Shown here piece by piece: positions 1 through 38,008 of a stretch of DNA of 38,008 nt. Under the pieces are notes generated by a model. It was not told the DNA's origin, did no database searches, and worked only from the letters and a program-made list of their open reading frames with translations. This DNA comes from a virus. The DNA lies in the IMG/VR virus record IMGVR_UViG_3300022745_000094, positions 1 to 38,008 of that record. The stretch is one strand, 5' to 3'. Made by a program: the position numbers and the translations under genes. How positions within the stretch are numbered: position 1 is the stretch's first letter; every line of letters begins with the position of its first letter.

Positions 1-672
1 GGCTGACGCCGAATTCGACTTGGAGCAATCTGACCGCGAGGAATCCGGAAAACCAAAACTTCCGGATTGCCCGTACTCCCGGCTGCTGGAGCTTTGGCGC
101 AAGCACCTGCCACACCTTGCCCAGCCACGGGCTTGGGAGGGAAACCGCAGGCAGTCCATGCGAGCCCGATGGCAGCAGGCCGCAAAGCCCAGCGATTACA
201 GCCCCAAGGGCTACAGCACCGAAGCCGAAGGCATCGCTTGGTGGTCCAGCTTCTTCTCCTACATCGCCAACGACACCCGGCTATCGGCCGGATTCGAGTC
301 CAACGGGCGCACCTGGAGGCCAGACCTTGAATGGGTCTGCAACTCCGCCAATTTTCAAAAAATAATTGACGGGAAGTACGAGTCATGAGCTTCAAAAAGC
401 CCGAAAAGGCGGAATCGATCGCAGACGCCATTCCGCACAAATCGGTCAAGCGCTACGCCTGCATCGCAAACAACTGCCCCATGCCCGGCGCGATATTTTC
501 CGGATCTGGCGGCGGAATGTGCGCTTACCACTACGGCACGAATTCTGAGGATTGGGGTCGCATCACCCGAACTCTGCAGGACTGGCAATGCGTTACCGAC
601 GAGATCAATGCCTGCCGAGAGGCGTTCAACAACCCCAGCACCGCGACCCGGCCGGCAGTGCTGGAGGCCATG
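1..672. repeat. Imperfect terminal redundancy, left copy
   Basis: Positions 1-672 repeat at 37337-38008 without indels. I count 15 single-base differences (about 97.8 percent identity). Fourteen are synonymous in the two reading frames crossed; the exception is an Ala/Ser change in the gene beginning at 385. Such a pattern is biological divergence between related phage genomes, not sequencing error. The simplest reading is that the contig closes on itself with two strain variants at the overlap, giving a unit genome of 37,336 bp. Confidence 0.9.
2..388 (+). CDS. Replication initiator, C-terminal fragment (cut by window start)
   Basis: Partial gene, reading frame open from position 2. Its 128 visible residues are identical in protein sequence to the C-terminus of the complete replication initiator at 36717-37724, although six bases differ. 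It is Trp-rich and ends with the residues KYES. It is not a separate truncated gene in the phage: it is the same gene seen again because the contig ends overlap. The next gene starts inside its stop codon (ATGA at 385-388), so the two are translationally coupled. Confidence 0.85.
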   Translation, partial: ADAEFDLEQSDREESGKPKLPDCPYSRLLELWRKHLPHLAQPRAWEGNRRQSMRARWQQAAKPSDYSPKGYSTEAEGIAWWSSFFSYIANDTRLSAGFESNGRTWRPDLEWVCNSANFQKIIDGKYES

Positions 673-855
673 TTCGACTCTGCGTGGAGGCGCCTGCAGC
701 CCTTGGTCGGAAGCTGGTCTGAGGACGTGAAACCACAGCTCACGAAGGGCGGAAAACCCGATAGCTACGGATCTTGGATCCTGCGACTTGAGCGATTTAT
801 CGGAGCTCGGGTTGTCGATTGCATCCGGCACCAGGTCGGAAGGAAAGCGGCATGA
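385..855 (+). CDS. Phage early protein with Cys/His cluster, function unknown
   Basis: 156 residues, no recognised family. Near residues 26-53 there is a Cys/His cluster (a C-x4-C pair, then a C-x2-H after a Gly-rich loop) that could bind zinc. The remainder looks helical and Trp-containing. It overlaps the replication initiator by ATGA and the next gene by ATGA, so it belongs to the replication operon. A role beside the initiator, for example as a loader or accessory factor, is inference from position only. A second copy of its first 96 codons lies at the window end with one amino-acid change. Confidence 0.7.
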   Translation: MSFKKPEKAESIADAIPHKSVKRYACIANNCPMPGAIFSGSGGGMCAYHYGTNSEDWGRITRTLQDWQCVTDEINACREAFNNPSTATRPAVLEAMFDSAWRRLQPLVGSWSEDVKPQLTKGGKPDSYGSWILRLERFIGARVVDCIRHQVGRKAA

Positions 856-1073
856 ATTTCCCAATAAATCCCAACTCGGCCCGTTTTTGTGCGAAAGACC
901 TGCGCATTGCCGAGCAAGACGAGACGCCGCTGAGCCGCTTGGAGGTGCTGCAGGGCCTGCGCGAAGGATCGATTGAACCTGGTCCAGTTGCCAAATCTTT
1001 CGGCTTTTCGTCCGCCCTGGTGCTGCGCCGCAAGGTGATCGAGTTCATCAACTTTGACGAGGTTGCGGCATGA
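852..1073 (+). CDS. Small early protein, possible helix-turn-helix
   Basis: 73 residues from the ATG at 852, which overlaps the upstream stop as ATGA; an in-frame start further upstream would lie deep inside the previous gene and is less likely. The middle contains a pattern (residues about 30-60) compatible with a short helix-turn-helix, ending in a hydrophobic strand. No family recognised. The stop again overlaps the next start (ATGA at 1070-1073). Its place between the initiator block and RusA suggests a DNA-related or regulatory job, which the sequence does not prove. Confidence 0.6.
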   Translation: MNFPINPNSARFCAKDLRIAEQDETPLSRLEVLQGLREGSIEPGPVAKSFGFSSALVLRRKVIEFINFDEVAA

Positions 1074-1534
1074 TCAAACTCATCCTCCCGTACCCGATTT
1101 CGGCCAACCGGTACTGGTCCAGCCGGATCATCAGCAAAGGTGGCCGACCTATGGCGCTGACCTACGTCACATCGGAAGCCAAGGCGTTCAAAGAGCAGGT
1201 GGGCTGGCTGGCAAAGCAGGCCGGCGTGCGCACACCGATCACCGGCCGCGTGGCCATCGATGTGAAGCTCTACCCGCACCGGCCACAGGATTTCGCCACC
1301 CGCATGCGCAAGATGGGCGCAACCTGGGATGACACGGTGCAATGCCTGGACCTGGACAACTGCCACAAGGTGCTTCTGGACGCGATCAAGGGCATCGTGA
1401 TCGAGGACGACAAGTGGGTGCGCCGCATCACGTCCGAGCGCATGGAGCCAGACGAGCACAAGGCCCGCATGGTGGTGACGATCACAGCGCTGTCGGTTGA
1501 ACAGCCCCAGGCCAGTTTGCTGGAGGTCGCGTGA
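1070..1534 (+). CDS. rusA: RusA-family Holliday junction resolvase
   Basis: 154 residues. RusA enzymes are small dimeric nucleases that cut four-way DNA junctions symmetrically, here probably resolving replication and recombination intermediates before packaging. The family core is visible: the N-terminal strand LILPYPISANRYW, the D94-L-D96-N motif, the helix LLDAIKG and an acidic pair D113-D114. These match the three essential aspartates of the family. Length is typical, with a slightly long insert around residues 60-85. It sits in a chain of ATGA-coupled early genes. Family assignment is firm; the biological role is inferred from the family. Confidence 0.93.
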   Translation: MIKLILPYPISANRYWSSRIISKGGRPMALTYVTSEAKAFKEQVGWLAKQAGVRTPITGRVAIDVKLYPHRPQDFATRMRKMGATWDDTVQCLDLDNCHKVLLDAIKGIVIEDDKWVRRITSERMEPDEHKARMVVTITALSVEQPQASLLEVA

Positions 1535-1683
1535 TGCTTTTGCTCAAGCCACGCGGGCGAGGTAACTGGCGCGTCTCCACCATGCACATCGAGGGAGCGC
1601 ACCAGTTGCCGCTGCTCGTTGCCGCTGGACAGACCATCACCATCGGCGGCGTTGTGTTCCGGATCTGTGGGGTAAGGCCATGA
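1534..1683 (+). CDS. Very small early protein (49 aa)
   Basis: A 49-residue frame whose ATG at 1534 overlaps the last base of the rusA stop (TGATG) and whose TGA overlaps the next ATG (ATGA at 1680-1683). Overlaps on both sides are the main evidence that it is translated. The protein has a basic start (LLLKPRGRGNWR) and a hydrophobic, strand-like C-terminus with a GQTITIGG turn, resembling a small beta protein. No family recognised and no function proposed. Confidence 0.6.
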   Translation: MLLLKPRGRGNWRVSTMHIEGAHQLPLLVAAGQTITIGGVVFRICGVRP

Positions 1684-1919
1684 CCCGCGACGACATCATC
1701 CGCCTGACGCGCGAGTCCGGCATGACGTTCATCTTAGGACAGCCGCATGAGAAGGTTGTGGAGCAGCTCAGGCGATTCGCTGAACTGGTGGCGTCTGCCG
1801 AGCGCGAGTCGTGCGCTATTTCGTGCGAAGTCAATGCGGCGAGATGGATTGACGAAAAGCGCAAATGGAATGCCGCCCATGAATGCGCAGCGAACATTCG
1901 TGCAAGGGGCGCCCAATGA
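1680..1919 (+). CDS. Small helical early protein
   Basis: 79 residues, predicted to be mostly helical, opening with MTRDDIIRLTRESG and followed by a charged amphipathic region with two cysteines. This kind of short protein is common among the accessory early genes of betaproteobacterial phages, but I know of no defined function. It is coupled upstream and downstream by 4-base overlaps (ATGA at 1680 and at 1916), so it belongs to the same polycistronic early message. Confidence 0.6.
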   Translation: MTRDDIIRLTRESGMTFILGQPHEKVVEQLRRFAELVASAERESCAISCEVNAARWIDEKRKWNAAHECAANIRARGAQ

Positions 1920-2119
1920 TGCACGCCGCCATCGCAAAACAAGGCCACCGGTACCGCCTGGGCGAGCGCTCAGTCCTGGCGATGCAGTCCGGCCACGTTG
2001 TTCAGGTGCGCCCAATCCAGGTCGATGAGGCTTATCCGCTTGGTCCTTCCATCACCGTCAAAGCAAGCTGGCTGCAGCCCGAGCCAATGAAATATTTCCA
2101 TGGGGAGACGCCGAAGTGA
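1916..2119 (+). CDS. Small basic early protein
   Basis: 67 residues from the ATG at 1916, chosen because it overlaps the upstream TGA; an in-frame start at 1883 would lie well inside the previous gene. The protein begins MMHAAIAKQGHRYRLG and looks like a small beta-rich domain. No family recognised. Its TGA overlaps the GTG of the next gene (GTGA at 2116-2119). Confidence 0.55.
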   Translation: MMHAAIAKQGHRYRLGERSVLAMQSGHVVQVRPIQVDEAYPLGPSITVKASWLQPEPMKYFHGETPK

Positions 2120-2394
2120 GCAACATCATTCAATTCGAGTGCCCAGAGCCGCACGGTACAGGCGAAGCATTTTGTATGGCTTGCAGCGCCAATTGGACCG
2201 CCGTGGCTCCGGTGGGAACTATCGAACTGGAGTGCCCCGAGTGCAAGACCATGAAGGGCCGATTCACTTTCGCCTATGCGCCTCCTACTTCCCACGTGTG
2301 GGAATGTTCGTGCACCAACCAATTGTTTAACGTCAGCCATGACGGCATCTTTTGCCCGAACTGCGGCGTGTACCAGTGCTTTCCAAAGGGTTGA
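2116..2394 (+). CDS. Zinc-ribbon protein
   Basis: 92 residues from a GTG start that overlaps the previous stop. It has several Cys pairs: CMAC near residue 21, CPEC near 41, CSC near 63 and CPNC near 78. This is the arrangement of one or two zinc ribbons. Such proteins in phage early regions may bind nucleic acid or RNA polymerase; a late-gene antiterminator would be an attractive role just upstream of the terminase genes, but no specific Q-family signature is visible. The metal-binding prediction is fairly safe; the role is open. Confidence 0.7.
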   Translation: MSNIIQFECPEPHGTGEAFCMACSANWTAVAPVGTIELECPECKTMKGRFTFAYAPPTSHVWECSCTNQLFNVSHDGIFCPNCGVYQCFPKG

Positions 2395-2395
2395 C

Positions 2396-2617
2396 ATGGT
2401 AGGGAGCAGACCAATCGCCGGATGCACCGGGAAGGTGGCGTTCATCAGCTTCACCAAGGCAGCGGCCACCGCCAAGCGCATGCGCAAGGGAAATCGCGAT
2501 TGCCATGTTGAGCCGTACCACTGCCTACACTGCCAAAAATTTCACGTGGGCGAGAACCGTTCATACCGCAAGCCAAACCCAAAGAAACGCGGCCCAATAG
2601 GCCCAGAACAGGATTAA
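2396..2617 (+). CDS. Small basic protein with Cys pair
   Basis: 73 residues from the ATG at 2396, preceded by an AAGGG ribosome binding site at a suitable distance; a longer in-frame version from 2276 would overlap the zinc-ribbon gene and lacks this site. It is Lys/Arg-rich with a C-x2-C-x3-H motif (residues about 41-49), suggesting a nucleic-acid-binding knuckle. It ends in a Pro/Lys-rich tail. It directly precedes the small terminase gene. Function unknown. Confidence 0.6.
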   Translation: MVGSRPIAGCTGKVAFISFTKAAATAKRMRKGNRDCHVEPYHCLHCQKFHVGENRSYRKPNPKKRGPIGPEQD

Positions 2618-2619
2618 CC

Positions 2620-3021
2620 GTGCCACGAATTACCAGTGAACTATCGCCAAAAGAGGAGCTGTTCGTCGCTGAGTACCTGATCGACAAGAACGGATCAGCA
2701 GCTGCAGTGCGAACGGGATATTCCAAGCGCAGCGCGGCCAAGACCGCATTTGACCTGCTTCGCAAACCGCTGGTGAAGCGCGCCATCGAGAAGGCACTCA
2801 AGGCCCAGATGACCCGTACGCTGATCACCGCTGACCAGGTGCTCAAGGACATCGAGCGGATCGCTGCCAAGGCCGAGGCCGACAAGGAGTTCCACGCGGC
2901 ACTGAAGGGCAAAGAACTACTGGGCAAGCACTACAAGCTGTTCACCGAAAAGCATGAGCATGGCGGAATAGGTGGCGGCCCGGTGGTGCTCCAGGTTTCC
3001 AGCACAGACGAGGCGCTGTGA
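2620..3021 (+). CDS. terS: Terminase small subunit
   Basis: 133 residues from GTG at 2620. The N-terminal region (LSPKEELFVAEYL ... NGSAAAVRTGYS) is the DNA-binding helix-turn-helix of the Terminase_2 family, followed by the long helices that form the oligomeric ring. Its job is to recognise the packaging site and deliver phage DNA to the large subunit. The downstream GTG of the large subunit overlaps its stop (GTGA at 3018-3021), a normal arrangement for this pair. Assignment is supported by both sequence and position. Confidence 0.9.
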   Translation: MPRITSELSPKEELFVAEYLIDKNGSAAAVRTGYSKRSAAKTAFDLLRKPLVKRAIEKALKAQMTRTLITADQVLKDIERIAAKAEADKEFHAALKGKELLGKHYKLFTEKHEHGGIGGGPVVLQVSSTDEAL

Positions 3022-4382
3022 GCGGATTCAATCCAACACCGCGGCAGTCGCTTGCCCAGGGAATCTTGTCCGGCATTGCCACCTGGCTGATGCTGTTCGG
3101 AGGTGGTCGCTCCGGCAAGACTTTCCTGATCATGCGCAACATCGTCATGCGCGCCCTGAAGTCTCCCGGATCGCGCCACCTGGTTGTCCGGTACCGATTC
3201 AAGCATCTGAAGGCGTCGATCATCCTGGACACCTTCCCCAAAGTGATGCGAATCTGTTTCCCCGATGTGCATTACGACCTGAGCAAAACCGACTGGTACG
3301 TGCGGCTGCCAGGCGGCGCTGAAATTTGGTTCGCTGGCCTGGATGATGGCGAGCGCATGGAAAAGATTCTCGGCCTGGAATACGCCACGATCTACATCAA
3401 CGAGGCCTCGCAGGTGACATGGGCCGGCGTGCAGATGTTGCTTACCCGATTGGCGCTGAACGTGATGCAGGTGCTGGAGGGGCGTGATCCGAAACCACTG
3501 AAGCTGCGGTATTACTTCGACTGCAACCCACCCAACAAGGCGCACTGGACGTTCAAGGTGTTCCGCCAAAAGCTTGACCCGGAGACCGGTGAGGCGTTGC
3601 GAGATCCGCAGAACTACGACAGCTTCATAATGAACCCGGCAGACAATGCCGCCAACCTATCGCCGGAATACCTGGCAACGCTGGAGGGTCTGTCAGAGCG
3701 GATGAAGCGCCGGTTCTTGCGCGGTGAGTTCTCGGATGCCACGCCGAACGCCCTGTTCAACGAGTCGACCATTGACACATGGCGCCTGGCAGACGGCGAG
3801 GAACTGCCCCAGTTCGTGCGCATCGTCGTGTCGGTTGACCCGTCCGGCGCCAGCGATGATGAGCAAAACGCAGACAACGACGAGATCGGCATCACGGTCG
3901 ACGCCCTAGGCACCGATGGCCGAGCCTATTTGCTGGAAGACCTGACGGTCAAGGGCGGTCCGAGCACCTGGGGCAGGGTGGCGGTGGAGGCATACATTCG
4001 ACACAAAGCAGATGTTGTGGTGGGTGAAACCAACTTCGGCGGCGGCATGGTCAAGTACGTGGTTCAGGCGGAGGCGGCAAAGGCTGGGGCCCGTGTGCAC
4101 TTCAAGATGGTGACGGCAAGTCGCGGCAAGACCCAGCGCGCAGAACCATTCGAGCCGCTGTACGAGCAGGGCAAGGTGCGTCACGTAGGCTTGTTTCCGA
4201 AGCTGGAGGACGAGTTGTGCGCATTCAGCACCGGCGGCTATACCGGTCCGAAGTCACCAAACCGGGCCGATGCGCACATCTGGGCGCTGGCTGAGTTGTT
4301 CCCGGCCCTGACCAAAGCACCGCCGACACAGGCGCCAGTGGTGGTCCCCATTCCTATGGTCAACCATTACGCGCGCCGATAG
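3018..4382 (+). CDS. terL: Terminase large subunit, packaging ATPase and nuclease
   Basis: 454 residues. It powers DNA translocation into the prohead and cuts the concatemer. Walker A is GGGRSGKT at residues 28-35; the Walker B strand is TIYINE with Glu129. The C-terminal RNase H-like nuclease starts with SVDPSG (Asp274) and ends near Asp418 in RADAHIW. Length and motif order fit the P22/Sf6-type terminase. Together with the P22-like head genes, this suggests headful packaging, which would also explain a circularly permuted, terminally redundant genome; that last step is inference. Confidence 0.95.
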   Translation: MSGFNPTPRQSLAQGILSGIATWLMLFGGGRSGKTFLIMRNIVMRALKSPGSRHLVVRYRFKHLKASIILDTFPKVMRICFPDVHYDLSKTDWYVRLPGGAEIWFAGLDDGERMEKILGLEYATIYINEASQVTWAGVQMLLTRLALNVMQVLEGRDPKPLKLRYYFDCNPPNKAHWTFKVFRQKLDPETGEALRDPQNYDSFIMNPADNAANLSPEYLATLEGLSERMKRRFLRGEFSDATPNALFNESTIDTWRLADGEELPQFVRIVVSVDPSGASDDEQNADNDEIGITVDALGTDGRAYLLEDLTVKGGPSTWGRVAVEAYIRHKADVVVGETNFGGGMVKYVVQAEAAKAGARVHFKMVTASRGKTQRAEPFEPLYEQGKVRHVGLFPKLEDELCAFSTGGYTGPKSPNRADAHIWALAELFPALTKAPPTQAPVVVPIPMVNHYARR

Positions 4383-4395
4383 AATCCACCCCAAC

Positions 4396-4464
4396 GACCG
4401 GCCAGCCCGGTCCGCTGAGTAATCGAGTGCCAGCAGCTCATACGCCCTTACGCAAGGCTATGAC
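4396..4464 (+). promoter_or_regulatory. Structured leader element, copy 1 (before portal)
   Basis: In the 82-base gap before the portal gene a hairpin GACCGG-CCAGC-CCGGTC (4396-4412) is followed by CGCTGAG, nine bases, GCCAGCAGCTCA (4429-4440) and a second imperfect hairpin (4440-4463) ending at the start codon. The same layout is found at 14189-14260, with base changes in the first hairpin that preserve pairing. This suggests an RNA element in the mRNA leader rather than a protein site. Its function is unknown. Confidence 0.55.
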
Positions 4465-6534
4465 ATGGCACAGACAACCGCCGAACGACTTCAGAAAATC
4501 CACACCGACGCCCTGGCGGAATTCGACCGCATCCAGTCGGCAATGCGCAATGAACGCCTGCAGTGTTTGCAGGATCGCAGGTTCTATTCGATTGCCGGCG
4601 CGCAGTGGGAGGGGCCGCTCGGTGACCAGTTCGAAAACAAACCGCGCCTGGAGTTCAACAAGATTCACTTGTCGGTCATTCGCATCATCAACGAATACCG
4701 GAATAACCGGATCACCGTAGATTTCACGCCCAAGGATGGCAGCAGCAATTCCGAGCTGGCCGACACGTGCGACGGTCTGTACCGGGCTGATGAGCAAGAC
4801 TCCGGAGCGCAGGAGGCCTACGACAATGCTTTTGAAGAAGGCGTTGGCGGTGGTTACGGCGCCGCCCGGCTGCGCGCTGAGTATGAGGACGATGAGGATG
4901 ACGACAACGACAAGCAGCGCATCCGAATCGAGCCAATCTTCGACGCCGACTCATGTGTGTTCTGGGATTTGGATGCGAAGCGCCAGGACAAGAGCGATGC
5001 CAAGCGCTGCTACGTCCTGTCGAGCTACACCTACGAAGCCTTCCTGGAGGAGTTTGGCCACGATCCGGCCAGTTGGCCAAAGTCGGTGCACCAGCGCGAA
5101 TTTGACTGGTCCACTCCGAATGTGGTCTACGTCTGCGAGTTGTACAAGATCGAGGAAAAGACGGAACTGATCCACGTCTTCCGTGGACTTGATGATCAAG
5201 AAGTAAAGGTTCCTGACTCAGATCTAAAGGAAGATCCGGACAGGCTCGATACCCTGTTGACCACCGGTTATCGCGAAGTTCGCCAGAAAAAGGTGAAGAC
5301 CAAGCGCGTTCACAAATACATCCTGTCGGGAATGGGCGTCGAAGAAGACTGCGGCCTGTTGCCTGGGAAGTGCATTCCCATCATCCCGTTCTATGCCAAG
5401 CGCTGGTATGTGGACAACGTCGAGCGATGCATGGGGCATGTGCGCCTGGCCAAGGATGCCCAGCGTCTGATGAATTCGCTCTTGTCGTGGCTCACTGAAA
5501 TTGCGGCACGCTTCGACACAGAAAAGCCCATCCTGTCTCCGGAGCAGATCCTGGGCCATGCGCAGATGTGGGCCGAAGACAGCGTGAAGCGTTTCCCCTA
5601 CTTGCTGCTCAACCAGCTTCGCGATGCAGAGGGAAGCCCGGTGCCAGGAAGCGCGACTCCGATGGCATACACCAAGGCTCCAAACGTGCCTCCGGTGATG
5701 GCAGCGCTGGTGCAAATTGCCCAGCAGGCGCTGGATGATCTGCTTGGAAACCAGCAGGCCGGCGAACAGCTGCAGCCCAACCTGAGCGGCAAGGCCGTGG
5801 AAATGATCCAGACCCGCCTGGATATGCAGGCCTACATCTACATGGATAACTTCGCGAAGTTCATGAAGCGCTGCGGCGAGGTTTGGCTATCCATGGCCAA
5901 AGATATCCTGGTCGAAGACGATCGCCAGATGAAGACCATTACGCCCGATGGGGAATTGGACACGGTCACCCTGCGCCAGCCAGTGGTCGATCAGGAAACC
6001 GGCGAGCAGACCTTTGCCAACGACATGAGCCAGGCCAAGTTCGATGTGTGGGTTGACGTTGGCCCCAGCTCCAGCAGCAAGCGCGCGGCCACCGTTCGGG
6101 CCCTGACCGGCATTGCGCAGATCACCACAGATCCGGAGTTGCTGCAGGTGATTACCAGCGCGGCGATCATGAACATGGAAGGGGAAGGACTCCAGGACCT
6201 ACGCGACTTCTGCCGATCAAAGCTGGTGAAGATGGGCGTCACCAAACCGACTGATGAAGAAATGCAGGAACTGCAGCAGGCAGCGGCCAACCAGCCACCA
6301 GACCCGCAGGCCGAATATTTAGCTGCGGCCGCGCGCCAGGCAGACTCTGATGCTGCGCTGGGCCATGCCAAGACCATCGATACTATTGCCGCAGCCAAGC
6401 TCAAAGACGCGACCACTGACAAGACCCTGGCAGACGCCTACGCGGTGATGAATCAGGAGCACGTGGCCAGCATTCAGGCATTAATGAGCATCATGCAAGG
6501 GCAGCAGCAATTGGCAAGCAATTCAATTATTTGA
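4465..6534 (+). CDS. Portal protein, P22 gp1-like
   Basis: 689 residues, close to P22 gp1 in length. The portal is a twelve-subunit ring at the unique capsid vertex through which DNA enters and leaves. The N-terminal region with QWEGPL, LEFNKIHLSVIRIINEYRNN and the following acidic stretch is typical of the P22-type portal family, and the C-terminus is Gln/Ala-rich and helical like the P22 barrel. It follows the terminase pair and precedes scaffold and coat, the P22 order. A structured leader lies immediately upstream. Confidence 0.92.
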   Translation: MAQTTAERLQKIHTDALAEFDRIQSAMRNERLQCLQDRRFYSIAGAQWEGPLGDQFENKPRLEFNKIHLSVIRIINEYRNNRITVDFTPKDGSSNSELADTCDGLYRADEQDSGAQEAYDNAFEEGVGGGYGAARLRAEYEDDEDDDNDKQRIRIEPIFDADSCVFWDLDAKRQDKSDAKRCYVLSSYTYEAFLEEFGHDPASWPKSVHQREFDWSTPNVVYVCELYKIEEKTELIHVFRGLDDQEVKVPDSDLKEDPDRLDTLLTTGYREVRQKKVKTKRVHKYILSGMGVEEDCGLLPGKCIPIIPFYAKRWYVDNVERCMGHVRLAKDAQRLMNSLLSWLTEIAARFDTEKPILSPEQILGHAQMWAEDSVKRFPYLLLNQLRDAEGSPVPGSATPMAYTKAPNVPPVMAALVQIAQQALDDLLGNQQAGEQLQPNLSGKAVEMIQTRLDMQAYIYMDNFAKFMKRCGEVWLSMAKDILVEDDRQMKTITPDGELDTVTLRQPVVDQETGEQTFANDMSQAKFDVWVDVGPSSSSKRAATVRALTGIAQITTDPELLQVITSAAIMNMEGEGLQDLRDFCRSKLVKMGVTKPTDEEMQELQQAAANQPPDPQAEYLAAAARQADSDAALGHAKTIDTIAAAKLKDATTDKTLADAYAVMNQEHVASIQALMSIMQGQQQLASNSII

Positions 6535-6575
6535 AATTGCTCGATGTTGTATATGCAAATTAATTGAATGATAAT
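6522..6575 (+). promoter_or_regulatory. Candidate promoter and AT-rich inverted repeat before scaffold gene
   Basis: The 70-base gap after the portal gene is clearly more AT-rich than its surroundings. It holds a sigma-70-like pair, TTGTAT (6547-6552) and GATAAT (6570-6575), with a 17-base spacer. A 9-base inverted repeat (ATTCAATTA at the end of the portal gene, TAATTGAAT at 6561-6569) spans the same stretch. It could raise scaffold and coat expression above portal level, or the repeat could act as an RNA hairpin. No consensus -35 hexamer, so confidence is modest. Confidence 0.35.
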
Positions 6576-6604
6576 CGCGCCATTCCAACTTCTGCGAAGT
6601 CGCC

Positions 6605-7564
6605 ATGAATCTTGCAACCCAACGTTTGCTGAAGCTGCACAAGCTGTTCAAACCCGCTGACGAGAATGGATCGGACACAGGCGGGTCGGATGCTGGTGGC
6701 GACGGTTTGGACGGCTTGGATTCTGGCGGTGTTGGCGATGATGATGCAGCAGGAGACGGTTCCGGCGGGGAAGATGCAGGCACTTTTGACGGTGCTGGCA
6801 CCGAAGGTGAAGACGACGAAGTGGTTGTCAGCATCGGTGAGGAAGCCCCGGCAGCCGAAGATGAAGAACAAGCGCGTGCACCTGAGTGGGTGCGCGACCT
6901 GCGCAAGCAAAACCGCGAGAAAGACCGCAAGCTGCGCGAGCAAGAGGCTGAAATCCAGCGCCTCAAGGGCAGCTCAGCACCCGCCACTGTGGTGGTTCTC
7001 GGAACCAAGCCAACCCTTGAAAACTGCGACTACAACGAGCAGAAATTCGAGACTGAACTGGAGGCCTGGCACAACCGCAAGCGGGAGCTGGATGACCAGC
7101 AGCGCGCCAAAGAAGATGGTGAGCGAAAGGCCCGCGATGCTTGGCAGGTAAAGCTGAACGACTACAGCAAGGCCAAGACCGCACTGAAGGTCAAGGATTT
7201 TGATGATGCAGAAGACAGCGTGCGCGAGTCGCTTTCCATCACCCAGCAGGGGATCATCCTCAATGGCGCAGAAAACCCGGCAGTCATGATCTATGCCCTG
7301 GGCAAGAACCCAAAGAAGGCCAAGGAACTGGCGGCCATCACCGACCCAGTGAAGTTCACATTCGCAGTCGCAAAACTGGAGACTCAATTGAAAGTTACCC
7401 CCCGCAAGACCGCACCCGTACCAGAACGAACCGTACGCGGCGGAGGTGCTGGAAACTCCGCAGTTGATTCGACTTTGCAAAAGCTCATGGAAGAAGCTGC
7501 CAAGACCGGAGACCGCACAAAAGTTGCTGCTTATCACCGAAACAAGAGTCGCCAAGCGGCTTAA
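6605..7564 (+). CDS. Capsid scaffolding protein
   Basis: 319 residues. The first 100 residues are very acidic and Gly-rich, the middle (about 95-170) is a charged coiled coil, and the C-terminus is basic, as expected for a scaffold whose basic tail docks on coat protein. Sequence identity to P22 gp8 is not obvious to me, so the call rests on composition, size and its position between portal and coat. In this role it would guide coat assembly into proheads and exit before or during packaging. Confidence 0.8.
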   Translation: MNLATQRLLKLHKLFKPADENGSDTGGSDAGGDGLDGLDSGGVGDDDAAGDGSGGEDAGTFDGAGTEGEDDEVVVSIGEEAPAAEDEEQARAPEWVRDLRKQNREKDRKLREQEAEIQRLKGSSAPATVVVLGTKPTLENCDYNEQKFETELEAWHNRKRELDDQQRAKEDGERKARDAWQVKLNDYSKAKTALKVKDFDDAEDSVRESLSITQQGIILNGAENPAVMIYALGKNPKKAKELAAITDPVKFTFAVAKLETQLKVTPRKTAPVPERTVRGGGAGNSAVDSTLQKLMEEAAKTGDRTKVAAYHRNKSRQAA

Positions 7565-7620
7565 GCCGGAAGGCTGGCGCACTTCACGCGCTCGGACTCG
7601 CCCACCGATACATAAAGGGC

Positions 7621-7703
7621 AGTGATTGAGGCCGCCATCAGGCCCTGAACTGATGAGTCAAGAAGCGCAGCAAAGGCTGCATCTATCACTCATTTTTTTG
7701 GAG
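7621..7703 (+). promoter_or_regulatory. Three-way-junction leader with U-run before coat gene
   Basis: The 146-base gap before the coat gene is densely structured. An outer stem AGTGAT (7621-7626) with ATCACT (7685-7690) encloses two hairpins: CATCAG/CTGATG (7636-7641, 7650-7655) and GCAGC/GCTGC (7667-7671, 7676-7680). A run of seven T (7693-7699) and the GGAG ribosome site follow directly. A smaller hairpin AGCC-GGAA-GGCT lies at 7564-7575. The layout could protect the abundant coat mRNA or attenuate transcription. I see no promoter consensus here. Confidence 0.5.
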
Positions 7704-7710
7704 CCTCATC

Positions 7711-9120
7711 ATGGGTAAAACCCTTCGCATCCTTTCCCACCCGATTGTTTTCGCGCTGATCGCGCTGGCCCTCTTTTCCACCGGCGCAATGTCGGCGGAA
7801 CACCTTCCGGTCTTGATGATTGGCGCCACAGCGTTCACTCAACAAGAAACCGTCATCTTCGACAAGTTGATGGCCGGATTTGATGATGGCCTGGTTGTCG
7901 CCAAGCAGGTCACGGTCACCAATCTTGACCCCGTGTTGCTGGAACGCTCGCAGGGCCTGCAGTTCTGGCGGCCGGCACCGTATATCAGCACCACCGTTGA
8001 TGGCGCCGCTGGTACCGATATTTCCGCTTCCTTCACCGATATCACCCAGCTTTCCGTTCCGCTTGGCCTGGGCTACAACAAGGCAGTTCCGTGGACGATG
8101 ACCGGCAACGACCTGAACGACCCGATGCAACGCGAGCGCAAGTACGCATCCGCGATGCAAGCTCTGGCAACCCAGATCAACATAAGCTGCGCCAACGTCG
8201 CCAGCCTGTATGGCTCGCTGGTAGTCAAGCGCACGGTGGCCGCTTCCGGCTTCGATGACCTGGCAGCAGCAGACTCGGTGATGGTCGAGCAGGGCCTGGT
8301 GGGCGACTCGCTGCGCCGAGTTGCGATCTTGCACGCCCGGGACTACAACAGCATGGCGGGTAACCTTGCCAAGCCGATGACCTCCGCGAACAGCAAGGTC
8401 AATGCCGCTTACGAAAATGGCTTTGTTGGCAATGTCTCTGGTTTCGACACCTACAAGGCGGACTACACCTATTCGCTGGCTGCTCGCGCCGGCGTGACCG
8501 TTACCGTCAACGGCGCCAACCAGTACTTCACCCCGAAGGCGACGTCGACTGCCGGCACCGGTGAAATCCAGAACGTGGACAACCGATTCCAGACTCTGCC
8601 CATCACCGTGACCAGCGGTACAGTCAAAGTCGGTGATGCTTTCACCATCGCTGGCGTCAATGCGGTGCACCACATCACCAAGACCGACACTGGTCAGCTC
8701 AAGACCTTCCGCGTCACAGCCATCGTGACCGGTGCTGGTGGTACTGGTACTGTTCAGATCACCCCTCCGATCATTAGTGCCACCGGTGCGACCCAGGCGG
8801 AAAAGGAATACCAGAATGTGACTGCCGCTCCGGCCAACGGCGCAGCAATCACCTTCCTGAACACCGTGACCGGTAACGTTGCACCGTACTTCGATACCCG
8901 TGCTATTGAACTGCTGCCCGGCCGCCAAGGCCTGGACGAGGAAATGATGGCCGCCGGCGCAACTGCTATGCGCTCTTCGACCGAGCTGGGCATCGAAGTG
9001 GTGCTCTACAAGTGGTTCGACATCAAGACCAAGAAGTTCCTGTACCGCGCTGACGCGCGCTGGGGTGTTGGCTGTACCAACCCGGAAATGGCCGGCGTGG
9101 TCCTGTTTAACCAGGTCTAA
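7711..9120 (+). CDS. Major capsid protein, P22 coat-like
   Basis: 469 residues. The stretch around IQNVDNRFQTLPITV followed by a KVGDAFTIAGV segment corresponds to the inserted domain and P-domain region of P22 gp5-type coat proteins (HK97 fold). The ATG at 7711 has a GGAG site seven bases upstream. Unusual: the first 30 residues are strongly hydrophobic (PIVFALIALALF ... AMSAEH), looking like a signal peptide or membrane segment, which ordinary P22-type coat N-termini do not show. It could be removed, or it could be an N-arm variant. Position after scaffold supports the call. Confidence 0.9.
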   Translation: MGKTLRILSHPIVFALIALALFSTGAMSAEHLPVLMIGATAFTQQETVIFDKLMAGFDDGLVVAKQVTVTNLDPVLLERSQGLQFWRPAPYISTTVDGAAGTDISASFTDITQLSVPLGLGYNKAVPWTMTGNDLNDPMQRERKYASAMQALATQINISCANVASLYGSLVVKRTVAASGFDDLAAADSVMVEQGLVGDSLRRVAILHARDYNSMAGNLAKPMTSANSKVNAAYENGFVGNVSGFDTYKADYTYSLAARAGVTVTVNGANQYFTPKATSTAGTGEIQNVDNRFQTLPITVTSGTVKVGDAFTIAGVNAVHHITKTDTGQLKTFRVTAIVTGAGGTGTVQITPPIISATGATQAEKEYQNVTAAPANGAAITFLNTVTGNVAPYFDTRAIELLPGRQGLDEEMMAAGATAMRSSTELGIEVVLYKWFDIKTKKFLYRADARWGVGCTNPEMAGVVLFNQV

Positions 9121-9131
9121 AGCCAGTGAAC

Positions 9132-9156
9132 GCGCCCGCCTAGTGCGGGCGCTTCT
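9132..9156 (+). terminator. Hairpin after coat gene, possible partial terminator
   Basis: A perfect 8-bp GC-rich stem GCGCCCGC/GCGGGCGC with a 5-base loop (9132-9152) is followed by only TTCT. The weak T-tract suggests partial termination or mRNA stabilisation that limits read-through from the highly expressed coat gene into the minor virion genes. Confidence 0.55.
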
Positions 9157-9179
9157 ACACATCAACCACAGGAATCACC

Positions 9180-9539
9180 ATGACGAACCCAACCATGCTT
9201 TACAAGGCCCCGGGCCCTTACGAGATCCACGGCGGACACTTCGACTACATCATCGTGGAAGAGGAAGAAATCGAAGCTTCGAAGGCCAACGGCTGGCACC
9301 TGACCACGCCTGAAGCCAAGGAAGCCCGTGAAGCGCAACTGCAGGCCGAAGCAGATGCACGCGAAGCGGAAGCCGAGCGCCTGGCGCAGATCGCGCTGAG
9401 CGACGAGAACAAACCACCCACCCGTGACGAGCTAGAGCAAATGGCAACTTCGCTCGGACTTCCGTTTGATGGCCGCACCAGCGACAAAAAGCTGGCCAAG
9501 TTGATCGCCGCGGCATCGGCAAATTCGGACGCCGCCTGA
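9180..9539 (+). CDS. Virion-associated protein with C-terminal HeH-like domain
   Basis: 119 residues. The N-terminus (residues 1-40) forms a small beta region with a GGHFDYIIV strand. Residues 40-80 are a highly charged Ala/Glu-rich helix. The C-terminus, TRDELEQMATSLGLPFDGR then a KKLAKLI helix, matches the helix-extension-helix pattern often found at the end of head-region proteins. It lies between the coat gene and the gp4-like gene, so a head-decoration or head-completion role is likely but unproven. AGGAA upstream supports the start. Confidence 0.65.
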   Translation: MTNPTMLYKAPGPYEIHGGHFDYIIVEEEEIEASKANGWHLTTPEAKEAREAQLQAEADAREAEAERLAQIALSDENKPPTRDELEQMATSLGLPFDGRTSDKKLAKLIAAASANSDAA

Positions 9540-9540
9540 A

Positions 9541-10038
9541 ATGGGATGGACCAAGCGCCAGCTGGTGGAAGAAGCATTCGGCGAGCTGGCGCTTGCCGGG
9601 TATGACTTCGATCTGCAACCAGAGGAAATGCAGGCTGGATTGCGCCGACTAGATTCCATGATGGCAACTTGGCTGAACCTCGGACTGCCATTAGGCTATG
9701 CCATCTCCGCCAGCCAAGATGACAGCGATCTTGACCAGGATTCCGGCCTTCAGGCGATTGCCAATGAAGCCGTATACATGGGTCTGGCCTGCAGGATTGC
9801 AGCCAGCAAGGGAAAGGCCCTCCCGGCCTCCACAAAGATCAATGCAAAGCAGGCCTACGATGCACTCGTGCTGAACATTGCAAAGTCTCAGGTGCAAGAG
9901 CAGCAATTGCCTTCTGGCACTCCCCAGGGACAAGGCCGCAAGCCGTGGCGCACCGTCAACCCATATTTCTTGCCTCCCGACACTTCGCCGCTTCGGTCAG
10001 GTGGCGATGGCCTAAACCTCACCGGACTCGGGAACTAA
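9541..10038 (+). CDS. Tail accessory factor, P22 gp4-like
   Basis: 165 residues, near the 166 of P22 gp4. The helical N-terminus (TKRQLVEEAFGELAL ... DLQPEEMQAGLRRLDSMMATW) and the LACRIA segment in the middle correspond to conserved points of P22 gp4, the adaptor that binds under the portal and completes the head. The C-terminal tail is Pro-rich, as in gp4. The start overlaps the end of the preceding gene (TGAAATG). Its position before the gp10-like gene matches P22 apart from two small inserted genes. Confidence 0.85.
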   Translation: MGWTKRQLVEEAFGELALAGYDFDLQPEEMQAGLRRLDSMMATWLNLGLPLGYAISASQDDSDLDQDSGLQAIANEAVYMGLACRIAASKGKALPASTKINAKQAYDALVLNIAKSQVQEQQLPSGTPQGQGRKPWRTVNPYFLPPDTSPLRSGGDGLNLTGLGN

Positions 10039-10043
10039 ACGCC

Positions 10044-10505
10044 ATGTCAGCAATCGACAAACTATCCAAAGTCACATCTCTGAGCGCCTCCGATCTGGTA
10101 GCGCTCTTTTCCAATTCTGTGGGGTCGGATGTGGCGGCCTCCGTCGCAACACTTGCCGCATATTTGCAAACCCTGTTGACATCTGGAAGCGGATATGCGA
10201 CCCAATACGCCGCGCCTTCTGCTACCGGCTTTACGGTGACCATTGCTCCGCCGGAAAACGGCGGTTCGGTCTATTTGAACCTCACGCCAGTGGCTGGATA
10301 TCCGGCTGGCACCATCGTTCTCCCAGCTCTGGCAACTTGCCAGGACGCCCAAGAAGTTCTGGTAAGCATAACCAACCCGGTCACTGTACTGACCGTCAAC
10401 GCCAATGGATCCAGCGTCATCGGCGCGCCAACCACCCTGGCCGCCGGAGGATTCTTCCGTCTTCGCTTTGACGGCGTTCTCAAATCATGGGCCCGTGTGG
10501 GCTGA
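10044..10505 (+). CDS. Small structural protein, function unknown
   Basis: 153 residues from ATG at 10044; a longer in-frame version would begin inside the gp4-like gene. The N-terminal helix (IDKLSKVTSLSASDLVALFS) resembles the virion-attachment segment found on many phage fibre or decoration proteins. The remainder is a beta-rich domain with many Ala, Val, Thr and Gly, ending LRFDGVLKSWARVG. It may be a head fibre or decoration protein. No P22 counterpart at this place. Confidence 0.6.
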   Translation: MSAIDKLSKVTSLSASDLVALFSNSVGSDVAASVATLAAYLQTLLTSGSGYATQYAAPSATGFTVTIAPPENGGSVYLNLTPVAGYPAGTIVLPALATCQDAQEVLVSITNPVTVLTVNANGSSVIGAPTTLAAGGFFRLRFDGVLKSWARVG

Positions 10506-10519
10506 TCGAAGGAAATATC

Positions 10520-10846
10520 ATGACCGTTCAATCTCCATTCCAGCCGTTGCGTGGCGGCAATCAAAAGGTGACAGCTACCACCACAAGCCAAAACGTCACG
10601 ATCGGCAAAGGCCAAAAGACTTTACGCATCCTCAATGCAGGCGCAGTGGTGGGCTACTTTGTCACGTTCAATATTGGCAAGGAGCCCAGCCGGACATGCT
10701 CGTCAGCTGATACTCCAGTCGGGCCGGCTGGAGCCGCGTCCAGCACGCTGACAATCGAGAAACCGGAAGACCACGATACCGTGGCTTTCATCGCCGACTC
10801 GACCACATCTATCATGCACTTCCAAACCGGCGAAGGCGGAAGCTGA
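10520..10846 (+). CDS. Small beta-rich structural protein
   Basis: 108 residues from ATG at 10520, preceded by GAAGGAAA. It is a beta-rich protein with repeated short strands (KVTATTTSQNVTIG, TLRILNAG, YFVTFNIG) and a Cys near residue 60; the pattern resembles capsid decoration or fibre-tip domains. Like its upstream neighbour it is inserted between the gp4-like and gp10-like genes. Function not recognised. Confidence 0.6.
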   Translation: MTVQSPFQPLRGGNQKVTATTTSQNVTIGKGQKTLRILNAGAVVGYFVTFNIGKEPSRTCSSADTPVGPAGAASSTLTIEKPEDHDTVAFIADSTTSIMHFQTGEGGS

Positions 10847-10853
10847 TCAAGCC

Positions 10854-12281
10854 GTGAGCCAAATTCCAATCCTCAAGGGCATATATACGGACGGTGGTGC
10901 TCCGGATTTTCGAACTACCTATCCGCGAAATTTGGTACCCATTCCAAAAGAGCAGGGTATTTCTGCCGGATACCTTCGCCAGGCAGACGGCATCGAGCAA
11001 ACAGCAACTGGACCAGGCGCGGACCGTGGTGCCATAAACTGGAATGGCGTTCTATACAGGGTGATGGGAACCAAACTGGTTAGCGTAAGTGGATCCGGGT
11101 CAGTGACCATACTCGGAGACGTTGGTGGAAGCACTCCGGTAACGTTGGATTACAGCTTTGACCGGCTTGGCATTGCTTCAAACGGTAACCTGTTTTACTG
11201 GAATGGAACCCAGCTCACGCAAGTAACAGACGTCGACCTTGGATACGTCAAGGATATGAAGTGGATATCAGGCTATTTCCTGACCACCGATGGAACGAAC
11301 TTGATCACTACTGATCTGGCAGACCCATCCAGCATCAACCCGCTGCATTACGGATCGGCGGAAGCGGACCCCGATCCAATCATGGCCGTAGACGAGCTTC
11401 GCAACGAGGCTTACGCTTTCGGTCGTTACACAATCGAGGTTTACCAGAATGTAGGGGGCACTGGCTTTCCGTTCTCGCGCATCGAGGGCGCCCAGGTCGG
11501 AAAGGGAATCATCGGCACCCACATGTACGCCCCGCTCGGGAACACCTATGTCTTTACCGGGTCTGGGCGTGGCGAGGCGCCGGCGGTCTACACGATGGTT
11601 CCTGGAGACGTGCAAAAGATCAGCACAAGGGAAATTGACACCCTGCTGCTGGGATACGGTGAAAGCGTATTAGCGACCTGCGTAATGGAGTCTCGAGTCG
11701 ACAAAAACCACCAGCACATCCTGATTCACCTGCCCGACCAATGCTTGGTGTACGACACGATTGCGTCTGCCACGTTGCAAGAGCCGGTTTGGTTCGTGTA
11801 CACCACATCAGTTGTCGGACTGGGCGTTTACCGTGCCAGATTTCAAGTTTGGTGCTACGACCAATGGAATGTTGGCGATCCGACTAGCGCAGGATTGCTG
11901 GGACGGCTTACAGACAAAGTCAGCAGCCATTACGGACAGGTCAACGGTTGGGACTTCGGAACCCAAGTGCTTTACAACGATGGCAATGGCGCCATCATTC
12001 ACGAGCTCGAGCTTGTATGCCTGACCGGAAGAATCGAACTTGGCAGCGACCCGGTGATTTGGACGCAGTATTCGGTGGACGGTCAAACCTGGAGCATGGA
12101 ACGTCCGACTCGAGCGGGACGCCAAGGGCAGGGCTCAAAGCGTATTTGTTGGCGCAACCAGGGAAAGATGCAGCACTGGCGCACCCAGCGTTTTCGAGGT
12201 ACCAGTGAAGCCCATGTCACGATCGCTCGTCTTGAAGCGCAGATCGAGCCGCTTTTCCTGAAGGGTGCGCAAGGTGGTTGA
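10854..12281 (+). CDS. DNA stabilisation protein / tail hub, P22 gp10-like
   Basis: 475 residues (P22 gp10: 472) from a GTG start. In P22, gp10 binds below gp4, closes the tail channel after packaging and links to the needle. The protein is almost entirely beta, with repeated WNG, YWNGTQL and GRYTIEVYQNVGG elements as expected for the beta-propeller-like domain of this family. The start lies eight bases after the previous stop, and its end overlaps the start of the collagen-like gene. Order and length make the assignment solid. Confidence 0.87.
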   Translation: MSQIPILKGIYTDGGAPDFRTTYPRNLVPIPKEQGISAGYLRQADGIEQTATGPGADRGAINWNGVLYRVMGTKLVSVSGSGSVTILGDVGGSTPVTLDYSFDRLGIASNGNLFYWNGTQLTQVTDVDLGYVKDMKWISGYFLTTDGTNLITTDLADPSSINPLHYGSAEADPDPIMAVDELRNEAYAFGRYTIEVYQNVGGTGFPFSRIEGAQVGKGIIGTHMYAPLGNTYVFTGSGRGEAPAVYTMVPGDVQKISTREIDTLLLGYGESVLATCVMESRVDKNHQHILIHLPDQCLVYDTIASATLQEPVWFVYTTSVVGLGVYRARFQVWCYDQWNVGDPTSAGLLGRLTDKVSSHYGQVNGWDFGTQVLYNDGNGAIIHELELVCLTGRIELGSDPVIWTQYSVDGQTWSMERPTRAGRQGQGSKRICWRNQGKMQHWRTQRFRGTSEAHVTIARLEAQIEPLFLKGAQGG

Positions 12282-13764
12282 CTTCCTCACTCGCAAAATC
12301 ACGCGTGACAAGCTTGCAAAAGTTTTTGGGAACCATGAGGCCATTAAACTTATGGAATCCCTTACGCAGGACGTAGGGCAGACCGTTCCAGAGTCGTTGA
12401 CGGAAGTGGAGCAGCTTGCCAGGAATGCGCTGGCAATTGCAGGACAGGCGCTGATTCTGGCTGGAGAGGCGGGAGGCGGAGACGATGGCGGCGGCGGTGC
12501 ACCTGGGCAGCAAGGTCCTACAGGAGCTCTAGGATCGACTGGACCGGCAGGCCCTCCAGGACTTGGAGTCGACGGAATCGACGGAGAAGAAGGATTTGCA
12601 ATTCCGGGCCCTCCTGGTCCACAAGGATCTCCCGGATCTGCAGGGGTAAATGGCGCTGTCGGTCCAGCTGTCTACCTGGAAGCGCCAGAAGCTGACGAAC
12701 CAATGGCCATTCCGGGGCCACCAGGTGCAGCCGGGTTTAATGGAACACCTGGAGCACAAGGTCCTGCTGGTCCCGCAGTCTTTCTCGAAGCGCCGGAAGC
12801 CGATGAACCCATGGCAATGCCTGGACCTGCCGGCGCCGCAGGACCTCAGGGCGCAACAGGAAGCGCTGGACCTCAGGGCGCACCAGGCGTTGCGGTATTT
12901 GTATTGGATGGCCAAGACGGTGACGATGGGTGGCCTATTCCTGGACCTACTGGCGCTTCTGGATCACCTGGAGCCACCGGACCAGCCGTGTACTTAGAAG
13001 CAGATGCCATAGAAGGCGATATGGGTCCTCCGGGTCCTGCAGGAACTGCCGGAGTTGCTGGATCTCCAGGCGCGCAAGGACCAGCTGGTCCTGCAATTTA
13101 TTTGGACGCACCAGAAGCAGAAGAGCAATTAATTATTCCAGGCCCAGCAGGAGGTACCGGACCAACTGGGTCGGCAGGAGCGCAAGGGCCTGCAGGACCA
13201 GCTATATATCTTGAAGCGCCAGAGGCAGATGAGCCAATGTACATCCAAGGGCCGCAGGGCAACAGCTCACCGGCCGGTCTGCTTGCAATTGCTGGCGGTA
13301 AGACAGCAACAACATCGATTGCGGCGACAGTCACCCTCACAACCGGTGGCGTAACACTTGCATCCCAGGTAGCAGCTGCCGGGTCTGCGTGGCGCATAAA
13401 GGCTACTGGCCAATTTGTTGCAGCCTCCAGCGCCACGGCGCGCAATGCGACTATTCAAGCCTTTTGGGGTGCCACGGGACTTCCGATTTTGACCGTTGGG
13501 GCTGTGCTTGTCTCCGTGGCCCAAACGACCAACTTTGAGGTCGAGATCATTATTAGCGCGTCCAGCACCACGGCAATCTGGGAGACCGGTTTTGCGCTCA
13601 ATCAAGTCGCATCGGCAACGGCGCTTGCGCTGGCTGCCATCACACCAGCGTCGACCGTCGTTACTGCAGGCGGCCAGACCATCGATCTTCGCTTTGCAAT
13701 GAGCGTCGCAGTGGCCGGGGATTCCTGGTCTGTCCAACAAGTAACCATCGAACGTATCAAGTAA
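12274..13764 (+). CDS. Collagen-like fibre in the tail-needle position
   Basis: 496 residues from the GTG at 12274, chosen for the AAGGG at 12261-12265; a GTG three codons upstream is possible. Residues 1-65 are helical, probably a trimeric coiled coil that docks on the tail. From about 70 to 330 runs a Gly-X-Y collagen repeat, interrupted about seven times by an acidic module of the type YLEAPEADEPM followed by PGP. The last 160 residues form a beta-rich, Thr/Ala-rich domain likely to be the distal, host-contacting tip. In P22 this place is held by the needle gp26, so this may be its counterpart. Confidence 0.85.
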   Translation: MVDFLTRKITRDKLAKVFGNHEAIKLMESLTQDVGQTVPESLTEVEQLARNALAIAGQALILAGEAGGGDDGGGGAPGQQGPTGALGSTGPAGPPGLGVDGIDGEEGFAIPGPPGPQGSPGSAGVNGAVGPAVYLEAPEADEPMAIPGPPGAAGFNGTPGAQGPAGPAVFLEAPEADEPMAMPGPAGAAGPQGATGSAGPQGAPGVAVFVLDGQDGDDGWPIPGPTGASGSPGATGPAVYLEADAIEGDMGPPGPAGTAGVAGSPGAQGPAGPAIYLDAPEAEEQLIIPGPAGGTGPTGSAGAQGPAGPAIYLEAPEADEPMYIQGPQGNSSPAGLLAIAGGKTATTSIAATVTLTTGGVTLASQVAAAGSAWRIKATGQFVAASSATARNATIQAFWGATGLPILTVGAVLVSVAQTTNFEVEIIISASSTTAIWETGFALNQVASATALALAAITPASTVVTAGGQTIDLRFAMSVAVAGDSWSVQQVTIERIK

Positions 13765-13776
13765 GGAGAAATTACC

Positions 13777-14148
13777 ATGGCATCTAACAAAACTCTTCGC
13801 ATGGGCCCGGTGGCGCTGGCTGCAGCTGCTGCAAACATCGTCAACCCGCCCACTCTGACCGGCGGTACCGGCTTGGCCGGCACCAACACGGCAACCTACT
13901 TGATCCTGCGGCACATCCGAATCGTCAACAAGACGGCCGGTGCAGTGAGCGCAACCCTCTATGTCGGTGCCACGGGCGGCAGCGCGGCGGGCACTGAATT
14001 TGGCTTCAATGCAACGCCTATTCCTGCCAACAGCTATGTGGACTGGTACGGCATGCTGCGCCTGGACACGGCAGACTTCCTGACCGGCCTTGCCTCTGCA
14101 GCGACATCGCTGACATTTGAGGCGGAAGGCGAAATCGGCGTAGCCTGA
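13777..14148 (+). CDS. Small fibre-associated or structural protein
   Basis: 123 residues with a strong ribosome site (AAGGAG at 13764-13769). Ala/Thr/Gly-rich and beta-predicted, with IRIVNKTAGAVSATLYVG and a FEAEGEIGVA end, reminiscent of small virion domains that sit at fibre tips or act as decoration. It follows the collagen-like gene by 12 bases, so the two may form one apparatus. No named family recognised. Confidence 0.6.
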   Translation: MASNKTLRMGPVALAAAAANIVNPPTLTGGTGLAGTNTATYLILRHIRIVNKTAGAVSATLYVGATGGSAAGTEFGFNATPIPANSYVDWYGMLRLDTADFLTGLASAATSLTFEAEGEIGVA

Positions 14149-14188
14149 TAGCCAACGCGGGGCGGCGCGTCTACAATCCGCCTCATTC

Positions 14189-14260
14189 GATTGGCTCTGT
14201 GCCAGTCCGCTGAGCCCTCAGAGCCGCCAGCAGCTCACTTGAACCCCGAAAGGGAGAGTG
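14189..14260 (+). promoter_or_regulatory. Structured leader element, copy 2 (before cupin-like gene)
   Basis: Second copy of the element found before the portal gene. Hairpin GATTGGC-TCTGT-GCCAGTC (14189-14207), then CGCTGAG (14208-14214), eleven bases, GCCAGCAGCTCA (14226-14237), then a CCC-CGAAA-GGG hairpin nested in CACT/AGTG, ending right at the ATG. Compared with copy 1, the fourth pair of the first stem changes C-G to T-A and the third C-G to T-G, so pairing is kept while the sequence changes. The distance to the start codon (23 bases) is nearly the same as in copy 1 (24). Confidence 0.55.
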
Positions 14261-14722
14261 ATGCTGCCTTCCATACCCAATCCAGTTCTATTGCCTGCAG
14301 TCGCAGGAACCCCGCTTCCGACGCACGAACAGATCGTTCGCCTGCAGTCGGAAATGCTCCCAATCCAATGCGCACAGCCTGAGCCTGAGCACATATTTCA
14401 CGATGGCTGGTACGAGCGGCGCCTACATGTGCCCGCCGGCATGCTAATCGTCGGAAAGACCCACCGCCACCGGCACATCGTCGGCGTCATCAGTGGCAAT
14501 GCGCTGCTGATCAGCAAATTCGGGCGTGAGCAGGTCCAGACCGGATACCTGTCGGTATCTGAGCCCGGCGTAAAGCGCATCGTTCTGGCTGCAGAGGACA
14601 CGCTATTCGTCACGCTTCACGCAAACCCTTCCAACACGCGCGACTTGGACAAGATCGAGGCAGAGCATATCTGCCCCGAGTACCTTTTTGCGCCAAGCAA
14701 ACCAAACGAGGTGCTTCAATGA
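14261..14722 (+). CDS. Cupin-like protein in the P22 gene 14 position
   Basis: 153 residues from ATG at 14261 (GGGAG five bases upstream). The central part, RLHVPAGMLIVGKTHRHRH then a GVISGNALL strand and a VTLHANPS strand, has the alternating strands and His cluster of a small beta barrel such as a cupin, but a metal-binding or catalytic function is not shown. It occupies the place of P22 gene 14 (head assembly) just before the ejection-type genes, so it may act in virion assembly. Overlaps the next gene by ATGA. Confidence 0.6.
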   Translation: MLPSIPNPVLLPAVAGTPLPTHEQIVRLQSEMLPIQCAQPEPEHIFHDGWYERRLHVPAGMLIVGKTHRHRHIVGVISGNALLISKFGREQVQTGYLSVSEPGVKRIVLAAEDTLFVTLHANPSNTRDLDKIEAEHICPEYLFAPSKPNEVLQ

Positions 14723-15423
14723 CCTGGAGTGCAGTAGCAGTCGGAGGAGCCACCCTGGTCGGTGGATTGCTCTCTTCAAGCGCGCAGCGTAGTGCAGCCA
14801 GCCAAGCAGCAGATGCTCAAACTTCGGCCAGCCAAGCCGGAATCGCTGAACAGCAGCGCCAGTTCGATGCAGTCCAGAAGCTGCTCGCTCCATACGCCAA
14901 TGCAGGCACCGGGGCAATCGGAGCGCAGCAAGACCTGCTTGGCCTGAATGGCAGCGGTGCACAACAAACGGCCATCAACGGTATCCAATCTGGCCCTCAG
15001 TTTCAATCCATGCTCAAGCAGGGTGAGAACTCCATCCTGTCCAACGCATCGGCAACCGGCGGCCTGCGCGGCGGCAACACCCAGGCAGCACTGGCGCAAT
15101 TCAGTCCGTCGCTGCTCTCCGGCCTGATCCAGCAGCAGTACCAGAACCTGGGCGGCCTGACCAGCGTCGGGCAGAACGCTGCAGCCGGTACCGGAAACGC
15201 CGGTATGCAAACAGGAAACAACATCACAAATCTGCTTGGGCAGGTGGGCAGTGCACAGGCCGGTAACGCGCTGGCAGGCGGCCGGGCTACCGCAGGAATT
15301 GCAAATGCGTTCACCGGAGGTTTGGGTGCCTATGTTGGATCCGGAGGCAAATTTAATTTTGGCGGAGGCGGGATAAACAGCCAATACGACATAGCGCAGA
15401 TCGGCAACGGCCTCGGCTTTTAA
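14719..15423 (+). CDS. DNA ejection protein, P22 gp7-like
   Basis: 234 residues, equal in scale to P22 gp7 (229). Gly/Ala/Gln/Ser-rich with a hydrophobic N-terminus (AVAVGGATLVGGLL), a helix rich in Ala and Gln, and Gly-zipper stretches near the end. This composition is typical of the internal proteins that leave the head at infection and help DNA across the cell envelope. It is the first of three consecutive genes in the P22 order 7-20-16. The call is from composition, length and order. Confidence 0.8.
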   Translation: MTWSAVAVGGATLVGGLLSSSAQRSAASQAADAQTSASQAGIAEQQRQFDAVQKLLAPYANAGTGAIGAQQDLLGLNGSGAQQTAINGIQSGPQFQSMLKQGENSILSNASATGGLRGGNTQAALAQFSPSLLSGLIQQQYQNLGGLTSVGQNAAAGTGNAGMQTGNNITNLLGQVGSAQAGNALAGGRATAGIANAFTGGLGAYVGSGGKFNFGGGGINSQYDIAQIGNGLGF

Positions 15424-15436
15424 AGAGATATTGACC

Positions 15437-16750
15437 ATGCCAACACCTAACGATTACAGCCTCAATGTCCCAGATCCAACGCAAGCATTCATGCAAGGAA
15501 TGCAAAACGGCATGGGAATGCAGGAAAACCAAATAAAACTTCAGCAGCAGCAAACCGCGCTGGCTATGCAGCAGCAACAGCAGCAGGCCCTGCAGAATTT
15601 TTATGTCAAGCCTGACAAAACCGCCGACGACTATGCGCAGGCCACCCTGGCAATCCCCGGCATGCGCGAGAACTTCAAACAGGCCTGGGACATGCAAAAC
15701 ACCCAGCAGCAGCAGGCAAGTCTGCAGCATAACGGTGAAGTGGCATCTGCACTCACGATGGGGAGACCCGATGTGGCAATTCAGCTCCTGAATGATCGCG
15801 CTGATGCACTTCGCAATTCCGGTGCGAAAGATGCCGATGTAAATGCCACAAAAGCTATGGCCGAGATGGTCCGATTACACCCAGAGCTTGCCGCGGGGCT
15901 TGCTCAGGCAAAGCTGATCTCCACACCGGGTGGAGATAAGGTGTGGGGGAATATCAAGACTGCGGCAACCATGCCGGCAGACGTTACCAAGGCTGGCGCA
16001 GACGCACGCAGCGCAGTTGCTGATGCCGACACCAAGGAAGTCACCGCGGCCAACGCTCCGACTGCTGCAGTGCTCGGAAACCAAAAAACCGCGCAGGAGA
16101 TTCGCGCTTCGCAGCTCGCCGGGAAGATTTCCGAACTCAATACGAAAATCAGTCAGGCCAACAGCGAGACCGAGCGCGGAAAACTCACTTTGGAGCGCGA
16201 CAAGTGGGTGCAGGAGCAGCAAAAGCTCAACCAGACACAGGGAAATGCTACCCAGGATGCCATGGACAGCATTACGCAATCTTTGCAGCAGGTGCAGGCC
16301 ATCAAAAACCACCCAGGGCTCAAGAGCGGCGTGGGGTTCGGAAGCGACATGGCTTCATGGTTTGCAGGGAGCGATGGCCGCGATGTGCGGGCGATGGTTG
16401 ACACGCTCAAGTCTCAGCAGTTTCTCACTGCCGTGAAACAGATGACCGGAACGGGCTCACTGTCAGATGCAGAAGGTGCACGCATTGAGCGCGCAGTATC
16501 CAGTCTTGATCCTGGGCAAAGCTACAACCAGTTCAAGAACTCCATTGGCGTGATTGAAGCATCTTTGGTAAAGGCTCAGCAGAAGTTGATTGGGAGAGGC
16601 CAGCTTCCAAAGCAAGGGGATGCCTTCGTCATGGCGCACCCGAAGCTAGGAAACATTGATGAGGGATTCATCAACCAGATGCTCATGGCAAGACCTGGAA
16701 TGACCCGAGACCAGGTAATCCAGTTCCTCCGTCAATCAGGAGGCAAGTGA
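15437..16750 (+). CDS. DNA ejection protein, P22 gp20-like
   Basis: 437 residues from the ATG at 15437 (an in-frame TTG two codons earlier is less likely). Gln-rich coiled coil near residues 15-60 (QQQQQQALQNF) followed by helical repeats typical of proteins named ejection or DNA-transfer protein in P22-like phages. It presumably lies inside the capsid and is released with the gp7- and gp16-like proteins to build a channel. It ends two bases before the gp16-like gene. Sequence conservation in this family is low, so order is an important part of the evidence. Confidence 0.75.
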   Translation: MPTPNDYSLNVPDPTQAFMQGMQNGMGMQENQIKLQQQQTALAMQQQQQQALQNFYVKPDKTADDYAQATLAIPGMRENFKQAWDMQNTQQQQASLQHNGEVASALTMGRPDVAIQLLNDRADALRNSGAKDADVNATKAMAEMVRLHPELAAGLAQAKLISTPGGDKVWGNIKTAATMPADVTKAGADARSAVADADTKEVTAANAPTAAVLGNQKTAQEIRASQLAGKISELNTKISQANSETERGKLTLERDKWVQEQQKLNQTQGNATQDAMDSITQSLQQVQAIKNHPGLKSGVGFGSDMASWFAGSDGRDVRAMVDTLKSQQFLTAVKQMTGTGSLSDAEGARIERAVSSLDPGQSYNQFKNSIGVIEASLVKAQQKLIGRGQLPKQGDAFVMAHPKLGNIDEGFINQMLMARPGMTRDQVIQFLRQSGGK

Positions 16751-16751
16751 C

Positions 16752-19487
16752 ATGGCCCTGTCAGACTTCCCTGAATCCTTCAAAGACCCGCAGTACGCAT
16801 CGCTGGACGCATCGACCGAGCAAAAGCTGGGCCTGCCGCCCGGAATTGTGCAGTCGGTGCGAACAGAGGGCGAGCGCAGCAATGCCAACCAAGTCAGCAG
16901 CGCAGGCGGCCGCACCCCGTACCAGATCACGCCGGCCACGCGCCGCGCCGCCATCGACAAATACGGCATTGACCCGTACCTGTCTCCAGCCAACGCATCC
17001 GAAGTGGCAGGGCTGCTGCTGAGCGACAGCCTCAAGCGAAATCAGGGCGATCCAGAGCTGGCTGTCAGGGAATTCCACGGAGGCACAAACCGGGACAACT
17101 GGGGGAAGCAGAACGACGCCTATTGGGCCAGAGTAAAGCCGGTTTTTGATAACCATCGACTGGAATCCATAGCAAGTGAATTCGACAAGTGGATGCAGGA
17201 GAATCCAGCGGTACCAGCAGCACGCCCGACATCACCCTCCACTACTAGCTCGAACAGTCGGCTTGATGCGGCGCTAAAGAGCTTTGATGATTGGAGGGCT
17301 GGAACAGACTTGATTCCAGACACCCCAATCCCATCAGATCGCCAGCCGGTATCCCCATCGGTGCCGCAGGCACCCGCCCCGACGCAGCCCGGCATGCTGG
17401 ACACAGCAATCGGTACCGGTGAGGCGGCACTCAACGCTGCGACCGGCGTTGTCGGAGGAACAGTCGGGATGGTTGGCGGCACGGCCAAGGGCATCACCCA
17501 ATCCATTCTGGACGGATCATTTGGCACACCGCAGGCTGAGCGCATGGTGGAGCAGACAGCGGCTGCCGGTGCCAATGCACTGACCTACCAGCCGCGCACG
17601 CAGTCCGGACAGGATCAAGCTGCAGCGGTGGGCGAGGCCATGCAGGTGCTATTGCCAGTCGCCGCGATTGCCCACACGTTGCCGCCCGTAATGGAGGCGG
17701 TCAGGCCAGCAGTCGGCGTGGCCCGCGATGGAGTATCTTCCGTGGTGGACCGTGCGGCTACCGCATTGCCGCAAGCAGCTCGTGACGTGATTTCAAAGGT
17801 TTCTGGACCCGCTGATCCAGGAGCAGCGCCTGCAGCACCTGCGGTGCAGCCTATGGCACCAGCAGAACTCGCGGGAGTTGCGCGGCAGGCCGGCGGTGGA
17901 AGCGACTCGGCTACCAAGGTTTTGGCGGAGCAGGCCAGTCCTGACCCGGCCATTGTGAAGTCAGCGCAACGCCTGGGGATCGAGAACGACCTGCAGCCGG
18001 ACCACGTGACGACAAATGAGTCATACCGGCAAGTGTCTGCTGCCTTGAAAAGCATTAACCCGGGGTCTGCGCTATCGCTTGCCGAGCGCGACGGACTTGG
18101 CCGAGTTGCAGAGCGCGCAAACAACCTGGTGGACGAGATTGGCGGCACGCGCGACTTGAGCTCCCTGGACTCCAGCATCAAGGCCCGCATGACCAATACG
18201 GTTGCTGACCTCGATAAACAGGCCGAAACCCTTTACGGCCGCATGCGCGACGAGATACCTCCAAAGACACAAGCCCCTGCCGACAACGTTCTGGGATTCA
18301 TTGCCAAGCGCGCTGACGAGCTTGGGGGGGCTGACATGCTTTCGCCCATGGAAAAGCGCATCGTGGCGCGACTGTCTCCGAAGGATGTTCCCGCCAAGGT
18401 GACGACGCCAGGCAACCCGCTGATGCCTGGAGAAATGACTGCATCCACAAAGACCGTCTACACCCAAGAGCATCCGACATACGCCCGCCTTGACGATGTT
18501 CGCAAGGACGTGGGGTCAGCGCTGAAAATGCAGGGGCCATTCAAAGATGCCAACACCGGACTCGCTAAAAAGCTATATTCGCTGCTGAGCGACGATCAGG
18601 AGAAAGTCGCTGGAACCGCTGGTATGGGCGACGTATTCGACGCCGCCAAAAAGACCGTACAACTGCGCAAAGGCATTGAGGATGATCTCACTTCACTGTT
18701 TGGCAAGAATCTTGATCGCTCATTTGTGGGCGGCGGTCAAGTTGGTTTGCCTGGTGCAATTACTGGTCTGGCTAAAGGTGATTCCTCTCAATTAACCCGG
18801 CTCCTTTCTGCTGTGCCGCAGGACATGCGGCAGAGCGTTGTTGCTTCTGGTCTGGGAACCGCGATTCGCAAAGCCTCCATGCGCGGTGAGCTGATGGACT
18901 TCACGGGGTATGCCAAGTGGTATGAAGGCCTGCGCACCAACCGAAACGCCTATGCGGCGGTAATGTCAAACCTTCCGCTTACCGCGCGCAAGCAATTGGC
19001 AGCCCTATACGATGTATCCAAGGGCGTTAGCGACTCGCTGAACCGGCGCACAAAAACAGGTGCAATCAACACCATCAAAGAAGAGCTGCTTGGCAAAGAT
19101 ACGCTGATTCAGAAATTCTATGACCTAGCAAAAGGTACGGCAGTAGGCGCCACCGTTGGTACCGCTGTGAGCAGCATTGCAGGCCCTGGTGTTGGAGGTG
19201 CTGTCGCCAGCATCCTGACAAAGGCAAAGCCCCGGTCTATGGCGGCTGTAGATGCGCTAATCGTGTCCCCTGAGTTTGCCAACTTAGTGCGCACCACCGC
19301 TGGCACCAAGGCCGAAGCAGCCGCTGTCAAGAAGGTTGCCAGCTCACCCAGATTCATAGAGATCATGCGCGCAGCCAAAGGCGCAGTTCCGAAGCTCAGC
19401 GAGCGCGAGCAATGGGTTCTAGAAAACATGCGGCCAGTGTCTATTCAGCAGCAAGACCAGCACCGTGCAAGCCCAACCATTCACTAA
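16752..19487 (+). CDS. DNA ejection protein with lytic transglycosylase domain, P22 gp16-like
   Basis: 911 residues. The first 140 show a soluble-lytic-transglycosylase fold: LPPGIVQSVRTEGERS with the likely catalytic Glu39, SAGGRTPYQITPATR where family members have the S-x-x-G-x-x-Q pattern, and EFHGGTNRDNWG. This would locally cut peptidoglycan during DNA entry. The remainder is long, helical and Ala-rich, with a Gly-rich hydrophobic segment near 215-250 and another near 800-835. P22 gp16 (609 residues) is shorter and lacks an obvious enzyme domain, so this is a composite version. It is the last of the three ejection genes. Confidence 0.85.
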   Translation: MALSDFPESFKDPQYASLDASTEQKLGLPPGIVQSVRTEGERSNANQVSSAGGRTPYQITPATRRAAIDKYGIDPYLSPANASEVAGLLLSDSLKRNQGDPELAVREFHGGTNRDNWGKQNDAYWARVKPVFDNHRLESIASEFDKWMQENPAVPAARPTSPSTTSSNSRLDAALKSFDDWRAGTDLIPDTPIPSDRQPVSPSVPQAPAPTQPGMLDTAIGTGEAALNAATGVVGGTVGMVGGTAKGITQSILDGSFGTPQAERMVEQTAAAGANALTYQPRTQSGQDQAAAVGEAMQVLLPVAAIAHTLPPVMEAVRPAVGVARDGVSSVVDRAATALPQAARDVISKVSGPADPGAAPAAPAVQPMAPAELAGVARQAGGGSDSATKVLAEQASPDPAIVKSAQRLGIENDLQPDHVTTNESYRQVSAALKSINPGSALSLAERDGLGRVAERANNLVDEIGGTRDLSSLDSSIKARMTNTVADLDKQAETLYGRMRDEIPPKTQAPADNVLGFIAKRADELGGADMLSPMEKRIVARLSPKDVPAKVTTPGNPLMPGEMTASTKTVYTQEHPTYARLDDVRKDVGSALKMQGPFKDANTGLAKKLYSLLSDDQEKVAGTAGMGDVFDAAKKTVQLRKGIEDDLTSLFGKNLDRSFVGGGQVGLPGAITGLAKGDSSQLTRLLSAVPQDMRQSVVASGLGTAIRKASMRGELMDFTGYAKWYEGLRTNRNAYAAVMSNLPLTARKQLAALYDVSKGVSDSLNRRTKTGAINTIKEELLGKDTLIQKFYDLAKGTAVGATVGTAVSSIAGPGVGGAVASILTKAKPRSMAAVDALIVSPEFANLVRTTAGTKAEAAAVKKVASSPRFIEIMRAAKGAVPKLSEREQWVLENMRPVSIQQQDQHRASPTIH

Positions 19488-19496
19488 TAAATAGCC

Positions 19497-21284
19497 ATGA
19501 CCATCAATGCAACCGAGAACCCCATCCCGCTGTATTTCGACACGGATGGCACACCCCTGGACAACGGATCTATCTACTTCGGCCAGGCAAACCAGAACCC
19601 AGAAACCAATCCCATCACGGTGTACTGGGATGCAGCTGGTACCCAGCCCGCAGCGCAGCCCATCAAGACGGTGAACGGCAAGACGGCACGCAATGGAAAC
19701 CCTGCCGTGGTGTACGCCGGATCGGACTATTCAAACACGGTGCGCAACAAACGGGGTTCCCTGGTGCAATCATTTCCCAGCGCCTCGGCTTTTAGCTTTG
19801 CCATTCAAATCCAAGCGGCTATGGCCGCATCTTCTGGTGCGTCAATGATTGGGTTAATCCAAGCAGGCATTGGTGCTGTGGCACGGACGGTACAGGATAA
19901 ATGCAGAGAATCGGTAAGCGTTCTGGATTTCGGGGCTGACCCTTCGGGGTCGACTGATAGCACAAGTGCGATTCAGGCGGCAATTACTGCGGCAGCTGGT
20001 GGAACTTTAATATTCCCTAAAGGAACATATCTTTGCGGCGCATTAACAATCCCGCCGGCATCTAACACCGAAATATGGGGGCAAAACGCGGTAATTAATT
20101 TTAATTCGACAGGAGCTGCGTTGTTTTCAATTGGCACTGCGGTGGGCTCTGATTACAACGTCAATATCCATATCCACGGATTCATCTTAAACGGTCAAGC
20201 TAAAATTGCTTCTGTGGGGTTGTTTATTGGGCATATGCATGGAGTCCGTATAAGCGACATGCAGTTTTACAATTTCACTTCATACCACATTCGTTTGTCG
20301 AATGCTTGGATATTCCAAGGCGAAAACGTGGTGTGCCAAACGACTAGTGGAACTTGCACATCGTTGCTTTTCATTGACGTTGGAACACAGCAAGCCAATT
20401 TTTACAACTGTCGATTTCTGTCCAACGCAGGTAACGATGGCGTCCGTATAGATCAAGCAATTAACAATGCTTTCTATAACTGCGACTTTGAAGGCTGCGC
20501 ATTTGGCGTTCGCATTACTCAATCTGTAGCAGTAGGAGCAACTGCGTGTGACGGAAATAACTTCGTAAATTGCGACTTTGAAAATAACAATTCCTATGCT
20601 TTTGCAGTAGGACCAGTGACATATGGCAACTTCGCCACTGCCGCAATCAATGGAACCAATTTTGAGAACTGCAACTTTACTGGACCTCAAACCCTGCTGT
20701 TTGACCAATCAAACAAGGCCAGATTAACCAATGCCAGGTTGAACAATGTAACCATTCAAACGACCGGAAACGCTTTGCAGACGCAAGCAAGCTGGGCTTA
20801 TTCATATCTGTTGACTTGGAACATTGCAACGCCGTCACAGTGGATTGATATGAACATGGACACGGGGACTTTTGTCCCTACTGTCATCACATCCAATGGT
20901 CAATCGCCAAGCATCTACACGGCTCAGGTTGGTAGATACACCCGCAATGGTAGGCTGGTTACTATTTACGGGCAGGTTTACTGGAGCAACTCTTGGTCAG
21001 CAACTCCAACTGGCAGCCTGTACATTCAAATTCCTATAACCTTTGCAAGTTCTGGTGCGGGCTTGATATTCAAGAATGGCGAATACCAAGCTGTTGCAAT
21101 GCTGCAAAGTGGTGCCGGATTTACTTTCACTTCTGGAATGCAATTAAGTGGTTATGCCGCTGGTGGTCAAAGCTATATAGTCCCAGTGCAGTTCAACTTT
21201 AACACTGCGTTTGTCGGTATTACTCCACCGCAAGCTGCTGGTAATTTGTTTTTCTCTGGAACCTTTGAGATAGACAACATCTAA
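19497..21284 (+). CDS. Tailspike: P22-type head-binding domain plus beta-helix
   Basis: 595 residues. Residues 1-110 resemble the P22 tailspike head-binding domain (NPIPLYFDTDGTPLDNGSIYFG, GNPAVVYAGSDYSNTVRN), which fixes the spike to the tail hub. From about 140 the pectate-lyase-like start SVLDFGADPSGSTDSTSAIQ opens a right-handed beta-helix rich in Asn and Cys (NFVNCDFENNN, FENCNF), followed by a C-terminal beta domain. It probably binds and cleaves surface polysaccharide. From roughly base 20000 the AT content rises sharply and codon use differs from neighbours, a sign that the receptor-binding part was acquired by exchange while the docking domain was kept. Confidence 0.9.
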   Translation: MTINATENPIPLYFDTDGTPLDNGSIYFGQANQNPETNPITVYWDAAGTQPAAQPIKTVNGKTARNGNPAVVYAGSDYSNTVRNKRGSLVQSFPSASAFSFAIQIQAAMAASSGASMIGLIQAGIGAVARTVQDKCRESVSVLDFGADPSGSTDSTSAIQAAITAAAGGTLIFPKGTYLCGALTIPPASNTEIWGQNAVINFNSTGAALFSIGTAVGSDYNVNIHIHGFILNGQAKIASVGLFIGHMHGVRISDMQFYNFTSYHIRLSNAWIFQGENVVCQTTSGTCTSLLFIDVGTQQANFYNCRFLSNAGNDGVRIDQAINNAFYNCDFEGCAFGVRITQSVAVGATACDGNNFVNCDFENNNSYAFAVGPVTYGNFATAAINGTNFENCNFTGPQTLLFDQSNKARLTNARLNNVTIQTTGNALQTQASWAYSYLLTWNIATPSQWIDMNMDTGTFVPTVITSNGQSPSIYTAQVGRYTRNGRLVTIYGQVYWSNSWSATPTGSLYIQIPITFASSGAGLIFKNGEYQAVAMLQSGAGFTFTSGMQLSGYAAGGQSYIVPVQFNFNTAFVGITPPQAAGNLFFSGTFEIDNI

Positions 21285-21292
21285 GGAACACC

Positions 21293-21484
21293 ATGCCTAC
21301 TCTTATCCAACTAGCAAAATCCAAATCCCTCTGGTTCGCAAACGCACTCATAGTCTGCGGCCTTATCCAGCAGTTCGGTGGGCTTGTTATCCCTGCTGAG
21401 TATCAAGGTCTTGTAATGTCAGCAGTTGGCGTTGTTGCGGCTGTACTGCGTTTTGCCACTACCCAAGCATTGAATGAAAAATGA
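21293..21484 (+). CDS. Small membrane protein, possible holin or holin partner
   Basis: 63 residues with two predicted membrane segments (ANALIVCGLIQQFGGLVI and LVMSAVGVVAAVLRF) and a charged end. Small proteins of this design directly upstream of lysis genes are often holins or pinholins. Eight bases separate it from the tailspike stop, and its stop overlaps the next start (ATGA). The 155-residue protein encoded at 22079 also looks like a holin, so which one forms the lethal pore cannot be decided here. Confidence 0.65.
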   Translation: MPTLIQLAKSKSLWFANALIVCGLIQQFGGLVIPAEYQGLVMSAVGVVAAVLRFATTQALNEK

Positions 21485-21870
21485 ATCCACCAGAAAACTT
21501 TGATCTGTTTGACTTCATTAAAACTTTCATCTGGCTACCGGCTATGGCACTCGTTGCTTGGGCTTGGAATCGCAACCAGAAGGAACACGATGACTTGTGG
21601 GCTGCGCAAGAAAAGGCCCGCGGCGATGCGTCAGCAGGGCATTCAACTTTGAATGATCGGCTCATGGAATACGTTGATTCTGTGATGTCTGAGGTTAAAG
21701 ATGATCAAAGACGCAAGAGCGACAAGCTGGCCGAGCATATTGAGAAGCTATTCAATAACGCCGAAGCAGACCGCAAAGAGTTTTCCAAGGTGATGGCAGA
21801 CCACCGGGAAGATTCTTATAAGCGGCACATTGAACTGCTGCACGCAATAAACGCAAAGGCCGACAAGTGA
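21481..21870 (+). CDS. Membrane-anchored coiled-coil protein, lysis region
   Basis: 129 residues: a single N-terminal membrane segment (about 14-28, TFIWLPAMALVAWAW) and a long charged coiled coil to the C-terminus. The topology resembles an inner-membrane spanin (Rz) or an antiholin, but no Rz signature or embedded Rz1 lipoprotein is evident. The start overlaps the upstream stop (ATGA) and the stop overlaps a GTG start (GTGA). A role in lysis is inferred from location. Confidence 0.6.
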   Translation: MNPPENFDLFDFIKTFIWLPAMALVAWAWNRNQKEHDDLWAAQEKARGDASAGHSTLNDRLMEYVDSVMSEVKDDQRRKSDKLAEHIEKLFNNAEADRKEFSKVMADHREDSYKRHIELLHAINAKADK

Positions 21871-22079
21871 GCGACCTCGAATTTATCAACCCGCGCGAGC
21901 CCAGCCTGTTGCCGCATGAAGCTGCAGCCCTGTCGCGCATGTTGCAAAAGCGCGAGGACTACCTTCGGCGCGGCCTTGATCGGGAGGCGCACGGCGCCAC
22001 CGCCGCGATCCTGATCCTGTGGCGTTGCCTTATTGGCGATATTCCTTTTTCTATTGATTCTATGAACGGGGGCTTGTGA
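21867..22079 (+). CDS. Small helical protein, lysis region
   Basis: 70 residues from GTG at 21867 overlapping the preceding TGA. Charged helical N-terminus with EAAALSRMLQKREDYLRRGLD, then a hydrophobic stretch (ATAAILILWRCLIG) that could associate with membrane. No family recognised. It is tightly packed between two membrane-protein genes, so a lysis-related role is possible. Confidence 0.5.
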   Translation: MSDLEFINPREPSLLPHEAAALSRMLQKREDYLRRGLDREAHGATAAILILWRCLIGDIPFSIDSMNGGL

Positions 22080-22546
22080 TGTTCTCTGCACTTATTTCCT
22101 TTCTTGGAGGCTCGGTGTTCCGCATGATTTGGGGCGAGGTTTCTCACTTTTGGACCGAGAAACAAAGTCACGACCAGGAGATCGAGCGCATGCGCGTCCA
22201 GGGCGAGCTCGATGCGGCCCAGCATGCCCGCGAACTTGAGTCGATCAAGGTGCAGGCTGATCTTGGCGTGAAAACAATTCAGGTTCAAGCGCAAGCCGCC
22301 GTCGATGTGGCCGAGGCGCAGGCCTGGGCCGTTATGTCCGAAAGCACCACAAAGATCACCGGCATCACGTTTATCGACGTTTGGAACGGCATGATCCGCC
22401 CGCTGCTGGCCACGCTTGCGATTTCCATGGTGGTGGCCAACATCGCGCAGCACGGCTTTGCCCTGGACGATTGGGACAAAGAATTGATTGGCGCTATCCT
22501 CGGCCTGTACGTTGCTGACCGCGCACTGGCGCACCGCGGCAAATGA
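22079..22546 (+). CDS. Holin-like three-segment membrane protein
   Basis: 155 residues from ATG at 22079, which overlaps the upstream TGA; a GTG one codon earlier is possible. N-terminal hydrophobic stretch (FSALISFLGGSVFRMIW), a charged Ala/Glu/Gln coiled coil (about 30-95), then the C-terminal block WNGMIRPLLATLAISMVV ... IGAILGLYVADRAL. The RPLL and ADR elements resemble the 3TM holin family described from gene transfer agents. The endolysin gene begins inside its stop codon (ATGA at 22543). A holin that lets the endolysin out is the likely role. Confidence 0.7.
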   Translation: MFSALISFLGGSVFRMIWGEVSHFWTEKQSHDQEIERMRVQGELDAAQHARELESIKVQADLGVKTIQVQAQAAVDVAEAQAWAVMSESTTKITGITFIDVWNGMIRPLLATLAISMVVANIAQHGFALDDWDKELIGAILGLYVADRALAHRGK

Positions 22547-22986
22547 CCCCAGCCGCGCAGATTGCAGCCGCTCTGGCGCGCCGCTTTGAAGGCATGTACC
22601 TCACGCCCTATTTGTGTCCAGCGGGTCGCGCCACTATCGGTTTTGGCGCAACTTACTACGAGGACGGCACCAAGGTAACGCTGATGGACGCGCCCATTAC
22701 CCGGGAGCGTGCAGAGGAACTGCTGCTTTGGATGGTGGAAACCGTCTACCTGCCGGCGGTGCGCTTGCTCTGCCCGAACGTGACAGACCCCAAGCGCCAG
22801 GCAGCGTTGATCGACTTCGTGTTCAACCTAGGAACCGGTCGGCTCAAGACCTCCACCTTGCGCAAGCGGGTACTGGCCCAAGACTGGGGCGCAGTGCCCA
22901 GTGAGATCAAGAAATGGGACATTGCGGCCGGTCGCAAGCTGCGGGGCCTGACCATTCGGCGAGCTGCCGAGGCGGACCTGATTTAA
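22543..22986 (+). CDS. Endolysin, GH24 lysozyme
   Basis: 147 residues. The active site of T4/P22-type lysozymes is evident: Glu16 in RRFEGMYLTPYLCPAG, Cys25 in the place often held by Asp, and Thr31 in ATIGFGAT. It hydrolyses the glycan backbone of peptidoglycan. There is no signal-anchor-release segment at the N-terminus, so it should be cytoplasmic and depend on the holin encoded just upstream, with which it shares ATGA. No downstream Rz/Rz1 pair was found. Confidence 0.93.
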   Translation: MTPAAQIAAALARRFEGMYLTPYLCPAGRATIGFGATYYEDGTKVTLMDAPITRERAEELLLWMVETVYLPAVRLLCPNVTDPKRQAALIDFVFNLGTGRLKTSTLRKRVLAQDWGAVPSEIKKWDIAAGRKLRGLTIRRAAEADLI

Positions 22987-23017
22987 ACCTCCATCGATTA
23001 CATGGCGGCGGATTTTT

Positions 23018-23040
23018 CGGTGTAATTTCTGGTGTAAACC
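23018..23040 (+). repeat. Left arm-type repeat pair of attP
   Basis: Two copies of GGTGTAA at 23019-23025 and 23031-23037, 12 bases apart. An almost identical pair in the same orientation lies on the other side of the tRNA-like core at 23214-23236, where the first ten bases CGGTGTAATT match exactly. Such paired direct repeats flanking the core are typical of integrase arm-type binding sites; binding by this integrase is inferred. Confidence 0.6.
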
Positions 23041-23121
23041 GCCCGCGATTCAGGGTGTTTTTTGAACTCCAGCAGATCGTTCTCCCTCTGAAGCGCCCTA
23101 CGAATTTGGCGTTCACACGCA

Positions 23122-23166
23122 TTCACACTGTGGGGGTCGCAAGTTCGAAACTTGCATCGCCCACCA
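23122..23166 (+). other. attP core: 3' half of tRNA-Val(CAC)
   Basis: The sequence from TTCACAC (anticodon loop with CAC) through TGTGG, GGGTC, a T-arm GCAAG-TTCGAAA-CTTGC and the acceptor strand ATCGCCC-ACCA reads as the 3' half of a tRNA-Val. The 5' half and the left side of the anticodon stem are missing, so this is not a tRNA gene. Temperate phages that integrate into tRNA genes carry just this part in attP so that the gene is restored after integration. It lies next to the integrase gene. Confidence 0.85.
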
Positions 23167-23213
23167 ATGAATTCAACGGTTTCCAGCTATCAATGCGATA
23201 GCGATTCGAAGTC

Positions 23214-23236
23214 CGGTGTAATTCGTTGGTGTAATC
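23214..23236 (+). repeat. Right arm-type repeat pair of attP
   Basis: GGTGTAA at 23215-23221 and 23228-23234, 13 bases apart, matching the left pair in sequence, orientation and near-equal spacing. The second copy touches the integrase stop codon (complement of 23235-23237), so the integrase could bind beside its own 3' end. Confidence 0.6.
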
Positions 23237-24266
23237 AAGCCGCAACCTTCTTGCGGCTTTTCTTTTTCTCCTGCGGAACCACCAGAGCGCTCAACTTGCC
23301 TAGTGCTACACGCTGCTGCTCAATCTGCAGGTGAGCATATCGCTGCGTTGTCTGGGTGTTGGAGTGGCCAAGAATCTTCCCAATGGTGTAAAGGTCGACG
23401 CCCAGTCCCAGCATGATGCTGGCGCAGCTATGGCGCAGATCATGGAAGTTAACATGCTCCATGTCTGCCGCAACGCGGGCGCGCCGCCAGGCGCTCTTGA
23501 TGCCGTCAATGGTTATGGTCAGAGGGAAGTGCTTCAGCCATGGGCGCAACGCCGGCACGATCGGAATAACGCGAGTACGCATGGTCTTAGTGGTCTTGGA
23601 CACGAATGTAATGCTGTCCTCGCCTATGAATTCCGAACGCAGTTTGAACAGTTCACCACGCCGGGCCCCGGTAAGCAGTGCCGCCCAAATAGCTGCCTGG
23701 GCCTGCTCTGAGCAGTGATCAGCAATCTTCTTCACCTGGTCAACACTTAGGAACACCTCGCGGGCGTTGTTGAGCTGCAAGGTTTTGATGAATGGCCCGT
23801 AGTTGTGTGGTGTCAGGCCCTGCTCCCACGCCAGGGAAAGCCCCTTTTTAGCGGTGGCCAGGCTGCGGTTAATGGTGGCGTCCGCATAGGCCTGCTTCAT
23901 CTTCCCAGTCTTTTCGTCCTTGATTTTGGCGCGCATGTCCTTAATGACGTGAGCTGCGAACTCTCGGGCTTGGCTGGCTTTGTACTTTTCTGCCCACGGA
24001 CCTATTCGCTGGGCGGCTTGCTCTGCGTGCGCAGTGCCGCGCAGGCTTTTGGCGTGATCTGTGAATATTGCCATGATGGCCGTCATGGGCGGATCGCCGG
24101 GAATCTGGACTTGCTTTGGCGACTTGTGCACCGCCCCCCGAAGCTCGGCTTCTAGGAGCTTGGCATCACCCGCAGTTGCACCTTGCGGCAAGACGCGGTG
24201 AATTCTTTGGCCGCCGACCATAATTCCGACGTGTTTACGGCCCTGCTTGTCTTCCCAGATTGACAT
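23235..24266 (-). CDS. int: Tyrosine integrase
   Basis: 343 residues from the ATG at 24266 (AAAGG upstream); a TTG six codons earlier is possible. The catalytic domain shows the tyrosine recombinase set: Arg in GARRGELF, HDLRHSCAS with the His-x-x-Arg pair, and LGHSNTQTTQRYAHL with the nucleophilic Tyr. The N-terminal half has arm-binding and SAM-like core-binding regions. It inserts the phage into a tRNA-Val gene, given the attP next to its 3' end. It is the last gene of the leftward operon; its 5' end overlaps the excisionase-like gene by 115 bases. Confidence 0.95.
   Translation of the reverse strand: MSIWEDKQGRKHVGIMVGGQRIHRVLPQGATAGDAKLLEAELRGAVHKSPKQVQIPGDPPMTAIMAIFTDHAKSLRGTAHAEQAAQRIGPWAEKYKASQAREFAAHVIKDMRAKIKDEKTGKMKQAYADATINRSLATAKKGLSLAWEQGLTPHNYGPFIKTLQLNNAREVFLSVDQVKKIADHCSEQAQAAIWAALLTGARRGELFKLRSEFIGEDSITFVSKTTKTMRTRVIPIVPALRPWLKHFPLTITIDGIKSAWRRARVAADMEHVNFHDLRHSCASIMLGLGVDLYTIGKILGHSNTQTTQRYAHLQIEQQRVALGKLSALVVPQEKKKSRKKVAA
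23237..23268 (+). terminator. Terminator of the late operon inside the integrase 3' end
   Basis: On the plus strand a perfect 9-bp stem AAGCCGCAA/TTGCGGCTT with loop CCTTC (23237-23259) is followed by TTCTTTTT. This is a canonical Rho-independent terminator for rightward late transcription. It lies wholly within the last codons of the leftward integrase gene (encoding the Lys/Arg-rich end), so one stretch serves both coding and termination. In the leftward direction the hairpin has no T-tract. Confidence 0.85.
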
Positions 24267-24424
24267 TGATTTGCCTTTAGCCAAGCCTTACATTCGGCCA
24301 GATCGTAACGCTTTGACCTGACCCCCACAGGCGTGAATGGTAGTCCATCGGCTTCCAAGCGCCTTACGGTGGACTCGCTGATGTTCAATGCAGCGCAGAG
24401 CTGCTGGCGGTTTAAGTCACTCAA
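24152..24424 (-). CDS. Excisionase-like winged-helix protein
   Basis: 90 residues. The start is a TTG at 24424 preceded by a perfect AGGAGGT site and overlapping the previous stop. The first 55 residues (NRQQLCAALNISESTVRRLEADGLPF ... YDLAECKAWL) form a MerR/AlpA-type DNA-binding domain as in excisionases. In this place it probably controls the direction of recombination by the integrase. The last third is encoded within the 5' part of int in another frame; such overlaps of xis and int occur in lambda but are shorter there. Confidence 0.75.
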   Translation of the reverse strand: MSDLNRQQLCAALNISESTVRRLEADGLPFTPVGVRSKRYDLAECKAWLKANQCQSGKTSRAVNTSELWSAAKEFTASCRKVQLRVMPSS

Positions 24425-24882
24425 ATGGACCTCCTAATCTTGACCATCTGCTCGATGCTCCATTGCGCAGCTTTTACGGCTATGCCATGACGGTCCATAT
24501 CGATCAGGGCGTCCATGACATGCGCAGCGGCCCGGGCGATGTTTAGCTGCTGTCCATTGAAGCCGACTCGGCCAGTATTCCTGTACCGGGCAATTACGTC
24601 TTCGTAGCAGGCAATCTGATCGGCCAAGGCGGTGACCGCTTCGTCAGTGAATTCGGTGCCGTCCTCAGCGAGCAGGCGCATCATTTGGCTATAGGTGAAG
24701 CCTGTTTCGATCCAGTCCCAAAGGGTACCGGAGTCAGCTGAGCCGGTGCGTATCAGGTCGAACAGGTTCCAGTGCGTCAGCTTGCAGTGCAGCGCCTGGT
24801 CGGCATCGATCTTTGGCGCCCAGAACTTGGGCAACTGGCAGTTACGCTTGGCAGCGGCTTGGGTGCGGTATTGAGTGCGCAT
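24421..24882 (-). CDS. Conserved-looking phage protein, function unknown
   Basis: 153 residues, helical, with Trp-rich motifs (HWNLFDLIRTGSAD, LWDWIETGFTYSQM) and a C-terminal helix NIARAAAHVMDALIDMD. Proteins of this look occur near integrases in betaproteobacterial phages, without known function. Two bases separate it from the upstream gene, and its stop overlaps the TTG start of the excisionase-like gene. It may act in lysogeny, recombination or early takeover; nothing in the sequence decides. Confidence 0.6.
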   Translation of the reverse strand: MRTQYRTQAAAKRNCQLPKFWAPKIDADQALHCKLTHWNLFDLIRTGSADSGTLWDWIETGFTYSQMMRLLAEDGTEFTDEAVTALADQIACYEDVIARYRNTGRVGFNGQQLNIARAAAHVMDALIDMDRHGIAVKAAQWSIEQMVKIRRSI

Positions 24883-24884
24883 AC

Positions 24885-25172
24885 TTACCCCTGCAGGCGG
24901 TGACGAACGACGGACGGAAACGGGTTGTGCGCGGCCGGCCCATCAATGCGTGGGATACCGTCATCGGTGGGCGGCTGCTCCAGAAACTTGCTGTTGTCTT
25001 GGCCGGTGATCTTTAGGTATTCGTTTTCGACTTTGGCGGTGTCGACCAGGACGCTGGCCACCTGGGCCACAGCCTTGGCGCGCTCGATGTCCATGGGTTG
25101 CTCACGGTTGCGCAGATCTGCAAGGGTGTCCAGGAGCGATTGGCGCACCTGGTCAATGTGTGGGTTAGGCAT
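24885..25172 (-). CDS. Small helical phage protein
   Basis: 95 residues. The N-terminal two thirds form one or two helices with LLDTLADLRNREQPMDIERAKAV and VLVDTAKVENEYLK, a pattern seen in many small phage proteins of unknown role, followed by a disordered Pro-rich tail. The start overlaps the end of the HNH gene by eight bases, so the genes are probably co-translated. Confidence 0.6.
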   Translation of the reverse strand: MPNPHIDQVRQSLLDTLADLRNREQPMDIERAKAVAQVASVLVDTAKVENEYLKITGQDNSKFLEQPPTDDGIPRIDGPAAHNPFPSVVRHRLQG

Positions 25173-25836
25173 GCTCAGCCTCCTTTTTGATTCGGTTTAC
25201 TTGGCGGGTGATCTGGCCTTTGAGGACGTGCAACTGCATCATTTCCGGATCAGTCTTCCAAACGCTGTTACGCAGCGCGTTTTCCTTCAGGCTGATGCAC
25301 TCCAGGCGGTCGATGGTGATTTCTTCCAGGACGGTGGTTTTCATGCCAGACCTGAACGTGATGACGTGGCGCGCTGGGATTGGGCCATTGGCTTCTTTCC
25401 AGACCAGGCGGTGCACGCCCTCCCAGTTCAATCCACCGTTATTTCCTTCGCGGATCTTTCGAACCAGGTATCCGTCTGAGTTGAGCTTGTGAGAGCCAAG
25501 CGGCATCCAGTTTGGCGGGCGCTGGCCTTTTATGAAGCTGGTCGCGCTGGTCTTTCCAGGAAACTTCTTTCCGGCACACCAAGGCTTTTGACCGGGCCGG
25601 AAGCGCATTCCGTTATCGCGCTTTCCATCCAGGTAGCCGCCCATCGCCGTGAGGTACTCGGGCGACTTCTTGATTCCCAACTTCTTGGCGATTGCATAAA
25701 GTGACTTTTCACTGTGCCGGCCAAGCAGCCTGATGATCTCGGCGTTCTTGGTGTTTGGATAGAGCTGGATCACGAGCGCCTTCTCTGCGTCAGTCCAGAA
25801 TACTTTTGGCGGCAGGATGCCGCGGCTCTTAGTCAT
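25165..25836 (-). CDS. HNH-domain protein coupled to the reverse transcriptase
   Basis: 223 residues. Residues about 14-60 look like a Myb/HTH-type DNA-binding region (WTDAEKALVIQLYPN ... KKLGIK). The C-terminal part, VHRLVWKEANGPIPARHVITFRSG, has the layout of the HNH_3 family found in phage homing-type nucleases, though the final His/Asn positions are degenerate, so activity is uncertain. Its ATG overlaps the RT stop (ATGA at 25833-25836) with AGGAG inside the RT gene, so the two are translated together. It may be a free-standing homing endonuclease or a helper of the adjacent retroelement. Confidence 0.75.
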   Translation of the reverse strand: MTKSRGILPPKVFWTDAEKALVIQLYPNTKNAEIIRLLGRHSEKSLYAIAKKLGIKKSPEYLTAMGGYLDGKRDNGMRFRPGQKPWCAGKKFPGKTSATSFIKGQRPPNWMPLGSHKLNSDGYLVRKIREGNNGGLNWEGVHRLVWKEANGPIPARHVITFRSGMKTTVLEEITIDRLECISLKENALRNSVWKTDPEMMQLHVLKGQITRQVNRIKKEAEHA

Positions 25837-27194
25837 GCCGATTTACTCCTGAATGTTTTTGTTAAGTCACCATTGATCACGTGCCCGCGCTTGCGCAGCA
25901 GGTTCGCCACCAGGGCGCGGTCTGTGTGGCTGTGAGTTGCCTGGCGGAGCAGGCCGAAATAGCTGTTCCCTGACTGGTGAAGGTCGGCGGCCGGCATGGT
26001 GGATATCCGGTCCAGTGCGACGTTGAGCGACTTGCGCCGGGTGATGCGCCGCCACGGCTTGATCACTTGGCCAACAAAGTCGATTCCGCGCTCCACCGGC
26101 TGCAGGATGGTCTTGCGTGGGTTCAGCTGCAGATGCAGGTCGGCCAGCTTTCCCTCGATCCGCTCGCGTGCTTGGTTGAGCCACTGCGGGCTGTCATGCA
26201 ACAGAACGAAGTCGTCAACGTAGCGCACATAGTGGCGCGCCGGCAGCCGGTGCTTGCAAAACTGATCCAGATCATCCAGCAGGACATTGGCAAAGAACTG
26301 CGACGACAGGTTGCCAATCGGCAGGCCATGGCCGTCCGGAGCATTGAACAGGCTTTTGTGCGGTGGCACCAGTGCCAGTTCCTGGCGGGTCCCGCGAATT
26401 TCCACGTTTGTGCGCGGGTCGTGCATCAGGATCGTTTCCGCAAGCGACAGCAGCCACGGCTCCGTCACCTTGCGTGCCAGCTGGCCGCGAAGTACTTCCT
26501 TGTCGATTGACACAAAGAAGTTCGCCAGATCGCACTTGAGGTAGTGCGCCGGGCGGCTCCAGTTTTGTGTTTGGCTGCGCACCTGGTGTTCCAGGCGCTT
26601 GGCTGCGTACAGGGTGCCGCGTCCTGGGATACAGGCGCAGCTGTCGGCCACAAAGCTGGCGTGGTAGCGCGGAGCGATGTGGTTGTACAGATAGTGGTGA
26701 ACGATGCGGTCGCGGAACCGTGCGGCCCAGACCTCCCGCGGCTTCAGATGGGTGATCACGAAGCAAATGGAGGCGTCGGGATGGTAGGTGCCTTCCTTCA
26801 ATTCCTCGTACAGCTGGAACAGGTTGTGTTCTGCCATGGCCTCGAATGCCTGTGCGCTGGCGCTGGTGCGCTTGGTGCGGCGGCAGTCGAGATAGGCCTG
26901 AACCAGGTTTTCGAATAGGTGTGGATCTGCGGACGGCAACAGCCGAAAGCTCGTTGTTCTTGTGGTTGTTGTTCTGGTTGCCGTTGTTGAAGTTGCAATC
27001 CCAGGCGTAGGAGGCGTACCTTTCGCGCGAACCACGCCGCCACCCCGAAGGCCGTAGCCGATCAGGGTGGAAGCTGCACCGAACCGGGCCAGCGCAGGCG
27101 CTGCGGTTTCCGTGATGTGCATGTCCGTAGCCTTGTGGTCCAGGGGCGCGACCAGATTCACTTTGCGCACGGGCATGAGGGCCTTGACCGTCAT
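25833..27194 (-). CDS. Reverse transcriptase of a diversity-generating retroelement
   Basis: 453 residues. It copies the TR RNA into cDNA with errors at adenines. Hallmarks are the first catalytic Asp222 in YLKCDLANFFVSID, the DGR-type motif LPIGNLSSQFFAN (291-303) and RYVDDFVLL with Asp327-Asp328. The RT homology begins near residue 90 (HLFENLVQAYLDCR). The frame is open from an ATG that overlaps the avd stop (ATGA at 27191-27194), giving an N-terminal extension of about 90 residues; residues 59-89 are the TR read in another frame (Thr-rich). No suitable ATG or GTG lies between TR and the catalytic domain. There is no group II intron maturase or domain V. Confidence 0.93.
   Translation of the reverse strand: MTVKALMPVRKVNLVAPLDHKATDMHITETAAPALARFGAASTLIGYGLRGGGVVRAKGTPPTPGIATSTTATRTTTTRTTSFRLLPSADPHLFENLVQAYLDCRRTKRTSASAQAFEAMAEHNLFQLYEELKEGTYHPDASICFVITHLKPREVWAARFRDRIVHHYLYNHIAPRYHASFVADSCACIPGRGTLYAAKRLEHQVRSQTQNWSRPAHYLKCDLANFFVSIDKEVLRGQLARKVTEPWLLSLAETILMHDPRTNVEIRGTRQELALVPPHKSLFNAPDGHGLPIGNLSSQFFANVLLDDLDQFCKHRLPARHYVRYVDDFVLLHDSPQWLNQARERIEGKLADLHLQLNPRKTILQPVERGIDFVGQVIKPWRRITRRKSLNVALDRISTMPAADLHQSGNSYFGLLRQATHSHTDRALVANLLRKRGHVINGDLTKTFRSKSA
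26929..27018 (-). repeat. DGR template repeat (TR)
   Basis: 90 bases inside the 5' part of the RT gene that match the 3' ends of three other genes without gaps. On the minus (sense) strand it holds 26 adenines, including nine AAC codons when read in the VR frame (YASYAWDCNFNNG ... HKNNELSAVAVR). Its last 21 or so bases, without variable positions, are nearly constant in all copies and probably include the site where mutagenic homing starts. Across the three VRs, 25 of 26 differences from TR are at these adenines. Confidence 0.95.
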
Positions 27195-27553
27195 ACAGCA
27201 GGCGCCCTATTCGAATTTTTGAGCCATCCGCCAGCCTGTTTGCCGATGCTGCCCAGCAGCTCTATCGACTCGGCCCAGATTTTGGGAGAGATATACCGGG
27301 CATCGTGACTGACGCGCAGCAGGACCGTGATGGCGCGCTGGCGGGTCAGCAGGTCCTCAATGTGCGCAGCGCGATTTCCACGCTGTGATGCATTGGCGAG
27401 GGCCATGAGGTCAAGCATTTCAACGCAATGCTGGGTGATCTTCTCGCCCAGAATGCGCTTCATGCTGCGCGGCATCTGTTCCTGCACCTTCACTGCCAGG
27501 GTAAGCAAATGCACCCCTGTGCGGTAGATTGGTAGCTCTGTATGGATGGCCAT
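27191..27553 (-). CDS. avd: Avd, accessory variability determinant
   Basis: 120 residues, all helical. The pattern IYRTGVHLLTLAVKVQEQMPR followed by KRILGEKI is typical of Avd, the small four-helix protein that forms a pentameric ring, binds the RT and the template RNA and is needed for mutagenic homing. It sits between the last target gene (target C) and the TR-RT unit, the usual DGR order. Its stop overlaps the RT start. The region from 27554 to 27591 holds a conserved VR-flank element rather than a gene. Confidence 0.92.
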   Translation of the reverse strand: MAIHTELPIYRTGVHLLTLAVKVQEQMPRSMKRILGEKITQHCVEMLDLMALANASQRGNRAAHIEDLLTRQRAITVLLRVSHDARYISPKIWAESIELLGSIGKQAGGWLKNSNRAPAV

Positions 27554-27569
27554 TGGCGGGGCTCAAATT

Positions 27570-27589
27570 AAAGGATCAAAGGACTAAAG
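27570..27589 (-). repeat. VR1 flank element
   Basis: On the plus strand AAAGGATCAAAGGACTAAAG, eleven bases past the end of VR1. Related elements follow VR2 (28066-28084) and VR3 (33661-33680) but not the TR. The shared form is AAAGRATYR followed by AAGRAYTRAAG. It is pyrimidine-rich on the mRNA strand. It could help mark the VR as recipient, or be a remnant of cassette duplication. Confidence 0.5.
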
Positions 27590-27591
27590 GC

Positions 27592-28047
27592 TCAAACTCT
27601 GCGGACGGCAACAGCCGAAAGCTCGTTGAGCTTGTGGTTGTCGTCCTGGGTGCCGTTGATGAAGTCGCAATCCCAGGCGAAGGAGGCGTCATCCTCATGG
27701 GTCTGGCTGGACCAGTGCCATACGCCTTCCAGGTGCGGCTTGCAGTTGGCGAACAGCAGGGCCTGCTCCTGGCGGCTTGGCAGCGATCCGCCGATGCTCT
27801 GTGCCCAATCCATGGCGGCTTGCCAATTCAGCTTCTTGCCGGGGCGCTGGGCCATCAGCACCAGGTGGTGCATGTGGTCGCCGTCTTCGTCAAGTACTGC
27901 GCCGGCATAGCGCTCGCCAGGCTGCAGCTCGATGGTGGCTTCTTCGATTTCGATGCAGGTGACTGAGGTGGCCTGCTCTTGGAAGGCTTGGATCATGGCG
28001 GCCAGTTCAGTCTGGCGCGCCTGGATTGCTTCGATGGTTACGGACAT
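27592..28047 (-). CDS. DGR target C: coiled-coil plus variable lectin-like domain
   Basis: 151 residues from the ATG at 28047 (AGGAA upstream); reading further upstream only runs into VR2 in a wrong frame. Residues 1-30 form a coiled coil (EAIQARQTELAAMIQAFQEQ), probably for oligomerisation. From about 40 lies the DGR-type C-type-lectin (DUF1566-like) fold: GERYAGAVLDEDG, HHLVLM, WQAAMDWAQSIGGSLPSRQEQALLFAN, VWHWSS, then the variable tail ending SAVAVRR. Diversification should alter the exposed binding face. It is the target nearest avd. Ligand unknown. Confidence 0.9.
   Translation of the reverse strand: MSVTIEAIQARQTELAAMIQAFQEQATSVTCIEIEEATIELQPGERYAGAVLDEDGDHMHHLVLMAQRPGKKLNWQAAMDWAQSIGGSLPSRQEQALLFANCKPHLEGVWHWSSQTHEDDASFAWDCDFINGTQDDNHKLNELSAVAVRRV
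27601..27689 (-). repeat. DGR variable repeat VR1
   Basis: The 3' end of target C, aligned to TR without gaps. It differs from TR at eight positions, all of them adenines in the sense strand of TR. The resulting residues include DCDFINGTQDDN in place of the Asn-rich template. Confidence 0.95.
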
Positions 28048-28065
28048 TGCTGGTGTTCCTGAATT

Positions 28066-28084
28066 AAAGGATTGAAGAATTAAG
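28066..28084 (-). repeat. VR2 flank element
   Basis: AAAGGATTGAAGAATTAAG on the plus strand, 16 bases from VR2. It is the second member of the element found beside all three VRs, and it overlaps the stop of target B (28080-28082). Confidence 0.45.
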
Positions 28085-28475
28085 CGGTGATGGGAATCAA
28101 GCGGACGGCAACAGCCGAAAGCTCGTAGCCCTTGTGGCTGATGATCTGGCCGCCGTCGTTGAAGTTGCAATCCCAGGCGTAGGAGGCGTAATATTCGTCA
28201 GCGGTCCAGTGCCATTCGGGCGACAGCGCGGGCTGTACATTGGCAAACAGCAGGGCTGCAACGGGACGCGTTGGCAGCTCGCCGCCTTGCTCTGCGGCCC
28301 AGGCCTTGGCAGCCTCCCAGGTCAAGTCCTCGGCCTTTCCAGACAGCAGGACAACGGCGCAGTGCGTGCCGTCCTTGGTGGTGGTCAGGCCGGCAAAGGT
28401 GCCGCCCTCCAGATCGGTGCCCAGGGCGGGCAGGGCGGCGAGGGAAATGCTTGCAATGATGGTTTTTGCGTTCAT
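28080..28475 (-). CDS. DGR target B: exported-looking variable lectin-like protein
   Basis: 131 residues. The N-terminus MNAKTIIASISLAALPALG looks like a short Sec signal peptide (a Lys, then a hydrophobic core), which the other two targets lack. The lectin-like domain follows at once: EGGTFAGLTTTKDG, CAVVLLSG, WEAAKAWAAEQGGELPTRPVAALLFAN, EWHWTADE and the variable tail. If the signal works, the protein would reach the periplasm or cell surface of an infected cell or lysogen. The start codon has only a weak ribosome site but is preceded by the repeated TTAACC...CACCAACC leader motif. Confidence 0.9.
   Translation of the reverse strand: MNAKTIIASISLAALPALGTDLEGGTFAGLTTTKDGTHCAVVLLSGKAEDLTWEAAKAWAAEQGGELPTRPVAALLFANVQPALSPEWHWTADEYYASYAWDCNFNDGGQIISHKGYELSAVAVRLIPITA
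28101..28190 (-). repeat. DGR variable repeat VR2
   Basis: Nine differences from TR, all at sense-strand adenines, with no gaps. Near the 3' end of target B it gives NFNDGGQIISHKGYE. VR2 still has the constant end SAVAVR but continues as LIPITA before the stop. Confidence 0.95.
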
Positions 28476-28490
28476 GGTTGTTCTCTGAAT

Positions 28491-28506
28491 GGTTGGTGGT
28501 GGTTAA
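28491..28506 (-). promoter_or_regulatory. Leader motif after stop codon, before target B
   Basis: Sense strand TTAACCACCACCAACC; the TAA is the stop codon of the upstream gene. Similar motifs stand before RecT (32035-32052) and the coiled-coil gene (33073-33085), with a weaker one at 29060-29076. Each lies about 13-17 bases before an ATG. Function unknown. Confidence 0.4.
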
Positions 28507-29048
28507 TCGTCCAGGTCGGTCTGATCGACCACAGGTGGCGCCAGGCGCATTTGGATTTCACGGTTCTTCAGCGTTGCCAGTCGGCCGAACACCTGCTCGG
28601 GCACATCCTGCGACTCGGCCACAAATGTCACGGTCACCGTTCCGCCTTCGTGCGGATCGATGCGGAAATTGGAGAGGGCCACGTCACCGATGGACAGATT
28701 GGAGTTCTTGCCGCCCAGGCCCTGGTCGATCTCCAGGCTGTAGCCCATCAGATCGTGGTCCCAGTGGAAACGTCCGATGCGGCCACCGATCACAGTCAGG
28801 TTCGGCATGTCGGTGATTTCCTCGACGCCATCCAGCCCTTTCTGTTTTGGGCCCGCGGAACTGGCAGCGCTCTTTGCGTACAGGAACGACTTCAGGGATC
28901 CGTCAAAGTAGCTCAGATGGTGATTGCTCAGCTCCATGCTGAATGACAGCGCGGCGCCCGGGTTGGCATCGGCCTCGCGGTTTTTCTGCGACAGGACCGC
29001 AACGTCGGTGATCTTGGCCTTGGTGAATTCTTCGAGTTGGAAGGGCAT
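28503..29048 (-). CDS. Phage protein of the recombination operon, function unknown
   Basis: 181 residues, beta-rich. It has FSMELSNHHLSYFDGSLKSFLY, a LTVIGGRIGRFHWDHDLMGYSLEID segment interrupted by turns, and a FRIDPHEGGTVTVTF strand. Proteins of this type occur next to RecT and exonuclease genes in betaproteobacterial phages and might bind single-stranded DNA or partner with the recombinase, but I know of no direct demonstration. The gene lies between the Tad2-like gene and target B. Confidence 0.65.
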   Translation of the reverse strand: MPFQLEEFTKAKITDVAVLSQKNREADANPGAALSFSMELSNHHLSYFDGSLKSFLYAKSAASSAGPKQKGLDGVEEITDMPNLTVIGGRIGRFHWDHDLMGYSLEIDQGLGGKNSNLSIGDVALSNFRIDPHEGGTVTVTFVAESQDVPEQVFGRLATLKNREIQMRLAPPVVDQTDLDD

Positions 29049-29129
29049 GTTAATTTTTTCGGTTGGTGATGTAGGTGGGTCGGGCTGCGTGATCTCCCCC
29101 GGGAAACCCCAGAGGCGCAGCCCGGGAAA

Positions 29130-29534
29130 TCAGTCGACGATGGCCCAGTCCTCGGCCAGCATGTCGGTCTGCGAGGCCAGCCACGGCACGCGCGCTCCGG
29201 GGGTGTTTTTTGCGTCGAGCGGGTAGCTCATGTAGATGTAGGGCAACGTCATCTTGCTGTTGGCGTCAGGAACCTGCAGCGTCAGCCAAAGGCCAGCGCC
29301 GTTCCAGCCGGAGCGGCGAACCTTGAGGCCCTTTTTCAGCGCTTCCAGCGCCAGCCCAAAGGTCATTGCATCGCACTCGCGATAAGCTTCCTCGAAGGCT
29401 GCAGCAGGGCTCCAGCTGGTGTATCCGTCAGGGTAGACAACCGTGTAGCCGGGTTGGCCTTGTTGCTCCTGTGGGCCGTAGTTTTTCTCACGGGGCTCAG
29501 CGTCGATGATCTTGGTGCCGATATAGCGTTTCAT
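29130..29534 (-). CDS. tad2: Tad2-like (DUF2829) anti-Thoeris protein
   Basis: 134 residues. The C-terminal 75 residues, MTFGLALEALKKGLKVRRSG then WNGAGLWLTLQ and ending DMLAEDWAIVD, are the DUF2829 domain. Known Tad2 proteins of this family form tetramers that bind and sequester the signalling molecule made by Thoeris defence. An N-terminal segment of about 55 residues (MKRYIGTKIIDAEP ... GYTSWSPAAAFEEAY) is fused in front, a combination seen in other phages. Placement in the early leftward operon fits a counter-defence role. Family is clear; the exact ligand is inferred. Confidence 0.85.
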   Translation of the reverse strand: MKRYIGTKIIDAEPREKNYGPQEQQGQPGYTVVYPDGYTSWSPAAAFEEAYRECDAMTFGLALEALKKGLKVRRSGWNGAGLWLTLQVPDANSKMTLPYIYMSYPLDAKNTPGARVPWLASQTDMLAEDWAIVD

Positions 29535-29564
29535 TTCAGTTTGCTTTCAGGGTTGGGGAAGGGG

Positions 29565-30182
29565 TCAGGCGGACAGCGGTTGCTGCTGCTTCAGGTCTTG
29601 GATTGCGAAGTACACATCCATGCAGCCCTTCACATCGGCCATGGCGCTGTGGGCGTTTTCCAGCGGCTTGCCGGTGAAGTGCTGGACGCATTCGCCCAGG
29701 TTGGCGCTCTTGAAATGGTTGCGGCCGACTGCCTTCATCTTTGCGGTGGGCGGCAGCTTCAGGATGGGTGTCGCCAGGCGCTGGGTGCACTCGGAGTCCC
29801 CAGCCTTCCATTCGTCGGCCATTTCGGCATTGAAGTGGCGCAGCAGCGCAATGCGCACCAAGCGCGCGTCGAACTGCTCGTTGTGGGCGATGCGCTTGCG
29901 ACCTGTGGCCAGCTCCAGGAACATCTGAAGCGCCAGCTTGGCAGGAACTCCGACAGCACGCGCATGCTCGGTGGTGATGCCGTGGATTGCGGCCACCTCT
30001 TCGGAGATAGTCCAACCGTCGGGCTGAATGATCACATCCATGCTGGCGATGGTGTGGCGGGTGTCCAGGTCAACCAGGCAGGCCGCGAGTTGCACGATGT
30101 GCGGCTGCGCCGGGTGTTCGCTGGGTTCGTTGAACAGGGGGAGGCCTGTCGTCTCTGTGTCGTAGAAGATTGCGTCGTTCAT
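29565..30182 (-). CDS. DnaQ-like 3'-5' exonuclease
   Basis: 205 residues from the ATG at 30182, which overlaps the stop of a 51-residue gene (ATGA). An alternative ATG at 30230 has a perfect GGAGGT site and would add 16 residues. Exo I is FYDTETTGLP (Asp8, Glu10); later HNEQFDARL and HSAMADVKGCMD supply the remaining DEDD residues. It probably trims or degrades single-stranded DNA during recombination or replication, next to RecT and the YqaJ nuclease. Confidence 0.87.
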   Translation of the reverse strand: MNDAIFYDTETTGLPLFNEPSEHPAQPHIVQLAACLVDLDTRHTIASMDVIIQPDGWTISEEVAAIHGITTEHARAVGVPAKLALQMFLELATGRKRIAHNEQFDARLVRIALLRHFNAEMADEWKAGDSECTQRLATPILKLPPTAKMKAVGRNHFKSANLGECVQHFTGKPLENAHSAMADVKGCMDVYFAIQDLKQQQPLSA

Positions 30183-30334
30183 TTGGTGCTTTCGGTTTTT
30201 GGGGCGCTTGAGAGGCGCAGGTGTTTGCATGGAGTACCTCCGGAATAGAGGTATGCGTAGGGGTCAAACATGGGCCAAATCGGGGTGCGGCCCCAGATTT
30301 GCCAAATCACAATGACGGTGGGTTTGAATCTCAT
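30179..30334 (-). CDS. Small protein (51 aa) between two nucleases
   Basis: A 51-residue frame whose ATG overlaps the stop of the YqaJ-type nuclease gene (ATGA at 30331-30334) and whose TGA overlaps the ATG of the DnaQ-like gene (30179-30182). Overlaps at both ends are strong evidence for translation. The protein is rich in Trp, Pro and Tyr (VIVIWQIWGRTPIWPMFDPY) with a basic tail. It may touch membrane or a partner protein. No family recognised. Confidence 0.7.
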   Translation of the reverse strand: MRFKPTVIVIWQIWGRTPIWPMFDPYAYLYSGGTPCKHLRLSSAPKTESTK

Positions 30335-31014
30335 GCGGCCACCTTGAACAGGTCGGCGTTTGACGAGAATGGCAGGCGGAACAGGGATTCGCGCACCATC
30401 ACGTTGGATCGGAAGCGCAGCAGCTGGCGCACCATTTCGTCAATGAAATCGTCGTCGCGGTGGATACGCTTCACGTACAGCTCATTGCCGGCAGGCTCCA
30501 GATCGGGCACATACATGATGAAGTCGCACCACTGGCGCCCGGTGATCCACAGGCCGCCCTGGATTTGATGGATGTATTCCGACACGTCGCCGGTCTTGAA
30601 CATCGCCGCGATCTTGTTTGGATCGATGGGGCACTTGATTTCAATCAGTCCGTCATCGTCAACCAGGCCGTCAGTAGAGTAGCCAAACCAGTCGTCATCG
30701 GTCTTGCACACGCCAGCCTCTTCGGCCAACAGTCCGGTGCGAGATTCCCAGCGGCGGCGCGCGACAGTCTCCAGGTCGTGGCCTCGGTCCAGTACCCATG
30801 CCTTTGGTGGCTCACCATAGGCGCGCTCACTGATTCGCTCAATGGCTACAGTGCCAGCATATTTGTCTGCGGCATCTGTTGGGTCACCGGCTTTCTTCTC
30901 ACCGCTGGTGCGCGTCAGTACGCTGATGGCAGTGGAAAAATTGCTTGCTGTGATGCAGCCTGCGCGCGCGGCCAGCCACTCCGGCGTGCCTTGATCGCAT
31001 TCAATGAATTTCAT
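30331..31014 (-). CDS. YqaJ-type (lambda exonuclease-like) recombination nuclease
   Basis: 227 residues. Conserved points are GTPEWLAARAGCITASN at the N-terminus, RGHDLE (Glu82), STDGLV (Asp115) and EIKCP (Glu125-x-Lys127), the PD-(D/E)XK core of the YqaJ family. It would resect double-stranded ends 5' to 3' to supply substrate for RecT. Its ATG overlaps the RecT stop (ATGA), the normal exonuclease-annealase pairing. Confidence 0.93.
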   Translation of the reverse strand: MKFIECDQGTPEWLAARAGCITASNFSTAISVLTRTSGEKKAGDPTDAADKYAGTVAIERISERAYGEPPKAWVLDRGHDLETVARRRWESRTGLLAEEAGVCKTDDDWFGYSTDGLVDDDGLIEIKCPIDPNKIAAMFKTGDVSEYIHQIQGGLWITGRQWCDFIMYVPDLEPAGNELYVKRIHRDDDFIDEMVRQLLRFRSNVMVRESLFRLPFSSNADLFKVAA

Positions 31015-32027
31015 GCTGCACCGCCTTCCAGTTTGACTTTCATTTCTTCAAACTTGGCAGCCAGCACATCCTTGCCGTCTTCTACGGTTTCAATCCATTC
31101 GCCCCAGATGTACAGCGCATCAATGTCCTTGGCTGCGCACAGGCCGGCCATCACCTCGTCAAACGTCTTGGATGTAGGGGACTGCGCATTCTGAGCGCCC
31201 TTGATTTCGCCGGTGTCTTGGTCCACCACGGTCTTGGCCTTTAGCGCCTTGCGGTGCGCAATGACCGCATCTTTGAACGACTGGTGATCGTCTGGCTGCT
31301 TGGAAAACTTGCCGTTGTGTTCTTTCCAGTAGGCCGCTGCAGCCTGGTCTGTCGTGGTTTCGCGTGCGCCTACCAGGTAGGGTCGAACATCCACGGTGTC
31401 GACCACTTCATCCGCGGCGCCCATGTAGCGGGTCTTTGGAACATCGACCAGTTCTTCCGGCGTATAGACGCCCAAGATCGCACCAGGGCAGAACAGGCGG
31501 GCCCAATTCTTGACCTGCAGGTATCCCATCTGCTGCTTTGGGTTTGTTTTCCACAGCGGCGAGTTCTTGGTTGTCACCTTTGACTCGCTCAGCCACTCAC
31601 CCCAGGTAATTTCGGCCTCTCCCTTGATCACGGCGCCGACGCGGCACTGCAGGCTTGGACTTTCACCCTTGTATTCATAGTGAAACCGGCCGCTGATGGT
31701 GTTTGACTGCTGCACCACGGCATTGACCAGCTGCGCCTCGTAGCCCAGCGTCCCGTTGACAAGATGGGTTTTCTGGGCAACAGCGAACGGATTCATTCCC
31801 CATTGCATTGCCTGCATCACAACTGCCATGCAGTCGGACGGATTCTTCTGCAGGTGCACTGGCACTGTGCTTTTACCGCTGGCCATCAGATCGGCGACGC
31901 GCATCAGCGTTTCCATGGTTCCGGTGTCCATCATCAGGGAGCTTGCTTGCGCGCGGCCGGTATCAGCCAATGCGCCGGATTCAATGGTTTGCAGCGCGGT
32001 GCTTTCGGGTTTTGTGGTTGTGTTCAT
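31011..32027 (-). CDS. recT: RecT-family single-strand annealing protein
   Basis: 338 residues. The RecT core is evident: LMASGKSTVPVHLQ, a DCMAVVMQAMQWGMNPFAVAQ segment, HLVNGTLGYEAQLVNAVV, and MGYLQVKNWARLFCPGAILGVYTPEEL. It anneals complementary strands exposed by the adjacent nuclease. About 100 C-terminal residues extend beyond the core and may contact partners. The gene follows the coiled-coil gene after 21 bases that contain the TTAACCCCACCACCAACC leader motif. Confidence 0.93.
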   Translation of the reverse strand: MNTTTKPESTALQTIESGALADTGRAQASSLMMDTGTMETLMRVADLMASGKSTVPVHLQKNPSDCMAVVMQAMQWGMNPFAVAQKTHLVNGTLGYEAQLVNAVVQQSNTISGRFHYEYKGESPSLQCRVGAVIKGEAEITWGEWLSESKVTTKNSPLWKTNPKQQMGYLQVKNWARLFCPGAILGVYTPEELVDVPKTRYMGAADEVVDTVDVRPYLVGARETTTDQAAAAYWKEHNGKFSKQPDDHQSFKDAVIAHRKALKAKTVVDQDTGEIKGAQNAQSPTSKTFDEVMAGLCAAKDIDALYIWGEWIETVEDGKDVLAAKFEEMKVKLEGGAA

Positions 32028-32034
32028 GGTTCGT

Positions 32035-32052
32035 GGTTGGTGGTGGGGTTAA
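32035..32052 (-). promoter_or_regulatory. Leader motif after stop codon, before recT
   Basis: Sense strand TTAACCCCACCACCAACC directly after the stop of the upstream gene (the TAA is that stop codon), eight bases before the RecT ATG. No clear purine-rich ribosome site is present, so this motif may matter for RecT translation. Confidence 0.4.
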
Positions 32053-33059
32053 ATGAATTCGGCAGAAATGCGCTCGGTGACTTCGCTCAGGTCCATGGCC
32101 AGCAGCCACTCCAGAACTTTGGATTCGTGCACGCGGTAGTGCAGGGCCAGCACGTCGACAATTTCCATGTCGGTGGGGCGGCCGGCCTTTTGTGCCGGCG
32201 TGGCGATGCTTGTGACATTTGCAGTCGGCAGCGGGTGGGATTCAGGAAATGCCGCCACGGCCTGGGCGAACTGCTGCACCTGTGCTTCGAAGTCATCGGC
32301 CGGCGTAACCACCTTGGGCTTGGCATCCTCGATGGCTTTGGCTGCTGCTGCCCGGGCAGCGGACAGTTCGGCGCGCTCACGATCCAGCGCTGCACGCTCC
32401 TCGGCCAATCGCTTGGACTCGGCTTCCTGTTCGGCCTTCACCCGGGCACGCTCTGCCTCTTCGGACACCTTCTCGGCGTGCAGCTTTTCGACCTGCACCA
32501 CTACGCCATTGAAAGTGTTCTGGGCGTCTTCGGAGAACTCTTCGAAGCTGGAAAAGCCTGCGTCCCCGATAGCCTCCAGGCGCTGCAGCAGCTCCTGGAT
32601 GCGCTCTGCGGTGCGGCACTGGGCTGCCAGTGGCACATAGCCCCGGATTTCGCTGATGCGCTCGTGAATGGCGGTGATGCGGGCGCGCTCTTTGGCCTCG
32701 GCCTCGCGCTTGATGCGTTCCTGCTCCTGGTCCCATTCATCGCGCAGGGCAAGCAGGCGTTTTTCTTCGGGCTCAATGATGGCGATCAGGCGATCCTCTT
32801 CAGCGATCACGGCCTTGGAGAACTTTGTGGCATCGTCGCGTGCTGCCTTGCTGACCTTCTCAATATCGGTGCGGGCGGTGCGCAACTCCATCGCCGCGCC
32901 ATGCGCTTGCTGCCGGCCAGCCTTGTCGACCACTGCAACGATATGCATGTTCTTCATGGCCATGGCCGTCAGATCGGCCTCGGTCTGGGTGGAATTCAGC
33001 GCCAGCGCGGCGCGCGCCTGGACGGTGAGGGCGGAGCTGCGCTCCATTACTTCAGTCAT
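32049..33059 (-). CDS. Coiled-coil protein upstream of RecT
   Basis: 336 residues from the ATG at 33059, with GGAG nine bases upstream; the frame is open further but upstream starts lack support. Residues about 30-250 are an almost continuous charged coiled coil (EEDRLIAIIEPEEKRLLAL, EEAERARVKAEQEAESKRL). The C-terminus is a small folded region ending ERISAEFI. Similar long coiled-coil proteins accompany RecT systems in phages; the function is not established. It is not an SMC or SbcC protein, as no Walker motif is present. Confidence 0.7.
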   Translation of the reverse strand: MTEVMERSSALTVQARAALALNSTQTEADLTAMAMKNMHIVAVVDKAGRQQAHGAAMELRTARTDIEKVSKAARDDATKFSKAVIAEEDRLIAIIEPEEKRLLALRDEWDQEQERIKREAEAKERARITAIHERISEIRGYVPLAAQCRTAERIQELLQRLEAIGDAGFSSFEEFSEDAQNTFNGVVVQVEKLHAEKVSEEAERARVKAEQEAESKRLAEERAALDRERAELSAARAAAAKAIEDAKPKVVTPADDFEAQVQQFAQAVAAFPESHPLPTANVTSIATPAQKAGRPTDMEIVDVLALHYRVHESKVLEWLLAMDLSEVTERISAEFI

Positions 33060-33072
33060 AGTGGATTTCTCC

Positions 33073-33085
33073 GGTTGGTGGTTAA
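33073..33085 (-). promoter_or_regulatory. Leader motif before coiled-coil gene
   Basis: Sense strand TTAACCACCAACC, where the TAA ends a possible 32-residue gene. Third clear member of the post-stop motif group; here a GGAG site follows it. Confidence 0.35.
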
Positions 33086-33180
33086 AAGGTCCGGCGCATG
33101 GTTTCGAATGCGCGGCGCACAGCGCGCAGGGGCGTAGCGCCCCCACGGCGGTAGAAGGAAATGAGTCGGATAAAGACCAT
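33082..33180 (-). CDS. Possible 32-residue basic peptide
   Basis: An ATG at 33180 overlaps the TGA of the preceding gene (TGATG), and the frame runs 32 codons to a TAA that is part of the leader motif at 33073-33085. The peptide is strongly basic and amphipathic (FIRLISFYRRGGATPLRAVR), like small Arg-rich peptides seen in other podoviral early operons. It could be a regulator or an RNA-binding peptide. Evidence is position and composition only. Confidence 0.45.
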   Translation of the reverse strand: MVFIRLISFYRRGGATPLRAVRRAFETMRRTF

Positions 33181-33461
33181 CACAGCGAGATCCCCAAGGC
33201 TTCTTGGCGGGAGACATAGCGCGTGATCTGAGCTGCTTCAAGGTCAGAAGCGCTGCTCTCAGCGAAGTCCTCATCAGCCTTGACGCACAACTCGCCCCAG
33301 ACCTCGTCGGTCAGGGTGTCGTTGATGATCTTTCCCTGATACAGGACATTCACTATGTCGGTAGTAGTGAACGATCCACGCTCGTCGCAATCGGTCTCTG
33401 CGTCATATTCGACCGTTACGGTAGCGTTTCCGGCACCAATGGTGGTTTCAAAGCTGTACAT
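33180..33461 (-). CDS. Small acidic early protein
   Basis: 93 residues from the ATG at 33461; a longer form in the same frame would run through the membrane peptide gene. Starts MYSFETTIGAGNATVTVEYD, beta-like and acidic, with DCDERGSF, then a helical tail with SRQEALGISL. No family recognised. One base separates it from the upstream small gene. Confidence 0.6.
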   Translation of the reverse strand: MYSFETTIGAGNATVTVEYDAETDCDERGSFTTTDIVNVLYQGKIINDTLTDEVWGELCVKADEDFAESSASDLEAAQITRYVSRQEALGISL

Positions 33462-33462
33462 G

Positions 33463-33642
33463 TCAGCCCCGAGCAAAAATGCCAGACACCATGCCGACGA
33501 TGCACAACACCGCAAATACGGCGGTAAGGAAGTCCGCCATGGTCAGCGGGGAGGGATGTTCAACTGGCTGGCCCAACTGGTCAAAGTTGGAGCGGTAGCA
33601 GTCGCACGTGCGGCCCTGCTGGCAGTTGTGGTTGCAGCTCAC
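33463..33642 (-). CDS. Small Cys-rich membrane protein (59 aa)
   Basis: GTG at 33642 overlaps the stop of target A (GTGA) and is preceded by GGAGG at the right distance. The N-terminus has a CNHNCQQGRTCDC cluster, possibly metal-binding, and the C-terminus a membrane segment (FLTAVFAVLCIVGMVSGI). Small proteins with a C-x3-C-x4-GRxC-type head and one membrane helix occur in other phages near early genes; function unknown. Coupling to target A makes joint expression likely, and it could anchor or assist that protein. Confidence 0.7.
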   Translation of the reverse strand: MSCNHNCQQGRTCDCYRSNFDQLGQPVEHPSPLTMADFLTAVFAVLCIVGMVSGIFARG

Positions 33643-34106
33643 GCGGCCTCCACGGAAGTCAAAGAATTGAAGGACTGAAGAGACAACCTGCGGACGGCAA
33701 CAGCCGAAAGATCGTTGCCCTTGTGGTTGTCGTTCTGGTCGCCGGTGCTGAAGTAGCAACCCCAGGCGTAGGAGGCGTCTTCCTCTTCACTCGTCCAGTG
33801 CCAGCCAGATGTGGGTCGATTGGTGGTGTTAGTGAATATCAGCATCGCCTCGGCGCGCGTCGGCAGCCGGGCACCGTCACCAAGGCTCTCTGCCCAGGCA
33901 ATTGCGGCCTTCCAGGTCATGCGCGTGGTCGGGCGCGCATCGAGCAGCACCAGGTGGCCGGTGGCGCCGCCCTTGAGGTCGCTGGAAATTCCGATGTAGG
34001 TTCCGCCCAGCTCAGGCAGGTGCTGGCCAATAGCCGGAACAGATCCCGCTGCTGCGGTGGGTTTGGCCTTTGCTGCTCGCTTGGCCGGTGTCTTGGTGGT
34101 CGCCAT
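33639..34106 (-). CDS. DGR target A: basic-tailed variable lectin-like protein
   Basis: 155 residues from the ATG at 34106 (GGGAG eight bases upstream), the first gene after promoter PL. The N-terminus ATTKTPAKRAAKAKPTAAA is a histone-H1-like Lys/Ala/Pro tail, likely to bind nucleic acid or another acidic surface. The lectin-like domain follows (GGTYIGISSDLKG, HLVLLDARP, WKAAIAWAESLG, LPTRAEAMLIF, GWHWTSEE) and ends with the VR3 tail plus 14 more residues. It lies about 6 kb from TR and RT, so it is a remote target. Intracellular action is more likely than display, given the tail. Confidence 0.88.
   Translation of the reverse strand: MATTKTPAKRAAKAKPTAAAGSVPAIGQHLPELGGTYIGISSDLKGGATGHLVLLDARPTTRMTWKAAIAWAESLGDGARLPTRAEAMLIFTNTTNRPTSGWHWTSEEEDASYAWGCYFSTGDQNDNHKGNDLSAVAVRRLSLQSFNSLTSVEAA
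33661..33680 (-). repeat. VR3 flank element
   Basis: AAAGAATTGAAGGACTGAAG on the plus strand, nine bases from VR3. Together with 27570-27589 and 28066-28084 it forms the VR-associated element. Here it is translated as the LQSFNSL part of the target A tail. Confidence 0.5.
33690..33778 (-). repeat. DGR variable repeat VR3
   Basis: Nine differences from TR: eight at sense-strand adenines and one G-to-T change in the constant region (Glu to Asp in NDLSAVAVRR). Without gaps. It encodes WGCYFSTGDQNDNHKGND. The non-adenine change suggests that this VR has not been rewritten up to its very end recently. Confidence 0.93.
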
Positions 34107-34243
34107 CTCTATCACTCCCAGGTTGTTGGACAACCTCGCCACTTCCGCTGCAGGCCACCGGCCCTAACCCCCTTTCTGCATCCTGTCGGTTCGCCGCGTA
34201 TCGCTCGGCTGGGGTGTTTCGCTTTCGTTTGCGAGTGAAGTGA

Positions 34244-34285
34244 ATATTAGTGAACAGCTAACATTGTGTCAATAGCGAACAGCTA
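34244..34285 (-). promoter_or_regulatory. Promoter PL with two operators
   Basis: Minus-strand sigma-70 promoter TTGACA (34272-34267), 17-base spacer, TAATAT (34249-34244). Operators TAGTGAACAGCTA (34248-34260) and TAGCGAACAGCTA (34273-34285) are TAGC-N5-GCTA palindromes 25 bases apart. One covers the spacer and the first bases of the -10; the other abuts the -35. The pair at PR has the same sequence type, spacing and placement. PL drives the leftward operon with the DGR, recombination, Tad2 and integrase genes. Confidence 0.88.
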
Positions 34286-34326
34286 AACGTATAGAAAATT
34301 TTTTTTGATTGATCTGTTGTAGGATG

Positions 34327-34350
34327 AAAAAAACCGCCTCGGTGGGCGGC
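34327..34350 (-). terminator. Terminator of the lysogeny operon
   Basis: On the minus strand CCGCC-CACCGA-GGCGG followed by seven T. It ends leftward transcription from the repressor operon about 40 bases before PL and keeps it from feeding into the early operon. Confidence 0.88.
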
Positions 34351-34372
34351 TGGTGGGGAGGGTGGGGCTAGT

Positions 34373-34654
34373 TCAATGGACGTTTCGGGCAATAAAGAAG
34401 GTCGCCGCACACAGCAGTCCGCCAAAGGTGATCATTGCTCCGATGATGCGCCAGGTCTGAGCGTTGATCTCCTGGTGAAGCTTTACCTCTAGGCGCAGCA
34501 AGTCTTCCTTGGTGGCCAAGGCTGGCACGATTGCTTCAAGTTTTGCGACACGGGTTTCCATTCCGCCATCATACGGCGGATCGCCGCCGCCTTGCATGGC
34601 CTTTTCCTCGAGGCCCTTAAGCCGCGTGTCGAATTGGTATATGTCGGCGCTCAT
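34373..34654 (-). CDS. Small membrane protein with coiled coil, lysogeny operon
   Basis: 93 residues. Residues 30-65 form a charged coiled coil (METRVAKLEAIVPALATKED), then a single C-terminal membrane segment (IIGAMITFGGLLCAATFFIA). The design resembles small XhlA-like phage proteins that associate with the membrane. Its ATG overlaps the upstream stop (ATGA at 34651-34654). Since it is transcribed with the repressor, it may be made in lysogens and affect superinfection, which is inference. Confidence 0.65.
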   Translation of the reverse strand: MSADIYQFDTRLKGLEEKAMQGGGDPPYDGGMETRVAKLEAIVPALATKEDLLRLEVKLHQEINAQTWRIIGAMITFGGLLCAATFFIARNVH

Positions 34655-34863
34655 GACGATGCCTTATCAAGCAGCTCCAGGCAGTGATCCATGGCTTCTG
34701 CGTATTCCTTTTCTGCTGAGATGACGGAATCCATCTGCTCTTTTGAGACTGATGATGGTGCGGCGAAATCTAGTCGAGCATGTATCGCTTTATGGCTCGT
34801 AAGAATGCACCGTGCGATTGCCAAATAAATCTGCAGATGATCTTTCTTTTCCATTTGTTGCAT
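34651..34863 (-). CDS. Small helical protein, lysogeny operon
   Basis: 70 residues from ATG at 34863 with AGGA upstream. Helical, with IYLAIARCILTSHKAIHARLD and an acidic second half. No family recognised. It lies 36 bases after the membrane-protein gene and is coupled to the next one. Confidence 0.6.
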   Translation of the reverse strand: MQQMEKKDHLQIYLAIARCILTSHKAIHARLDFAAPSSVSKEQMDSVISAEKEYAEAMDHCLELLDKASS

Positions 34864-34899
34864 TGTTTCCTATTTACACCCACGGTCCGCGTGGGGTAG

Positions 34900-35367
34900 T
34901 TACCAAGTGGGAATTCCGCGGCTGCGGAGTTCCTTGGCTGTATCTGTGATGAATTCTTCAAGCGTAGGTGACGTCATCTCACCGACTTTGTACATCTCAG
35001 TTACGACCTGCTGAAACGATAGGTCCGAGTTCTTTAATTTCCAGCGAAATTCACGGATTGACTGTGGTGCGCCAGAATCTTTGTTCCATCGATATACCAA
35101 TATCGCCGCAACTAAAGCGACTTGTAGCCAACTAAACACAATAAAGAAAAAGCTGATCGCCCAGACAATAAAAAACTTGAACGCACTTGCGAACAGGCTG
35201 CGCTCAACATCGGCCTTTGTCATCATCTTTATCGAACCATCAATCCAGCTCCTACGCTGGCCAACCTTATTCAGGTTTCTTTCCATGCGGGAATTGATGG
35301 TGATGATGGAGCTGATCACCCCGTACATCCAAATTAAGAGTGCCACAAAAACGCCGGATTCATACAT
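34900..35367 (-). CDS. Membrane protein of the lysogeny operon, possible exclusion factor
   Basis: 155 residues. Hydrophobic N-terminal segment (VFVALLIWMYGVISSII), a second broad one in the middle (FFIVWAISFFFIVFSWLQVALVAAILVY), and a soluble C-terminal helical part. GC content is below that of the late genes. AAGGGA precedes the start. Genes in the same transcript as a prophage repressor are often lysogenic conversion or superinfection exclusion genes; this one has the right topology, but its function is unknown. Confidence 0.65.
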   Translation of the reverse strand: MYESGVFVALLIWMYGVISSIITINSRMERNLNKVGQRRSWIDGSIKMMTKADVERSLFASAFKFFIVWAISFFFIVFSWLQVALVAAILVYRWNKDSGAPQSIREFRWKLKNSDLSFQQVVTEMYKVGEMTSPTLEEFITDTAKELRSRGIPTW

Positions 35368-35460
35368 ACTTTTCCCTTTTCTTCAGTGATGTGACAGGCT
35401 AATCCCTCTAATGGGTGATTCACGGCCTGCTGTATGCAAGGTATGGTCGAAACGGGAGTT

Positions 35461-35847
35461 TCATTTGTCCGTCGTGCCGTTTTTCTGATTTGAAGCTATG
35501 GTGGCTGCCTCGAAACGCTCGATACGTTCTCGAATCTGCCCCTGGATTTCGATCCGCTGTTCGTATGTCAGAGCGTTAAATCTTTCTGGCTCAATGCCTG
35601 GGAACGGCCACATCTTGAAATTTGTGTCCATCCAACCCACTGCCTTACCGGCATGAAGTTCAATTTTCCTGGCTCCAACACTGTCAATCTTTGTCCGTTT
35701 TCCACTGCGGAGCTGCCAAGCATAAACCTTTGATATTCCCAAGTTAAAGGCCACTTCGGAATCATTCAGTGGCGCACCTCGATGCGCTTCCAGCTCCCGC
35801 ACAAGGCCCTGGAAATTTTCGAGTCGAATTTCCTCAATTGTTCGCAT
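35461..35847 (-). CDS. CI-like repressor without protease domain
   Basis: 128 residues from the ATG at 35847; another ATG seven codons upstream (35868) is possible. Residues about 8-55 carry a helix-turn-helix (LENFQGLVRELE ... SEVAFNLGISKVYAWQLRSGKR), and the C-terminal half is helical (FNALTYEQRIEIQGQIRERIERFEA). It lacks the autocleaving serine-protease domain of lambda CI, so induction must work differently. Divergent from the cro-like gene with operators between them. It probably binds the TAGC-N5-GCTA sites at PR and PL. Confidence 0.82.
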   Translation of the reverse strand: MRTIEEIRLENFQGLVRELEAHRGAPLNDSEVAFNLGISKVYAWQLRSGKRTKIDSVGARKIELHAGKAVGWMDTNFKMWPFPGIEPERFNALTYEQRIEIQGQIRERIERFEAATIASNQKNGTTDK

Positions 35848-35882
35848 GCCAAGAGGGTAGCAATACATGACGTTTAAATGGT

Positions 35883-35924
35883 TAGCGGATGGCTATTGAC
35901 GAAACGTTGGCGGTTCGCTAATAA
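35883..35924 (+). promoter_or_regulatory. Promoter PR with two operators
   Basis: TTGACG (35896-35901), 17-base spacer, TAATAA (35919-35924). Operators TAGCGGATGGCTA (35883-35895) and TGGCGGTTCGCTA (35908-35920) are 25 bases apart, one abutting the -35 and the other lying in the spacer and touching the -10. The expected transcription start is at 35931-35932, so the cro-like ATG at 35933 has almost no leader. A weak leftward promoter for the repressor gene may overlap (TTTAAA at 35875-35880 as -10). Confidence 0.88.
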
Positions 35925-35932
35925 TCTCGTAC

Positions 35933-36172
35933 ATGAAGCTCTCCGATCTTTACAAAACACTCACCAAGGCAGAGCGTGAATCGCTCTCCAAGGCTATCAA
36001 CACCTCTCCTGGGTATCTGTACCAACTTGCTACCCAGTGGAGGGACAAAAAGCCATCTTTGGAAATCCTCAAGGCTCTCAGCCAGGCAGATAGTCGTTTG
36101 ACCATCGAAGACTTGGTCAACGAGTTCACTGGAACGTCGGCAATAAGCAACTCCACGCAGCAGGGAGCTTGA
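35933..36172 (+). CDS. Cro-like helix-turn-helix protein, near-leaderless
   Basis: 79 residues. MKLSDLYKTLTKAERESLSKAI followed after a break by SPGYLYQLATQWRDKKPSLE forms the helix-turn-helix of YdaS/Cro-type proteins. As first gene of the rightward operon it should compete with the repressor for the operators and favour lytic growth. No ribosome binding site precedes the ATG and the predicted message starts within a base or two of it, so translation would be leaderless, as for lambda cI from PRM. Confidence 0.8.
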   Translation: MKLSDLYKTLTKAERESLSKAINTSPGYLYQLATQWRDKKPSLEILKALSQADSRLTIEDLVNEFTGTSAISNSTQQGA

Positions 36173-36391
36173 GTGGCCACCGACAAAGTGACAGAAATCC
36201 GGGTGGAACTCCCGGCGCACGAATGCTCCGTGCTGGACGGATATGTCCAGGCGACCGGTAAGACCCGTACCCAAGTGATGCGGGATCTGCTGCGTGACTG
36301 GAGCGATGCAAAGCTTCATGAAGCTACTTTGATCTTGCGTGTGGCCGGGCGCAATCCGGGTACATCGGAAACCAACCGGGGTGACCTATGA
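36173..36391 (+). CDS. Ribbon-helix-helix regulator
   Basis: 72 residues from GTG at 36173, directly after the previous stop, with GGAG upstream. The strand KVTEIRVELP and helices AHECSVLDGYVQATGK and TRTQVMRDLLRDW are the ribbon-helix-helix (CopG/Arc-type) pattern. It should bind DNA as a dimer. As second gene in the immunity-replication operon, a CII-like or modulating role in the lysis-lysogeny choice is possible, but its target is not known. Confidence 0.75.
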   Translation: MATDKVTEIRVELPAHECSVLDGYVQATGKTRTQVMRDLLRDWSDAKLHEATLILRVAGRNPGTSETNRGDL

Positions 36392-36720
36392 GCGACACCG
36401 CACATACGCGGGCGGCACGGCGAAATCACAAGCCAATATCCCCCACAAATACCGGTCCTTTCACCGCGCCAGCTGGTGGTCAGTCGCACGACGCACTTAG
36501 CCCGTTCCACTGGCACGAAAACTGCCGACCATCGATTTTTTACACCGAGGCTGGAGAGAAGGCAGCGAAGCGCCTGGTTGGTGGCTCAAACGGCAAGGCG
36601 ATTGACCAGAATGGCCGGCAAATTGTCGACATTAAGCCTCACAAGGGGCAGTCCATCGTTATCACCAGGCAAGACCAAGCAGATCGCACACAGGCGATTA
36701 AGAGGGGGACTTCGCGGTGA
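36388..36720 (+). CDS. Early protein, function unknown
   Basis: 110 residues overlapping its neighbours as ATGA (36388-36391) and GTGA (36717-36720). The first 45 residues are rich in Pro, Thr and His and probably disordered; the second half (FYTEAGEKAAKRLV ... IVDIKPHKGQSIVITR) is a small mixed domain. No family recognised. It is coupled to the replication initiator. Confidence 0.6.
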   Translation: MSDTAHTRAARRNHKPISPTNTGPFTAPAGGQSHDALSPFHWHENCRPSIFYTEAGEKAAKRLVGGSNGKAIDQNGRQIVDIKPHKGQSIVITRQDQADRTQAIKRGTSR

Positions 36721-37724
36721 AAAAGAACTATGACACCGATCCATCGCCACAAAAGTCCGTCAAGACTTCAGGCAGATACCGCAAGGTTGAAGTGCGCACC
36801 TGGGGAGATGAGAAATTCCGCGGCCTAAGTCCAATTCCTCCATGCGGTCAGGGACTGTGGCTTTTCCTGATTACAGGACCCCACACAGGCCCAATTCCGG
36901 GGCTTTTCAGAGCTGGCCGTGCCGCCATGGCAGAAGAATTGGATTGGGAGCCGGAAGCCTTTGCGGAAGCCTTTCAGGAAGTCTCTGCCAAAGGCATGGT
37001 GAAAGCCGACTTCAAAGCCCGTGTGATGTGGGTACCAAACGCCATCAAGCACAACAAGCCGGAATCCCCCAATGTCGTAAAGAGCTGGGCGTCTGAGTTC
37101 GACCTGATACCTGAATGTGAACTCAAGCGCGAGGCGTTCGATAGCCTGAAAGCCAGTATCCATGCGCTCGGAGAGTCTTTCGCAAAGGCTTTCGATGAGG
37201 CTTTCGGAAAGCCTTACGCGAAGGCTTACCCGAAGACTATGCCTAATCAGGAACAGGAACAGGAACAGGAACAGGAACAGGAACAGGAACAGGAACAGGA
37301 GTTAATACCTGCAGCTAACGCTGCATTGTCGAAACCGGCTGACGCCGAATTCGACTTGGAGCAATCTGACCGCGAGGAATCCGGAAAACCAAAACTTCCG
37401 GATTGCCCGTACTCCCGGCTGCTGGAGCTTTGGCGCAAGCACCTGCCACACCTTGCCCAGCCAAGGGCTTGGGAGGGAAACCGCAGGCAGTCCATGCGAG
37501 CCCGATGGCAGCAGGCCGCAAAGCCCAGCGACTACAGCCCCAAGGGCTACAGCACCGAAGCCGAAGGCATCGCATGGTGGTCCAGCTTCTTCTCCTACAT
37601 CGCCAACGACACCAGGCTATCGGCCGGATTCGAGTCCAACGGGCGCACCTGGAGGCCAGACCTTGAATGGGTGTGCAACTCCGCCAATTTTCAAAAAATC
37701 ATTGACGGGAAGTACGAGTCATGA
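36717..37724 (+). CDS. Replication initiator with internal origin
   Basis: 335 residues from GTG at 36717. The N-terminal 125 residues (YRKVEVRTWGDEKFRGL, QGLWLFLITGPHTGPIPGLF, VMWVPNAIKHN) form a winged-helix domain seen in phage replication initiators. The middle (about 150-200) is low complexity: alternating F/Y-x-K/E-A repeats encoded by 12-base DNA repeats, then nine Gln-Glu pairs. The C-terminal 115 residues are a conserved-looking Trp-rich domain, possibly for helicase or helicase-loader contact. No helicase gene is seen in the window, so host DnaB is probably recruited. The lambda O gene is organised in the same way. Confidence 0.8.
   Translation: MKKNYDTDPSPQKSVKTSGRYRKVEVRTWGDEKFRGLSPIPPCGQGLWLFLITGPHTGPIPGLFRAGRAAMAEELDWEPEAFAEAFQEVSAKGMVKADFKARVMWVPNAIKHNKPESPNVVKSWASEFDLIPECELKREAFDSLKASIHALGESFAKAFDEAFGKPYAKAYPKTMPNQEQEQEQEQEQEQEQEQELIPAANAALSKPADAEFDLEQSDREESGKPKLPDCPYSRLLELWRKHLPHLAQPRAWEGNRRQSMRARWQQAAKPSDYSPKGYSTEAEGIAWWSSFFSYIANDTRLSAGFESNGRTWRPDLEWVCNSANFQKIIDGKYES
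36953..36980 (+). repeat. Inverted companion of the origin repeats
   Basis: Two copies of the form GAAGCCTTTNNG in the replication gene. Read on the other strand they resemble the iterons at 37178-37237 (AAAGGC, TTTCGCAAAGGC). This could be part of the origin or simply reflect the repeated E-A-F codons. Confidence 0.35.
37178..37237 (+). repeat. Candidate origin iterons (five 12-base repeats)
   Basis: Five consecutive 12-base units: TTTCGCAAAGGC, TTTCGATGAGGC, TTTCGGAAAGCC, TTACGCGAAGGC and TTACCCGAAGAC. They lie inside the initiator gene, as the lambda origin lies in gene O, and are followed by an AT-richer end of the low-complexity region. The initiator would bind its own gene. Alternatively the repeats exist for the protein they encode (F/Y-x-K/E-A). 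Confidence 0.55.
37248..37301 (+). repeat. Hexanucleotide repeat encoding (Gln-Glu)9
   Basis: Eight CAGGAA units and a ninth CAGGAG in tandem, in frame, encoding nine Gln-Glu pairs in the initiator. Tandem 6-mers like this change length easily by slippage without breaking the frame, so linker length between the two halves of the initiator may vary between isolates. Confidence 0.9.
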
Positions 37725-38008
37725 GCTTCAAAAAGCCCGAAAAGTCGGAGTCGATCGCAGACGCCATTCCGCACAAATCGGTCAAGCGCTACGCATGCAT
37801 CGCAAACAACTGCCCCATGCCCGGAGCGATTTTTTCCGGATCTGGCGGCGGAATGTGCGCGTACCACTACGGCACGAATTCTGAGGATTGGGGCCGCATC
37901 ACCCGCACGCTGCAGGACTGGCAATGCGTTACCGACGAGATCAATGCCTGCCGAGAGGCGTTCAACAACCCCAGCACCGCGACCCGGCCGGCAGTGCTGG
38001 AGGCCATG
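37337..38008. repeat. Imperfect terminal redundancy, right copy
   Basis: The same 672 bases as at the left end, with 15 substitutions, 14 of them synonymous. See the left copy for interpretation. Positions after about 37903 (left 567) are identical, while the differences cluster between 37464 and 37903. Confidence 0.9.
37721..38008 (+). CDS. Cys/His-cluster early protein, N-terminal fragment (cut by window end)
   Basis: The first 96 codons of the gene seen complete at 385-855. It starts by an ATGA overlap with the replication initiator and is open to the window end. Compared with the left copy it has nine base changes but only one amino-acid change (Ala to Ser at residue 9), so both versions are under selection for the same protein. 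Confidence 0.8.
   Translation, partial: MSFKKPEKSESIADAIPHKSVKRYACIANNCPMPGAIFSGSGGGMCAYHYGTNSEDWGRITRTLQDWQCVTDEINACREAFNNPSTATRPAVLEAM

Follow-up and report, generated by a model that had tools for sequence, protein, structure and literature searches.

A temperate-phage DGR cassette whose small lectin-fold targets are probably early, non-virion proteins

Introduction

Phage DGRs are usually presented as a means of changing the tail protein with which a phage grabs its host. The virus record analysed here, an IMG/VR entry of 38,008 bases that was taken whole (the window), raises the question of what such an element diversifies when its variable genes lie away from the virion genes. The original prediction, made from the letters alone, described a complete DGR with three targets in the repressor-controlled early operon of a P22-like phage, and proposed that the diversified trait may be something other than host adsorption. 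Here we examine the anatomy of the locus, its control region, its target proteins and its relatives in other phages and in bacterial genomes.

Results

A complete DGR with three targets

The window contains a bAvd accessory gene, a TR, an RT gene of the GxxxSQ type and three VR genes, all on the minus strand (Table 1), so that the predicted complete DGR is indeed present. Between the TR and the three VRs, 26 of 27 mismatches are at TR adenines (9/10 in VR1, 9/9 in VR2 and 8/8 in VR3; pooled binomial P = 4e-13), and the one non-adenine change is located in VR1. The adenine bias, the RT with its DGR-type motif, the Avd protein and the C-terminal position of the VR in a predicted lectin-fold protein place the locus among the DGRs. 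Judged from its sequence, the DGR is complete and recently active.

The stop codon of avd overlaps the ATG of the RT ORF, whose conserved RT portion begins only around residue 90, and the TR sits inside this open reading frame. The RT frame is likewise open through the TR in 129 of 163 loci. Since there is no usual start codon between the TR and the conserved RT part in the window, the TR is probably also translated. Against PADLOC, the RT matched generic RT/DRT models only and the targets matched none.

Table 1. Features of the window that bear on the DGR, its control region and the virion genes
Feature	Position	Strand	Basis or remark
Fibre/collagen-like ORF	12265..13764	+	
Tailspike-like ORF	19497..21284	+	
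RT ORF, 453 aa	25833..27194	-	RVT_1 53 bits; phrog_1423 E 1e-112; IGNLSSQ (GxxxSQ type) and YVDD motifs
TR core	about 26925..27018	-	A-biased match to the three VRs
Avd accessory protein	27191..27553	-	bAvd PF22296 47.9 bits, cut-off 40; phrog_3206 'Avd protein of DGR'
8-nt-period repeat tract after VR3	27560..27590	-	
Target B (VR3 gene), 151 aa	27592..28047	-	VR3 27598-27689; AF2 pLDDT 97.2, lectin fold
8-nt-period repeat tract after VR2	28056..28085	-	
Target A (VR2 gene), 131 aa	28080..28475	-	VR2 28101-28190; AF2 pLDDT 86 overall
Tad2-like ORF (Thoeris anti-defence, predicted)	29130..29534	-	PF11195 84 bits, cut-off 25
Remote target (VR1 gene), 155 aa	33639..34106	-	VR1 33686-33778; weak Lcl_C match
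8-nt-period repeat tract after VR1	33645..33680	-	
PL promoter with two operator-like repeats (OL)	34242..34293	-	TTGACA-17-TAATAT; consensus match and mirrored repeat
Phage repressor gene	35461..35868	-	phrog_12107 'transcriptional repressor' E 5.3e-8
OR/PR-like region	35875..35926	+	75% complementary to OL/PL; promoter-like site TTGACG-18-AATAAT

The control region and the probable early operon

About 140 bases upstream of the VR1 start codon lies a promoter of the sigma-70 type (34272-34244, minus strand), with the operator-like repeats TTAGCTGTTCACTAA and TTAGCTGTTCGCTAT. The 52-nt OL/PL stretch recurs inverted beside the repressor gene, around a promoter-like site on the plus strand. Mirrored repeats that flank a repressor are the OL/PL and OR/PR layout of lambdoid phages. 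A terminator-like site (34351-34332) closes the repressor side. The promoter and operator calls are consensus matches, and a promoter scan of the region gave sites no more numerous than in shuffles; thus, the weight of the PL call rests on the mirrored repeat. Since the promoter with its operator-like repeats stands directly ahead of the VR1 gene, this gene would be the first of a PL-type operon. It is followed on the same strand by RecT, the exonucleases and the Tad2-like ORF, and then by VR2, VR3, Avd and RT. The shared strand and the lack of strong terminators suggest a single transcript from PL to RT.

The predicted mixing of the DGR with recombination and anti-defence genes is borne out, as RecT, a RecE/YqaJ-like exonuclease, a DnaQ-like exonuclease and the Tad2-like ORF occur in the same gene run. 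As a pointer to target function, the Tad2-like neighbour may count as guilt by association only. We also considered RecT as an obligate partner of the DGR and rejected this, because just 5 of the 51 related records contain PF03837, and we claim no particular link between the two.

Outside Pseudomonas, a promoter-like site lies upstream of the remote target in 7 of 25 cases, versus 6% in shuffles. Such sites are almost never found ahead of the A and B targets, where there is no enrichment. Terminators follow targets A and B in many Pseudomonas cassettes, and given these, expression there may differ from that in the window.

Virion genes and tail type

The virion genes (terminase, P22-type portal, coat, head closure, fibre, ejection proteins and tailspike) are on the plus strand. 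The P22-type portal and head-closure genes are well matched (phrog_156, E 1.3e-134; phrog_578, E 1.9e-101), and the ejection proteins have PHROG matches too. The description of the phage as P22-like therefore stands for the window, but the cassette is not peculiar to P22-like phages, since it is also found in phages with lambda gpJ-type and baseplate-J markers. No virion gene carries a VR, as had been proposed, and the tailspike and fibre are unrelated to the TR: its best match within positions 1-25000 reaches 46% at non-A positions, where true VRs are at least 97% identical to it.

The same picture is seen in the relatives. For 40 related phages, 11-20 kb of sequence away from the DGR locus was scanned for VRs, and none were found. 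Structural markers are on the strand opposite to the RT in all 31 phages scored. Tail-type markers are mutually exclusive (Baseplate_J in 12 records, gpJ-type Phage-tail_3 in 16 and the P22-type portal in 6) and the types are intermixed on the RT tree, where the label switches 14 times against a shuffled mean of 15.7. For example, the nearest RT relative of the window (81%) is a Baseplate_J phage. No tail family appears among the matches of the B-type targets, and 53 of 55 match only phrog_4245 (function unknown). Since the cassette moves freely between unrelated tails, a fitted tail part is unlikely to be its product. Strand, the scan outside the DGR locus in the 40 records and the distribution of tail types on the RT tree thus disfavour a tail protein, and gene position, strand and tail type show no placement of the targets among tail genes of the BPP-1 kind. 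Together with the promoter and operators, the strand and the absence of a link between cassette and tail type strongly support a DGR in a repressor-controlled early operon with targets that are not tail genes.

The target proteins

The targets are small, free-standing and lectin-like, in agreement with the original prediction: they have 131-155 aa, though start codons may be misassigned for some targets, and a predicted C-type-lectin fold. The AF2 model of target B consists of an N-terminal helix and a C-type lectin domain, and its fold is closest to Bd2740 (Z 14.1) and Lcl (Z 13.1). In the model of target A the lectin-fold domain stands almost alone, with lower confidence within the VR. Scores against Lcl_C (PF07603) are 27.7 bits for the VR1 protein and 21.0 for the VR3 protein, both below the gathering cut-off of 34.9, and the VR2 protein has no match. 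Pfam, PHROG and PADLOC returned no further domain in the targets, including effector or signalling domains, and the lectin domain is the only functional indication from PHROG and Pfam. By hydropathy, 17 of 316 targets are flagged, mostly cases with Ala-rich N-termini, and none of the three in the window. We infer that the targets are cytoplasmic variable binders.

A cassette family with natural turnover

Searches with the RT yielded 80 loci from viruses and 80 from genomes, the majority of them in Pseudomonas and Burkholderiales, to which annotated phages were added; about 13 loci are duplicated between the collections. When a script was used to seek A-tolerant repeats near the RT, 163 of 166 loci proved to have TR/VR pairs, with 354 VRs, all on the RT strand. 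Changes occur at 4280 of 10393 TR-A sites versus 215 of 24192 other sites, a contrast that is partly built in, because the search favours A-type mismatches. The cassette is conserved in about 150 distinct loci, both viral and bacterial. The order target A, target B, avd, TR, RT is found in about 140 loci, and about 40 have a remote target in addition, further upstream. Isolated phages that carry the cassette include Shewanella phage vB_Sb_QDWS, Burkholderia phage Magia and Pseudomonas phages Haboob, Cruim01 and LPPA56. Magia and Cruim01 resemble the window in that their remote target opens the gene run beyond the repressor.

Alignment of TR and VRs in related phages had been proposed as a check, where a lack of A-directed variation would count against the idea; the opposite was found. 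In one pair of phages with identical RT, 250-nt flank and TR (L070/L072), 17 of 28 VR adenines differ in target A and 14 of 29 in target B, while the non-A sites differ at 1 of 73 and 0 of 73, respectively. In another pair, likewise identical in RT, flank and TR (L012/L015), 13 of 27 VR adenines differ in target B. Comparison of such near-identical pairs is free of the A bias built into the repeat search. These differences show that both tandem targets undergo A-directed turnover in nature. A near-identical relative of the window was sought and none was found, so that the turnover is seen in relatives of the window and not in its own species.

A repeat tract after the VRs

A T-rich tract with a period of eight bases, roughly (A/C)TTYARTC repeated, is found 3' of every VR class but not of the TR. 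The lag-8 identity is 0.43-0.46 after the VRs (z 14-27) versus 0.21 after the TR. In this DGR group, the tract may serve as the element by which the target is recognised. In BPP-1, the VR is instead followed by a hairpin with a GRNA loop (PMC3240598). A GC-rich hairpin with a 4-nt GRNA loop is absent after all three VRs of the window, and in the family GRNA loops occur in only 6 of about 311 distinct VR flanks. Hairpins after Pseudomonas VRs mostly have other loops, and many are terminator-like. The BPP-1-type hairpin is thus ruled out in the window by its absence and is rare in the family.

Discussion

We suggest, with a probability of roughly 55%, that the locus is an active temperate-phage DGR cassette that diversifies early, non-virion, free-standing lectin-fold binders which act inside the cell. 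That the targets are early and non-virion is the firmest part of this explanation, and we regard it as very likely. Lambdoid phages keep take-over and anti-defence genes directly behind PL. In view of the position behind PL and of the Tad2-like neighbour, our preferred function is counter-defence or take-over, though this role is tentative and we give it somewhat less than an even chance. The targets may bind defence proteins or competitors inside the cell. In such a scheme, one TR would supply A-mutated cDNA for all three target genes. The VR1 product would be made once PL opens, and VR2 and VR3 would be expressed further down the same operon together with Avd and RT. The target proteins would then bind host or competitor proteins variably inside the infected cell, and several target copies would provide several specificities at once.

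Other roles have to be weighed against early intracellular binders. The targets could be made in lysogens, where they would protect the host of the prophage as variable proteins that sense or block incoming rival phages. In annotated temperate phages the cassette has an integrase gene on one side and a repressor gene on the other, an integrase is present in 41 of 51 records, and the terminators that follow A and B in many Pseudomonas loci resemble those of separately controlled units. However, VR1 in the window is preceded by a repressor-type operator and is expected to be silent in the lysogen, promoter-like sites are not enriched ahead of A or B, and the targets have no effector domain, so we consider this role unlikely. 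We are more doubtful still that the targets are virion components after all, whether as a small adhesin tip or as an ejected protein, whose early coding position is incidental. The tail targets of phage DGRs (PMC8144416) give this idea its prior, and lectin-fold relatives form the tips of surface fibres or adhesins. Against it, the targets are opposite in strand to the structural genes in 31/31 phages, homologous targets occur across unrelated tail types with a cassette tree independent of tail type, and tail families are not matched.

Exported or cell-surface lectins, which would alter the surface of the infected cell or bind neighbours, were also suggested by the solved relatives Lcl and Bd2740, both of which are surface proteins. 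The original prediction had listed alteration of the cell surface among the possible roles. By hydropathy, the three targets and most relatives have no obvious signal peptide or membrane segment, which disfavours this role and makes it improbable. Finally, the single non-adenine change in VR1 could be taken to mean that the DGR is decayed or inert and persists by chance, but the intact ORFs, the near-pure A bias, the conservation in about 150 distinct loci and the turnover between near-identical phages lead us to reject it as hardly credible.

Its probable early, non-virion binders set this cassette apart from the systems to which it is most similar. The DGR of Bordetella phage BPP-1 (mtd/atd/brt) has the same order of target, Avd, TR and RT, adenine-specific mutagenesis and a lectin-fold variable protein, but its target Mtd is a tail protein of 381 aa and its TR is intergenic. 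The Magia DGR (MT701587) is closer, with an RT that is 63% identical, an avd, tandem targets and a remote target that comes first beyond the repressor region, though Magia is described as a myophage (PMC7883833). Its authors mentioned a potential DGR whose targets are short ORFs, and proposed a role in adaptation or a change of host range (PMC7883833). Short-ORF targets have thus been noted in the literature once, in this phage. We find a further VR inside Magia gene 46 (L166, 12516-12607), which is not listed by these authors (PMC7883833).

In the text of the global survey (PMC8144416), the VR of viral targets likewise lies at the C-terminus of proteins with a lectin fold. For viral clades 1, 4 and 6 the survey assigns the majority of targets to tail structural proteins and leaves the others as 'unknown', and an early-operon class of small free-standing targets is not described in the text consulted. 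Target B shares its predicted fold with Lcl_C/DUF1566-type lectins, namely Legionella Lcl and Bdellovibrio Bd2740, but there the lectin domains are C-terminal in larger proteins, whereas the domain in the window is almost alone and below the Pfam cut-off. The putative antigen sensors of multicellular bacteria (PMC10907252) are also DGR-diversified proteins that are not phage tails; the targets of the window differ in being phage-encoded and early and in having no effector or NTPase domain. In the literature examined, with most subscription papers and preprints outside it, we found no description of an early-operon DGR class, of its independence of tail type or of the repeat tract.

These findings point to a large recurring DGR family, in temperate phages of Pseudomonas, Burkholderiales and others, that diversifies small early proteins shared across unrelated tails. 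The trait tuned by the cassette is thus probably other than host adsorption. If the targets act inside the cell, they would form an antibody-like, continuously renewed set of binders for an intracellular arms race. More tentatively still, the family may be a widespread class of temperate-phage DGRs with immediate-early intracellular binders, whose ready-made variants would neutralise changing host defence or competitor proteins. If the counter-defence reading is true, the cassette would provide temperate phages with a hypervariable counter-defence repertoire.

Repeat tracts behind the variable repeats

In all three target classes, in the window and in most relatives, the VR is followed by a T-rich tract with a period of 8 nt, in which a unit of approximately (A/C)TTYARTC is repeated. 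In this same set, no such tract stands behind the TR. In the DGR of Bordetella phage BPP-1 a hairpin follows the VR, whereas the family studied here carries the tract at that place. We suggest that the tract is a candidate target-recognition element that would stand in for the BPP-1 hairpin.

Features of the window
Feature	Position	Strand	Remark
T-rich 8-nt-period tract	33645-33680	-	3' of VR1
T-rich 8-nt-period tract	28056-28085	-	3' of VR2
T-rich 8-nt-period tract	27560-27590	-	3' of VR3
Tad2-like (anti-Thoeris) ORF	29130-29534	-	shares gene run with DGR
HNH endonuclease ORF	25165-25836	-	directly 3' of RT
52-nt inverted repeat	34242-34293 and 35875-35926		operator-like sites and promoters

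Gene arrangement and control

The RT reading frame (25833-27194, minus strand) contains the TR; its ATG overlaps the avd stop (ATGA), its stop is overlapped by the HNH endonuclease ORF, and the stretch from the TR to the conserved part of the RT lacks a usual start codon. In 129 of 163 loci, no stop interrupts the frame across the TR. Burkholderia phage Magia (L166) has a third VR, in gene 46 (12516-12607), which is unlisted in its announcement, where genes 47 and 57 are named (PMC7883833). Separately, L189, a stretch of the record of related locus L044, contains, on the minus strand near its low end, a lectin that is homologous to the targets but lacks a VR.

Copies of the 52-nt inverted repeat flank the repressor gene on both sides and form an OL/OR-like pair. 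Roughly half of the Pseudomonas loci (e.g., L101, L105 and L113) have intrinsic-terminator-like hairpins behind targets A and B (in the window, the VR2 and VR3 genes); non-Pseudomonas loci almost never do. The Pseudomonas hairpins hint at antitermination or separate expression.
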